Part shown: piece after piece, positions 1-28,364 of the stretch
How the letters are laid out: each line of letters opens with the position of its first letter
Numbering within the stretch: position 1 is the first letter of the stretch
Virus record (IMG/VR): IMGVR_UViG_3300028559_000150
Coordinates: 1 to 28,364 of that record
Length of the DNA: 28,364 bases
Strand: one strand, 5' to 3'
Origin: a virus
Translations under genes and position numbers: made by a program
Notes under the pieces: model-generated
Told to the model about the DNA's origin: nothing
Seen by the model: only the letters and a program-made list of their open reading frames with translations
Databases searched by the model: none

Positions 1-2
1 AC

Positions 3-149
3 AAGAACAAAGCTTTTTTGCATAAAAGATATGTCCAAGATAAGAAAACTCCAGATGAGATTGCAGAAGAGTGTGGATGCACCGTTCAAACGGTATATGT
101 TTATTTAAATAAATTTGGACTAAGAATGGGAAGGAAGGGAAGAAGATGA
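3..149 (+). CDS. C-terminal part of a small helix-turn-helix DNA-binding protein (5' end outside window)
   Basis: The frame is open from the window edge to a TGA at 147-149 and gives 48 residues. The segment TPDEIAEECGCTVQTVYVYL reads as a homeodomain-like HTH: a first helix PDEIAEEC, a turn at GC, and a recognition helix TVQTVYVYLNKFG. It is followed by a basic tail (RMGRKGRR). Such small HTH proteins are common in phages, either alone or as DNA-binding arms of homing nucleases. The stop overlaps the next gene's ATG (ATGA), so the two are probably co-translated. The target and the missing N-terminus are unknown. Confidence 0.7.
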   Translation, partial: KNKAFLHKRYVQDKKTPDEIAEECGCTVQTVYVYLNKFGLRMGRKGRR

Positions 150-505
150 TTCAAGATGAAAAATGGATAAACACAATGAGTAGCCTGATATCGCTAAGCA
201 AAGAAGCCCCCGCTGGCCCAGAGATACTTTTGGAATGCTTAAATATTGCAACACTATTATTAGAAAAGAATATTGCCTACGGTAATTCCGCTTTGAATCC
301 TATACAAATTTTTGCAAAGATTCCAGCAGGAGATCAGTTGGATGTTAGGATCGATGACAAGCTTAATAGGATTAAGAATGGTTCTGTTTATGCTGGAGAC
401 AACGATATGCTTGATTTGGTTGGGTACATTGTGCTAAAATTGGTAAGTCAACAAGGTCAATCGATTGGGAGGCAAGATGAAGACACGAAAGAATATTACG
501 ATTAA
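146..505 (+). CDS. DUF1599-like (nucleotide modification associated domain 1) protein
   Basis: 119 aa, mostly helical. The core reads KNIAYGNSALNPIQIF, then RIDDKLNRIKNG, then GDNDMLDLVGYIVLKL. This order (YGNSAL, RxDDKLxRI, D-x-LDLxGY) matches my memory of the DUF1599/Nmad1 family, which is associated with phage nucleotide or base modification and resembles all-alpha NTP pyrophosphohydrolases in its acidic D/E-rich helices. The precise substrate is not deducible. The start overlaps the stop of the upstream HTH gene, and the 3' end overlaps the next gene's start region at 477. Function assigned by recalled motif similarity only. Confidence 0.65.
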   Translation: MIQDEKWINTMSSLISLSKEAPAGPEILLECLNIATLLLEKNIAYGNSALNPIQIFAKIPAGDQLDVRIDDKLNRIKNGSVYAGDNDMLDLVGYIVLKLVSQQGQSIGRQDEDTKEYYD

Positions 506-773
506 TGATCCTTTTATTAGGGAAGATTCTTTTGTAACTGATGAGGGCCGAACTGTAAATAAAGGTGACCTAATTAAAATAAAAGGTATATGGGGAACAA
601 AGTTTAAGTTCTTAAACTACGTAACAAATCCTCATAGTGGTATGTCTTGGATAGATTGTTTAGAGTTGGAAAAAGGAATGGGATGTGGCGTTAGGTCTTT
701 CTATCCTGAGCGTGTAAAGCGTATACCATCCAAGAGAGGGAAACGTGTCAAAAGACTTAGTGAAGCACCTTGA
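477..773 (+). CDS. Hypothetical protein, probable SH3-like beta fold
   Basis: 98 aa. The ATG at 477 was chosen because GGGAGG lies about five bases upstream; an in-frame TTG at 465 lies before that ribosome site. The protein is basic with alternating hydrophobic strands (GDLIKIKGIWGTKFKFLNYV, then GMSWIDCLEL), followed by a conserved-looking FYPERVKRIPSKRGKR tail. This strand pattern suggests a small SH3/KOW-type barrel as often seen in phage accessory proteins; that is inference. It sits immediately before the terminase genes and overlaps the 5' end of the small subunit by 29 bases. Confidence 0.6.
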   Translation: MKTRKNITINDPFIREDSFVTDEGRTVNKGDLIKIKGIWGTKFKFLNYVTNPHSGMSWIDCLELEKGMGCGVRSFYPERVKRIPSKRGKRVKRLSEAP

Positions 774-1260
774 TCAAATAAATGCCGTAGCTTCAGAGTA
801 TCTAAAAGGAACAGACACCGCTGACATTGCAAAGACTTTGGATATTCCACGCAACCGTGTTGTGGACCTGCTAAATGACTGGCGAAAGATGGCTGCAAAC
901 AATGAAGCCATACATGCAAGAGCCAGGGAAGCACTGGTTGGGGCAGACCAGCACTACTCATCTTTAATTAATAAGGCATATGAGGTAATTGATTCAGCAG
1001 ATAGTACCGCAAACCTTAACGCAAAGACGACGGCAATTAAACTAATTGCAGACATTGAAGCAAAGAGGCTTGACATGTTGCACCGTGCTGGCTTGCTGGA
1101 CAATAAAGAAATTGCTGAAGAGCTTGCAGAGATGGAAAGAAAACATGAAGTTCTTATTGATATTCTAAAAGAAGTTGCTTCAAAGTATCCAAACATTCGT
1201 ACAGAAATAATGAACAGGCTATCCCAGGTAACGTCTGGAGTTGGACTAATTGACACTTGA
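745..1260 (+). CDS. terS: Terminase small subunit-like protein
   Basis: 171 aa, GTG start preceded by GAGAGGGAAAC. The N-terminal third holds an HTH (YLKGTDTADIAKTLDIPRNR then VVDLLNDW), as expected for the DNA-recognition domain of small terminases. The middle and C-terminal parts are long charged helices (AKTTAIKLIADIEAKRLDML and EIAEELAEMERKHEVLIDIL) suited to oligomerisation. Its position directly before the large terminase, with an 11-base overlap, supports the call. Small subunits are poorly conserved, so the assignment rests on architecture and synteny rather than on a signature motif. Confidence 0.75.
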   Translation: MSKDLVKHLDQINAVASEYLKGTDTADIAKTLDIPRNRVVDLLNDWRKMAANNEAIHARAREALVGADQHYSSLINKAYEVIDSADSTANLNAKTTAIKLIADIEAKRLDMLHRAGLLDNKEIAEELAEMERKHEVLIDILKEVASKYPNIRTEIMNRLSQVTSGVGLIDT

Positions 1261-3031
1261 TTTTTCAGATATTATTGAAGCGCTAGACGACAACCCATTT
1301 GAAGAAAACCCTGTTGATGTTCATACTTTTGTTTTAAACCCTAAATTTTTAGGCCTTCCACCATTGTCAGATTTTCAATACACCCTTGTAGAGTGTATGA
1401 GTCAGATATACAAAAAGGAAGACCTTATGAGACTCATGGGGGACAAAGAAGGTGCAGATCATTTTGAAAGATATACAAAGAATGAGATAATACAACAGCT
1501 TGGCAAGGGTTCGGGTAAGGACCACTCTTCAACAATTGGATGCGCCTATGTTGTTTATAAACTTCTTTGCCTGAAAGACCCCGCTAGATACTTTGGAAAA
1601 CCACCGGGGGATGCCATAGATATTATGAATGTGGCAGTCAATGCCCAGCAATCAAAGAACGTTTTCTATAAAGGATTAAGAACAAAGATTGACAATTGCC
1701 CATGGTTTGCTGGAAAATATAATGCAAAGGTAGATGGAATAGAATTTGAAAAAGCCGTAACTGTTTACTCTGGCCACTCTGAAAGAGAGTCCCATGAGGG
1801 ACTGAACCTAATCATGGCAATCCTTGATGAGATATCTGGATTTGCATCCGACTCTGCATCTGGAAATGATCAGGGAAAGACTGGCGAGAACATGTATAGA
1901 GCTTTTAGGGGGTCTGTTGATTCAAGATTTCCAGACTACGGAAAGGTTGTGTTACTTTCTTTTCCCCGATTTAAGGGAGACTTTATAACAAAAAGATATG
2001 ACGCTGTTATAGCAGACAAAGAAATAACATATAGATCACATAAGTTTGTTTTAAATCCAGATCTTCCAGAGGATGATGTGTCAAATACCTTTGACATTGA
2101 ATGGGAAGAGGATGATATTATTTCTTATAGGTACCCCAAGGTTTTTGCATTAAAGAGACCAACATGGGAAATAAATCCTACCAGAAGCATTGAAGATTTT
2201 AAGATTGCATTCTATACAGAACCAGCAGATGCTTTAATGAGATTTGCATGTATGCCCACTACCTCTAGTGATGCGTTCTTCAGATCAAGAGACAAGATAG
2301 AAAAGGCTCTATCAATAAGAAACCCAATAGATAGTTCTAAAAGATTTGACATAAACTTTAGTCCGGACCCCAACGTTACATACTTTGTTCACGCAGACCT
2401 TGCCCAAAAGCATGACAAGTGTGCTGTAGCCATAAGCCATGTAGACAAGTGGGTAGAGGTAAAATCGTTTAATGACTACACTCAAGTTGTTCCATTCGTT
2501 ATTGTTGATGCTATTGTTTGGTGGGAGCCACGCAAGGAAGGTCCAGTAGACCTCTCTGAAGTAAAGAACTGGATCATTGACTTGAGGCGAAGTGGGTTTA
2601 GTCTTGGACTTGTTACCTTTGACCGCTGGAATTCTTTTGACATTCAAAGGGATCTCAAGAGTGTTGGAATACCAACTGAAACTCTTTCTGTTGCTAAGAA
2701 GCACTACGAGGACTTGGCGATGTTGTTTTATGAAGAAAGAGTTATTGGACCACACATAGACATTCTTTTAACTGAGCTTTTGGAACTCAGGGTCATGTCA
2801 AACAACAGAGTTGATCACCCAAGAAAGGGCGGCAAAGACCTTTCAGATGCCATGTGTGGGTCCATATACAACTCCATCAGCAGATCCAGAAGGGAAGTCA
2901 TGGGGGAAATAGAAATACATACCTGGTCCTCATTTAAAGCAGATAACAATAGAGAGCTTGTAGCAGAACTAGAAAAGCCAAAAATGACTGAGGAAATAAA
3001 AGATTTTCTTAGCGGGTTTGGAATACTATAA
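1250..3031 (+). CDS. terL: Terminase large subunit (packaging ATPase and nuclease)
   Basis: 593 aa, a normal TerL length. An ATPase domain holds a Walker A-like loop LGKGSGKDHS near residues 84-93 and a Walker B LIMAILDE near 188-194 with the catalytic Glu following the Asp. The C-terminal RNase H-like nuclease shows HADLA (D383), a central acidic strand LVTFDRW (D458) and the last acidic motif HPRKGGKDLSDA (D530/D533). The protein packages DNA at the portal and cuts concatemers. The start is a TTG inside the 3' end of the small-subunit gene with GGAG nine bases upstream, so expression is coupled. No portal gene follows within the window, which is unusual for textbook packaging modules but common in large actinophages. 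Confidence 0.95.
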   Translation: MTLDFSDIIEALDDNPFEENPVDVHTFVLNPKFLGLPPLSDFQYTLVECMSQIYKKEDLMRLMGDKEGADHFERYTKNEIIQQLGKGSGKDHSSTIGCAYVVYKLLCLKDPARYFGKPPGDAIDIMNVAVNAQQSKNVFYKGLRTKIDNCPWFAGKYNAKVDGIEFEKAVTVYSGHSERESHEGLNLIMAILDEISGFASDSASGNDQGKTGENMYRAFRGSVDSRFPDYGKVVLLSFPRFKGDFITKRYDAVIADKEITYRSHKFVLNPDLPEDDVSNTFDIEWEEDDIISYRYPKVFALKRPTWEINPTRSIEDFKIAFYTEPADALMRFACMPTTSSDAFFRSRDKIEKALSIRNPIDSSKRFDINFSPDPNVTYFVHADLAQKHDKCAVAISHVDKWVEVKSFNDYTQVVPFVIVDAIVWWEPRKEGPVDLSEVKNWIIDLRRSGFSLGLVTFDRWNSFDIQRDLKSVGIPTETLSVAKKHYEDLAMLFYEERVIGPHIDILLTELLELRVMSNNRVDHPRKGGKDLSDAMCGSIYNSISRSRREVMGEIEIHTWSSFKADNNRELVAELEKPKMTEEIKDFLSGFGIL

Positions 3032-3045
3032 ACCATCAAATGAAA

Positions 3046-3054
3046 TGATATAAT
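3046..3054 (+). promoter_or_regulatory. Extended -10 promoter TGATATAAT
   Basis: TGATATAAT lies five bases before the GTG of the small gene at 3060. A TG one base before TATAAT is the extended -10 motif. No recognisable -35 lies 17 bases upstream. The predicted start site falls at or next to the GTG, so the message would be leaderless, which is common in Actinobacteria. Confidence 0.6.
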
Positions 3055-3059
3055 TAATT

Positions 3060-3164
3060 GTGTTTACAAATACATTTAACAAGTCCCTTGATAACAAGGA
3101 AAAAGAATCTTCAAAAGAGGAATGCACTTGCGGGAATGACTGCCCATGCAATGGTGCACAATAA
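3060..3164 (+). CDS. Small cysteine-rich protein (34 aa)
   Basis: GTG start directly behind the extended -10 at 3046-3054, ending TAA at 3162-3164. The polar, lysine- and glutamate-rich N-terminal half leads to a compact cluster ECTCGNDCPCNGAQ with four cysteines in a C-x-C...C-x-C pattern. That spacing suggests binding of one metal ion, zinc or a metallothionein-like site, but no function is known to me. It is too short for most gene finders, and the promoter placement and cysteine pattern are the evidence. No ribosome site is visible, which fits leaderless translation. Confidence 0.55.
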   Translation: MFTNTFNKSLDNKEKESSKEECTCGNDCPCNGAQ

Positions 3165-3234
3165 GCCATGAGCCTTGCCCCACAGGAAAGAGCATACTAC
3201 ATGGATAGATACACCATTCTCATTTAGAAAGAAC

Positions 3235-3263
3235 TTGACATAATAACATAAAGACGATATCAT
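3235..3263 (+). promoter_or_regulatory. Sigma-A type promoter TTGACA-N17-TATCAT
   Basis: TTGACA at 3235-3240 and TATCAT at 3258-3263 are separated by exactly 17 bases. It precedes the gene at 3288, whose ribosome site AAAGGAG lies between. It probably drives the string of plus-strand genes from 3288 onward. Confidence 0.7.
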
Positions 3264-3287
3264 GTAATTCATAGTAAAGGAGATGTT

Positions 3288-3476
3288 ATGGATGAACTGG
3301 AAAATGGTACCCTACAGACTTTGGTTGACTATTACCGCAACAAGTGTAGTAAGCTGGAGTATGATTTTGTTCAGTATCAAATTAAATCTGAAGCCGTGGT
3401 TAGAAGCCTTAGAGAGAGAGTCGAACATACACACTCCGCAGAACAAACAAATGGAAAAGGATCTGAAAGTTCATGA
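3288..3476 (+). CDS. Small coiled-coil hypothetical protein
   Basis: 62 aa. The ATG at 3288 is preferred over an ATG at 3283 in another frame because AAAGGAG sits five bases before it and the TTGACA/TATCAT promoter is directly upstream. The sequence is helical (LQTLVDYYRNKCSKLEYDF then VVRSLRERVEHTH) and resembles the short coiled-coil proteins phages encode near packaging genes. First gene of a plus-strand operon. Function unknown. Confidence 0.65.
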   Translation: MDELENGTLQTLVDYYRNKCSKLEYDFVQYQIKSEAVVRSLRERVEHTHSAEQTNGKGSESS

Positions 3477-3504
3477 TCTAGAAGCCTCTTTTGATGGAGA
3501 TACT

Positions 3505-3723
3505 ATGAAAAGTCAACTAGAAAAGATAAGAAAAAAGAATACCGTAAGAGTAGCAATCATTGGTAAAAAAGCTTATTGGGTTCATGAAAATATATTCTAT
3601 GAAACAGATATTGTAGATGGATATATCAATAATGAAAATGCAAAGGCCATTGATGCCCACTTATTAAACCAAAGGGAGTTAAATAGACTTCTTAAGATTC
3701 TAGACAGCATAAAGGGGAACTAA
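3505..3723 (+). CDS. Hypothetical protein with KKAYWVHENIFYETDIVDG core
   Basis: 72 aa from the ATG at 3505, chosen for GGAG six bases upstream. An in-frame ATG at 3451 would add 18 residues and overlap the previous gene by 26 bases but lacks a ribosome site. A charged helix (SQLEKIRKKN) precedes strands VRVAIIGKKAYWV, an asparagine-rich turn, then a helical end RELNRLLKILDSIKG. The next gene shares the same plan: strand, GKAYW, loop, then a short Leu-rich helix. The two therefore look like diverged paralogues. Function unknown. Confidence 0.65.
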   Translation: MKSQLEKIRKKNTVRVAIIGKKAYWVHENIFYETDIVDGYINNENAKAIDAHLLNQRELNRLLKILDSIKGN

Positions 3724-3725
3724 AG

Positions 3726-4019
3726 ATGAGAATTGAATTCATTATCTGGGTGCCCATTGCTTTAATCCAAATAACTTTGTTTTCAATCTTCTTGTTTCGA
3801 TCCCGAAAAGGCAACGAAGCTCCGGAGGAAACCATAGATATAATTCCAATCTATGTTTACAAGGGTAAGGCTTATTGGAAAGAAAGTGGATACATTATGG
3901 TGGCTCCATACAACAACTCATCAATAGATGTTAAACAAGGTTCTAGGGTAGACCAGCTTAATTCAGGGCTGCTGCCATCTGAAATGTTTGACGTAATCGA
4001 ACAACTAGAAAAGGCGTAA
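3726..4019 (+). CDS. Membrane-anchored protein, paralogue of the upstream gene
   Basis: 97 aa. Residues about 4-24 (EFIIWVPIALIQITLFSIFL) form one transmembrane helix followed by a basic RSRKG, predicting an N-out anchor with the soluble part on the cytoplasmic side. The soluble domain has YVYKGKAYWKESGYIMVAPY and a C-terminal helix MFDVIEQLEKA, matching the layout of the gene at 3505. A ribosome site GGGGA lies upstream. Its stop abuts the next ATG. It may tether the same small domain to the membrane; role unknown. Confidence 0.65.
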   Translation: MRIEFIIWVPIALIQITLFSIFLFRSRKGNEAPEETIDIIPIYVYKGKAYWKESGYIMVAPYNNSSIDVKQGSRVDQLNSGLLPSEMFDVIEQLEKA

Positions 4020-4020
4020 A

Positions 4021-4368
4021 ATGATAATCGTAGTAGAAGGAACAAAGAAGTTTGATGATTATGAAACCTTTATGCGTGCAATGGGTGTAGCCCTGTCCCA
4101 ACAAACTGGAGGTAACGTCATTGATGTTTGGTCTGTTGGACCTCATAAGATAAATAGTTTTACTGCTGCATTTTGCAATTCTGCAGAAAACTATTTAAAA
4201 CAAAAGGGATTTAAGATTAATTTTAAAAAAGTTCCACATTCATTTGTGTCAGACAACATTAATTCTGTTGGATACCTGGCATTCTTTAGTTTAAGGAAAG
4301 AGCCCTCATCTAGATTAGTAGTTGAGGCAGAGCTATCTGGAAAAGAGATAGGAATTTTTAGAGTTTAA
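4021..4368 (+). CDS. SLOG-family (YspA-like) nucleotide-binding protein
   Basis: 115 aa. It opens MIIVVEGTKKFDDYETFMRA, the first strand and glycine loop typical of YspA/YpsA-type SLOG domains (MIVxxxGxRxxxDY in relatives), followed by a helix, a second strand (VIDVWSVGP) and further Rossmann-like elements. SLOG domains bind nucleotides or nucleotide-derived ligands. Very similar short proteins occur in actinophages as I remember them. It overlaps the deaminase gene by one base (TAATG), hinting at a shared role in nucleotide handling. Substrate and catalytic activity are not deducible. Confidence 0.6.
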   Translation: MIIVVEGTKKFDDYETFMRAMGVALSQQTGGNVIDVWSVGPHKINSFTAAFCNSAENYLKQKGFKINFKKVPHSFVSDNINSVGYLAFFSLRKEPSSRLVVEAELSGKEIGIFRV

Positions 4369-4736
4369 TGCTAAGTAGAAAAGATGTTGCATTTTTAAAT
4401 ATAGCCCGTTACTTTGCTGAGAAGTCTCAGGAAAAGAAAAAGCACGGGGCTGTTGTTGTTAAGTCTGGAAGAGTTGTTGGCACTGGTTTTAATAAGTATA
4501 AGAACCATCCAAACAACATTCCAGAGGATCTTGTGAAAATACATTGCTCTCGCCATGCTGAACAGATAGCAATTAAGGAGGCTGGCACTCACTGTAAGGG
4601 CGCTGTGCTGTATATAGCCAGAGTCAATCGCCAAGGTCTTGATAGGAATAGTACGCCTTGCTTTGTTTGTGAAAAACTGATAAAATTATCAGGCATAAAG
4701 AAAGTTATTTATACAATGGAGGAACCGTGTCACTAG
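4368..4736 (+). CDS. Deoxycytidylate/cytidine deaminase-superfamily enzyme
   Basis: 122 aa zinc deaminase fold. The zinc and catalytic motif is CSRHAE (H63, E65) with the second pair TPCFVC (C98, C101), the classic HxE...PCxxC signature. The N-terminal KKHGAVVV strand fits the substrate pocket. Family members deaminate dCMP, CMP derivatives or tRNA bases. At this length and without an obvious allosteric insertion, a compact phage dCMP-type or nucleoside deaminase is likely. It would feed dTMP synthesis or modified pyrimidine pools. The start overlaps the SLOG gene, and the stop lies inside the start of the membrane gene at 4727. Confidence 0.8.
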   Translation: MLSRKDVAFLNIARYFAEKSQEKKKHGAVVVKSGRVVGTGFNKYKNHPNNIPEDLVKIHCSRHAEQIAIKEAGTHCKGAVLYIARVNRQGLDRNSTPCFVCEKLIKLSGIKKVIYTMEEPCH

Positions 4737-4990
4737 AGACTTGCTCTTTAATCCTATTTTTTTCAACTGCCTGTCTATACCTTACCGTGTATTTATCAAT
4801 TTTTAGAAATCCATCTGTAATTAAGTTTCTTTTTCTGGCCTTCTTTTGGGCTTTCAATGTCGGGGCAACTCTCTGGTATGGAATATATACTGGTCAAATT
4901 GGTTTTATTTTAATAGCTGGTTTGGAGATTGCCATGGCAATATTTGTTTATGTAACCACGGGAAAGGCAATAGAAAATGATAGTAACTGA
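4727..4990 (+). CDS. Small membrane protein, about three transmembrane helices
   Basis: 87 aa, GTG start with GGAGG four bases upstream. Hydrophobic stretches near residues 5-25, 31-51 and 56-78 (for example IGFILIAGLEIAMAIFVYV) predict three helices. It resembles DMT-like or holin-sized phage membrane proteins only in size; no holin hallmark is present, so no lysis function is proposed. It overlaps the deaminase before it and the ORF after it. Confidence 0.65.
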   Translation: MSLETCSLILFFSTACLYLTVYLSIFRNPSVIKFLFLAFFWAFNVGATLWYGIYTGQIGFILIAGLEIAMAIFVYVTTGKAIENDSN

Positions 4991-5189
4991 TATCCAAGAA
5001 ATGGAAAAAATAGTTAACTCAAGTAATACGCTATCTTGGGACGGGTGGGATGTTGTGTACCATGTCCAAAAGGACGACTCTGAGTTTCTATCGACTGGAT
5101 CATTCAATAAACAGAATGGCAAATGGTACTCAAGAACCGTGTACCCTTGCTCAGCAAATGGCTGGAACATACCGAATTCGGTGGGATAG
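4977..5189 (+). CDS. Hypothetical protein
   Basis: 70 aa beginning within the 3' end of the membrane-protein gene (overlap of 14 bases). Aromatic-rich soluble sequence (LSWDGWDVVYHVQKDD then NGKWYSRTVYP), consistent with a small beta domain. No known motif recognised. It ends two bases before the WhiB start, and its final codons form that gene's ribosome site (GGTGGGAT). Confidence 0.6.
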   Translation: MIVTDIQEMEKIVNSSNTLSWDGWDVVYHVQKDDSEFLSTGSFNKQNGKWYSRTVYPCSANGWNIPNSVG

Positions 5190-5191
5190 TT

Positions 5192-5479
5192 GTGGCTAGG
5201 TCAGACTGGAGCAAAGATGCAAAATGTTTAAATTTAGATACAAATCTTTTTTTTGATAAGTATGAAGAAGACCCAGAGATTCGTCCGGCTATAGACGCCT
5301 TGTGTTCCAAGTGTCCTGTCCGTAGAGAGTGCTTAATGAATGCCATTAGCAGACAAGAGTGGGGACTCTGGGGCGGGGTATTTTTTGAGAAAGGGAAAAT
5401 TTCAAAAGAGTTTAATAATCATAAAGGAAAGAGTGAATGGTTTGATGTTTGGGAATCCTTGACAATGGATAAGTCATGA
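5192..5479 (+). CDS. WhiB-family iron-sulfur transcription regulator
   Basis: 95 aa. The GTG at 5192 is chosen because GGTGGGAT precedes it and family members begin shortly before the first cysteine; a TTG at 5123 would give an atypical N-terminus. Four cysteines C12, C38, C41 and C47 give C-x25-C-x2-C-x5-C, the [4Fe-4S] ligand set, followed by the invariant turn GLWGGV at 58-63. The C-terminal basic segment after the turn (KGKISKEF...NHKGK) is the DNA-contact region in relatives. WhiB proteins bind the principal sigma factor, so a phage copy probably redirects host transcription. This is the strongest host marker in the window. Confidence 0.93.
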   Translation: MARSDWSKDAKCLNLDTNLFFDKYEEDPEIRPAIDALCSKCPVRRECLMNAISRQEWGLWGGVFFEKGKISKEFNNHKGKSEWFDVWESLTMDKS

Positions 5480-5772
5480 TATATACTGAGCAGATGAAAA
5501 CAGCGGTGCGTTCAGTAAGACCACCGCATGAGTTCACGATTGATATAGTTGTGTACGATATGGGAAAGCACCCATACCTTGGAATTCGTTTTTACGAAAG
5601 CCAATGGGAGTATTACAATGAAAAAGAAAGGCTTGACTGCATAACATATTTAAACAAGATAAGAACAATAATTAGGAGCTTTGATGTGAATGTAACACTT
5701 GACCCCGTAATAGATACGGGAAATAGTATTCCGTCAAATAAAAAGGTTAGAGGAAAAGGAGTAAGTAAATGA
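5476..5772 (+). CDS. Hypothetical protein
   Basis: 98 aa, ATG overlapping the WhiB stop (ATGA), so probably coupled. It has alternating strands (HEFTIDIVVYDMGKHPYLGI, RFYESQW) and a helix (EKERLDCITYLNKIRTIIRS), then a polar basic tail ending KKVRGKGVSK. The start could also be the Met at residue 7. Similar short proteins sit beside SSB genes in phages, but I recognise no family. The SSB gene starts within its last codons. Confidence 0.6.
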   Translation: MIYTEQMKTAVRSVRPPHEFTIDIVVYDMGKHPYLGIRFYESQWEYYNEKERLDCITYLNKIRTIIRSFDVNVTLDPVIDTGNSIPSNKKVRGKGVSK

Positions 5773-6149
5773 GTATGATTACCGTAATTGGAAACCTTGT
5801 GGCAGATCCAGAATCAAAGAATGCCGGAGGTCATAGCCTCGCTAAGTTGCGAGTTGCAAGTAACGAAAGAATCAAAGATACAGATGGGCAATGGAAAGAC
5901 GGAGACACAACCTATGTTGACGTTACCTGCTGGAGAAAGTTGGCAGAAGGTGTAACCTCCCTACGCAAGGGACAGAGAGTTGTTGTCTACGGAAAGCTTA
6001 AGGGTCATTCCTTTGAGCGCAAGGATGGAACCAAGGGCTATGCGTATGAGATTGAGGCCACTGACGTTGGTGCTTCTATCATGGCTCGTGGAGTGGCGTC
6101 ACTAGATTCACGACCAATTGAACCAGATCTTGAGAATCCCTGGAGCTGA
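5769..6149 (+). CDS. ssb: Single-stranded DNA-binding protein
   Basis: 126 aa OB-fold. It opens MSMITVIGNLVADPESK and continues with AKLRVASNERIKD, TYVDVTCWRKLAEGV, LRKGQRVVVYGKLKG and AYEIEATDVG, the standard SSB strand order and motifs. The C-terminal linker is short and the tip (DLENPWS) only loosely resembles the bacterial acidic tip DDDIPF, so partner recruitment may differ from the host SSB. It coats ssDNA during replication and recombination. It follows the upstream gene with a four-base overlap. Confidence 0.93.
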   Translation: MSMITVIGNLVADPESKNAGGHSLAKLRVASNERIKDTDGQWKDGDTTYVDVTCWRKLAEGVTSLRKGQRVVVYGKLKGHSFERKDGTKGYAYEIEATDVGASIMARGVASLDSRPIEPDLENPWS

Positions 6150-6156
6150 TGGGGCG

Positions 6157-6474
6157 ATGAGTGAGGAAACCACAACGTGGAATCAAGACGACCTGCACCT
6201 TGGGGAAAAGTTTGATGACTTAGTTTTTGATTCCACAGGGGGAGTGTTCCCTTTTGAGGCTCAAGGGTCTTATATGGGAGAGCCATTCTACTTCAGGTAT
6301 CGCTGGAGTGAAGCTTCTTTGTCATATGGGGTAGAAAAAGAAAATGTATATTTCTATCCAAAATACAAAGCTCGTGCTTTCCATGAAAAATCCCCTGATG
6401 GTTTCCTCACTCAACAAGAATTTGAAGATTTATTTACTAGCCTTTTATACGATATAATAAGACAAAAGGGGTGA
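6157..6474 (+). CDS. Hypothetical protein
   Basis: 105 aa. The ATG at 6157 is chosen because the GGAG and GGGG runs just upstream can serve as ribosome site; the longer TTG-initiated version would overlap SSB. A polar N-terminus is followed by aromatic beta strands (PFYFRYRWSEASLSYG, NVYFYPKY) and a C-terminal helix (QQEFEDLFTSLLYDIIR). No family recognised. The next gene begins seven bases downstream. Confidence 0.6.
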   Translation: MSEETTTWNQDDLHLGEKFDDLVFDSTGGVFPFEAQGSYMGEPFYFRYRWSEASLSYGVEKENVYFYPKYKARAFHEKSPDGFLTQQEFEDLFTSLLYDIIRQKG

Positions 6475-6481
6475 TTTGCTA

Positions 6482-6772
6482 ATGGATATTGAAGAGATGT
6501 GTGAAATTCTAGAAGAGTTTTCAAGAGAGTTTACAAATGGAAATTTAAATAGAGATTTTTTTACAGGGTTTTTAATTTACAATGACCTCGGACTACCATT
6601 GGCACAAGCGTATCATTATGACCTTGCAGAACTCACAGAAGAGGGAGAAACTCTCGTCATAGAAACCTGGGAGGAATTCTGCAGATGCCTAGCAATAGAC
6701 TCAGATGAGCCCTATGAAGACCTTAACGATTGTCTTTTCTCCTCAGAGGTATATCTACAGTCAAATGAATAA
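6482..6772 (+). CDS. Acidic hypothetical protein
   Basis: 96 aa from ATG 6482 (a TTG at 6476 is an alternative, four bases after GGGG). Strongly acidic throughout, with helices DIEEMCEILEEFSREF and ETWEEFCRCLAID. Strong net negative charge suggests an inhibitor or DNA-mimic type protein, but this is only a composition argument. Its 3' end overlaps by 12 bases the 3' end of the convergent isomerase gene, marking the boundary of the minus-strand sugar island. Confidence 0.6.
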   Translation: MDIEEMCEILEEFSREFTNGNLNRDFFTGFLIYNDLGLPLAQAYHYDLAELTEEGETLVIETWEEFCRCLAIDSDEPYEDLNDCLFSSEVYLQSNE

Positions 6773-7474
6773 TGATATATCGTTTTGATAAACCTTCTTT
6801 AAAAAGTTTTCTATTTCTTTATTTAAATCGTATGACTTCATAAATTCATAAGTAACATTTCCATTATATCCAAGATTTTTTATATCAGAAATTATATTTG
6901 CGTATTCTTTATATAAAGTAACTGGCTCAAGATCTGGGGTAGAAATGTGAACATGATAGATATACTCTTTATGTTTTTCAAATTCTACTACAGAATTTAG
7001 TCCTTCTAAATAAAGATTACCACTATCAATCATAGTTTTTATACTGTAAAGAGATTCTATATCATCTACAATTTCATCCAGGGTATAATAATACTCTCCA
7101 CCGTACTTCCTTGCATTTGGTTCAACACAAACAATGCAATCACGCTTATCAATATAGTTGTCAATACGCATAAGAAGATCAAGCATACTCTTTTTGTTTC
7201 CTATACGCATCGATGGAGATCCAAGGGTGATGACCTTTACATTGTTTTCTAAACAATAATCGACCACCTTGCATAGATAATCGTAACAGCTGGAATCAAA
7301 AAAAGATGATATTCCAGATCCGTAGAATACCCCTTGGATAGCATAAACAGATTTTGATAGTGGAGCTTTTATGTAAGCAGATTCGATATAATCAAATCCA
7401 AGATTTAATGCAATCTCTGTGTTTTTAGAAACCATATCTGGTTGCCAACCAATGTTACTTATTCCTACCTGCAT
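6761..7474 (-). CDS. Xylose isomerase-like TIM-barrel sugar isomerase/epimerase
   Basis: 237 aa from the ATG at 7474, preceded by GGAG seven bases upstream. The segments MQVGISNIGW, CIVCVEPNA, TMIDSGN, YIYHVHIS and VTYEFMK give the E, D, H, E metal ligands of the AP-endonuclease-2/xylose isomerase superfamily in order. Members isomerise or epimerise sugars or inositols, or act as AP endonucleases. Here the neighbouring SDR and FAD oxidoreductase indicate sugar chemistry. It is the last gene of a three-gene operon with ATG/stop overlaps. The substrate cannot be told. Confidence 0.8.
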   Translation of the reverse strand: MQVGISNIGWQPDMVSKNTEIALNLGFDYIESAYIKAPLSKSVYAIQGVFYGSGISSFFDSSCYDYLCKVVDYCLENNVKVITLGSPSMRIGNKKSMLDLLMRIDNYIDKRDCIVCVEPNARKYGGEYYYTLDEIVDDIESLYSIKTMIDSGNLYLEGLNSVVEFEKHKEYIYHVHISTPDLEPVTLYKEYANIISDIKNLGYNGNVTYEFMKSYDLNKEIENFLKKVYQNDISLFI

Positions 7475-8205
7475 AAAAATTCTCCTATCTCTTTTAATGA
7501 AGTTTCTGAATCGTACCAATATCTTTTTGTTGTTATATTAGTTTGATAATTATACGCCATAAGCTTTCCTTCATATCCAATAGGTTTGTCACAGAATGTT
7601 TCTACTATTTCCCTGGTACTAACGGGTTCTGGAAATAAATTAAATATTGTTCTATCATCATAGTTAGCTGCCTCAATATCTAATGCGATAAGATTAATGT
7701 TATACCATTGATAGTAAGAGTTTATATTTATTTGATCTAAGTTATTTGAATTCTTAATATCAAATAATATATTCTTTTTTAAATATGGACCGTAAACTCC
7801 TGGCAATCGTAATACTTTTATAGAATTATACTCCAGGTTTTGAGTTATCAAGTCTTCAAAGATATACCTATTGTGACCATACCCTAGGCTTTTAAATACA
7901 GGAGCTATTGTTTCGTCTGCAAGTAACTCAGTATCCTGGTAAACATCAATTGTAGAAAATAAAAATACATTATTATATTTTTTATTTTTTATCTTGGTAA
8001 ATATGCTTATTGCATTTTCTAAATCAAGTCCAGGGTTTTTATTTATTATCCATTTCGTTGCTGGTAGACAGGAAAGATAAAGATCACAACCATCAGGTGC
8101 AGAAGATATTTCGTCAAGGTTTTTAGAATTATATTTATAATCAAAGTTTATAAATCTTTGTAGATTTGTTCCAACAAAACCAGTTGAGCCTACTAAAATT
8201 CGCAT
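7465..8205 (-). CDS. NAD-dependent epimerase/dehydratase (extended SDR)
   Basis: 246 aa. N-terminal MRILVGSTGFVGTNL is the GxxGxxG Rossmann motif. VFLFSTIDVY is the Ser/Thr strand, and the catalytic Tyr region reads YGHNRYIFED, where the usual YxxxK lysine is replaced by Arg, so activity may be altered. LRLPGVYGP matches the extended SDR substrate region. Shorter than the usual 300 or more residues. It overlaps both neighbours by 10-13 bases, implying coordinated expression with the oxidoreductase and isomerase. Likely acts on a nucleotide sugar. Confidence 0.82.
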   Translation of the reverse strand: MRILVGSTGFVGTNLQRFINFDYKYNSKNLDEISSAPDGCDLYLSCLPATKWIINKNPGLDLENAISIFTKIKNKKYNNVFLFSTIDVYQDTELLADETIAPVFKSLGYGHNRYIFEDLITQNLEYNSIKVLRLPGVYGPYLKKNILFDIKNSNNLDQININSYYQWYNINLIALDIEAANYDDRTIFNLFPEPVSTREIVETFCDKPIGYEGKLMAYNYQTNITTKRYWYDSETSLKEIGEFLCR

Positions 8206-9122
8206 AGCTGTCTCACATAATCCTCAAGGTAGTATATCCCCTGTATCTTGCCCCCAAAACAGTTTACAACATTGTTCTCCATTGTAATTACTGGAGATCT
8301 GTTGTCAGACATATCAACTGGCTTTGCCTTTACAGCTCTTAGGCTTTCTTGGTATTTAAACCTTGTACTAAACCCTGGATAGTAATAAGATATTTTATTT
8401 TCAATCTTTTCTATTCTTTCAGAATCGGTAAGATTAGAATCTGGTGTGTATTCAACATCTGAAATTGTAAACATATTTTTATAATATGGAAAGATGGAAA
8501 ACAAAGGTCCATCAACCAATGTCAGGGCATCGAATGGCGTATCGTCAATCTTTTTATATACGAATATTGTGCATGGTTGAACAAAAGACTGATGGGTAAT
8601 GGGGTTGAGAGTGTTGTTTGTACAATTTATAACAAGATCGTAAGACAACGAAAGGCTACCAACATTGTCAATATCTTTTCTAGTCAGCAAATGATCAAGC
8701 TCTCTTATAAAGTATGACTGGGCAAGAAATGGATTTATATGTTTTTCATTCACGGAAATAGCTCCAGAAACATTATTTAAATAGTCATGGTCAGCAATTT
8801 GAAAGTCAAAGTCTGAAAATATTTTAATATAGGTTTTAAAATCAATGATTGATTCCCGTTCTGGCACAGCATAAACATTGTTAGGGACGTTAGATAAAAG
8901 ACTTTCGTAATCTGTTTTAAATTTTATAAAAGTTGTTCTGCACAGAAGTCTTGTTGTAGAGCTTCTTGCATAATGATAACCTAGGTGCAATCTATTTTGA
9001 TTGTTCATAGAAGCTTTACTAAAAATGCCATGCCCATCAAAAATACTAACCTGGTGGCTTTGTTTTAATTTATTTGCAATGTGGCAGCCAAACCATCCTG
9101 CACCAATAATAGCTATCTTCAT
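8193..9122 (-). CDS. FAD-dependent oxidoreductase (DAO-like), sugar cluster
   Basis: 309 aa from ATG 9122. Dinucleotide-binding start MKIAIIGAGWFGCHIANKL followed by a short acidic strand (VSIFDGHG), then SKASMNNQNRLHLGYHYARS, a pattern I associate with DAO-fold oxidoreductases found in lipopolysaccharide or surface-glycan clusters. The C-terminal GGKIQGIYYLEDYV closes the FAD domain. First gene of the minus-strand operon, reading from one arm of a divergent promoter at 9136-9154; the leader is only a few bases. Reaction unknown; oxidation of a sugar or sugar acid is plausible. Confidence 0.75.
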   Translation of the reverse strand: MKIAIIGAGWFGCHIANKLKQSHQVSIFDGHGIFSKASMNNQNRLHLGYHYARSSTTRLLCRTTFIKFKTDYESLLSNVPNNVYAVPERESIIDFKTYIKIFSDFDFQIADHDYLNNVSGAISVNEKHINPFLAQSYFIRELDHLLTRKDIDNVGSLSLSYDLVINCTNNTLNPITHQSFVQPCTIFVYKKIDDTPFDALTLVDGPLFSIFPYYKNMFTISDVEYTPDSNLTDSERIEKIENKISYYYPGFSTRFKYQESLRAVKAKPVDMSDNRSPVITMENNVVNCFGGKIQGIYYLEDYVRQLCEF

Positions 9123-9135
9123 AATAATTAGTAAC

Positions 9136-9154
9136 ATTATATCAGTGATATAAT
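9136..9154. promoter_or_regulatory. Palindromic divergent promoter (two TGATATAAT extended -10s)
   Basis: ATTATATCA, one central G, then TGATATAAT: a perfect 9-bp inverted repeat. Each strand reads TGATATAAT, an extended -10. The minus copy is 13 bases before the oxidoreductase ATG, and the plus copy 20 bases before the glycosyltransferase ATG at 9175. No -35 elements are evident. Polymerases could not occupy both arms at once. Confidence 0.65.
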
Positions 9155-9174
9155 TGTGTAAAAGAAAGAAACTT

Positions 9175-9900
9175 ATGTCTACTGTAATTACTCACATCTA
9201 CAACGAAGAACTATTGCTCCCCCTTTGGTTGGAGCATCATTCAAAATATTTTGATCATGGTATCGTGGTTGATTTTGCATCTACAGATTCTAGTAGGGAA
9301 ATAATTGCTCAATACCCAAAATTTAAAGTGTATGATTCAACAATAGATATGTGGGGTGTAAACGATCTTGATGCCATGATGATTGAATTTGAAAAAAAGG
9401 TAGAGGGAATAAGAATGGTGTTAAATGTAACAGAGTTTCTTCTTGGTGATCCTAATAATGCTAAAAAAGATTTTTTAATTCCTGCAGTTGGCCTTATTAA
9501 TATGCCATTTGATAAAGAATTTGATTGGTCAAAACAATTTTGGGAGCAAAGATCATATGGAATTTCATACAAAGATAGTTTTATTCACAGAAGATCAAGA
9601 ATTCTTGCTCATAAATTACCCAACTACCCGCTTGGCAGACATTTTGAATCAATAGATGATGGCGGATACTTACTTGTTCATGTTGCCAACTGCTTGGTTG
9701 ACGAGAGAATGATTAATAGAAAGCTTCAGTTTCAAGACAAAGTGCCAGACAAAGATAAAAATTTAAACCTAGCTTTTCAACACTATAAACAAGGAAGAAG
9801 ATTTGTAAAAGAGGACGCACTTCAAGAGCAAGAAACTTTTAGATCACAATCAGTAGATGTATCAGACTTAATTAATAAAGCTATTACTACCATGATATAG
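9175..9900 (+). CDS. GT2/GT92-like glycosyltransferase
   Basis: 241 aa. The ATG at 9175 (MSTVITHIYNEE) is preferred to a TTG at 9154, which lies inside the -10. The start HIYNEELLLPLWLEHHSKYF and GIVVDFASTDSSREII are the first Rossmann half of GT-A enzymes, with the donor-site region near VNDLDAMMIEFE and LNVTEFLLGD. Families with this opening are found in polysaccharide clusters and often annotated glycosyltransferase family 2 or 92. Cytoplasmic, no membrane segment. It is followed eight bases later by the methyltransferase gene. Confidence 0.75.
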   Translation: MSTVITHIYNEELLLPLWLEHHSKYFDHGIVVDFASTDSSREIIAQYPKFKVYDSTIDMWGVNDLDAMMIEFEKKVEGIRMVLNVTEFLLGDPNNAKKDFLIPAVGLINMPFDKEFDWSKQFWEQRSYGISYKDSFIHRRSRILAHKLPNYPLGRHFESIDDGGYLLVHVANCLVDERMINRKLQFQDKVPDKDKNLNLAFQHYKQGRRFVKEDALQEQETFRSQSVDVSDLINKAITTMI

Positions 9901-9907
9901 GATAAAA

Positions 9908-10522
9908 ATGAAACTACACGATATAGCATTAAAACATGAACTTGCTCACATTGGAGATAAAGCAACATATCATCAATACATGCATTTTTATGAAAAGCAT
10001 CTTGATCCAGAAAATATATCTAGATTTTTAGAAATAGGTATAGCTTATGGCGCATCAATACGAACATGGCGAGAGTGGCTTCCTGAAAAAGTTATTGTTG
10101 AAGGGTGGGACATAAATCCAGCGCAAGATATTGAAGGCTGTGACTTAAGAGTTGTGGATCAATTAGATACCCAAGCCATGCTTGATAACATAACTGGAAC
10201 TTATGATGTGATATTAGATGATGGCGGCCACACTGCTGACATGATGCAAACATCATTTGCCACTCTTTTTCCACACACTCGCTTATATATTATTGAAGAT
10301 CTTCAAGCTCCATGGTATGGAGAACATTATCTTAGTCCAGGAGACATTAATACACTAGACATGCTTGAAAACTTTGATATAGATGGCTGGACTTCAAGGT
10401 ATGCAACTGAAGATCAAAAAGTTTATATTAATGAGAATGCCCAAATTGTTGATATCTTTATTCGTGGAGAAAGAAATAGTCCACTTTCTGCAACATGCAT
10501 TATTAAAAATAGAGCAAATTAA
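9908..10522 (+). CDS. Class I SAM methyltransferase, MycE-like O-methyltransferase
   Basis: 204 aa, AGGATAAAA before the ATG. SAM-binding motif FLEIGIAYGASIRTW, acidic loop VEGWDINPA, then YDVILDDGGHTADMMQ and LYIIEDLQAPWYG. The DDGGH and YxIEDL motifs match sugar O-methyltransferases such as the MycE family (metal-dependent, acting on deoxysugars of macrolides). With the glycosyltransferase just upstream, methylation of a transferred sugar is the natural guess. The stop is only three bases from the convergent gene at 10526. Confidence 0.75.
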   Translation: MKLHDIALKHELAHIGDKATYHQYMHFYEKHLDPENISRFLEIGIAYGASIRTWREWLPEKVIVEGWDINPAQDIEGCDLRVVDQLDTQAMLDNITGTYDVILDDGGHTADMMQTSFATLFPHTRLYIIEDLQAPWYGEHYLSPGDINTLDMLENFDIDGWTSRYATEDQKVYINENAQIVDIFIRGERNSPLSATCIIKNRAN

Positions 10523-10525
10523 ACA

Positions 10526-11203
10526 TTACCATTCAGTAATAATTTCATTGTGATGCTCTGTTTCTGGTCCAGCAAGGTCATATACTTGAACCCCTGGTAT
10601 CTGTCCAATCCAGACTTCAGCATCCCATCTCGTTTGCATCGTTGGGCCATGACCAATTTCTCTTATTTTGTTTAATTTAGACCACCAGAAGGTTCCAGCA
10701 AACCATCGTTGTCCAACGTGTGGACCGCCAAGGTGGGGCGGGGACTGACCACTAAAGTCATGCCAATGACAACCAACTGCATCAACATCAGAGAGTTTTT
10801 CAATGCAATCTTTCCACTTAATAACATTAAAATATGTCATTGACTTTCTCCAATTAATGTTTTGTTCCGTGACATTGAATCCGCCCTTTGTATGTGCATA
10901 CAAGACGTTCCCATCATTAACTTGTGCAAATTCATATAGTTTATTTTGAGTAAGCTGTTCCCATCCATGATCAGCCTCGTCAACAACTGTGTGTGAAATA
11001 TTATTTTCGGATAAAAAGTCTTTAACTTGTTGTCTTTGGTGTGGCAACCCAACTAATCCAATATGAATTGTATCTAAATTATTAATCAATTGGCTCGTTT
11101 TTAATGATTCTATATGAAGCTGGACTATAGGTATCCAATCGTTTTCTTTTTGAGAGGCATTGCTTCCACAATAAATATGGTAAAAATGATGCATGTCTAC
11201 CAT
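10526..11203 (-). CDS. Glycosyltransferase-like protein (cell-surface cluster family), copy 1
   Basis: 225 aa. Shared landmarks with its upstream neighbour: an opening HHFYHIYC, GLVGLPHQRQQVKDFL, ADHGWEQLTQNKLYEFA, LYAHTKGG, INWRKSMTYFNVIKW, GTFWWSKL and DAEVWIG. I have seen this YAHTKG / WRxSMTY / FWW combination in proteins of surface polysaccharide clusters, where they are treated as glycosyltransferases; the biochemical activity is not proven. The ATG lies inside the stop region of the upstream copy (ATGGTAG), so the pair is translationally coupled and probably arose by tandem duplication. Confidence 0.65.
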   Translation of the reverse strand: MVDMHHFYHIYCGSNASQKENDWIPIVQLHIESLKTSQLINNLDTIHIGLVGLPHQRQQVKDFLSENNISHTVVDEADHGWEQLTQNKLYEFAQVNDGNVLYAHTKGGFNVTEQNINWRKSMTYFNVIKWKDCIEKLSDVDAVGCHWHDFSGQSPPHLGGPHVGQRWFAGTFWWSKLNKIREIGHGPTMQTRWDAEVWIGQIPGVQVYDLAGPETEHHNEIITEW

Positions 11204-11862
11204 ATTGTTACCATTTTAGACTCATCCGATGGATGGTAAGGAACGTAATCGTATATTTTAAATGGTTCATCCATTTGCTCAACTGTTGGCTTTAGCCATC
11301 CTATCCAACCCTCTGCTCCATATCTATTTTCTCTATTTGGTTTCTCAGCAAAATTTCTAACATATTTTAATTTAGTCCACCAAAATGTTCCACCAAAGAA
11401 TCCAGAAACTGTTTTAACATTATCATTGCTGCCTTCTAAATAATGAGATCCTACTGCACAAAATCCTTCATCTAAATGTTTTACAACATCTTCCCATATT
11501 ATTACTGTGTGATAAGTCATTGACTTTCGCCAATTTATGTGTAAAGAGTTAATCGTAACAGCATTTTTTGTATGGGCATACAAAACGTATCCGTCATTAT
11601 TTTGTGCAAATTCAAAAAGTTTATCTTGAGTTTCTTGTTCCCACCCGTCATCAACCTCTGAACAAACAGAATAGTTTATTCCTTCAGAGTTGAGATAGTT
11701 CTTAACTTCTTGTCTTGTTTCAGGAGGACCAACGATTCCAATTTGAAATGTTTTAAGATTGTTGATTAGGTCCGAATGCTTTAGGGCAGCTAGATGTTCG
11801 TTTAGTGGCAATTGCCAGGAGCCTTTAGAGTAGACATGATAAAAATGATGAAGATCTGTCAC
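11197..11862 (-). CDS. Glycosyltransferase-like protein, copy 2 (paralogue)
   Basis: 221 aa, GTG start nine bases after the extended -10 at 11872-11880, so nearly leaderless. It has the same order of motifs as copy 1 (HHFYHVYS, GIVGPPETRQEVKNYL, DDGWEQETQDKLFEFA, LYAHTKNA, INWRKSMTYHTVIIW, GTFWWTKL, GAEGWIG). The DAEVWIG of copy 1 is GAEGWIG here, so the aspartate in this motif differs. Divergent from the HNH-like gene at 11926. Confidence 0.65.
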   Translation of the reverse strand: MTDLHHFYHVYSKGSWQLPLNEHLAALKHSDLINNLKTFQIGIVGPPETRQEVKNYLNSEGINYSVCSEVDDGWEQETQDKLFEFAQNNDGYVLYAHTKNAVTINSLHINWRKSMTYHTVIIWEDVVKHLDEGFCAVGSHYLEGSNDNVKTVSGFFGGTFWWTKLKYVRNFAEKPNRENRYGAEGWIGWLKPTVEQMDEPFKIYDYVPYHPSDESKMVTIW

Positions 11863-11871
11863 AATAATATG

Positions 11872-11880
11872 ATTATATCA
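11872..11880 (-). promoter_or_regulatory. Extended -10 promoter TGATATAAT (minus strand)
   Basis: The plus strand shows ATTATATCA, which reads TGATATAAT on the minus strand, nine bases before the GTG of the glycosyltransferase-like gene. There is no clear -35. Same motif and placement as at 3046 and 9136-9154. Confidence 0.55.
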
Positions 11881-11925
11881 TTCAGTATGCAAGCAAAATA
11901 ATGCCTTTTAGAGTACAATAGTTCT

Positions 11926-12363
11926 GTGCGTGACCCCTTTAAACAGCTTCTATCAAATTGTAAAAAAAATTCAGTAACGCAAGATGAAAATGGAAATTGG
12001 AATCAAATAAGATCATCAACAAATAGAAGAAGAATGAATGGCGACGGAGCCAGCGATCAAACAAAAATCTGGACACCATCCAAACTTTTAGTAACCTCTG
12101 AAGATCTAAAAATGGTATGGGATAAGCAAAAAGGTAAGTGCTATTGGTTTGACATAGACCTTGATCTTAATCTTTTATATAAAGATCACAAGGACTGGTA
12201 TCCAAAACATCCCCTTGCCCCATCAGTAGACAAGATAGATGAGTCAGGAAACTACTCTATAAATAACATAGTAATCTGTTGTAGATTTGCAAATTTTGGT
12301 AGAAACGTGTATCCTTTTGACAGAATGCAAGATCTCATTAGTACACTAACTAAGAAAGGCTAA
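11926..12363 (+). CDS. HNH-like endonuclease
   Basis: 145 aa, GTG start. TACAAT sits six bases before the GTG, suggesting another leaderless message. After a basic N-terminus (STNRRRMNGDG), the core reads WDKQKGKCYWF, then PLAPSVDKIDESGNYSINN, IVICCRFANFGRN. This is the layout of phage HNH proteins in which the central motif reads SxDRID...GY...N...C...N, with the usual first His replaced. A single Cys72 where zinc-bound forms have CxxC suggests no structural zinc. It could be a homing or packaging-associated nuclease; it is not next to TerL, so homing or general nuclease is more likely. Confidence 0.65.
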   Translation: MRDPFKQLLSNCKKNSVTQDENGNWNQIRSSTNRRRMNGDGASDQTKIWTPSKLLVTSEDLKMVWDKQKGKCYWFDIDLDLNLLYKDHKDWYPKHPLAPSVDKIDESGNYSINNIVICCRFANFGRNVYPFDRMQDLISTLTKKG

Positions 12364-12365
12364 CT

Positions 12366-12551
12366 ATGAAAACAAAGGATCAGTATACAGAAGACGATGA
12401 GCGTGCCTTAAGAGATCTGGCTAATGCCATGGACAATCTTAGAAAAGGTGTTGGTGGCGCTGCCGGAACGGGAGCTGAAAAAAAGTATCAAGATGCATAT
12501 CTAAAGTGTGTAAGACTAGAACTAAAACCAAAGATGAAAAGAAAAATCTAG
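12366..12551 (+). CDS. Hypothetical helical protein
   Basis: 61 aa, starting two bases after the HNH-like gene's stop. Charged helix DDERALRDLANAMDNLRKG, a glycine-rich linker GGAAGTG, then another helix and a basic tail (RLELKPKMKRKI). No recognised family. In tight tandem with both neighbours. Confidence 0.55.
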   Translation: MKTKDQYTEDDERALRDLANAMDNLRKGVGGAAGTGAEKKYQDAYLKCVRLELKPKMKRKI

Positions 12552-12552
12552 A

Positions 12553-12777
12553 GTGACTGATATTATTTTTAATAATTATTCAAACGGCAGCATGTGGGAA
12601 ATTGCAGGTCCATCTATGTCAGTATACATAACTCATGACATGGTTCTTGGTGAGGACAAGACGGGACTGGAAATGTTACTTGCCTTGCAGGGTATCCCAC
12701 CAACAAAAGATCTTATTCAACAAATAGTAGACAATACAAAAGATCCCAAAGGGGACATGTTTATTGTATCGTTCTAG
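12553..12777 (+). CDS. Hypothetical protein
   Basis: 74 aa, GTG start one base after the previous stop. A beta-rich N-terminus (SMWEIAGPSMSVYITHDMV) is followed by a helix containing GLEMLLALQGIPPTKDLIQQ. No known motif. Context gives only operon membership. Confidence 0.55.
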   Translation: MTDIIFNNYSNGSMWEIAGPSMSVYITHDMVLGEDKTGLEMLLALQGIPPTKDLIQQIVDNTKDPKGDMFIVSF

Positions 12778-12788
12778 GGGGAGTCTAA

Positions 12789-12971
12789 ATGCTAAATCTT
12801 AGAGGTATACCAACAAGAGTATGTGTTAATTGTGGATCTGATCTATTTACCGTGCAAATTTGTTTTGATGAAGAATATGAAATAGCTGGGTACCTTCTTG
12901 ATTGTGAGTGTGCTTATTGTGGCACATTGTTAACGGCCCCCACCCCACTAGATCTAGCATCAACACTATAA
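12789..12971 (+). CDS. Small zinc-ribbon protein
   Basis: 60 aa, preceded by GGGGGAG. Two cysteine knuckles, CVNCGS near residues 12-17 and CAYCGT near 41-46, give a zinc ribbon with a 25-residue acidic strand region between. The extra cysteine in DCECAYC could be structural. Such domains bind nucleic acid or protein; role unknown. Confidence 0.65.
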   Translation: MLNLRGIPTRVCVNCGSDLFTVQICFDEEYEIAGYLLDCECAYCGTLLTAPTPLDLASTL

Positions 12972-13004
12972 TATACAATACAAATAACAACTATGGTTAG
13001 GATA

Positions 13005-13505
13005 ATGATGCAAACTTTTCTACCTTTTGATAACTTTATAGAATCAGCAAGGTCCCTGGACAGCCTAAGATTAAACAAGCAACTATTAGAAGGGCGCCAG
13101 ATATATAATATATTAGCTTCAGGCAGAACTTCCGGTGCTTGGACAAATCATCCAGCAGTAAAGATGTGGAGAGGGTACGAGACAGCCCTATTTAACTATC
13201 TTGTTGCCATTAAAGATGAGTGTGTTTCTCGCGGCATCAAAACAGATAAAAATTGGTCAGCAATTATAGAAATCCATAAGTATAATTTAAATCGTGCTGG
13301 CACTACCTCCCTCCCTATATGGTGGGGAGACGAAAGAGTTCATCAGTCCCATCGTAATAATCTTTACCGTAAAAATCCAGACTATTATATAGAATTTATT
13401 GATGATAGTTTTGTTTCTTGTTGCGATAAGTGCAACTACTTTTGGCCAACACACAGGAGTGAAGAATTCTCTGATCAAAAACTTGACAATCTCTCCGTAC
13501 TCTAG
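13005..13505 (+). CDS. Pyrimidine-dimer DNA glycosylase-like protein (MSMEG_6728 family)
   Basis: 166 aa from ATG 13005, where AGGA lies just upstream; the ATG at 12993 is less likely. MMQTFLPFDNFIESARSLD, SLRLNKQLLEGRQIYNIL, WTNHPAVKMWRGYETALFNY and RVHQSHRNNLYRKNPDYY match the family I know as MSMEG_6728-like, related to pyrimidine dimer DNA glycosylase/endonuclease V. Members are common in Actinobacteria. The C-terminus carries CCDKCNYFWPTHRSEE, an added knuckle. A role in repair or base excision is inferred from the family, not shown. Confidence 0.7.
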   Translation: MMQTFLPFDNFIESARSLDSLRLNKQLLEGRQIYNILASGRTSGAWTNHPAVKMWRGYETALFNYLVAIKDECVSRGIKTDKNWSAIIEIHKYNLNRAGTTSLPIWWGDERVHQSHRNNLYRKNPDYYIEFIDDSFVSCCDKCNYFWPTHRSEEFSDQKLDNLSVL

Positions 13506-13541
13506 TACCATAGGAACACGGACAACAACTAGGAGGAAACT

Positions 13542-13589
13542 ATGGATGGTATTGATAGCTACTTTGAGTACAAATTTATAAATGGCTAG
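13542..13589 (+). CDS. 15-residue leader peptide candidate
   Basis: ATG at 13542 has one of the best ribosome sites in the window (AGGAGGAAACT). It encodes MDGIDSYFEYKFING and stops within the start of the next gene (the last codons overlap ATGGCTAG). The downstream gene has no ribosome site of its own, so this tiny ORF probably serves to deliver ribosomes. Whether the peptide itself matters is unknown. Confidence 0.4.
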   Translation: MDGIDSYFEYKFING

Positions 13590-13731
13590 GAAGAAAGACG
13601 AGGATTATCTTCCAATTCCTACCCCAGAAAAACAACTTACCCAGTCCTCAGGCTGGTGTATGACGCAAAATCATAATGGATGTTTTTATCAATTTAGACA
13701 CGGAAAGTGTGGTTGCAAATGTCACGAGTAA
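13582..13731 (+). CDS. Small cysteine/histidine-rich protein
   Basis: 49 aa. The C-terminal half reads GWCMTQNHNGCFYQF then RHGKCGCKCHE: five cysteines and three histidines in about 25 residues, a plausible single or double zinc site. The N-terminus is polar with a PIPTPEK linker. Translation is likely coupled to the 15-aa ORF upstream, and the following gene starts 13 bases before its end. Confidence 0.6.
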   Translation: MARKKDEDYLPIPTPEKQLTQSSGWCMTQNHNGCFYQFRHGKCGCKCHE

Positions 13732-13934
13732 TAGCAGGATACATGACCCCAGAAGAGTTTGCCTCTCTGGTAATAGTTTCATTAGAGACTAATCAATATT
13801 TTAAAAGAAATGAAAAAGCGCATCCAGAAGATATTGTTTCTGCTTTTGTCGCTCAGGCAGAGGCCATAGCCATTGGTGCTGGATTTGTTATTGCAGAAAC
13901 GGCAGGGATTAAAAACAAAACGAGTGTCATCTGA
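13719..13934 (+). CDS. Hypothetical helical protein
   Basis: 71 aa. ATG 13719 is chosen because the longer start 12 bases upstream lies deeper inside the Cys-rich gene. Helices MTPEEFASLVIVSLE and EDIVSAFVAQAEAIAIGAGF. No family recognised. It ends 19 bases before the IMPDH-like gene. Confidence 0.55.
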   Translation: MSRVIAGYMTPEEFASLVIVSLETNQYFKRNEKAHPEDIVSAFVAQAEAIAIGAGFVIAETAGIKNKTSVI

Positions 13935-13953
13935 TGACAGATAAGAGAAAACA

Positions 13954-14991
13954 GTGATTGAGTATGACAAAAAGGCATTATGCTTTGATGACATTCTTTT
14001 AGTCCCCCAGTACGGTACAATCCCATCTCGTCACGATGTAGATCTTAGTATGGCAATTGGTAAAAAAGATAAAAAAATTATAAATTTAACCCTACCCGTC
14101 ATTGCCGCACCTATGGATACCGTGTGCGACATAGACATGTGCTTGGCTATTGCCGATGCTGGAGGCATGGGAATAGTACATAGATACATGCCCTATGATT
14201 CTCAAGTAAACCGGGCTAAGAAACTTTCAAAATATAATATAAACTTTGGAATAGCTATTGCATCTAATAATGGATTCATTGATCATGCAAAGAGTTTGTA
14301 TGATGTTGGTGTTAGGGTCATGTTAATTGATACCGCCAATGGTCACTCTGAACAAGCGATAAAGGCTGTTAGGGCAATTAAAAAATTATACAATGATGTT
14401 CATGTCATGGCTGGAAATGTTGCAACGGCAGAGGGATTTTATCGACTTGCCAATGCTGGCGCAGATTCAGTTAGGGTGGGCATTGGTGGTGGCAGTGCTT
14501 GTACTACACGCTTGGTTAGTGGTCATGGAATTCCAACATTGGCATCAATACTAGAGATTGCAAATTCAAACTATTATAATCTTAATTGCACAGTGATTGC
14601 CGATGGTGGTATTCGTAATAGTGGAGACATGGTTAAGGCATTTGCCGCAGGAGCAGGTGCCGTCATGGTTGGGTCAATGCTTGCTGGCACCAATGAGGCC
14701 CCTGGTGAAATACTTACAGATGCTAGCGGAAGAGAGTTCAAGACGTTCCGTGGAATGGCCTCAGAAGGCGCACAGAAGGACGCTACAGGCAAAACGTCAG
14801 TGGCAGAAGGTATATCGACCACAATACCCTACAGAGGCTCTGTGAGCCATATACTTAATCAGATAAAAGGTGGACTTGGAAGCGGCTGCTCTTACTCTGG
14901 AGTAGATAGCTTAAAAGACTTGCATTCTGAATCGCAGTATGTTAAGGTTAGCTCATTAAGTATTAATGAATCAAGACCACACGCACTATAA
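13954..14991 (+). CDS. IMP dehydrogenase/GMP reductase-type enzyme without CBS domains
   Basis: 345 aa TIM barrel, GTG start. [53 protein letters not shown], the cysteine loop [19 protein letters not shown] (Cys183), [12 protein letters not shown] and FRGMASEG follow the IMPDH/GMPR order exactly. The usual PGS of the loop is GGS. The CBS module normally inserted around residue 110 is absent, as in GMPR and some IMPDHs; the C-terminal NESRPHAL recalls IMPDH (ESHPHD). It would alter purine pools for phage DNA synthesis or modification. Oxidase versus reductase direction is not settled from sequence. Confidence 0.88.
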
Positions 14992-15010
14992 CTATTGTGA
15001 AGGGAACAAC

Positions 15011-15250
15011 ATGAATGAAGACTATGTTGAACTAAATCTCTACTTAGAACAGGACGAAGAGGTAGATCTTTGGGTTTATACTGCCTACGACAAGTTTGTT
15101 TTATTTAAGAACGTAAATGGTAATCCTGTTCGTTATAATGGTTGGTGGAACATTCCACATATTTCTTATAATCGGCAAGGAACAGCCTACCTTGAGGCAA
15201 AAGATATTAAATATTTTTCAACTTACAAAGATATAGATGAGAGTGACTAA
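15011..15250 (+). CDS. Hypothetical beta-rich protein
   Basis: 79 aa, ATG 15011 with AAGGGA upstream. Acidic (NLYLEQDEEVDLWVYTAYD), aromatic (YNGWWNIPHISYN) and probably a compact beta domain. The stop overlaps the next ATG (TAATG). No family recognised. Confidence 0.6.
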   Translation: MNEDYVELNLYLEQDEEVDLWVYTAYDKFVLFKNVNGNPVRYNGWWNIPHISYNRQGTAYLEAKDIKYFSTYKDIDESD

Positions 15251-15690
15251 TGAATTTCGTTATGCCAGATGGTGTTGAAGAATATCCTGATGACATTCTT
15301 GATATCCTCAATAGGATACCTGTTGAGTGGGGGCGCTGGATCTCTTGCGACAAGGGTTGGTATAAACTTCTTGTAGACACTAATCGCAAAATGAATATGA
15401 TGTGGCCCAACTACGAGATTCATCAGGTTAAAGAGAAGTTTGGTTCTCTGCGCTTCTATTGGGGTATTTCCAGTGAAGATAAAGACTGGGAGGCACTAGA
15501 CGAAAACATCTCCAAAACTATCTATGAAATTATGGGGGATATTGCCAATAGTGCAGAGAGTCGGTCCTCCCGCATCTGTGAAGATTGCGGTAAATTTGGT
15601 ACCACGACAGTTCTTAACTATTGGTATAGGACTCTGTGCCCCGCCTGTTCTGTTGAACAGGGATATACAGAAGAGCAAGAAGATATCTAG
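15250..15690 (+). CDS. Phage hypothetical protein with C-terminal zinc ribbon
   Basis: 146 aa. CDKGWYKLLVDTNRKM, YEIHQVKEKFGSLRFYWG and the ribbon CEDCGKFG ... YRTLCPAC form a pattern I recall from a widespread family in phages and bacteria (GWYxL, QVKEKFGxLRFY, then CExCG and WxRTLCxxC). The two CxxC pairs likely bind zinc. No activity is known for the family. Confidence 0.7.
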   Translation: MNFVMPDGVEEYPDDILDILNRIPVEWGRWISCDKGWYKLLVDTNRKMNMMWPNYEIHQVKEKFGSLRFYWGISSEDKDWEALDENISKTIYEIMGDIANSAESRSSRICEDCGKFGTTTVLNYWYRTLCPACSVEQGYTEEQEDI

Positions 15691-15837
15691 ATGTTCTTTC
15701 ATACGGTGTCCTGTACCTGTGGATGGTACTATGGACCAGCAAAAAAGAAGTTAGTTAAGGATATGCTATCCTTTCACAAAGAAATTCATAAGTTAGAGGG
15801 TTTGGCAAATGAAACAAAAGATAGCGATAGTAACTGA
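15691..15837 (+). CDS. Small C2H2-like zinc-finger protein
   Basis: 48 aa, ATG immediately after the previous stop. SCTCGWYYGPAKKKLVKDML then SFHKEIH gives C-x-C ... H-x3-H with a basic helix between, a plausible classical-like finger. The 3' end overlaps the GT4 gene by 29 bases, and the GAGGG used as that gene's ribosome site lies inside it. Missed by length-filtered ORF calling, but the finger pattern makes it credible. Confidence 0.6.
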   Translation: MFFHTVSCTCGWYYGPAKKKLVKDMLSFHKEIHKLEGLANETKDSDSN

Positions 15838-16822
15838 TGCTTGGTACCCGCAAACTAACGGAGTTGTAACCACTCTAAGCAATCTTGTAAAAAATTTAGA
15901 AAAAGAATATGAAGTTTTAGTTATAAACCCTAAGATGTTCTGGGGTGTAAACTTTTTCTTTTATAAGGAAATAGTTTTATCTATTCCGTTTAAAATGAGC
16001 AAGATTCTAAGGGAGTTTGATGCAGACTATATTCACATAGCAACAGAGGGTCCACTAGGAATAGCAGCAAAAAGATATTGCAAGAAACATTACAAGAAAT
16101 ACAATACAAGTTTTCATACCAATTTTCCATACCTTCTTAAAGAATTTTTTCATGTCCCAGAAAAACTTACATGGATTCTTATGCGGGGATTCCATAAGGG
16201 CAGCGAAAGAGTTCTAGTTACCAATGAGGATGTTCGTACAGTATTATCAACAAAAAATTTTCAATCTAAATTGGTTTTATGGACACGGGGAATAGATAGT
16301 GGTAGATTCTTTTTTCAACCTTCAGAACAGCATGAGAAAGGTGAAAGGATTAACCTTTTGTATGTAGGAAGGGTAAGTAAAGAAAAGAATTTAAAAAAAC
16401 TTTGTAAATTATCTAAAGATAAAAGATATAATTGCACAATAGTGGGAGATGGACCCTATCTTAAAAAAATAAAAAAGAAGTATCCAAAGGTAGTCTTTAC
16501 CGGTAAGGTACCAAATGAAGAATTGTTTAATCATTATGCTAAAGCAGACGTATTTTTTTTCCCATCTGTTTTTGATACCTTTGGAATTGTAATGTTAGAA
16601 AGCATAGCCTGTGGACTACCCGTAGTGGCATACGATACAATGGGTCCGAGAACCCTAATAAAAAAGGGTATAAATGGATATCTAATATCTAATGATGAAC
16701 AAGTTCATAAGGCCATTCGCAAGGCATTAAGACTAGACAGAGAAAAGGTATCAGAATCGGTTCAAGATTTTACTTGGGAAATAGTTACCTCTATTTTTAT
16801 AGAAAATCTTTCAAAGGCATAA
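15809..16822 (+). CDS. GT4-family glycosyltransferase (mannosyltransferase-like)
   Basis: 337 aa GT-B enzyme. N-terminal domain: IAIVTDAWYPQTNGVVTTLS, ATEGPLGIAAKRYCKK, SFHTNFPY. C-terminal donor domain: LLYVGRVSKEKNLKKL, VGDGPYLKKI, FTGKVPNEEL, then FPSVFDTFGIVMLESIACGL with the Glu-x7-Glu-type donor loop. These match the MgtA/PimB/SqdX branch that transfers mannose, glucose or sulfoquinovose from nucleotide sugars to lipids. It lies well away from the 6.8-11.9 kb sugar island, so it may glycosylate a different acceptor (host envelope, virion protein or DNA). Confidence 0.88.
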   Translation: MKQKIAIVTDAWYPQTNGVVTTLSNLVKNLEKEYEVLVINPKMFWGVNFFFYKEIVLSIPFKMSKILREFDADYIHIATEGPLGIAAKRYCKKHYKKYNTSFHTNFPYLLKEFFHVPEKLTWILMRGFHKGSERVLVTNEDVRTVLSTKNFQSKLVLWTRGIDSGRFFFQPSEQHEKGERINLLYVGRVSKEKNLKKLCKLSKDKRYNCTIVGDGPYLKKIKKKYPKVVFTGKVPNEELFNHYAKADVFFFPSVFDTFGIVMLESIACGLPVVAYDTMGPRTLIKKGINGYLISNDEQVHKAIRKALRLDREKVSESVQDFTWEIVTSIFIENLSKA

Positions 16823-16831
16823 GGGAGTTTT

Positions 16832-17023
16832 ATGAAGGGTCATGATGGTCTTTGCCCAAGTCCAAATCCTCATCTTATTGAGCCAAAAAATTGTGCTTAT
16901 TGTAATTTAATTAAATCAGTAAAGGAACATTATAAAGAAAAAGGTAAGGGTAGCAAGACCTACGAAGAAGGATTTAACAATGGATGGGCTGCCGCTATTG
17001 ACAAATTAAAGGAGCTAGCATGA
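16832..17023 (+). CDS. Small His/Cys protein
   Basis: 63 aa, AAGGGAG before the ATG. GHDGLCPSPNPHLIEPKNCA then YCNLI offers C, H and CxxC ligands for one metal, followed by a helix EEGFNNGWAAAIDKLKEL. Proteins with this HDGLCP...CxYC pattern are familiar in actinophages but have no assigned role. The stop overlaps the next ATG. Confidence 0.65.
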   Translation: MKGHDGLCPSPNPHLIEPKNCAYCNLIKSVKEHYKEKGKGSKTYEEGFNNGWAAAIDKLKELA

Positions 17024-17187
17024 TAGACGACACAGACAAATGGGTAATTAGGTGTGGCAACTTCTATGATGCATTAATGTTTGCTGATTCAAAAAAATGG
17101 ACGGTACGGGAGTGGTCTTGGGCACCAGCACATACTACTAAGAATGCCATTCAAGTATTTAGAAGATGGCGGGTAGAGGACCAGTGA
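17020..17187 (+). CDS. Hypothetical protein (55 aa)
   Basis: ATG overlaps the preceding TGA (ATGA), with AAGGAG upstream. The sequence is tryptophan-rich (TDKWVIRCGNFYDALMFADS, KKWTVREWSW) and ends in a basic helix NAIQVFRRWRVEDQ. Codon use matches the neighbours. No family recognised. Confidence 0.6.
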   Translation: MIDDTDKWVIRCGNFYDALMFADSKKWTVREWSWAPAHTTKNAIQVFRRWRVEDQ

Positions 17188-17191
17188 TAAA

Positions 17192-17473
17192 ATGTCCTAT
17201 TGTAGATTTATAGAAGCAGATGCATATATCTATCAAGACACTAGGTATGGCATCTATTGTTGCTACTGCTCCCTTATGCCTTTAATAACTAGATACAGCT
17301 CATTCTTTGGATATGATGTTTCTTATCACGAGGGATTTGTGGCGGGATATGATTATGATAAGATGCTTGATCATATTCTAGATCATCGTAAAAATGGAGA
17401 CTATATTCCAGAGCATGTTGATCAATGTTTAGAAAATGAGCGTAGATTCAACTCCAGTGTTACTTTCGATTGA
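17192..17473 (+). CDS. Phage hypothetical protein, MSYCRF family
   Basis: 93 aa. The opening MSYCRFIEADAYIYQDTRYG then YCCYCSLMP is the hallmark I recall of a common phage family (MSYCRFSxxDVYxY...CCxC), which ends in a helix with H-x2-AG-like residues (here FVAGYDYDKMLDHILDH). The Cys cluster may bind metal. No function known. Confidence 0.7.
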   Translation: MSYCRFIEADAYIYQDTRYGIYCCYCSLMPLITRYSSFFGYDVSYHEGFVAGYDYDKMLDHILDHRKNGDYIPEHVDQCLENERRFNSSVTFD

Positions 17474-17495
17474 TTTCTTAAACAAGGAGAAGGTC

Positions 17496-17591
17496 ATGAC
17501 CAAAGAAAAAAGGCTAAAAACCATTGACGAAGTTTTGGCAGAATGCCGGGTCCGTCGTAATACTTTTTGGGGAAGATTAAATGTATTATAA
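17496..17591 (+). CDS. Tiny basic protein (31 aa)
   Basis: ATG with an excellent ribosome site (AAGGAGAAGGTC). Encodes MTKEKRLKTIDEVLAECRVR followed by RNTFWGRLNVL, a single amphipathic basic helix. It overlaps the next gene's first codons by 11 bases. Small size limits confidence, but the ribosome site and gene packing favour translation. Confidence 0.5.
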   Translation: MTKEKRLKTIDEVLAECRVRRNTFWGRLNVL

Positions 17592-17988
17592 GATTAAGAT
17601 TTATAAAACAAATATAAAGAGATTTTTTTATAAACCCTATTGGTGGTATCAACGCATCACGCGAGGGTACAGTGATAGAGACATGTGGAACGCAGACACC
17701 TATCTAGCAGGAGTGTTTGCAGGAGTGCTTCAGTGGTACATAGACAAGGGTATTGGTGTGTCTATGGCCTATAAAGACGATGAAGACATTTATGGCACTG
17801 ATGTAGATTCTATGGTGATTAGAAGAGATACTGATTATTCAAACCACATTGCAATTTTCACACAATATCTAAACAATGGTCTTGCTTGGGATGAAGAAGA
17901 TGCAAAAGAATTTGGTGGAGTTCTTGACAAAGACATGAAGGATGCACTACAATGGTTGGTAGAGCATTTTCAGGAACTGTGGGACTAG
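17581..17988 (+). CDS. Phage hypothetical protein, RGYSDRDxWN family
   Basis: 135 aa, GGGGAAG before the ATG. A basic N-terminus (KTNIKRFFYKPYWWYQRI) leads to TRGYSDRDMWNADTYLAGVF, the hallmark of a frequent phage family, followed by a helix-loop and C-terminal KDALQWLVEHFQELWD. Function unknown. Confidence 0.7.
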   Translation: MYYKIKIYKTNIKRFFYKPYWWYQRITRGYSDRDMWNADTYLAGVFAGVLQWYIDKGIGVSMAYKDDEDIYGTDVDSMVIRRDTDYSNHIAIFTQYLNNGLAWDEEDAKEFGGVLDKDMKDALQWLVEHFQELWD

Positions 17989-17996
17989 GAGAAAAA

Positions 17997-18272
17997 ATGA
18001 TTAGGGTAAGGGTGGAGATTGTTCCCTTTGGAGAGGAAGATCGGTCTCGTGAGATTGGTCAATTGATTATAGCCAATACCGGCTATGGAGATTCGTATAA
18101 CGCAGATTATGGATTTGCCTATTCTGATAACTTTGACGACGCTCATGAAGGCACCGTTAAGAATTTTTCTAGAGACAAGGGGATATGGACACTAATATCT
18201 GAATGTCTGTCAAATCCCACTGAGGTAGATGATCAAGAACTTTCAGACAAAATATGGGAAAAGATGAAATAA
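17997..18272 (+). CDS. Hypothetical protein (phage MIRVRVEIVPFG family)
   Basis: 91 aa. ATG 17997 is chosen for AGGAGAAAA directly upstream. IRVRVEIVPFGEEDRSREIG then LIIANTGYG is a beta pattern seen in many actinophage small proteins. Acidic C-terminal helix DDQELSDKIWEKM. The stop overlaps the next ATG. No function known. Confidence 0.7.
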   Translation: MIRVRVEIVPFGEEDRSREIGQLIIANTGYGDSYNADYGFAYSDNFDDAHEGTVKNFSRDKGIWTLISECLSNPTEVDDQELSDKIWEKMK

Positions 18273-18364
18273 TGATTAGATATATTGTTGAGCTTGCTTT
18301 GCTGCTCACCACAATCCTTGCGTTTACTGTGATATATATCGACCGCAAGGGTGATAAAGATTAG
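18272..18364 (+). CDS. Single-pass membrane peptide (30 aa)
   Basis: ATG overlaps the previous stop (TAATG). One transmembrane helix, IVELALLLTTILAFTVIYI, followed by DRKGDKD, so N-out/C-in topology is predicted. Too short for most gene finders; supported by overlap and by two similar neighbours' placement. Confidence 0.5.
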   Translation: MIRYIVELALLLTTILAFTVIYIDRKGDKD

Positions 18365-18366
18365 TC

Positions 18367-18438
18367 ATGGAGTTCTTTGTGATCGGGTTTGTGGTAGGAT
18401 ATTTTATTGGAAGAATAATTATGGCGGGGAGAAGGTAA
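18367..18438 (+). CDS. Single-pass membrane peptide (23 aa)
   Basis: ATG two bases after the previous stop, encoding MEFFVIGFVVGYFIGRIIMA and a GRR end. It has a GxxxG-like glycine pattern (GFVVGYFIG) suited to helix packing. It may act with the 30-aa membrane peptide directly upstream. No strong ribosome site, so confidence is modest. Confidence 0.4.
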   Translation: MEFFVIGFVVGYFIGRIIMAGRR

Positions 18439-18441
18439 ATA

Positions 18442-18630
18442 ATGATTAGATGGATAGATATGATAGATCCAGTCTATACCCTTGCTTTGCTTGCTGGTGT
18501 TGATCCAGACGAAAATGATTTGACAGGAATAAATATTGGAAACAGTTCTTTGACTGTCTACTGGAAAGACTCTTCGCAGGTCAGGCGTCACAAGACGGTT
18601 TCCTACTTAAAAGAGTCAGACCATGAGTGA
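18442..18630 (+). CDS. Hypothetical protein (62 aa)
   Basis: ATG preceded by GGGGAGAAGG. Encodes a helix (MIDPVYTLALLAGVDPD) and a beta end (LTVYWKDSSQVRRHKTVSYL). No known family. Its last codons overlap the next gene. Confidence 0.55.
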   Translation: MIRWIDMIDPVYTLALLAGVDPDENDLTGINIGNSSLTVYWKDSSQVRRHKTVSYLKESDHE

Positions 18631-18910
18631 CTTTGAATATGAGAAGATGAGAGATCTAACCTGTCCTCTTTGTGACTGGTCATTGCATGTAGAAAAAACG
18701 GTATGGAAAGACTTTCCAAATCATCATAAAGACATTCTTAATCATATAGAATTAAAATTAAATGCTCATGCAAGAGATGAGCACGGGGTATTCAATGTAA
18801 ATTCTCTTTCAAAACTTGAACAAAAACCACCGGTAAAGAGAAATCCAGACTACCATCCAGACATAGCAAAAGACAGTCCATATGTTGGCTTATCAAAGGA
18901 TGTTTTGTAA
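18623..18910 (+). CDS. C2H2-type zinc-finger protein
   Basis: 95 aa. LTCPLCDWSLHVEKT supplies CxxC, and the helix IELKLNAHARDEHG supplies two histidines (H-x4-H), making a classic C2H2 finger with a long insert. The proline-rich tail (EQKPPVKRNPDYHPDIAKD) looks unstructured. It is the last plus-strand gene before the AT-rich gap. Probably DNA or protein binding; target unknown. Confidence 0.65.
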   Translation: MSDFEYEKMRDLTCPLCDWSLHVEKTVWKDFPNHHKDILNHIELKLNAHARDEHGVFNVNSLSKLEQKPPVKRNPDYHPDIAKDSPYVGLSKDVL

Positions 18911-19179
18911 TAAAAAAAGGGGTAGAAATATAGTCCATATACCCATAACTATATATATTAATAAGGTCTTTAAATAATAAAGAGATCAAAGATATGTTTA
19001 TAAATGAAAGTTATAGATTTTTAAGAAGGAAAATGGGGGTTAAAAATACCATTTTGCCCTTCATAATCCTATATCATATCACATATTTCTACATATATTC
19101 TGCTAGATTCTTATGTATTCTATAGAGATTATTGTATATAATGTATGGAAAACCTTATATTCCCGGGGTTTTTCTTCTA
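18911..19179. other. AT-rich gap without a convincing gene
   Basis: About 270 bases, very AT-rich. A weak GGGTA...TACCC hairpin follows the stop of the 18623 gene and could end its transcript. A 43-codon open frame near 18993 (AT-rich, hydrophobic) has no properly spaced ribosome site and is not called. The gap separates the plus-strand left part from the right arm with its distinct composition. Confidence 0.6.
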
Positions 19180-19188
19180 TGATATAAT
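19180..19188 (+). promoter_or_regulatory. Extended -10 promoter TGATATAAT
   Basis: TGATATAAT at the end of the AT-rich gap, with no clear -35. The predicted start site falls near an ATG that is followed at once by TAA, so the transcript does not begin with a usable leaderless ORF in that frame. It reads into the unusual open frame at 19209. Confidence 0.55.
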
Positions 19189-19208
19189 TATTATGTAAAA
19201 GGTCACGC

Positions 19209-19457
19209 ATTGGTCTACTCGATGAAGGTCAAGCCACGCCTGCCCCTGCTGAGGGATACGCAGCACCGTACGACCTCCCTGAAATAACGGGTGAATCGGA
19301 GTTCCATCGGCATTTGGAGATAATCCTGGCAAATGAGTTCAGACGATTAAACCATCTTTACCCCGTTTTTTACAAATATAATAGAAAATGGGTTATTTGT
19401 CATGTCTGGATGTTTTATTATAAATATATTTTGGGTAAATATATCATTCAATCGTAA
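19209..19457 (+). CDS. Open frame with only a possible ATT start (82 codons)
   Basis: Open from TTA TTA TGT upstream through to a TAA at 19455-19457, with no in-frame ATG, GTG or TTG at its 5' end. From ATT at 19209 (AAAAGG about six bases upstream) it reads IGLLDEGQATPAPAEGYAAP then YDLPEITGESEFHRHLEIIL, ANEFRRLNHLYP and an aromatic hydrophobic end. The codon choice is GC-rich and protein-like in its first 50 residues, unlike the gap before it. Options are a rare AUU-initiated gene, a gene broken by a single-base shift after the ATG at 19190, or a structured RNA. The stop lies within the TCGTAA of a repeat box. Confidence 0.3.
   Translation: MGLLDEGQATPAPAEGYAAPYDLPEITGESEFHRHLEIILANEFRRLNHLYPVFYKYNRKWVICHVWMFYYKYILGKYIIQS
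19433..19457 (+). repeat. Phased box 1 (GGGTAA-N14-CGTAA), no GC dyad
   Basis: GGGTAA at 19433-19438 and CGTAA at 19453-19457, offset exactly 20. It lies just past the stop of the Ntn-hydrolase gene. First of ten boxes. This copy lacks the GC dyad. Confidence 0.65.
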
Positions 19458-19459
19458 TC

Positions 19460-19996
19460 TTATTTTGATACCAGGGTATTTAGTATATCTATTGGTCCCT
19501 TGCATGTTGGAGAGTATTCTATAGCAGCTTGTATGGATAATTTTATTCTATCTACCGGGGGTAAATGAGAAGAACTATATAAAGATCCCATTGCATACCC
19601 TGATCCTGATCCTATTGAAACCATATCATATTCAACACATTGAAAATCTGTTGTGTCTATTTCATAGACATGACCTTTTATACCCACAATAAATCCACCA
19701 TGATCTTCTTCTGATTCCGGTAATTTTATTTCCTTATCTTTAAAGAAGGTTCGTAATAATGGAATAAATACCTGGCCCATATGCTTATCTATATTAACAA
19801 TCTTTGCAGGCGGGAATTCAAAATTATATTTAATAGCTTGTCCCATTCCACTATTACCAGAATACCCAAAGACATATAAACCATGAGAAGATATCTTTGG
19901 CTGAGAAGAAGCTAATATATTATGAGAGTCACTATGTCCTCTTTCTCCCCCCATATAGACATTTCCCTTATCAACCAGGGCAGCTATGCAAGTCAT
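19460..19996 (-). CDS. HslV/proteasome-like Ntn hydrolase (N-terminal threonine peptidase)
   Basis: 178 aa from ATG 19996, which overlaps the stop of the upstream membrane peptide (ATGA); an ATG at 20056 has its GGAGG with no spacing and would bury the catalytic residue. Removing Met exposes Thr1: TCIAALVDKGNVYMGGERG. Counting from Thr1, Glu17 stands where proteasomes have Asp17, and Lys33 falls exactly on the catalytic lysine (QPKISSHGLYVFGYSG). VSIGSGSGYAMGSLYSS matches the conserved GSG-xYAxG motif before the C-terminal helices. At about 177 residues it is HslV-sized. No HslU or other unfoldase gene is visible, so it may be a stand-alone or host-ATPase-using peptidase, or act on a phage protein. 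Confidence 0.82.
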   Translation of the reverse strand: MTCIAALVDKGNVYMGGERGHSDSHNILASSQPKISSHGLYVFGYSGNSGMGQAIKYNFEFPPAKIVNIDKHMGQVFIPLLRTFFKDKEIKLPESEEDHGGFIVGIKGHVYEIDTTDFQCVEYDMVSIGSGSGYAMGSLYSSSHLPPVDRIKLSIQAAIEYSPTCKGPIDILNTLVSK

Positions 19997-20097
19997 GAAA
20001 AAATCCAGGAAGCAAGCAAAATGCAAGCGGTACAAATAGAAATACTTAAAATACATCCTCCAACAAGGGTAGTAATAAGATCTTCTCCTTTATTCAT
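19993..20097 (-). CDS. 34-residue membrane peptide upstream of the Ntn hydrolase
   Basis: ATG 20097 with a strong ribosome site AGGAGGG. Encodes MNKGEDLITTLVGGCILSIS then ICTACILLASWIFS: a charged N-terminus and one transmembrane helix rich in small residues and cysteine. The TGA overlaps the hydrolase ATG, so the two products are made together, suggesting a membrane partner or an anchor for it. The longer 103-codon frame upstream runs through the repeat region and is not believed. Confidence 0.6.
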   Translation of the reverse strand: MNKGEDLITTLVGGCILSISICTACILLASWIFS

Positions 20098-20107
20098 ATT
20101 CCCTCCT

Positions 20108-20136
20108 ATTATATCAACAATATGGATTTCGGGTAA
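20108..20136 (-). promoter_or_regulatory. Minus-strand promoter whose -35 is a repeat half-site
   Basis: On the minus strand TTACCC (20136-20131), 17 bases, TATAAT (20113-20108), with TG ahead of it (TGATATAAT). The -35 position is occupied by the GGGTAA half-site of the phased box, so a box-binding protein would compete with or help polymerase. The -10 lies very close to the ribosome site. Confidence 0.5.
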
Positions 20137-20155
20137 AAATATCTTTCCTTCGTAA
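20131..20155 (+). repeat. Phased box 2 (GGGTAA-N14-CGTAA), no GC dyad
   Basis: GGGTAA at 20131 and CGTAA at 20151. It is immediately followed by box 3, making this the only tandem pair, placed in front of the Ntn-hydrolase operon. Confidence 0.7.
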
Positions 20156-20164
20156 TCATATTTC

Positions 20165-20212
20165 CGGTAAAAAATATATTGGTTCGTAAAATGTTTTATG
20201 TGGGAGCGCTCC
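20165..20212 (+). repeat. Phased box 3 with dyad (CGGTAA-N14-CGTAA, GGAGCGCTCC)
   Basis: CGGTAA at 20165, CGTAA at 20185, dyad GGAGCGCTCC at 20203-20212 centred 18 bases after CGTAA. The dyad differs from the usual GGGGCGCCCC yet keeps perfect symmetry, so compensating changes on both sides have preserved the palindrome. Confidence 0.7.
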
Positions 20213-20242
20213 GCCCGGCCTGCGGAGCTATTCCATGATTGG

Positions 20243-20280
20243 CCCCCGCCCCCTAGCCTCATACAGCCAGGGGACGGGGG
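20243..20280 (-). terminator. Strong GC hairpin after the 20288 gene
   Basis: Arms 20243-20254 and 20269-20280 pair over 12 positions (11 matches plus one G-U) around a 14-base loop, just beyond the stop of the minus-strand gene at 20288. There is no T-run after it, so it is not a textbook intrinsic terminator; it may block read-through or protect the 3' end. Confidence 0.5.
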
Positions 20281-20287
20281 AGACAAA

Positions 20288-20545
20288 TCAGTGAATAACA
20301 CCATCTACAAAATAATCTGAACTATATGGATCAAATGCTAATTGCTCTGCTGGAATGTTTACTCCATATTTTTCTATGTTGTGTTGTATTCCATCTGCAA
20401 AGTTCTTTGCATTTATTACTACCGTGATCGGCTGCTGAACAATGAACAGAGGTACTGCGTACTTCCATTCACTAGGCAGAACACGGTTGTCTGAGAATAA
20501 CTTTACAAACTTGTCTGACAGTTGTTGCGTATTGACCCACGCCAT
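20288..20545 (-). CDS. Hypothetical protein (85 aa)
   Basis: ATG 20545 with GGAGG seven bases upstream. Helical start (VNTQQLSDKFVKLFSDNRVL), strands PLFIVQQPITVVINAKNFAD and an acidic end. No family recognised. Second gene behind the promoter at 20792-20820. Confidence 0.6.
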   Translation of the reverse strand: MAWVNTQQLSDKFVKLFSDNRVLPSEWKYAVPLFIVQQPITVVINAKNFADGIQHNIEKYGVNIPAEQLAFDPYSSDYFVDGVIH

Positions 20546-20605
20546 AGGCTACCTCCATTGTCAATTGTACCGGCAGAGTGGACGGTTGTCCACCCTGAGG
20601 AACAA

Positions 20606-20761
20606 TTAACGAGAGGCTACCTTTGGTGCCTTTCGCAGAGAGGTGAGATTAACAGAGTCAACGAACTTGCCGTCCTCACTACGAATGACCACACGCTCTT
20701 GCGTGCCATACCGGGTGTCCCACTGCTCTAGATAACTAAACTTTGCCATTTTCTTTGCCAT
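20606..20761 (-). CDS. Hypothetical protein (51 aa)
   Basis: ATG 20761 with AAGGAG seven bases upstream; the second Met four codons later is an alternative. Reads MAKKMAKFSYLEQWDTRYGT then QERVVIRSEDGKFVDSVNLT, a small beta protein with a basic tail. A strong promoter lies 30 bases upstream. Confidence 0.6.
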   Translation of the reverse strand: MAKKMAKFSYLEQWDTRYGTQERVVIRSEDGKFVDSVNLTSLRKAPKVASR

Positions 20762-20791
20762 TTTATTTCTCCTTATTGTTTGGGTGTTACG

Positions 20792-20820
20792 ATTATACGG
20801 GATAAATCAACTATTGTCAA
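20792..20820 (-). promoter_or_regulatory. Consensus sigma-A promoter TTGACA-N17-TATAAT
   Basis: Minus strand: TTGACA (20820-20815), 17 bases, TATAAT (20797-20792), a perfect match to the vegetative consensus. It drives the 51-aa and 85-aa genes. No phased box accompanies it, unlike most minus-strand promoters in this arm. Confidence 0.85.
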
Positions 20821-20923
20821 CACCTTGTAACTCTTTGCCTTCAGCCGCAATCTTTGCAGGACAATCATCATATGCGACTTTTGGAGCCTTACCAAGATGC
20901 CCGGTAAACAAAGCACCAACCAT
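20807..20923 (-). CDS. Possible 38-aa protein overlapping the gene upstream
   Basis: Open frame MVGALFTGHLGKAPKVAYDD then CPAKIAAEGKELQGVDNS, beginning inside the last codons of the 20889 gene and ending in the promoter of the next unit. The composition looks protein-like, but only a weak GAAG/GAG ribosome site precedes it. An ATG two codons earlier (20929) is possible. Confidence 0.35.
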   Translation of the reverse strand: MVGALFTGHLGKAPKVAYDDCPAKIAAEGKELQGVDNS

Positions 20924-21374
20924 ACTCATCTTCAGGAATAGCATTTAACACATTGTCAATAATGTCAATAGTTGATTGCATATCCTTTAGATACCATTCA
21001 TCTATTTCACCACTGCCAAAGAAAAAACCATCTTGGGGTGGTAGAATATCTCCTGCCATAGCGGGCTGCTTAATAACGCTTGCACACAATTCCCGCAACT
21101 CTACTAACTTTTCACGGGGTACATAAATATCTTGACATTCATCTACGCCATTTGCCAACTCATTAACAAACCAACCATGAATAGCATTAGCCTTGCGCCA
21201 GTATCCAACGGTAAGGGAAAGGTTTGCCCCACCAAACAACTCAACGCTATCAGTAAGACCCTTGGGAGCCAATGCCACCAATGCGGTATACTCTGGGTTT
21301 GGAGTAGGCACTCCATTACTGTAGGTGTCCTGACCAACATACTTGCGAGCCTCAAGGTACTGATCTAATCCCAT
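20889..21374 (-). CDS. Phage hypothetical protein, MGLDQYLEARKY family
   Basis: 161 aa, ATG 21374 with AAGGGTGG upstream. MGLDQYLEARKYV, VGYWRKANAIHGWFVNELAN, DIYVPREKLVELRELC and DGFFFGSGEIDEWYLKD are landmarks of a widespread phage family (MGLDMYLxARKY, YWRKANxIHxWFV, FFFGSTxYDxWY). Function unproven. Driven by the promoter at 21406-21434. Confidence 0.75.
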   Translation of the reverse strand: MGLDQYLEARKYVGQDTYSNGVPTPNPEYTALVALAPKGLTDSVELFGGANLSLTVGYWRKANAIHGWFVNELANGVDECQDIYVPREKLVELRELCASVIKQPAMAGDILPPQDGFFFGSGEIDEWYLKDMQSTIDIIDNVLNAIPEDEYGWCFVYRASW

Positions 21375-21405
21375 TTTATTTCCACCCTTTCGTTGTGAGA
21401 GTCAC

Positions 21406-21434
21406 AATCTATCAGAATCCGGTAAAAATGTCAA
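21406..21434 (-). promoter_or_regulatory. Sigma-A promoter TTGACA-N17-TAGATT within a phased box
   Basis: Minus strand: TTGACA (21434-21429), 17 bases, TAGATT (21411-21406). The -35 lies inside the N14 spacer of box 4, so protein bound to the box would cover the -35. Confidence 0.75.
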
Positions 21435-21467
21435 ATGTTCGTAAAGGAGTGGCGGGCGGGGCGCCCC
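21420..21467 (+). repeat. Phased box 4 with GC dyad
   Basis: CGGTAA at 21420, CGTAA at 21440, dyad GGGGCGCCCC at 21458-21467 centred 18 bases on. Overlaps the -35 of the minus-strand promoter for the 20889 gene. Confidence 0.75.
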
Positions 21468-21471
21468 CTAA

Positions 21472-21514
21472 TAGTATGCAGATTCTTGGCTTGTAGCATA
21501 GTGTATGCATACTA
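21472..21514. repeat. Perfect 9-bp inverted repeat
   Basis: TAGTATGCA at 21472-21480 and TGCATACTA at 21506-21514, 25 bases apart, between the dyad of box 4 and the tRNA 3' end. It could be a 3' hairpin of the tRNA-containing transcript or a binding site; a further small GGGC...GCCC hairpin lies next to it. Confidence 0.5.
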
Positions 21515-21547
21515 ATGGGCATCGGTGCCGCCCTACCTGGGGCCTAG

Positions 21548-21621
21548 TGGGGAGAGTCGGACTCGAACCGACGACGACCGAATTATGAGTTCGGGGCTCT
21601 AACCAGCTGAGCTACCTCCCC
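21548..21621 (-). tRNA. tRNA with CAT anticodon (Met, or Ile2 if modified)
   Basis: 74 nt cloverleaf on the minus strand. Acceptor GGGGAGG pairs with TCTCCCC (one G-U), D-arm GCTC...GAGC, anticodon stem CCGAA/TTCGG with loop CTCATAA, T-arm GTCGG-TTCGAGT-CCGAC, discriminator A. CCA is not encoded. The loop fits elongator Met; tRNA-Ile2 cannot be excluded without identity-element analysis. It is the last member of the long minus-strand operon that starts at 23298. Confidence 0.93.
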
Positions 21622-21635
21622 AAACCAATTAATAT

Positions 21636-21701
21636 TTAATCATTAGATCCTCCCCAATACACTGCGGAATCCAACATTACGTTGATACGCTCAGGCAGCA
21701 T
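21636..21701 (-). CDS. 21-codon ORF, possible decayed duplicate
   Basis: ATG 21701 follows GAGGAGGACTA and overlaps the previous stop (TAATG). Encodes MLPERINVMLDSAVYWGGSND. Its 3' half is a 31-bp duplicate of the 3' end of the 21781 gene read in another frame, so it may be a remnant left by duplication rather than a functional peptide. Confidence 0.35.
   Translation of the reverse strand: MLPERINVMLDSAVYWGGSND
21644..21674. repeat. 31-bp direct repeat, copy A
   Basis: Identical over 31 bases to 21785-21815. On the minus strand the unit ends with TTGGGGAGGATCTA, a strong ribosome site placed before an ATG, so the duplication copied a gene end together with its translation signal. In this copy the following ATG opens only a four-codon frame. 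Confidence 0.85.
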
Positions 21702-21781
21702 TAGTCCTCCTCAAAAAGCACGGTAGTAAAATTACCATCACTAGTAAACTTACCAGTCTCTAGATCAAGCCAGATAGCCAT
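21701..21781 (-). CDS. 26-aa peptide gene
   Basis: ATG 21781 is part of a TAATG overlap with the gene before it and has GGGGAGG eight bases upstream. Encodes MAIWLDLETGKFTSDGNFTT then VLFEED, a plausible beta hairpin. Very short but well signalled. Function unknown. Confidence 0.5.
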   Translation of the reverse strand: MAIWLDLETGKFTSDGNFTTVLFEED

Positions 21782-22068
21782 TAGTAGATCCTCCCCAATA
21801 CACTGCGGAATCCAAGATCATAGACATACATCTCAACCTGATTATGAGCAGACTCACCATAGAATAACTTGGAAGTCTTTACATTAGGTTTACCCATATT
21901 AGTAATTACCCTGTAAAAATCAGGGAATGGAAATCCTAGCTGAACAATTACGCTGCCACCATACAGGCCACGCCAATCATTTTCCATATCCTCTGTATAG
22001 ATGGTGTCCCACTCCTTGACACACTTAACGCTTGGCCGCTTAGATGGGTAGAGCGATCTGGTATTCAT
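21781..22068 (-). CDS. Hypothetical protein (95 aa)
   Basis: ATG 22068 with GAGGGAATAG upstream, overlapping the preceding gene by 29 bases. Basic N-terminus (NTRSLYPSKRPSVKCVKEWD), aromatic middle (GFPFPDFYRVITNMG) and end YVYDLGFRSVLGRIY. No family recognised. Its last 31 bases are duplicated downstream. Confidence 0.6.
   Translation of the reverse strand: MNTRSLYPSKRPSVKCVKEWDTIYTEDMENDWRGLYGGSVIVQLGFPFPDFYRVITNMGKPNVKTSKLFYGESAHNQVEMYVYDLGFRSVLGRIY
21785..21815. repeat. 31-bp direct repeat, copy B
   Basis: Second copy of the unit at 21644-21674, here forming the 3' end of the 95-aa gene and carrying the ribosome site of the 26-aa gene. The copies start 141 bases apart. Confidence 0.85.
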
Positions 22069-22231
22069 CTATTCCCTCTCTGTTGTGGATTACAAAGTCT
22101 ACACCCAACTCCCTTAGAAAGTCAAGGTACAAATTAAATTCATTCTGATTCTGTAGATCACGAACAATATCACTATTTACATACACTTCCCACAATGATT
22201 CATTAATCTGATATATGTGTCTGAAGTCCAT
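22040..22231 (-). CDS. Hypothetical protein (63 aa)
   Basis: ATG 22231 overlaps the preceding stop (TAATG). MDFRHIYQINESLWEVYVNS, a helix DLQNQNEFNLYLDFLREL and strands DFVIHNREG form a small alpha-beta protein. Operon member; function unknown. Confidence 0.6.
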   Translation of the reverse strand: MDFRHIYQINESLWEVYVNSDIVRDLQNQNEFNLYLDFLRELGVDFVIHNREGIDEYQIALPI

Positions 22232-22410
22232 TACGCCTCCTCTGCCTCGTAGGTGAGGATCTGAATAATACCAGTTTCCACCATGTAGCGCAAAATGTCA
22301 ATCTCGTTGGGGGCAGGCTCAAGGTTAGGCCATTCCATATCAAAGTCATATTCAGCAGAATCATTAGTTCCCTGAATCTCAAGAATGCCCATGCAGCGAT
22401 AGTTCTTCAT
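22231..22410 (-). CDS. Acidic hypothetical protein (59 aa)
   Basis: ATG 22410 is preferred over a GTG one codon earlier because GGGGG lies four bases upstream. MKNYRCMGILEIQGTNDSAE, then DMEWPNLEPAPNEIDILRY and an acidic end EAEEA. The start overlaps the preceding stop (TGATG). Confidence 0.6.
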   Translation of the reverse strand: MKNYRCMGILEIQGTNDSAEYDFDMEWPNLEPAPNEIDILRYMVETGIIQILTYEAEEA

Positions 22411-22583
22411 CACACCCCCTGAAAGTCATAGTAGAACCTTTGGCCAGCAACATCGGTAAAGTCAAGGGTGCCACGCACACCATCTGACTTACGCTCCACC
22501 ACACACAGATTCATGGCGAATCCAAGAACCTGATAGTTCTCAAGCATCTGATCTTTAGTTAGGCCGTCAGTCTCAAAGTTCAT
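22410..22583 (-). CDS. Hypothetical protein (57 aa)
   Basis: ATG 22583, AAGGGTG upstream. MNFETDGLTKDQMLENYQVL, then GFAMNLCVVERKSDGVRGTL and DFTDVAGQRFYYDF: a helix followed by a three-strand sheet. Ends in a TGATG overlap with the next gene. The clean overlap at both operon borders makes it a confident small gene despite its length. Confidence 0.6.
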   Translation of the reverse strand: MNFETDGLTKDQMLENYQVLGFAMNLCVVERKSDGVRGTLDFTDVAGQRFYYDFQGV

Positions 22584-22595
22584 AGCCACACCCTT

Positions 22596-22838
22596 CTATT
22601 TATATTGAGATGCACAACGTGAACAAAATTTATTTACCCTTGGATTTTTGCTCAGTCTAACAATAGTTCTTAGGGAAGTCAAGTAGTCCCAGTGCCATCC
22701 ACTATCTTTATCTATATAAGTACCACAAACGGTCCTTGACCACACGTCCTCAATATGTCTTGTTCCGGATGGTGACGCCACCAATGTAATTTCGTTGCCG
22801 TCCATAAAGATATCTAACGGCAGTGTGGCGTTAGCCAT
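22596..22838 (-). CDS. Hypothetical protein (80 aa) with C-terminal cysteine pair
   Basis: ATG 22838 with AGGA eight bases upstream, overlapping the stop of the mini zinc-ribbon gene (TGATG). MANATLPLDIFMDGNEITLV then ASPSGTRHIEDVWSRTVCGT and a final FCSRCASQYK. The CxxC at the end with the earlier Cys/His could bind zinc. No family recognised. Confidence 0.6.
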   Translation of the reverse strand: MANATLPLDIFMDGNEITLVASPSGTRHIEDVWSRTVCGTYIDKDSGWHWDYLTSLRTIVRLSKNPRVNKFCSRCASQYK

Positions 22839-22915
22839 CACTCACATCCTGAGCACTCTGGCGGTACTAGCCCGCATGTTTCACACTCCACCATCTCAAA
22901 CCACTCATACTCCAT
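22838..22915 (-). CDS. 25-aa mini zinc-ribbon peptide
   Basis: ATG 22915 overlaps the preceding stop (TGATG), and its own TGA overlaps the next ATG. Encodes MEYEWFEMVECETCGLVPPE then CSGCE: CxxC, eight residues, CxxC. This is about the shortest sequence that could hold a zinc ribbon. Start and stop coupling on both sides argues for real translation. Confidence 0.6.
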   Translation of the reverse strand: MEYEWFEMVECETCGLVPPECSGCE

Positions 22916-23298
22916 CACTCGTCCTCCACTTCGATAGAAACATCATCCAGTGTTAGGTCAACATCAACTTCACCATTGTGTTCACAAGAGAAGTCAAGGA
23001 CATCTTCCCAATCTACATCTTCTCCGTCAGAGTCTATGTCAATTTCGGCGGTACCTATAAAGATAGGCTCACAACGTATATTAACAGTCTTAGTCAATTT
23101 CATACCAAGCATACGAGCAATTTCCTTTACAGCATCTTTATTAAAGTCTCTCATGTCAATCATGTCAAGAATTTGTCCCTTAGCGTTCTCAATCATTAAA
23201 GACAATGCATCTTTTTGATCTAAAACTATCTTGAGGTCATCATATAGGCCATCACGCTCTGATCTAAGGGTTTCAGTGTAGGAATTAATGTAAGTCAT
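22915..23298 (-). CDS. Coiled-coil and acidic-tail protein
   Basis: 127 aa, ATG 23298, AAGGAG six bases upstream. N-terminal coiled coil (TETLRSERDGLYDDLKIVLD, QKDALSLMIENAKGQILDMI) then strands and a very acidic second half (IDIDSDGEDVDWEDVLDF, EVDVDLTLDDVSIEVEDE). The C-terminal half may mimic nucleic acid charge, which is inference. It leads the nine-gene plus tRNA operon driven by the promoter at 23325-23353. Confidence 0.65.
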   Translation of the reverse strand: MTYINSYTETLRSERDGLYDDLKIVLDQKDALSLMIENAKGQILDMIDMRDFNKDAVKEIARMLGMKLTKTVNIRCEPIFIGTAEIDIDSDGEDVDWEDVLDFSCEHNGEVDVDLTLDDVSIEVEDE

Positions 23299-23324
23299 AA
23301 TTCTCCTTAGTTGTTGTTATCCTT

Positions 23325-23353
23325 ACCCTATATCATATGGTTCTTAATGTCAA
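23325..23353 (-). promoter_or_regulatory. Sigma-A promoter TTGACA-N17-TAGGGT
   Basis: Minus strand: TTGACA (23353-23348), 17 bases, TAGGGT (23330-23325). The phased box ends 11 bases upstream of the -35. The same unusual -10 (TAGGGT) recurs in the plus-strand promoter at 25028-25056. Confidence 0.75.
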
Positions 23354-23363
23354 GCCTAAAAAG

Positions 23364-23412
23364 TGGGGAAAAATAAGGTCAATCGTAACAAGGGGTATAG
23401 GGGGGCGCCCCC
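23364..23412 (+). repeat. Phased box 5 with GC dyad (GGGG type)
   Basis: TGGGGA at 23364, CGTAA at 23384, dyad GGGGGCGCCCCC at 23401-23412 centred 18 bases on. Lies between the DUF932 gene's 3' end and the promoter of the long operon. Confidence 0.75.
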
Positions 23413-23433
23413 GGCTGGCCCCAGGCATGACGA

Positions 23434-23461
23434 TGCCCCCCGCAGTTTTCTACGAGGGGCA
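23434..23461 (-). terminator. Hairpin after the DUF932 gene
   Basis: TGCCCC at 23434-23439 pairs with GGGGCA at 23456-23461 around a 16-base loop, 15 bases past the stop of the DUF932 gene. No T-run, so its terminator role is uncertain. Confidence 0.4.
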
Positions 23462-23475
23462 CCGCCGCTAGTGTG

Positions 23476-24474
23476 CTATGCGGCTACCAACTCCCGCACC
23501 GCTGAAAGGATGCGAGACTTTTCCGTGTTGGTCGCAACGTCAAAGCCTGACGCAGCCGCAGACATTGACTCGCTGTTACCGGCACGCCCACTGCGATACC
23601 AGTCAAGGCGCTCAGTCAATGCGTTGAGGGCTCCCCAAGCGGTGCCGCTAATCATGTAGTTAGTCGGGCCGGTATAAATTGAGTTAATGGTGTCAATTTT
23701 ATTTTCCCACTTTGTCATGCTGCCTTTACCATCTTTAATTGGCTTAGGATACAAGGATGTGATGAGATCATTAAATTGCTTTGCGTCAATTTCCTTTTGG
23801 ATAAACTCTGCGGCCATCTTGTCAAACTCATCAAGGTAGGCATTAGCAAGGCCTAAGGCTTCCCTAGCGGCCTGAACCTTACCATCTACAGATTGAGTGT
23901 GGCGAATCTTAAACGATTGCTTTGGACCCTTGCCACGATTACCAAGAGCCAAGTTGAGAGTGTTCTGGCAGACAACACGCACCGGGGTAACCGATGCCTG
24001 AATTGCCACGGACCCGTCATGCGATGTGTGAACTAGTAGGTAATTGTTGATTTTGTCACCCACACCGGTAGAGTCTAAGACTGTCTCACGCTCAAGGGCA
24101 AGTGAGCCGAATACGACCGTACCGCTCTTGATTGAGCCAGCAGTTTCCCAGCGGCCACCATCTAGCAAGTTATCGCCAAAGGTAAATAGTTCCTCATTCT
24201 GAACCGTCTTGTATCGTTGACCAACTACGCCAAGCACGTCCGATTCACCGTCGAATGGATTGGTGCGAGTGACGGCAAACCATGACTTATGTGAGCGTGC
24301 GGGCAGGTCGATATCCTCAAGGTGGACATTCCAGTTATCAAGGTGAGCGAGCGAAAGCATTTCAGAGGTAGACACCTCATTGTCGAACACGGTGCCAAGG
24401 CTGTGCCATGCCGGTTCCCGTAGGGATGCAAAGGCAACCTCGCCGTTCTGACCAATCTCTAGTGCGTGAGCCAT
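23476..24474 (-). CDS. DUF932 (phage/plasmid-like TIGR03299) protein
   Basis: 332 aa. ATG 24474 is chosen because AAAGGAAA precedes it and family members begin MAHALE; the 20-residue upstream extension is rejected. MAHALEIGQNGEVAFASLRE then PAWHSLGTVFDNEVSTSEML, WFAVTRTNPF, VGQRYKTVQNEELFTFGDNL and VRVVCQNTLNLAL follow the DUF932 pattern. Members are frequent on phages and plasmids; a role in DNA metabolism is often proposed, but no activity is established. GC content and codon use are richer than in the left part of the window. Confidence 0.85.
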   Translation of the reverse strand: MAHALEIGQNGEVAFASLREPAWHSLGTVFDNEVSTSEMLSLAHLDNWNVHLEDIDLPARSHKSWFAVTRTNPFDGESDVLGVVGQRYKTVQNEELFTFGDNLLDGGRWETAGSIKSGTVVFGSLALERETVLDSTGVGDKINNYLLVHTSHDGSVAIQASVTPVRVVCQNTLNLALGNRGKGPKQSFKIRHTQSVDGKVQAAREALGLANAYLDEFDKMAAEFIQKEIDAKQFNDLITSLYPKPIKDGKGSMTKWENKIDTINSIYTGPTNYMISGTAWGALNALTERLDWYRSGRAGNSESMSAAASGFDVATNTEKSRILSAVRELVAA

Positions 24475-24505
24475 GATATTTCCTTTCGTTGTAGTTGATA
24501 ATCCA

Positions 24506-24534
24506 AAGATACAGGACAAAAATATATTTGTCAA
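24506..24534 (-). promoter_or_regulatory. Sigma-A promoter TTGACA-N17-TATCTT
   Basis: Minus strand: TTGACA (24534-24529), 17 bases, TATCTT (24511-24506), followed by the DUF932 ribosome site. The phased box lies 18 bases upstream of the -35. Confidence 0.8.
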
Positions 24535-24551
24535 GTTTTAATAGACATTTC

Positions 24552-24599
24552 CGGTAACTATTTTATGTGTTCGTAAGAGGGGGCCGGGCGGGGCGCCCC
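24552..24599 (+). repeat. Phased box 6 with GC dyad
   Basis: CGGTAA at 24552, CGTAA at 24572, dyad GGGGCGCCCC at 24590-24599 centred 18 bases on. Lies between the divergent DUF932 unit and the plus-strand gene at 24692. Confidence 0.75.
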
Positions 24600-24691
24600 C
24601 CCATATTGTTATCATCCTGTTACCATTTTGATGACCTATTTATGGGTATTTCATGATAAGATTCTTTTAATCAACTAATGAGGAGATAGAT

Positions 24692-24886
24692 ATGAAAACT
24701 TATAAGGAATATGTTATTACTTTACCCCTGAGTTTTTTAATGAATTCAGATCACCCAGTCTGCCAGCAGTTCGAGGATATTCCCGATGAGAACAAGGAGC
24801 AGGCGCTGCTTGACGTGTTTGACGGGCTGCTCAAACTGGCAAACGAGAACGGCTCTTTTTGCATCATGGACAGGGTAAGGACATGA
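24692..24886 (+). CDS. Hypothetical protein (64 aa)
   Basis: ATG with GAGGAG upstream. MKTYKEYVITLPLSFLMNSD, PVCQQFEDIPDENKEQALLD and a helix VFDGLLKLANENG. A possible extended -10 (TGATAAGAT, near 24653) precedes it. The stop overlaps the next ATG. Codon usage changes part way, AT-rich then GC-rich. Confidence 0.6.
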   Translation: MKTYKEYVITLPLSFLMNSDHPVCQQFEDIPDENKEQALLDVFDGLLKLANENGSFCIMDRVRT

Positions 24887-25026
24887 TAATTAAATACTAT
24901 GACCTATCCAACCCAGAGGAGCAGACCATAGACTCAGATGAGCATATGGTATTTGGTGCCTTGGGAGAGTTGGCATTTCTTCGGGGTATACTGGCAACAA
25001 AATGCATAATAACAGATATTAGATAA
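24883..25026 (+). CDS. Hypothetical protein (47 aa)
   Basis: ATG overlaps the preceding TGA (ATGA). Encodes MIIKYYDLSNPEEQTIDSDE then HMVFGALGELAFLRGILATK and CIITDIR, a small alpha-beta protein. Stop at 25024-25026, just before a promoter. Translation is supported only by coupling and composition. Confidence 0.55.
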   Translation: MIIKYYDLSNPEEQTIDSDEHMVFGALGELAFLRGILATKCIITDIR

Positions 25027-25027
25027 T

Positions 25028-25056
25028 TTGACATTGTCGGGTTTTTATGATAGGGT
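25028..25056 (+). promoter_or_regulatory. Sigma-A promoter TTGACA-N17-TAGGGT
   Basis: TTGACA at 25028-25033, 17 bases, TAGGGT at 25051-25056, then a leader containing AAAGGAG before the ATG at 25084. Confidence 0.8.
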
Positions 25057-25083
25057 GGGCCTATCAACAACAAAGGAGAAAAA

Positions 25084-25224
25084 ATGAATGTTCAGGTCGG
25101 AGACCAGTACACCACGTCAGTTTCGGGAGTCACGGGTACAGTTAAAGAAATTCATGACAAGCCTTATGGCCATGTTTATCTCCTAGATGTAAATGGGGCA
25201 GACCGTTGGACAACTGCAAAGTAA
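25084..25224 (+). CDS. Small SH3-like phage protein (46 aa)
   Basis: ATG with AAAGGAG six bases upstream and a strong promoter. MNVQVGDQYTTSVSGVTGTV, KEIHDKPYGHVYLLDVNGAD and RWTTAK has the strand-turn spacing of small barrel proteins common in actinophages. Monocistronic, so likely abundant early. Function unknown. Confidence 0.65.
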   Translation: MNVQVGDQYTTSVSGVTGTVKEIHDKPYGHVYLLDVNGADRWTTAK

Positions 25225-25304
25225 TTTGATACAATAATAAAACAAATAAATAATGTGCTTGGGGATATGCGACCCGTCAAAAACATAACAATTCTGATAT
25301 GAAA

Positions 25305-25334
25305 TTGACACCGACTCGCTTCCCCAAATATCCT
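25305..25334 (+). promoter_or_regulatory. Possible tRNA promoter TTGACA-N18-TATCCT
   Basis: TTGACA at 25305-25310 and TATCCT at 25329-25334, spacer 18. It would start transcription about 20 bases before the tRNA-like sequence at 25362 and the tRNA-Asp at 25435. The upstream stretch 25256-25325 contains TTGGGG/CCCCAA and GCGA/TCGC arms that could fold. Confidence 0.5.
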
Positions 25335-25361
25335 GAGCATGATATTTAAAACTGCTCACAT

Positions 25362-25429
25362 GCCTTGGGTACTGGATACAGACGAGCCTCCAAAACTTGT
25401 CTTCCTAGGTTCGACTCCTAGACAAGGTG
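25362..25429 (+). tRNA. Degenerate tRNA-Trp-like sequence (CCA anticodon), reduced D-arm
   Basis: Acceptor GCCTTGG against ACAAGGT (one G-U, last pair mismatched), anticodon stem CGAGC/ACTTG with one mismatch and loop CTCCAAA (anticodon CCA, Trp), T-arm CTAGG-TTCGACT-CCTAG perfect, variable loop of five. The D region is only 14 bases and can make just a 3-bp stem (CTG/CAG) with a GATA loop, without the usual GG. It is 68 nt long. It may be a decayed tRNA, a minimal functional one, or a tRNA mimic. It lies five bases before tRNA-Asp. Confidence 0.5.
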
Positions 25430-25434
25430 CTTAG

Positions 25435-25507
25435 GGTTCTGTGGAGTAGCGGTCATCTCGCTTCCTTGTCACGGAAGAAATCGCGGGTTCGAATCCCGTC
25501 AGAACCG
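25435..25507 (+). tRNA. tRNA-Asp (GTC anticodon)
   Basis: 73 nt. Acceptor GGTTCTG/CAGAACC, D-arm GAGTAGCGGTCATCTC, anticodon stem CTTCC/GGAAG with loop TTGTCAC, T-arm GCGGG-TTCGAAT-CCCGT with one G-U pair, discriminator G. The next bases are CA, so part of CCA is present by sequence. All stems pair well. Confidence 0.92.
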
Positions 25508-25514
25508 CAAAACC

Positions 25515-25563
25515 TGGGGGTTATTAAAGGTCTTCGTAACAAAGAGCTGCAGGGGGCGCCCCC
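25515..25563 (+). repeat. Phased box 7 with GC dyad (GGGG type)
   Basis: TGGGGG at 25515, CGTAA at 25535, dyad GGGGGCGCCCCC at 25552-25563 centred 18 bases on. Lies eight bases after tRNA-Asp, between convergent units. The remaining 130 bases to the next gene are AT-rich and show nothing else recognisable. Confidence 0.75.
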
Positions 25564-25694
25564 ATATTTCCATATCATACTATCATTGATGATACTTTTC
25601 TATATGTGTATGAATATCATCCAAGGTAGCATATTTTACTGTCTTGAACTAATAATTAACACATCCATATCTCAGGTTCGATACCCTCCAAATA

Positions 25695-25943
25695 TTACAC
25701 TCCCCAATTTATTAGAAACAATTCTATATCTTGATTAGGAACGTATTCATATACCATTGTATCCCCTACTAATGTTTCTACATGATCTTGAAACTCAGGA
25801 ATTATTTCTGTTACCCATTTTTTATTATTAAAGAAAGCTAACTCTTTAGAATTCTCCCCCGAATATGTTCCGGGTCCAGACACAACACTTACACAATCCG
25901 CTAACGGATGACTTATTGAGTATTTATTTCTATCCACATTCAT
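25695..25943 (-). CDS. Hypothetical protein (82 aa)
   Basis: ATG 25943 overlaps the stop of the upstream gene (ATGA). MNVDRNKYSISHPLADCVSV, VSGPGTYSGENSKELAFFNN and an acidic C-terminus (VYEYVPNQDIELFLINWGV). AT-rich, unlike its GC-richer partner upstream. No family recognised; the coupling suggests a partner of the DUF7178-like protein. Confidence 0.65.
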   Translation of the reverse strand: MNVDRNKYSISHPLADCVSVVSGPGTYSGENSKELAFFNNKKWVTEIIPEFQDHVETLVGDTMVYEYVPNQDIELFLINWGV

Positions 25944-26491
25944 GATGCACTTCCTCTCTTAACTATCCAGATTAACGCTTGAGCAGTGCGCGGTGTAATT
26001 CCAAACTCACTTGCAATAATTCTCACGGCTTGCGACACCTCACGGTATTGTGACTTATTAGGTGAGTCGGTAGGCATTAGTGCCGCCCGCATCATCCATA
26101 CGTCAATAACTACCGCGTCAGTATCTCCAGCAATGGCGCGTGCGAATGCATTAGTCTTTAGGCCATTGAGTGCGTCAAAGCCCTTGAGCATTGCATTATC
26201 TGCCATTAGTAGATTATTCTGCAACCCCTTAGGCCGCTTGCCCATTGAGAACTCAATAGACTTTGATACGTTAGTGGACCAACGCTCACGGGGAGAGAAA
26301 GCCGCAACAATGCTTGCACCAACTTCTAGCGTAGTGTCAAGGTTACGAGCAACTTCCTCGGCAACTTCCTCGGCATCACGGTACCAAACACTAGCGGCCT
26401 CAACTTGGCCTAGCGTGGCTTTCATTACGAGATCACGGAATAGATCTACATAGGTGGACGATATGGCGGGGGTCTGGGTGAGTGTGTTCAT
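25940..26491 (-). CDS. DUF7178-like protein, possibly HhH-GPD glycosylase-related
   Basis: 183 aa, ATG 26491. ASVWYRDAEEVAEEVARNLD, VAAFSPRERWSTNVSKSIEF, GLKTNAFARAIAGDTDAVVI, DVWMMRAAL and a C-terminal helix pair GITPRTAQALIWIVKRG. The order (WY..A, SPRxxWxxN, KTxNFAxAIxG, DxWMxRAA) matches a family frequent in actinophages that I know as DUF7178. The K-T-N-F-A helix followed by a buried Asp recalls HhH-GPD base-excision glycosylases, but this is a weak structural analogy. Confidence 0.6.
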   Translation of the reverse strand: MNTLTQTPAISSTYVDLFRDLVMKATLGQVEAASVWYRDAEEVAEEVARNLDTTLEVGASIVAAFSPRERWSTNVSKSIEFSMGKRPKGLQNNLLMADNAMLKGFDALNGLKTNAFARAIAGDTDAVVIDVWMMRAALMPTDSPNKSQYREVSQAVRIIASEFGITPRTAQALIWIVKRGSAS

Positions 26492-26497
26492 GTCATT

Positions 26498-26526
26498 ATC
26501 CTAGTCTAGTTTGATTGATATTGCAA
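26498..26526 (-). promoter_or_regulatory. Sigma-A-like promoter TTGCAA-N17-TAGGAT
   Basis: Minus strand: TTGCAA (26526-26521), 17 bases, TAGGAT (26503-26498), six bases before the ATG of the DUF7178-like gene. The message would be leaderless, although an AGGATAAT sequence could act as a ribosome site on a longer transcript. Confidence 0.55.
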
Positions 26527-26541
26527 GCCGGGGAATAGAAA

Positions 26542-26616
26542 TTATCTATCCAATACAAAAGCCAATAACAAAGCACCAAATACCATCATGCCAATGAATA
26601 ACAATAGCTCACCCAT
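26542..26616 (-). CDS. Single-pass membrane peptide (24 aa)
   Basis: ATG 26616 overlaps the 3' end of the upstream basic-protein gene; AAAGGAT lies eight bases before it. An ATG two codons earlier (26622) is possible. Encodes MGELLLFIGMMVFGALLLAF then VLDR, one transmembrane helix with glycine spacing. Too short for ordinary gene finding. Function unknown. Confidence 0.5.
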   Translation of the reverse strand: MGELLLFIGMMVFGALLLAFVLDR

Positions 26617-26749
26617 TATCATATCCTTTCGATGAGTGCTTGACCTTGCGGGTATATTTAGACTTATTTTTATGCGGGGTCGCCGCATTAGACTTGCGTA
26701 AGTCCATAACTTTGCGCTGGTGAGAATTAGATCGACGGGATGAATTCAT
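26609..26749 (-). CDS. Small highly basic protein (46 aa)
   Basis: ATG 26749 lies six bases after the -10, so it is translated leaderless; a longer frame from 26821 would run through the promoter and box. MNSSRRSNSHQRKVMDLRKS then NAATPHKNKSKYTRKVKHSS: about one third Lys, Arg or His, Ser-rich and disordered-looking. It probably binds nucleic acid or an acidic host protein. Confidence 0.6.
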   Translation of the reverse strand: MNSSRRSNSHQRKVMDLRKSNAATPHKNKSKYTRKVKHSSKGYDNG

Positions 26750-26755
26750 AGGAAA

Positions 26756-26784
26756 ATAATATATGCAAACAACAACAAAGTCAA
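26756..26784 (-). promoter_or_regulatory. Sigma-A promoter TTGACT-N17-TATTAT, leaderless
   Basis: Minus strand: TTGACT (26784-26779), 17 bases, TATTAT (26761-26756), then six bases and the ATG. The phased box begins ten bases upstream of the -35. Confidence 0.75.
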
Positions 26785-26793
26785 GACAAAATC

Positions 26794-26841
26794 CTGGGGT
26801 TTTATAACATCTTCGTAACAATGAGCAGGGCGGGGCGCCCC
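26794..26841 (+). repeat. Phased box 8 with GC dyad (GGGG type)
   Basis: CTGGGG at 26794, CGTAA at 26814, dyad GGGGCGCCCC at 26832-26841 centred 18 bases on. The box-to-promoter layout matches boxes 5 and 6. Confidence 0.75.
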
Positions 26842-27030
26842 TCCGGTCGCGTGCGACAAAACGGGATCTAACGGATCCGTCGGCGACATTGTGTCATTTA
26901 ACGGTCGCTGTGTGCGACATTACGCTGATTAAGAAGCACTGGGACTGACATATCGTCGTCTAAGAATTTCAGTTCAGCGCTCCACTGAAACGGACCCACC
27001 GGTCGGGTTGTCCCCTTTTTTCTTTTATTA
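26842..27030 (+). ncRNA. Probable structured non-coding RNA or leader
   Basis: No ORF fits this GC-rich stretch. It holds GTCGC-GT-GCGAC and GTCGC-TGTGT-GCGAC stem-loops, a CGGATCCG palindrome, three GCGACA repeats and a perfect 7-bp hairpin TTTCAGT (26967-26973)/ACTGAAA (26984-26990), followed at once by a hairpin with a T-run. The order of hairpins plus a terminator is what a small RNA or an attenuated leader would show. The strand is inferred from the terminator. No promoter is obvious, and I match it to no known family. Confidence 0.45.
26992..27023 (+). terminator. Intrinsic terminator
   Basis: GGAC at 26992-26995 pairs with GTCC at 27010-27013, with inner CC/GG pairs and an ACCGGTC loop, followed by a T-rich tract from 27016. 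It is the clearest hairpin-plus-T-run in the right arm and points to a plus-strand transcript ending here. Confidence 0.6.
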
Positions 27031-27044
27031 TGTGTGTTTTATTC

Positions 27045-27073
27045 TTGTGATTGTCAGACCCCTGTGCTAGGCT
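27045..27073 (+). promoter_or_regulatory. Sigma-A-like promoter TTGTGA-N17-TAGGCT
   Basis: TTGTGA at 27045-27050, 17 bases, TAGGCT at 27068-27073, then a leader with GAAAGGA before ATG 27101. It drives the five-gene plus-strand operon to 27959. Confidence 0.6.
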
Positions 27074-27100
27074 TCAGCCATAACCTAACGAAAGGAAAAA

Positions 27101-27274
27101 ATGAACGACTACGGCGTACACTTCGTTTATGACAATATGACCCTATCCATTCAGGTCTCCGGTATATCTAAGGCTGCGGCTTTGGAGGAGGCCAAGATTG
27201 AGGCCCGCAACGAATTAAACATTGACGAGTGGGTATTAAATCAGGCTGGCCTTTTAATTGAGGAGAATAACTAA
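27101..27274 (+). CDS. Hypothetical protein (57 aa)
   Basis: ATG with AAAGGA upstream. MNDYGVHFVYDNMTLSIQVS then GISKAAALEEAKIEARNELN and IDEWVLNQAGLLIEENN: two strands and a long helix, a layout typical of small phage regulators. The stop overlaps the next ATG (TAATG). First gene of the operon. Confidence 0.65.
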   Translation: MNDYGVHFVYDNMTLSIQVSGISKAAALEEAKIEARNELNIDEWVLNQAGLLIEENN

Positions 27275-27480
27275 TGAAAGATCTATTTATTTATCATCCC
27301 TGCACGGGAACGGTCATCTCTCTGTCTGATGCGGTATACCTTTGTGATCCAGCAAATATTGACGCAGATACCCTTGAGGAAATAGAATATGGGGTGTCAG
27401 ATATATCAGACAGATATCACAAGGGTCTTAGATTAGATAATTACAACATGACCAATTTATTTTTTGGAGGTGCAAAGTGA
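27274..27480 (+). CDS. Hypothetical protein (68 aa)
   Basis: ATG within a TAATG overlap, GAGGAG upstream. MKDLFIYHPCTGTVISLSDA then VYLCDPANIDADTLEEIEYG: the opening strand plus SLSDAVYL and DP segments recall a small phage family with a conserved DAV(Y/V)L core, but no function is known. Confidence 0.65.
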   Translation: MKDLFIYHPCTGTVISLSDAVYLCDPANIDADTLEEIEYGVSDISDRYHKGLRLDNYNMTNLFFGGAK

Positions 27481-27620
27481 CAAACTTTGTTTGTGATGCG
27501 TGCGGATTAGAAACCGATCCCTCTCCAATGTGGGAGGAGTGTTGTGTACCTTGCAACATCACTTATTTAACTACTGACCTAGAAAGATTAGTCGCCTATC
27601 AAAGGGGAGTGAAATGGTAA
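27477..27620 (+). CDS. Small zinc-binding protein (47 aa)
   Basis: GTG 27477 overlaps the preceding TGA and follows GGAGGTGCAAA, a strong ribosome site. MTNFVCDACGLETDPSPMWE then ECCVPCNITYLTTDLERLVA: CxxC and CCxxC motifs 14 residues apart form a zinc ribbon, followed by a helix. Overlaps the next gene by seven bases. Confidence 0.6.
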   Translation: MTNFVCDACGLETDPSPMWEECCVPCNITYLTTDLERLVAYQRGVKW

Positions 27621-27832
27621 TTATCTCAACAGAAGATCATATGGTGGCGCACTTGCCAAACGATATTGGCGTAGTGTGGTTCAAGGGTTCACATACTGCA
27701 AATGTCTATGACGGCTGGGGTAGTGTAAACAATGTAGATTGCTTTTCATTCTCATTCGAGAAAAATGAAACCTCAATGCTTGATTTCACTACCGCGTTAG
27801 AAAGTTGGGCAAATTATGCTGAGCAATACTAA
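27614..27832 (+). CDS. Hypothetical protein (72 aa)
   Basis: ATG with AAAGGGGAG upstream. MVIISTEDHMVAHLPNDIGV, VWFKGSHTANVYDGWGSVNN and a helix MLDFTTALESWANYAEQY. Aromatic beta protein with a C-terminal helix. No family recognised. The 3' end overlaps the next small ORF. Confidence 0.65.
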   Translation: MVIISTEDHMVAHLPNDIGVVWFKGSHTANVYDGWGSVNNVDCFSFSFEKNETSMLDFTTALESWANYAEQY

Positions 27833-27959
27833 ATTATCCCCACGGGATTTTGAAATCTCATTCCAAATAAAAATGGCAATGCATATGTTAAGTTGTCAAA
27901 ATACATTAGCAGCAAAAGAAAATTTGACTGCCGCTTTAAATTTTATTCATAGAGAATAA
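27816..27959 (+). CDS. Small helical protein (47 aa)
   Basis: ATG inside the end of the previous gene (17-base overlap). MLSNTKLSPRDFEISFQIKM then AMHMLSCQNTLAAKENLTAA and LNFIHRE, a Met-rich helical protein. No clear ribosome site beyond GGGCAAATT, so coupling is assumed. It ends three bases before box 9. Confidence 0.5.
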   Translation: MLSNTKLSPRDFEISFQIKMAMHMLSCQNTLAAKENLTAALNFIHRE

Positions 27960-27961
27960 AC

Positions 27962-28010
27962 TGGGGATTTTATTAATCCATCGTAACAAGTAAGAAGGGC
28001 GGGGCGCCCC
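27962..28010 (+). repeat. Phased box 9 with GC dyad (GGGG type)
   Basis: TGGGGA at 27962, CGTAA at 27982, dyad GGGGCGCCCC at 28001-28010 centred 19 bases on. Followed by a CCCCC-TTTC-GGGGG hairpin at the 3' end of the minus-strand gene at 28027. Confidence 0.75.
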
Positions 28011-28026
28011 CTTTCGGGGGAGACGC

Positions 28027-28209
28027 CTAAGCGTCCCACCCGAAGAGAAATTCCTCCATAGCCCTGTCCTCTTCCAGGTTATCGCTCCAGTCTTCGTGCT
28101 CGCAAGAGTCGAACATGTCGTCATCTTCGGGGCCGTAGTCAAGTTCGGGGTCAAAAAGGATTTCGTTAGACCAAACTATTTCCTGTGCGATGGAATCAAT
28201 AACCCACAT
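28027..28209 (-). CDS. Strongly acidic small protein (60 aa)
   Basis: ATG 28209 with GAGGAG five bases upstream. MWVIDSIAQEIVWSNEILFD, PELDYGPEDDDMFDSCEHED and WSDNLEEDRAMEEFLFGWDA: roughly one third Asp or Glu. Such proteins can mimic DNA and inhibit nucleases, RNA polymerase or restriction enzymes; that is only a composition-based suggestion. Monocistronic between boxes 9 and 10. Confidence 0.65.
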   Translation of the reverse strand: MWVIDSIAQEIVWSNEILFDPELDYGPEDDDMFDSCEHEDWSDNLEEDRAMEEFLFGWDA

Positions 28210-28236
28210 GTTTTCTCCTCGTTGGTAGGTAGCGTA

Positions 28237-28265
28237 AGCGTAGCATGGGGGGCTGACACTAGCAA
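28237..28265 (-). promoter_or_regulatory. Weak promoter TTGCTA-N17-TACGCT
   Basis: Minus strand: TTGCTA (28265-28260), 17 bases, TACGCT (28242-28237). The match is poor, but the location fits the box-then-promoter layout of the other minus-strand units. Confidence 0.4.
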
Positions 28266-28275
28266 CCCCAAAGCT

Positions 28276-28323
28276 CGGGGGTTTTATAACGTCTTCGTAA
28301 CGAATGGTTTTGAGCGGGCGCCC
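28276..28323 (+). repeat. Phased box 10 with GC dyad (GGGG type)
   Basis: CGGGGG at 28276, CGTAA at 28296, dyad GGGCGCCC at 28316-28323 centred 19 bases on. Near the window edge; hairpin-forming CCTT-TGCG-AAGG sequence follows. Confidence 0.75.
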
Positions 28324-28364
28324 CGCCCCGAAGGGCTAGCGAGCCTTTGCGAAGGCGCGAGCCT

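Follow-up and report, generated by a model that had tools for sequence, protein, structure and literature searches.

What function can be assigned to a short element that recurs ten times, always in the same orientation, over 9 kb of a 28.4-kb linear virus fragment (the whole stretch of DNA analyzed, hereafter the window)? A sequence-only reading had described the copies as tripartite boxes at transcription-unit boundaries and preferred a phage operator in the manner of stoperators. The present analysis finds a real, widespread, polarity-locked and putatively regulatory element that is linked to cassette boundaries and for which an activator mechanism is plausible.

Judged from protein sequence, the window is a distant relative of the BE-cluster Streptomyces phages (Stanwilliamsviridae), which megablast of the window against known phages, yielding no match, did not reveal. 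The large terminase gene (1250–3031, + strand), which places the window, shares 53% identity with BE-cluster phages, and the DUF932 protein gene (23476–24474, − strand) shares 57% identity with Streptomyces phage genes that lie within the BE terminal repeat, of which it is a landmark. The DUF932 counterpart in BE phages is located near the left genome end; in the BE phage Karimac, it lies inside the direct terminal repeat, a stretch whose genes are almost all leftward, and the published terminal repeats of BE1 phages measure ~11 kb (PMC5764925). Because of the terminase and DUF932 kinship and the layout of Karimac, the window is taken, by analogy, to begin at the terminase, to cover the right unique arm, and to end within the right terminal repeat, which would start near 19.4 kb. 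The box region would thus correspond to the ~11-kb direct terminal repeat of BE-like phages and not to a generic phage arm. An Rfam scan of the window returned two tRNAs only, and Pfam revealed no clear DNA-binding protein among the scanned proteins of the window arm.

Each of the ten boxes is confirmed on the + strand, with CGTAA starting at 19453, 20151, 20185, 21440, 23384, 24572, 25535, 26814, 27982, and 28296, and every one of them is recovered at 12.9–23.4 bits by a motif model whose training sequences included neither the window nor its near relatives. The same outside-trained model detects nothing above 10 bits on the − strand of the window, and a Markov-1 null predicts 0.2 sites above 12 bits per strand per window; the boxes are real, and their number lies far above chance expectation. 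The distance from the start of the G-run to CGTAA is rigid to ±1 bp and amounts to 18–19 bp, not always exactly the 20 bp given by the sequence-only reading. Its count of a GC dyad in eight of the ten boxes stands; the dyad is centered 23–24 bp past the C of CGTAA. Its statement that the left 19 kb lacks boxes is nearly right, except for a weaker eleventh match at 17556 (15.3–15.8 bits), inside a small predicted ORF of the left arm.

The box cores, all on the + strand, stand between almost all of the transcription units in this arm, in agreement with the boundary placement proposed earlier; no strand applies to the dyads. Box 1 (19431–19460; 17.7–20.4 bits), a GGGTAA-type core without a dyad, lies at the left edge of the terminal-repeat-like region, and box 2 (20129–20158; 20.8–23.8 bits) stands in tandem with box 3 (20163–20192; 17.1–19.6 bits), which carries the dyad GGAGCGCTCC at 20203–20212. 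Box 4 (21418–21447; 17.9–21.2 bits; dyad GGGGCGCCCC at 21458–21467) contains the −35 element of a predicted sigma70-like promoter of the leftward gene 20889–21374 (TTGACA-17-TAGATT, 21406–21434, − strand; −35 at box offset −6). Predicted − strand promoters also lie further to the left of four other boxes: TTGACA-17-TAGGGT (23325–23353; −35 at offset −31) at the GGGG-type box 5 (23362–23391; 15.2–17.0 bits; dyad 23402–23411), TTGACA-17-TATCTT of the DUF932 gene (24506–24534; offset −38) at the GGTAA-type box 6 (24550–24579; 12.9–16.7 bits; dyad 24590–24599), TTGACT-17-TATTAT (26756–26784; offset −30) at box 8 (26792–26821; 17.0–18.1 bits; dyad 26832–26841), and the weak TTGCTA-17-TACGCT (28237–28265; offset −31) at box 10 (28274–28303; 21.8–22.0 bits; dyad GCGGGCGCCCCGC at 28315–28324). 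A search for leftward promoters found none at box 7 (25513–25542; 22.9–24.4 bits; dyad 25553–25562), at the 3′ end of a + unit with tRNA-Asp, or at box 9 (27960–27989; 23.4–24.8 bits; dyad 28001–28010), between convergent units.

Relatives of the window were obtained by pattern scans (G001–G005), from which the first hits L008–L017, L020, and L022–L026 were discarded as chance GC-rich matches, and by searches with the DUF932 and DUF7178 proteins, which added 94 further loci, part of them from the same contigs. Among G001–G005, the boxes are all on the same strand and share their order where the sequences overlap. The conserved core is bipartite, AAAWTTYNGGGRAAWTTT-N7-YTTCGTAAT, refined in the motif model to AAAWTTYNGGGRAAWTTT-N7-YTTCGTAAT-N4-TTT; the box spans ~40 bp, with GGGAA and CGTAAT 19 bp apart, and no conserved flank is found to its right. 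It occurs in more than 80 related loci, nearly every one, and in traces in Streptomyces BE phages. Over 1.55 Mb of related loci, 571 cores above 14 bits lie on the strand opposite the DUF932 gene versus 3 on the other. The sequence-only reading had named copies scattered at random inside genes, or spacing not conserved in relatives, as evidence that would speak against it. Both were checked: the spacing is conserved, and 296 of the 355 nonredundant sites (83%) are intergenic, compared with 24% of bases, while 59 matches fall within predicted genes, 22 of which are well supported. As many as 231 of the 296 intergenic sites are located between two leftward genes, and the sites lie at a median of ~92 bp from the start of the leftward gene. 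Spacing, intergenic position, polarity, and the promoter phasing described below support a putative protein-binding regulatory or boundary element, as had been suggested. The tripartite architecture, on the other hand, holds for the lineage of the window only. Family-wide, the GC dyad is conserved neither in position nor in sequence, although strong inverted repeats occur at 51 of 294 sites versus 11 in shuffled sequences; in relatives, the dyad is centered 24–26 bp past the C of CGTAA, and a dyad at +23 to +26 is a trait of the closer relatives of the window.

All promoters in this analysis are sequence predictions. In the relatives, predicted leftward sigma70-type promoters (TTGACA-17-TATAAT) lie to the left of the box, and their −35 elements prefer four box offsets, −6/−7 (within the box itself) and roughly −28, −39, and −51, ~11 bp apart, and are sparse at intermediate positions. 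Since orthologous promoters inherit their spacing by descent, the −35 positions were collapsed to distinct values per gene family before testing. The resulting family-level counts are 49, 34, 37, and 19 for the clusters at −5 to −9, −25 to −32, −36 to −43, and −46 to −54, and 13 between the first two clusters. A jitter test on these positions gives a period of ~11 bp (p = 2e-4), and leaving out the first class gives 12.25 bp (p = 4e-4). The spacing classes persist after the per-family reduction, and gene families jump between them; the −35 of the DUF932 promoter, for example, lies at about −29, −39, −52, or −6, depending on the phage. Discrete phased spacings combined with such jumps are the pattern of class II and class I activator sites, of which distances in helical-turn steps are a feature. 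If the CGTAA part were the functional center, it would stand at about −42, −63, −74, and −86 from the start site, close to the class II and class I positions; this scheme is established for CRP-type activators. In the BE Streptomyces phages, which are not all independent of one another, a different GC dyad lies ~36, 45, 54, and 63–68 bp from the −10 element, in ~10-bp steps. The related loci also provide a natural collection of promoter-to-site spacings that evolved by helical-turn steps.

We propose that the box is the binding site of a transcription regulator, most likely a family-specific activator, for the early units of the terminal repeat, a proposal to which we give an even chance. The box would be a candidate regulator site upstream of strong predicted leftward sigma70-type promoters, either overlapping the −35 element (class II-like) or standing at least two helical turns further up (class I-like), and the protein bound to it would activate rather than repress. 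Each unit may carry the box as the upstream end of a promoter–gene cassette, while the adjoining GC dyad would be the joint where one cassette was exchanged and may form part of a terminator or insulator. As the best explanation at present, the activator reading draws on the conserved core, its single polarity, its intergenic placement, the −35 spacing, and its spread in relatives. Several observations speak against it: boxes 7 and 9 of the window, several convergent sites, and left-edge repeat clusters lack a leftward promoter, the clear boxes of Karimac lie at the repeat edges only, and the best-fit period is 11–12 bp and not 10.5 bp. Moreover, helical phasing fits looping or bridging as well.

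Because boxes 7 and 9 and the repeat-edge clusters have no leftward promoter, the box may have a second role at genome ends. The main rival to the activator, on account of the promoterless sites, the edge boxes of Karimac, and a match in a satellite phage, is accordingly a polar site for replication, packaging, or terminal-repeat processing that spread to promoters only secondarily. The orientation of the box is locked to the genome even beside + genes, and the promoterless sites comprise, besides the convergent ones, many gathered at the junction of the last + gene with the first leftward gene. A scan of BE phages and satellites, with MW291015 as the negative control, located the boxes of Karimac, Tomas, MindFlayer, and MulchMansion near the repeat ends, all on the + strand. 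The satellite MulchRoom has a match in its own terminal repeat (1474 and 14652; 12.7 bits) with a flank, AATCGGGCAT, like that of the helpers; the satellite MiniFlayer, however, has no match above 8 bits, and most sites precede ordinary gene promoters in discrete spacing classes, so that the genome-end explanation appears a minority prospect. With comparable reserve, one might tentatively unite the observations in one polarity-locked element, confined to genome ends in a large family of actinobacteriophage relatives, that would serve simultaneously as a phased activator site of early units, as a cassette joint, and as an ancestral mark of terminal-repeat edges that a satellite phage has in common with them. 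It is somewhat less probable that the box is a repressor site or polar roadblock, which shuts off early units or halts transcription between units. The many asymmetric, mostly intergenic sites in one orientation recall the L5 stoperators (PMC6550527, PMC9283540), and a repressor would fit the class in which the box covers the −35 element. Nevertheless, the box is mostly upstream of the promoter and not downstream, and the phased upstream positions would not block initiation. The stoperator-like operator preferred by the sequence-only reading is weakened because the related BE phages, in which an immunity repressor was not found, are presumed to be virulent (PMC10690885), and because the sites are genome-fixed and phased upstream of promoters.

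The units between the boxes are reordered in the window relative to G001 and G003: in the window, DUF932 is followed by the tRNA-Asp unit (+), the DUF7178 unit (−), and the small-gene unit (+), whereas in G001 DUF932 is followed by the DUF7178 unit, the tRNA-Asp unit, and the small-gene unit, in this order. The gene at 20889–21374 (−) in the window corresponds to 38332–38835 (+) in G001, with the strand of the box unchanged, and boxes resemble those counterparts that have the same unit on their left. At box 7, blastn homology to G001 stops at the end of the dyad (25562). Furthermore, a 314-bp cassette of G003 is absent in G001, where a lone box is identical to one G003 box in its left part and to the next in its right flank, the switch lying inside GCGCCCC; one cassette was thus gained or lost exactly at the dyads. 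These data raise the question of whether box and dyad are selected as a short-homology or site-specific exchange site, like PeSLs or an integron attachment site. We regard this as doubtful, since the clean box-to-box event concerns one near-identical pair, a second insertion (G003 694–1368) is not box-to-box, the dyad lacks conservation across the family, a recombinase linked to the dyad was not found, and ordinary homologous recombination suffices to explain the change. No integrase was found among the scanned window proteins, and an integron attC was rejected, as the core GTTACGA does not fit GTTRRRY of the RYYYAAC/GTTRRRY core sites that define such arrays.

The sequence of the box also resembles ECF promoters, with GGGAA as the −35 and CGTAAT as the −10 element, and the lack of a conserved right flank is as in promoters. 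That the box is a rightward promoter read by an ECF-type sigma factor of the phage is, however, very improbable: the genes are on the wrong side of it, with only 20 of the 296 intergenic sites facing a + gene, so that transcripts would mostly be antisense, the spacer is ~3 bp too short, and the phasing with leftward promoters would be left unexplained. Other identities were rejected as well. A hairpin or terminator as the main function is at odds with a dyad that is a nearly loop-free palindrome with inconsistent T-tracts and that varies across the family, and iterons, the alternative considered by the sequence-only reading, or a single origin do not agree with sites dispersed at about one per unit. 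The strict form of the motif was encountered in only five contigs of 85k prokaryote genomes, one of them clearly phage-like and none with an Actinobacteria title, and is therefore not a host-wide or host-derived site.

The carriers of the box form a large group of uncultured bacterial viruses related to the Streptomyces BE-cluster phages, whose terminal repeats contain mostly genes without known function. A literature search on BE promoters returned nothing relevant, and the literature found seems to hold no account of how BE-type phages and their environmental relatives control their early genes. The motif offers a handle that predicts promoters and units in regions of small ORFs, serves as a marker of the phage lineage in metagenomic data, and exposes misbinned contigs; it also leads to the prediction that a protein binding GGGAA-N14-CGTAAT controls the first-expressed genes.

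Among known systems, the intergenic regions of the BE terminal repeats (Karimac, Tomas, MindFlayer, MulchMansion) share the DUF932 landmark, the leftward early units, the combination of promoter, GC dyad, and hairpin between units, and the same bipartite box in the same orientation near the repeat edges; inside the repeat, in contrast, another element (AAGATCTTTTGACCGGGGCGG or GACCGGGCCGGTC) replaces it. The sequence-only reading had set the architecture apart from stoperators and SAS/ESAS repeats, and the comparison bears this out. The stoperators of cluster A are likewise short, asymmetric sites, 20–30 in number, largely in one orientation and mostly between genes, but they are 13–14 bp long and bound by the immunity repressor (PMC6550527, PMC9283540), and they occur genome-wide in temperate phages, oriented with transcription. 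The box, by contrast, has a core of ~40 bp, belongs to phages whose BE relatives are reported to be without repressors (PMC10690885), is promoter-phased, keeps a genome-fixed orientation beside + units, and is confined to the terminal-repeat-like region. The SAS/ESAS elements of cluster K are repeated, intergenic, mostly in one orientation, and conserved in relatives; however, they consist of the 13-bp GGGATAGGAGCCC at translation starts and 17-bp inverted repeats (PMC3203893), from which the box differs in sequence and in its distance from gene starts. As described in PMC4503421, the PeSL cassettes of T4-type phages join an early promoter to a stem-loop terminator and combine a boundary promoter and a GC-rich repeat with small early genes and gene shuffling, to which the box promoters, the reordered units, and the one exact cassette indel at a dyad may correspond; unlike PeSLs so described, most box relatives show no defined stem-loop, the promoter lies at a variable, phased distance, and the phages are unrelated. 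The box resembles stoperators, SAS/ESAS repeats, and PeSLs and is filed under none of the three.

An extended form around the -35 element, TTGACA-n-TGTCAGACC or TTGACATTGTCGGG, is common to promoters at window positions 25027-25055 and 27048-27076 and in many relatives, and may represent a second operator or a strong-promoter signature. A second repeated motif, TGTCCGATTTG(TCC), occurs close to the edges of the repeats, and also between some genes, in the related loci L060-L146 and in Karimac (L029), a BE-cluster Streptomyces phage; its copies are divided between the strands as 18 versus 46.

In the repeat-like region of the window, the leftward gene that comes first (19460-20056) is similar to the phage HslV-family peptidase group phrog_1040. 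The metabolic genes of the right unique arm (6761-16822) encode an IMP dehydrogenase (13954-14991) and glycosyltransferases, together with a protein resembling FAD-dependent oxidoreductases and another with a xylose-isomerase-like TIM barrel. Among the related box-carrying loci, G003 (20175-21413) and G005 (11907-13359) contain tandemly repeated segments that are similar in part; these match a gene on the + strand of G001, another such locus, at about 46.8 kb, and are perhaps a duplicating structural gene.

Six boxes, all on the same strand, are also present on the Chitinophagaceae MAG contig CANGYR010000020.1 (L160), and they suggest that this contig of a bacterial genome is a misbinned phage of the window's box-carrying family. 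In MulchRoom (L156), a satellite phage whose helper is a BE phage, a site resembling the box lies within the satellite's own terminal repeat, at positions 1474 and 14652, and this site is followed by AATCGGGCAT, which is similar to the AATCGGACAT adjoining the repeat-edge box in the helpers.

Follow-up and report, generated by a model that had tools for sequence, protein, structure and literature searches.

The viral DNA analysed here, a stretch of 28,364 nucleotides (hereafter the window), probably encodes a catalytically competent N-terminal-threonine hydrolase with the proteasome fold, a compact, AAH-like member of group I that would act early in infection and without a dedicated unfoldase. 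This reading draws on the sequence of the protein, its predicted fold, the conservation of its catalytic positions, its family membership and the repeat-flanked minus-strand array that contains its gene; from these we infer activity. The gene and the short reading frame before it are laid out as follows.

19460..19996, minus strand: proteasome-like (Ntn) hydrolase gene, 178 aa, with mature Thr1, Glu17, Lys33, Gly46 and Ser129 (translation, phrog_1040, AF2, Foldseek/VIA-align)
19993..20097, minus strand: 34-aa open reading frame with one hydrophobic helix, translation MNKGEDLITTLVGGCILSISICTACILLASWIFS; its stop (TGA) and the hydrolase start (ATG) share bases as ATGA
20101..20107, minus strand: AGGAGGG, resembling a ribosome site, just before the ATG of the 34-aa frame (sequence)

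The reading frame 19460..20056 on the minus strand is open over its full length. Read from the ATG at 19996, the product is MTCIAALVDKGNVYMGGERGH...QPKISS...SIGSGSGYAMGSL (178 aa), which begins with Met-Thr and has, in mature numbering, Thr1, Cys2, Glu17, Lys33 and Ser129-Gly130, together with a GSGSGYAMG segment. The translation thus confirms what the initial annotation had read from the letters, namely Thr after Met, Glu at 17, Lys at 33 and GSGSGYAMG. All 13 aligned cultured-phage relatives (L002–L014) start, with ATG or TTG, directly before Thr and in the same column as the hydrolase, while a start at 20056 would add 20 residues to which nothing corresponds at the N-termini of the aligned relatives. 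Because the aligned relatives begin at the same Met-Thr, we place the start at 19996 and not at 20056, so that the start first chosen now has the backing of homology from 13 of 13 cultured-phage relatives; relatives on viral contigs agree, the N-terminus being part of the pattern by which they were sought. GC content is 0.22 at third codon positions as against 0.46 at first positions, which is what a translated gene of low GC would show.

The hydrolase is a further member of an already known phage family, not a new kind of protein. The profile phrog_1040 (‘peptidase HslV family’) matches it over its whole length (residues 1–173, E 4.4e-18); run over whole genomes, this profile picks up the E. 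coli, B. subtilis and archaeal controls too, and so is unspecific for phage genes. With the hydrolase as tblastn query, 175 of 50,697 phage records matched at E ≤ 1 (best E 4e-22), and in 163 the match spanned 80% or more of the query. The top relative was in Vibrio phage phiTY18 (36.5% identity), and many others were in T5-like phages of Salmonella and E. coli, with Vibrio and Aeromonas phages also represented; the 40 best cultured-phage places listed were 25.7–36.5% identical to the hydrolase. Many of these genes already carry the annotation ‘peptidase HslV family’, ‘proteasome subunit’ or ‘protease’. Relatives in bacterial genomes (49 loci in a scan with the pattern MTCI[VA]GLV and a second one) came mostly from Azospirillum and other alpha-proteobacteria, with a few from Bacillaceae; none of the 49 record titles names an actinobacterium, which says little for a scan limited to two patterns.

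General models of the superfamily respond more weakly. The Pfam Proteasome model (PF00227), which had been proposed as a check, does match (E 0.013), but at 15.6 bits it stays below the gathering cut-off of 22.4 bits, and E ≤ 1e-3 was reached by just 5 of 75 family members. In NCBIfam the curated HslV model gave no match to the hydrolase; TIGR03690 (proteasome beta) alone responded, below threshold (E 0.061). Comparison at the level of profiles went further: hhalign of the family against E. coli HslV aligned Met-Thr with Met-Thr1, Glu17 with Asp17 and Lys33 with Lys33, and an hmmsearch of PDB sequences with the family profile found BPH (2e-9) and HslV (1.6e-8), as well as actinobacterial proteasome beta chains. 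Judged by the phrog_1040 and tblastn matches and by the hhalign result, the likeness to the proteasome/HslV family is beyond chance.

In Aeromonas phage 4L372XY (L210:2501-3897), two different proteasome homologs, gp205 and gp206, stand in tandem, both annotated ‘peptidase HslV family’. One is AAH-like; the second has 275 aa, a C-terminal extension and the N-terminus VTTIAYKNG. The two possibly constitute a two-subunit system.

An AlphaFold2 model of the hydrolase, made with 74 relatives, reached a pLDDT of 95.1 and a pTM of 0.90. Foldseek against the PDB returned BPH first (5ovt, E 6e-11, TM 0.79) and then HslV (6kui). VIA-align gave Z 20.5 for BPH 5ovs (rmsd 2.7, 168 aligned) and Z 20.1 for HslV 6kui (rmsd 2.7, 161 aligned), a tie, since rows within one Z unit are counted as equal; among the matches listed, 50 of 50 rows were proteasome, HslV or BPH, which says nothing on other families. 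In the structural alignments, the hydrolase shared 13–20% identity with proteasome and HslV chains. In a library of viral structures the top match had a TM of 0.89 to the model, and an uncharacterised protein of Gordonia phage Daredevil was among the matches. The model contains helices 49–58 and 69–87, has no helix before residue 49, and ends in a strand (169–173) followed by a short tail. The predicted structure is of the alpha-beta-beta-alpha type with an N-terminal nucleophile strand, as in proteasome, HslV and BPH. The proposal of an Ntn proteasome fold, for which structure prediction and a Foldseek search had been suggested, is thereby upheld (pLDDT 95.1; Z about 20 to BPH and HslV).

Conservation was assessed in 152 aligned sequences, 88 of which were non-redundant after thinning at 80% identity; L015 (frame start off the conserved column), L084 (a duplicate of L004) and the five fragments L154, L155, L156, L158 and L159 were dropped before counting. 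Lys33 is present in 88 of 88 non-redundant relatives, and position 17 is an acid in all 88 (Asp 85, Glu 3), both positions lying outside the patterns used to search the viral contigs. Thr1 is likewise found in 88 of 88, but it was in the viral-contig search pattern, which contained MTCI and so biases the viral-contig counts of both Thr1 and Cys2. In the cultured-phage rows, found by tblastn and unbiased in this respect, Thr1, Asp17 and Lys33 are each present in 13 of 13 and Cys2 in 11 of 13. Arg49 is found in 80 of 88 relatives and is Gly in the hydrolase of the window; Gly46, which corresponds to the oxyanion-hole glycine, occurs in 19 of 88. Codon differences between close relatives were mainly synonymous (synonymous versus replacement: 36 versus 10 for L105/L106, 17 versus 6 for L101/L102, 12 versus 1 for L106/L134 and 9 versus 4 for L096/L098), and on these counts the close relatives look to be under purifying selection.

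Of the residues that mark proteasome-fold Ntn hydrolases, the window protein thus has Thr1 and Lys33, and Glu in place of Asp17. The exchange is conservative but moves the carboxylate, which calls for caution on activity. Glu17 occurs in 7 of the 152 aligned sequences (the window protein, L096–L100 and L103), all in one clade; the fragment L159, outside the counts, also has it. L096–L100 are ∼50% identical to the window protein. In a tree that took in 13 of the 49 bacterial-genome loci, left out the long or deviant rows L009, L010, L011, L013, L014 and L153, and whose bootstrap had not settled, the window protein pairs with L096 (support 100/97); the sister of this pair is L103 with L101 and L105 (100/97), and L104 lies outside these five in a clade of six (99/83). 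L101, L105 and L104 have Asp17, and by parsimony at least two Asp/Glu changes would have occurred at position 17 within the clade. The initial annotation had called the change a testable oddity; it is real, but it is common to a small clade and not peculiar to the window. Repeated exchange of this kind is the behaviour of a tolerated acid, not of a decaying site. All six members have Gly46, while the five inner sequences have lost Arg49, and because Arg49 is replaced by Gly the substrate pocket of the hydrolase may be different. An actinophage clade in which Asp and Glu appear exchangeable at position 17 is a small surprise, and offers a natural series for probing how strict the threonine-protease triad is. 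In L103 the Glu17 hydrolase is followed by a 275-aa reading frame with a signal-peptide-like start (L103:4751-5578), whose sequence seems reminiscent of subtilisin-type proteases.

The window virus probably infects actinobacteria, as had been surmised. Terminases of Streptomyces phages, among them Daubenski and Yaboi, share 53% identity with that of the window; for the DUF932 protein, identity to gene 4 of Yaboi and its kin is 57%, and the window also has a WhiB gene. L100 shares 67% identity in its portal with Actinomycetia phage DSL-LC01, and L101 shares 54.6% in its terminase with Streptomyces phage Genie2. Because genes of the window, L100 and L101, the three for which host genes were compared, resemble those of actinophages, the Glu17-containing clade is probably an actinophage clade. 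Elsewhere, the window encodes an IMP dehydrogenase/GMP reductase domain protein (13954-14988, plus strand, 345 aa; PF00478, E 2.4e-99), of a kind seldom seen in phages (57 of 50,697 phage records match). It also has an AT-rich block (6764-11862; GC near 0.31 at 7–8.5 kb) with genes for a DAO-type oxidoreductase, an AP-endonuclease-2/xylose-isomerase-like TIM barrel and a methyltransferase, and with weak glycosyltransferase matches; this block may be a sugar-modification cluster.

The hydrolase gene is the last of a minus-strand array of small genes (19.4–24.5 kb). Yaboi gene 4, the counterpart of the DUF932 gene of the array, stands among small minus-strand genes at the left genome end, and direct terminal repeats of ∼11 kb are reported for cluster BE1 Streptomyces phages in PMC5764925. 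Gene position, with the counterpart at a terminal place in its genome, and consensus matches suggest early expression. The elements around the hydrolase unit are these.

20108..20137, minus strand: TTTACC-18-TATAAT, promoter-like match (10/12, extended -10) from a consensus scan in which the number of matches is about that expected by chance
20126..20189, minus strand: two tandem TTACGA-N18-TTTACC units upstream of the hydrolase unit, with TTACGA at 20189 and 20155
19428..19457, minus strand: TTACGA-N18-TTTACC unit directly after the hydrolase stop (motif search)
20241..20277, minus strand: GC-rich hairpin of very high stability, lying between the hydrolase unit and the gene upstream of it (fold of 20200-20300, z -4.84; unique in the window)
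20792..20820, minus strand: perfect TTGACA-17-TATAAT, upstream of the minus-strand genes ahead of the hydrolase unit

The promoter-like match and AGGAGGG can hardly both be used by one transcript, because the match is so close to the ATG. Sites of the TTGACA/TATAAT type with at most one mismatch number 4 in the window as compared with 0.39 expected, and TTACGA or its complement occurs 25 times as compared with 9.4 expected. Between 19428 and 28323 a minus-strand intergenic cassette is repeated, consisting of a GC-rich palindrome (GGGGGCGCCCC type), ∼14 nt, TTACGA, ∼18 nt and ACCCC or ACCGG, and often followed by a TTGACA-like element. Eight copies have the palindrome (TTACGA at 28300, 27986, 26818, 25539, 24576, 23388, 21444 and 20189) and two are without it (20155 and 19457). 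The cassette is possibly a phage operator or promoter module.

In the mechanism that we favour, removal of Met1 would expose Thr1, Glu17 and Lys33 would complete the triad with it, and the oxyanion hole would be served by Gly46. The subunits would probably assemble into rings, as HslV and BPH lead one to expect, and the enzyme, working early in infection and with no unfoldase of its own, would cut peptides, unfolded proteins or a particular host protein. Its gene would be an accessory one, located in the early-gene region of a phage that infects actinobacteria. Tblastn with E. coli HslU and ClpX found no homolog in the window or in 209 other loci (1.71 Mb), the E. coli hslU and clpX controls being recovered; the statement that no unfoldase is encoded nearby therefore holds. 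For this phage the search covered the window alone, 28 kb that are probably part of a larger genome, which could encode an unfoldase elsewhere.

The lack of an unfoldase partner in these loci would also fit a substrate-specific Ntn hydrolase or protein ligase of the connectase kind, working as ring or monomer on a narrow substrate such as a host regulator and not as a general protease. The fold family does include a specific ligase, connectase (PMC8665760), and a clade that has lost Arg49 and keeps Gly46 suggests a changed pocket. Nevertheless, the hallmark of connectase, a pair of helices inserted between strands 3 and 4, is missing from a model that has no helix before residue 49. We reject identity with connectase itself for want of this insertion, and regard the broader idea of a connectase-like specialist as unlikely.

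It had also been suggested that the hydrolase is a membrane-associated peptidase, the 34-aa one-helix peptide recruiting it to the membrane by way of a coupled operon. The overlap of TGA and ATG and the strong ribosome site before the 34-aa frame, on which this suggestion was built, are both seen in the sequence. Since a ribosome-like site stands before the 34-aa frame and none comparable to AGGAGGG before the hydrolase start, translational coupling of the two is likely. A different hydrophobic frame, of 74 aa and unrelated, overlaps the hydrolase start by the same ATGA in L105, L106 and L134 of the sister branch. Gene overlap is, though, a common means of translational coupling, and the peptide, which has no PHROG match, was not found upstream of the closest relatives L096–L100. 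When hydrophobic frames next to the hydrolase were counted at 86 of the 88 non-redundant loci (two were dropped for short flanks; any ATG, GTG or TTG frame of at least 25 aa, some surely spurious), they stood upstream at 13 of 86 and downstream at 11 of 86, which is no signal. Membrane association thus fails as a conserved design, and for the window protein it seems to us a slender prospect. In another clade (L109, L113, L114 and L116, upstream of 4001) the hydrolase is preceded by a conserved frame of ∼105 aa, which begins with a hydrophobic helix and has a long charged portion resembling a coiled coil.

A bolder proposal joins several of these features: an actinophage-specific branch would have rebuilt the catalytic centre, with Glu17 as the working triad acid, exchanging with Asp and followed by Arg18, with Arg49 lost and Gly46 in the oxyanion hole, and with a one-helix peptide bringing the enzyme to membrane substrates, the outcome being a host-takeover protease of narrow range that needs no unfoldase and works in hosts with a proteasome of their own. 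We put this forward as speculation with little chance of being right in full.

A decoy of the actinobacterial proteasome had also been thought possible; such a protein would be a catalytically dead or poisoning subunit of the host 20S proteasome or of HslV, and the Asp17-to-Glu change and the presence of a 20S proteasome in many actinobacteria speak for it. Thr1 and Lys33 are kept, however, the Asp/Glu interchange falls within one supported clade, the structural alignments show little sequence identity with proteasome and HslV chains, and the same catalytic set is found in relatives from phages of Salmonella, E. coli, Vibrio and Aeromonas, where the family is common and whose hosts are not known to have a 20S proteasome. 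Because the catalytic set is kept and relatives occur in phages of such hosts, we consider a decoy very improbable. It is just as hard to credit a non-functional remnant: the gene is accessory and, at this sensitivity, most cultured Streptomyces relatives lack it (Streptomyces phages can make up no more than 2 of the 175 matching records), but its frame is full-length, all catalytic positions are present, its codon composition is that of a translated gene, and its close relatives look to be under purifying selection.

Phage-borne group I proteasome homologs, AAH and PPH, were described by Fuchs et al. in 2021 (PMC8665760). That survey reports AAH from many phages and from none specific to actinobacteria, and it saw no AAA+ partner co-occurring. 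The catalytically competent group I hydrolase proposed here resembles AAH in being compact, with both helix pairs in the predicted model, no C-terminal S12/helix 5 and no AAA+ partner, an assignment that rests on the features described there and not on reference sequences. It differs in having Glu17, in lacking Arg49 and in its occurrence in actinophage-like contigs (the window and two related branches), and the small clade thus fills a gap that the survey had pointed out. We found no functional tests of phage proteasome homologs in the literature, although the homologs are widespread.

PPH/RPC is rejected as an identity, since PPH is given as about 140 residues, with helix H2 missing, in PMC8665760, whereas the hydrolase has 178 residues and both helices 49–58 and 69–87. 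HslV proper is rejected as well, there being no match to the curated HslV model and no HslU homolog in the window; of the HslV label first applied, what stands is membership of group I (HslV/BPH/AAH) by fold and length. BPH (5ovs, 5ovt and 5ovu) and HslV are the best matches among solved structures and share the triad positions, but the hydrolase is only 14–20% identical to them, has no HslU partner in view and has Glu for Asp at 17. The name BPH is also given to g89 of the phage described in PMC8953757. Within PHROG 1040 the hydrolase belongs to the same family as genes of T5-like, Vibrio, Aeromonas, Moorella and Geobacillus phages, at the modest identities given above for the 40 best cultured-phage places listed. 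Cultured actinophages also carry hydrolase-like genes that hhalign matches to the family: Arthrobacter phage Pitbull gp77, annotated ‘protease’ (1.8e-15), and Gordonia phage Daredevil gp62, a ‘hypothetical protein’ (3.7e-11), both with an N-terminal Thr and the Lys of a PK(I/V) motif. They are nevertheless distant (tblastn E 0.03 for Pitbull gp77 with the window protein and 0.8 for Daredevil gp62 with the L101 protein), and in the position-17 column both have Asp, not Glu.
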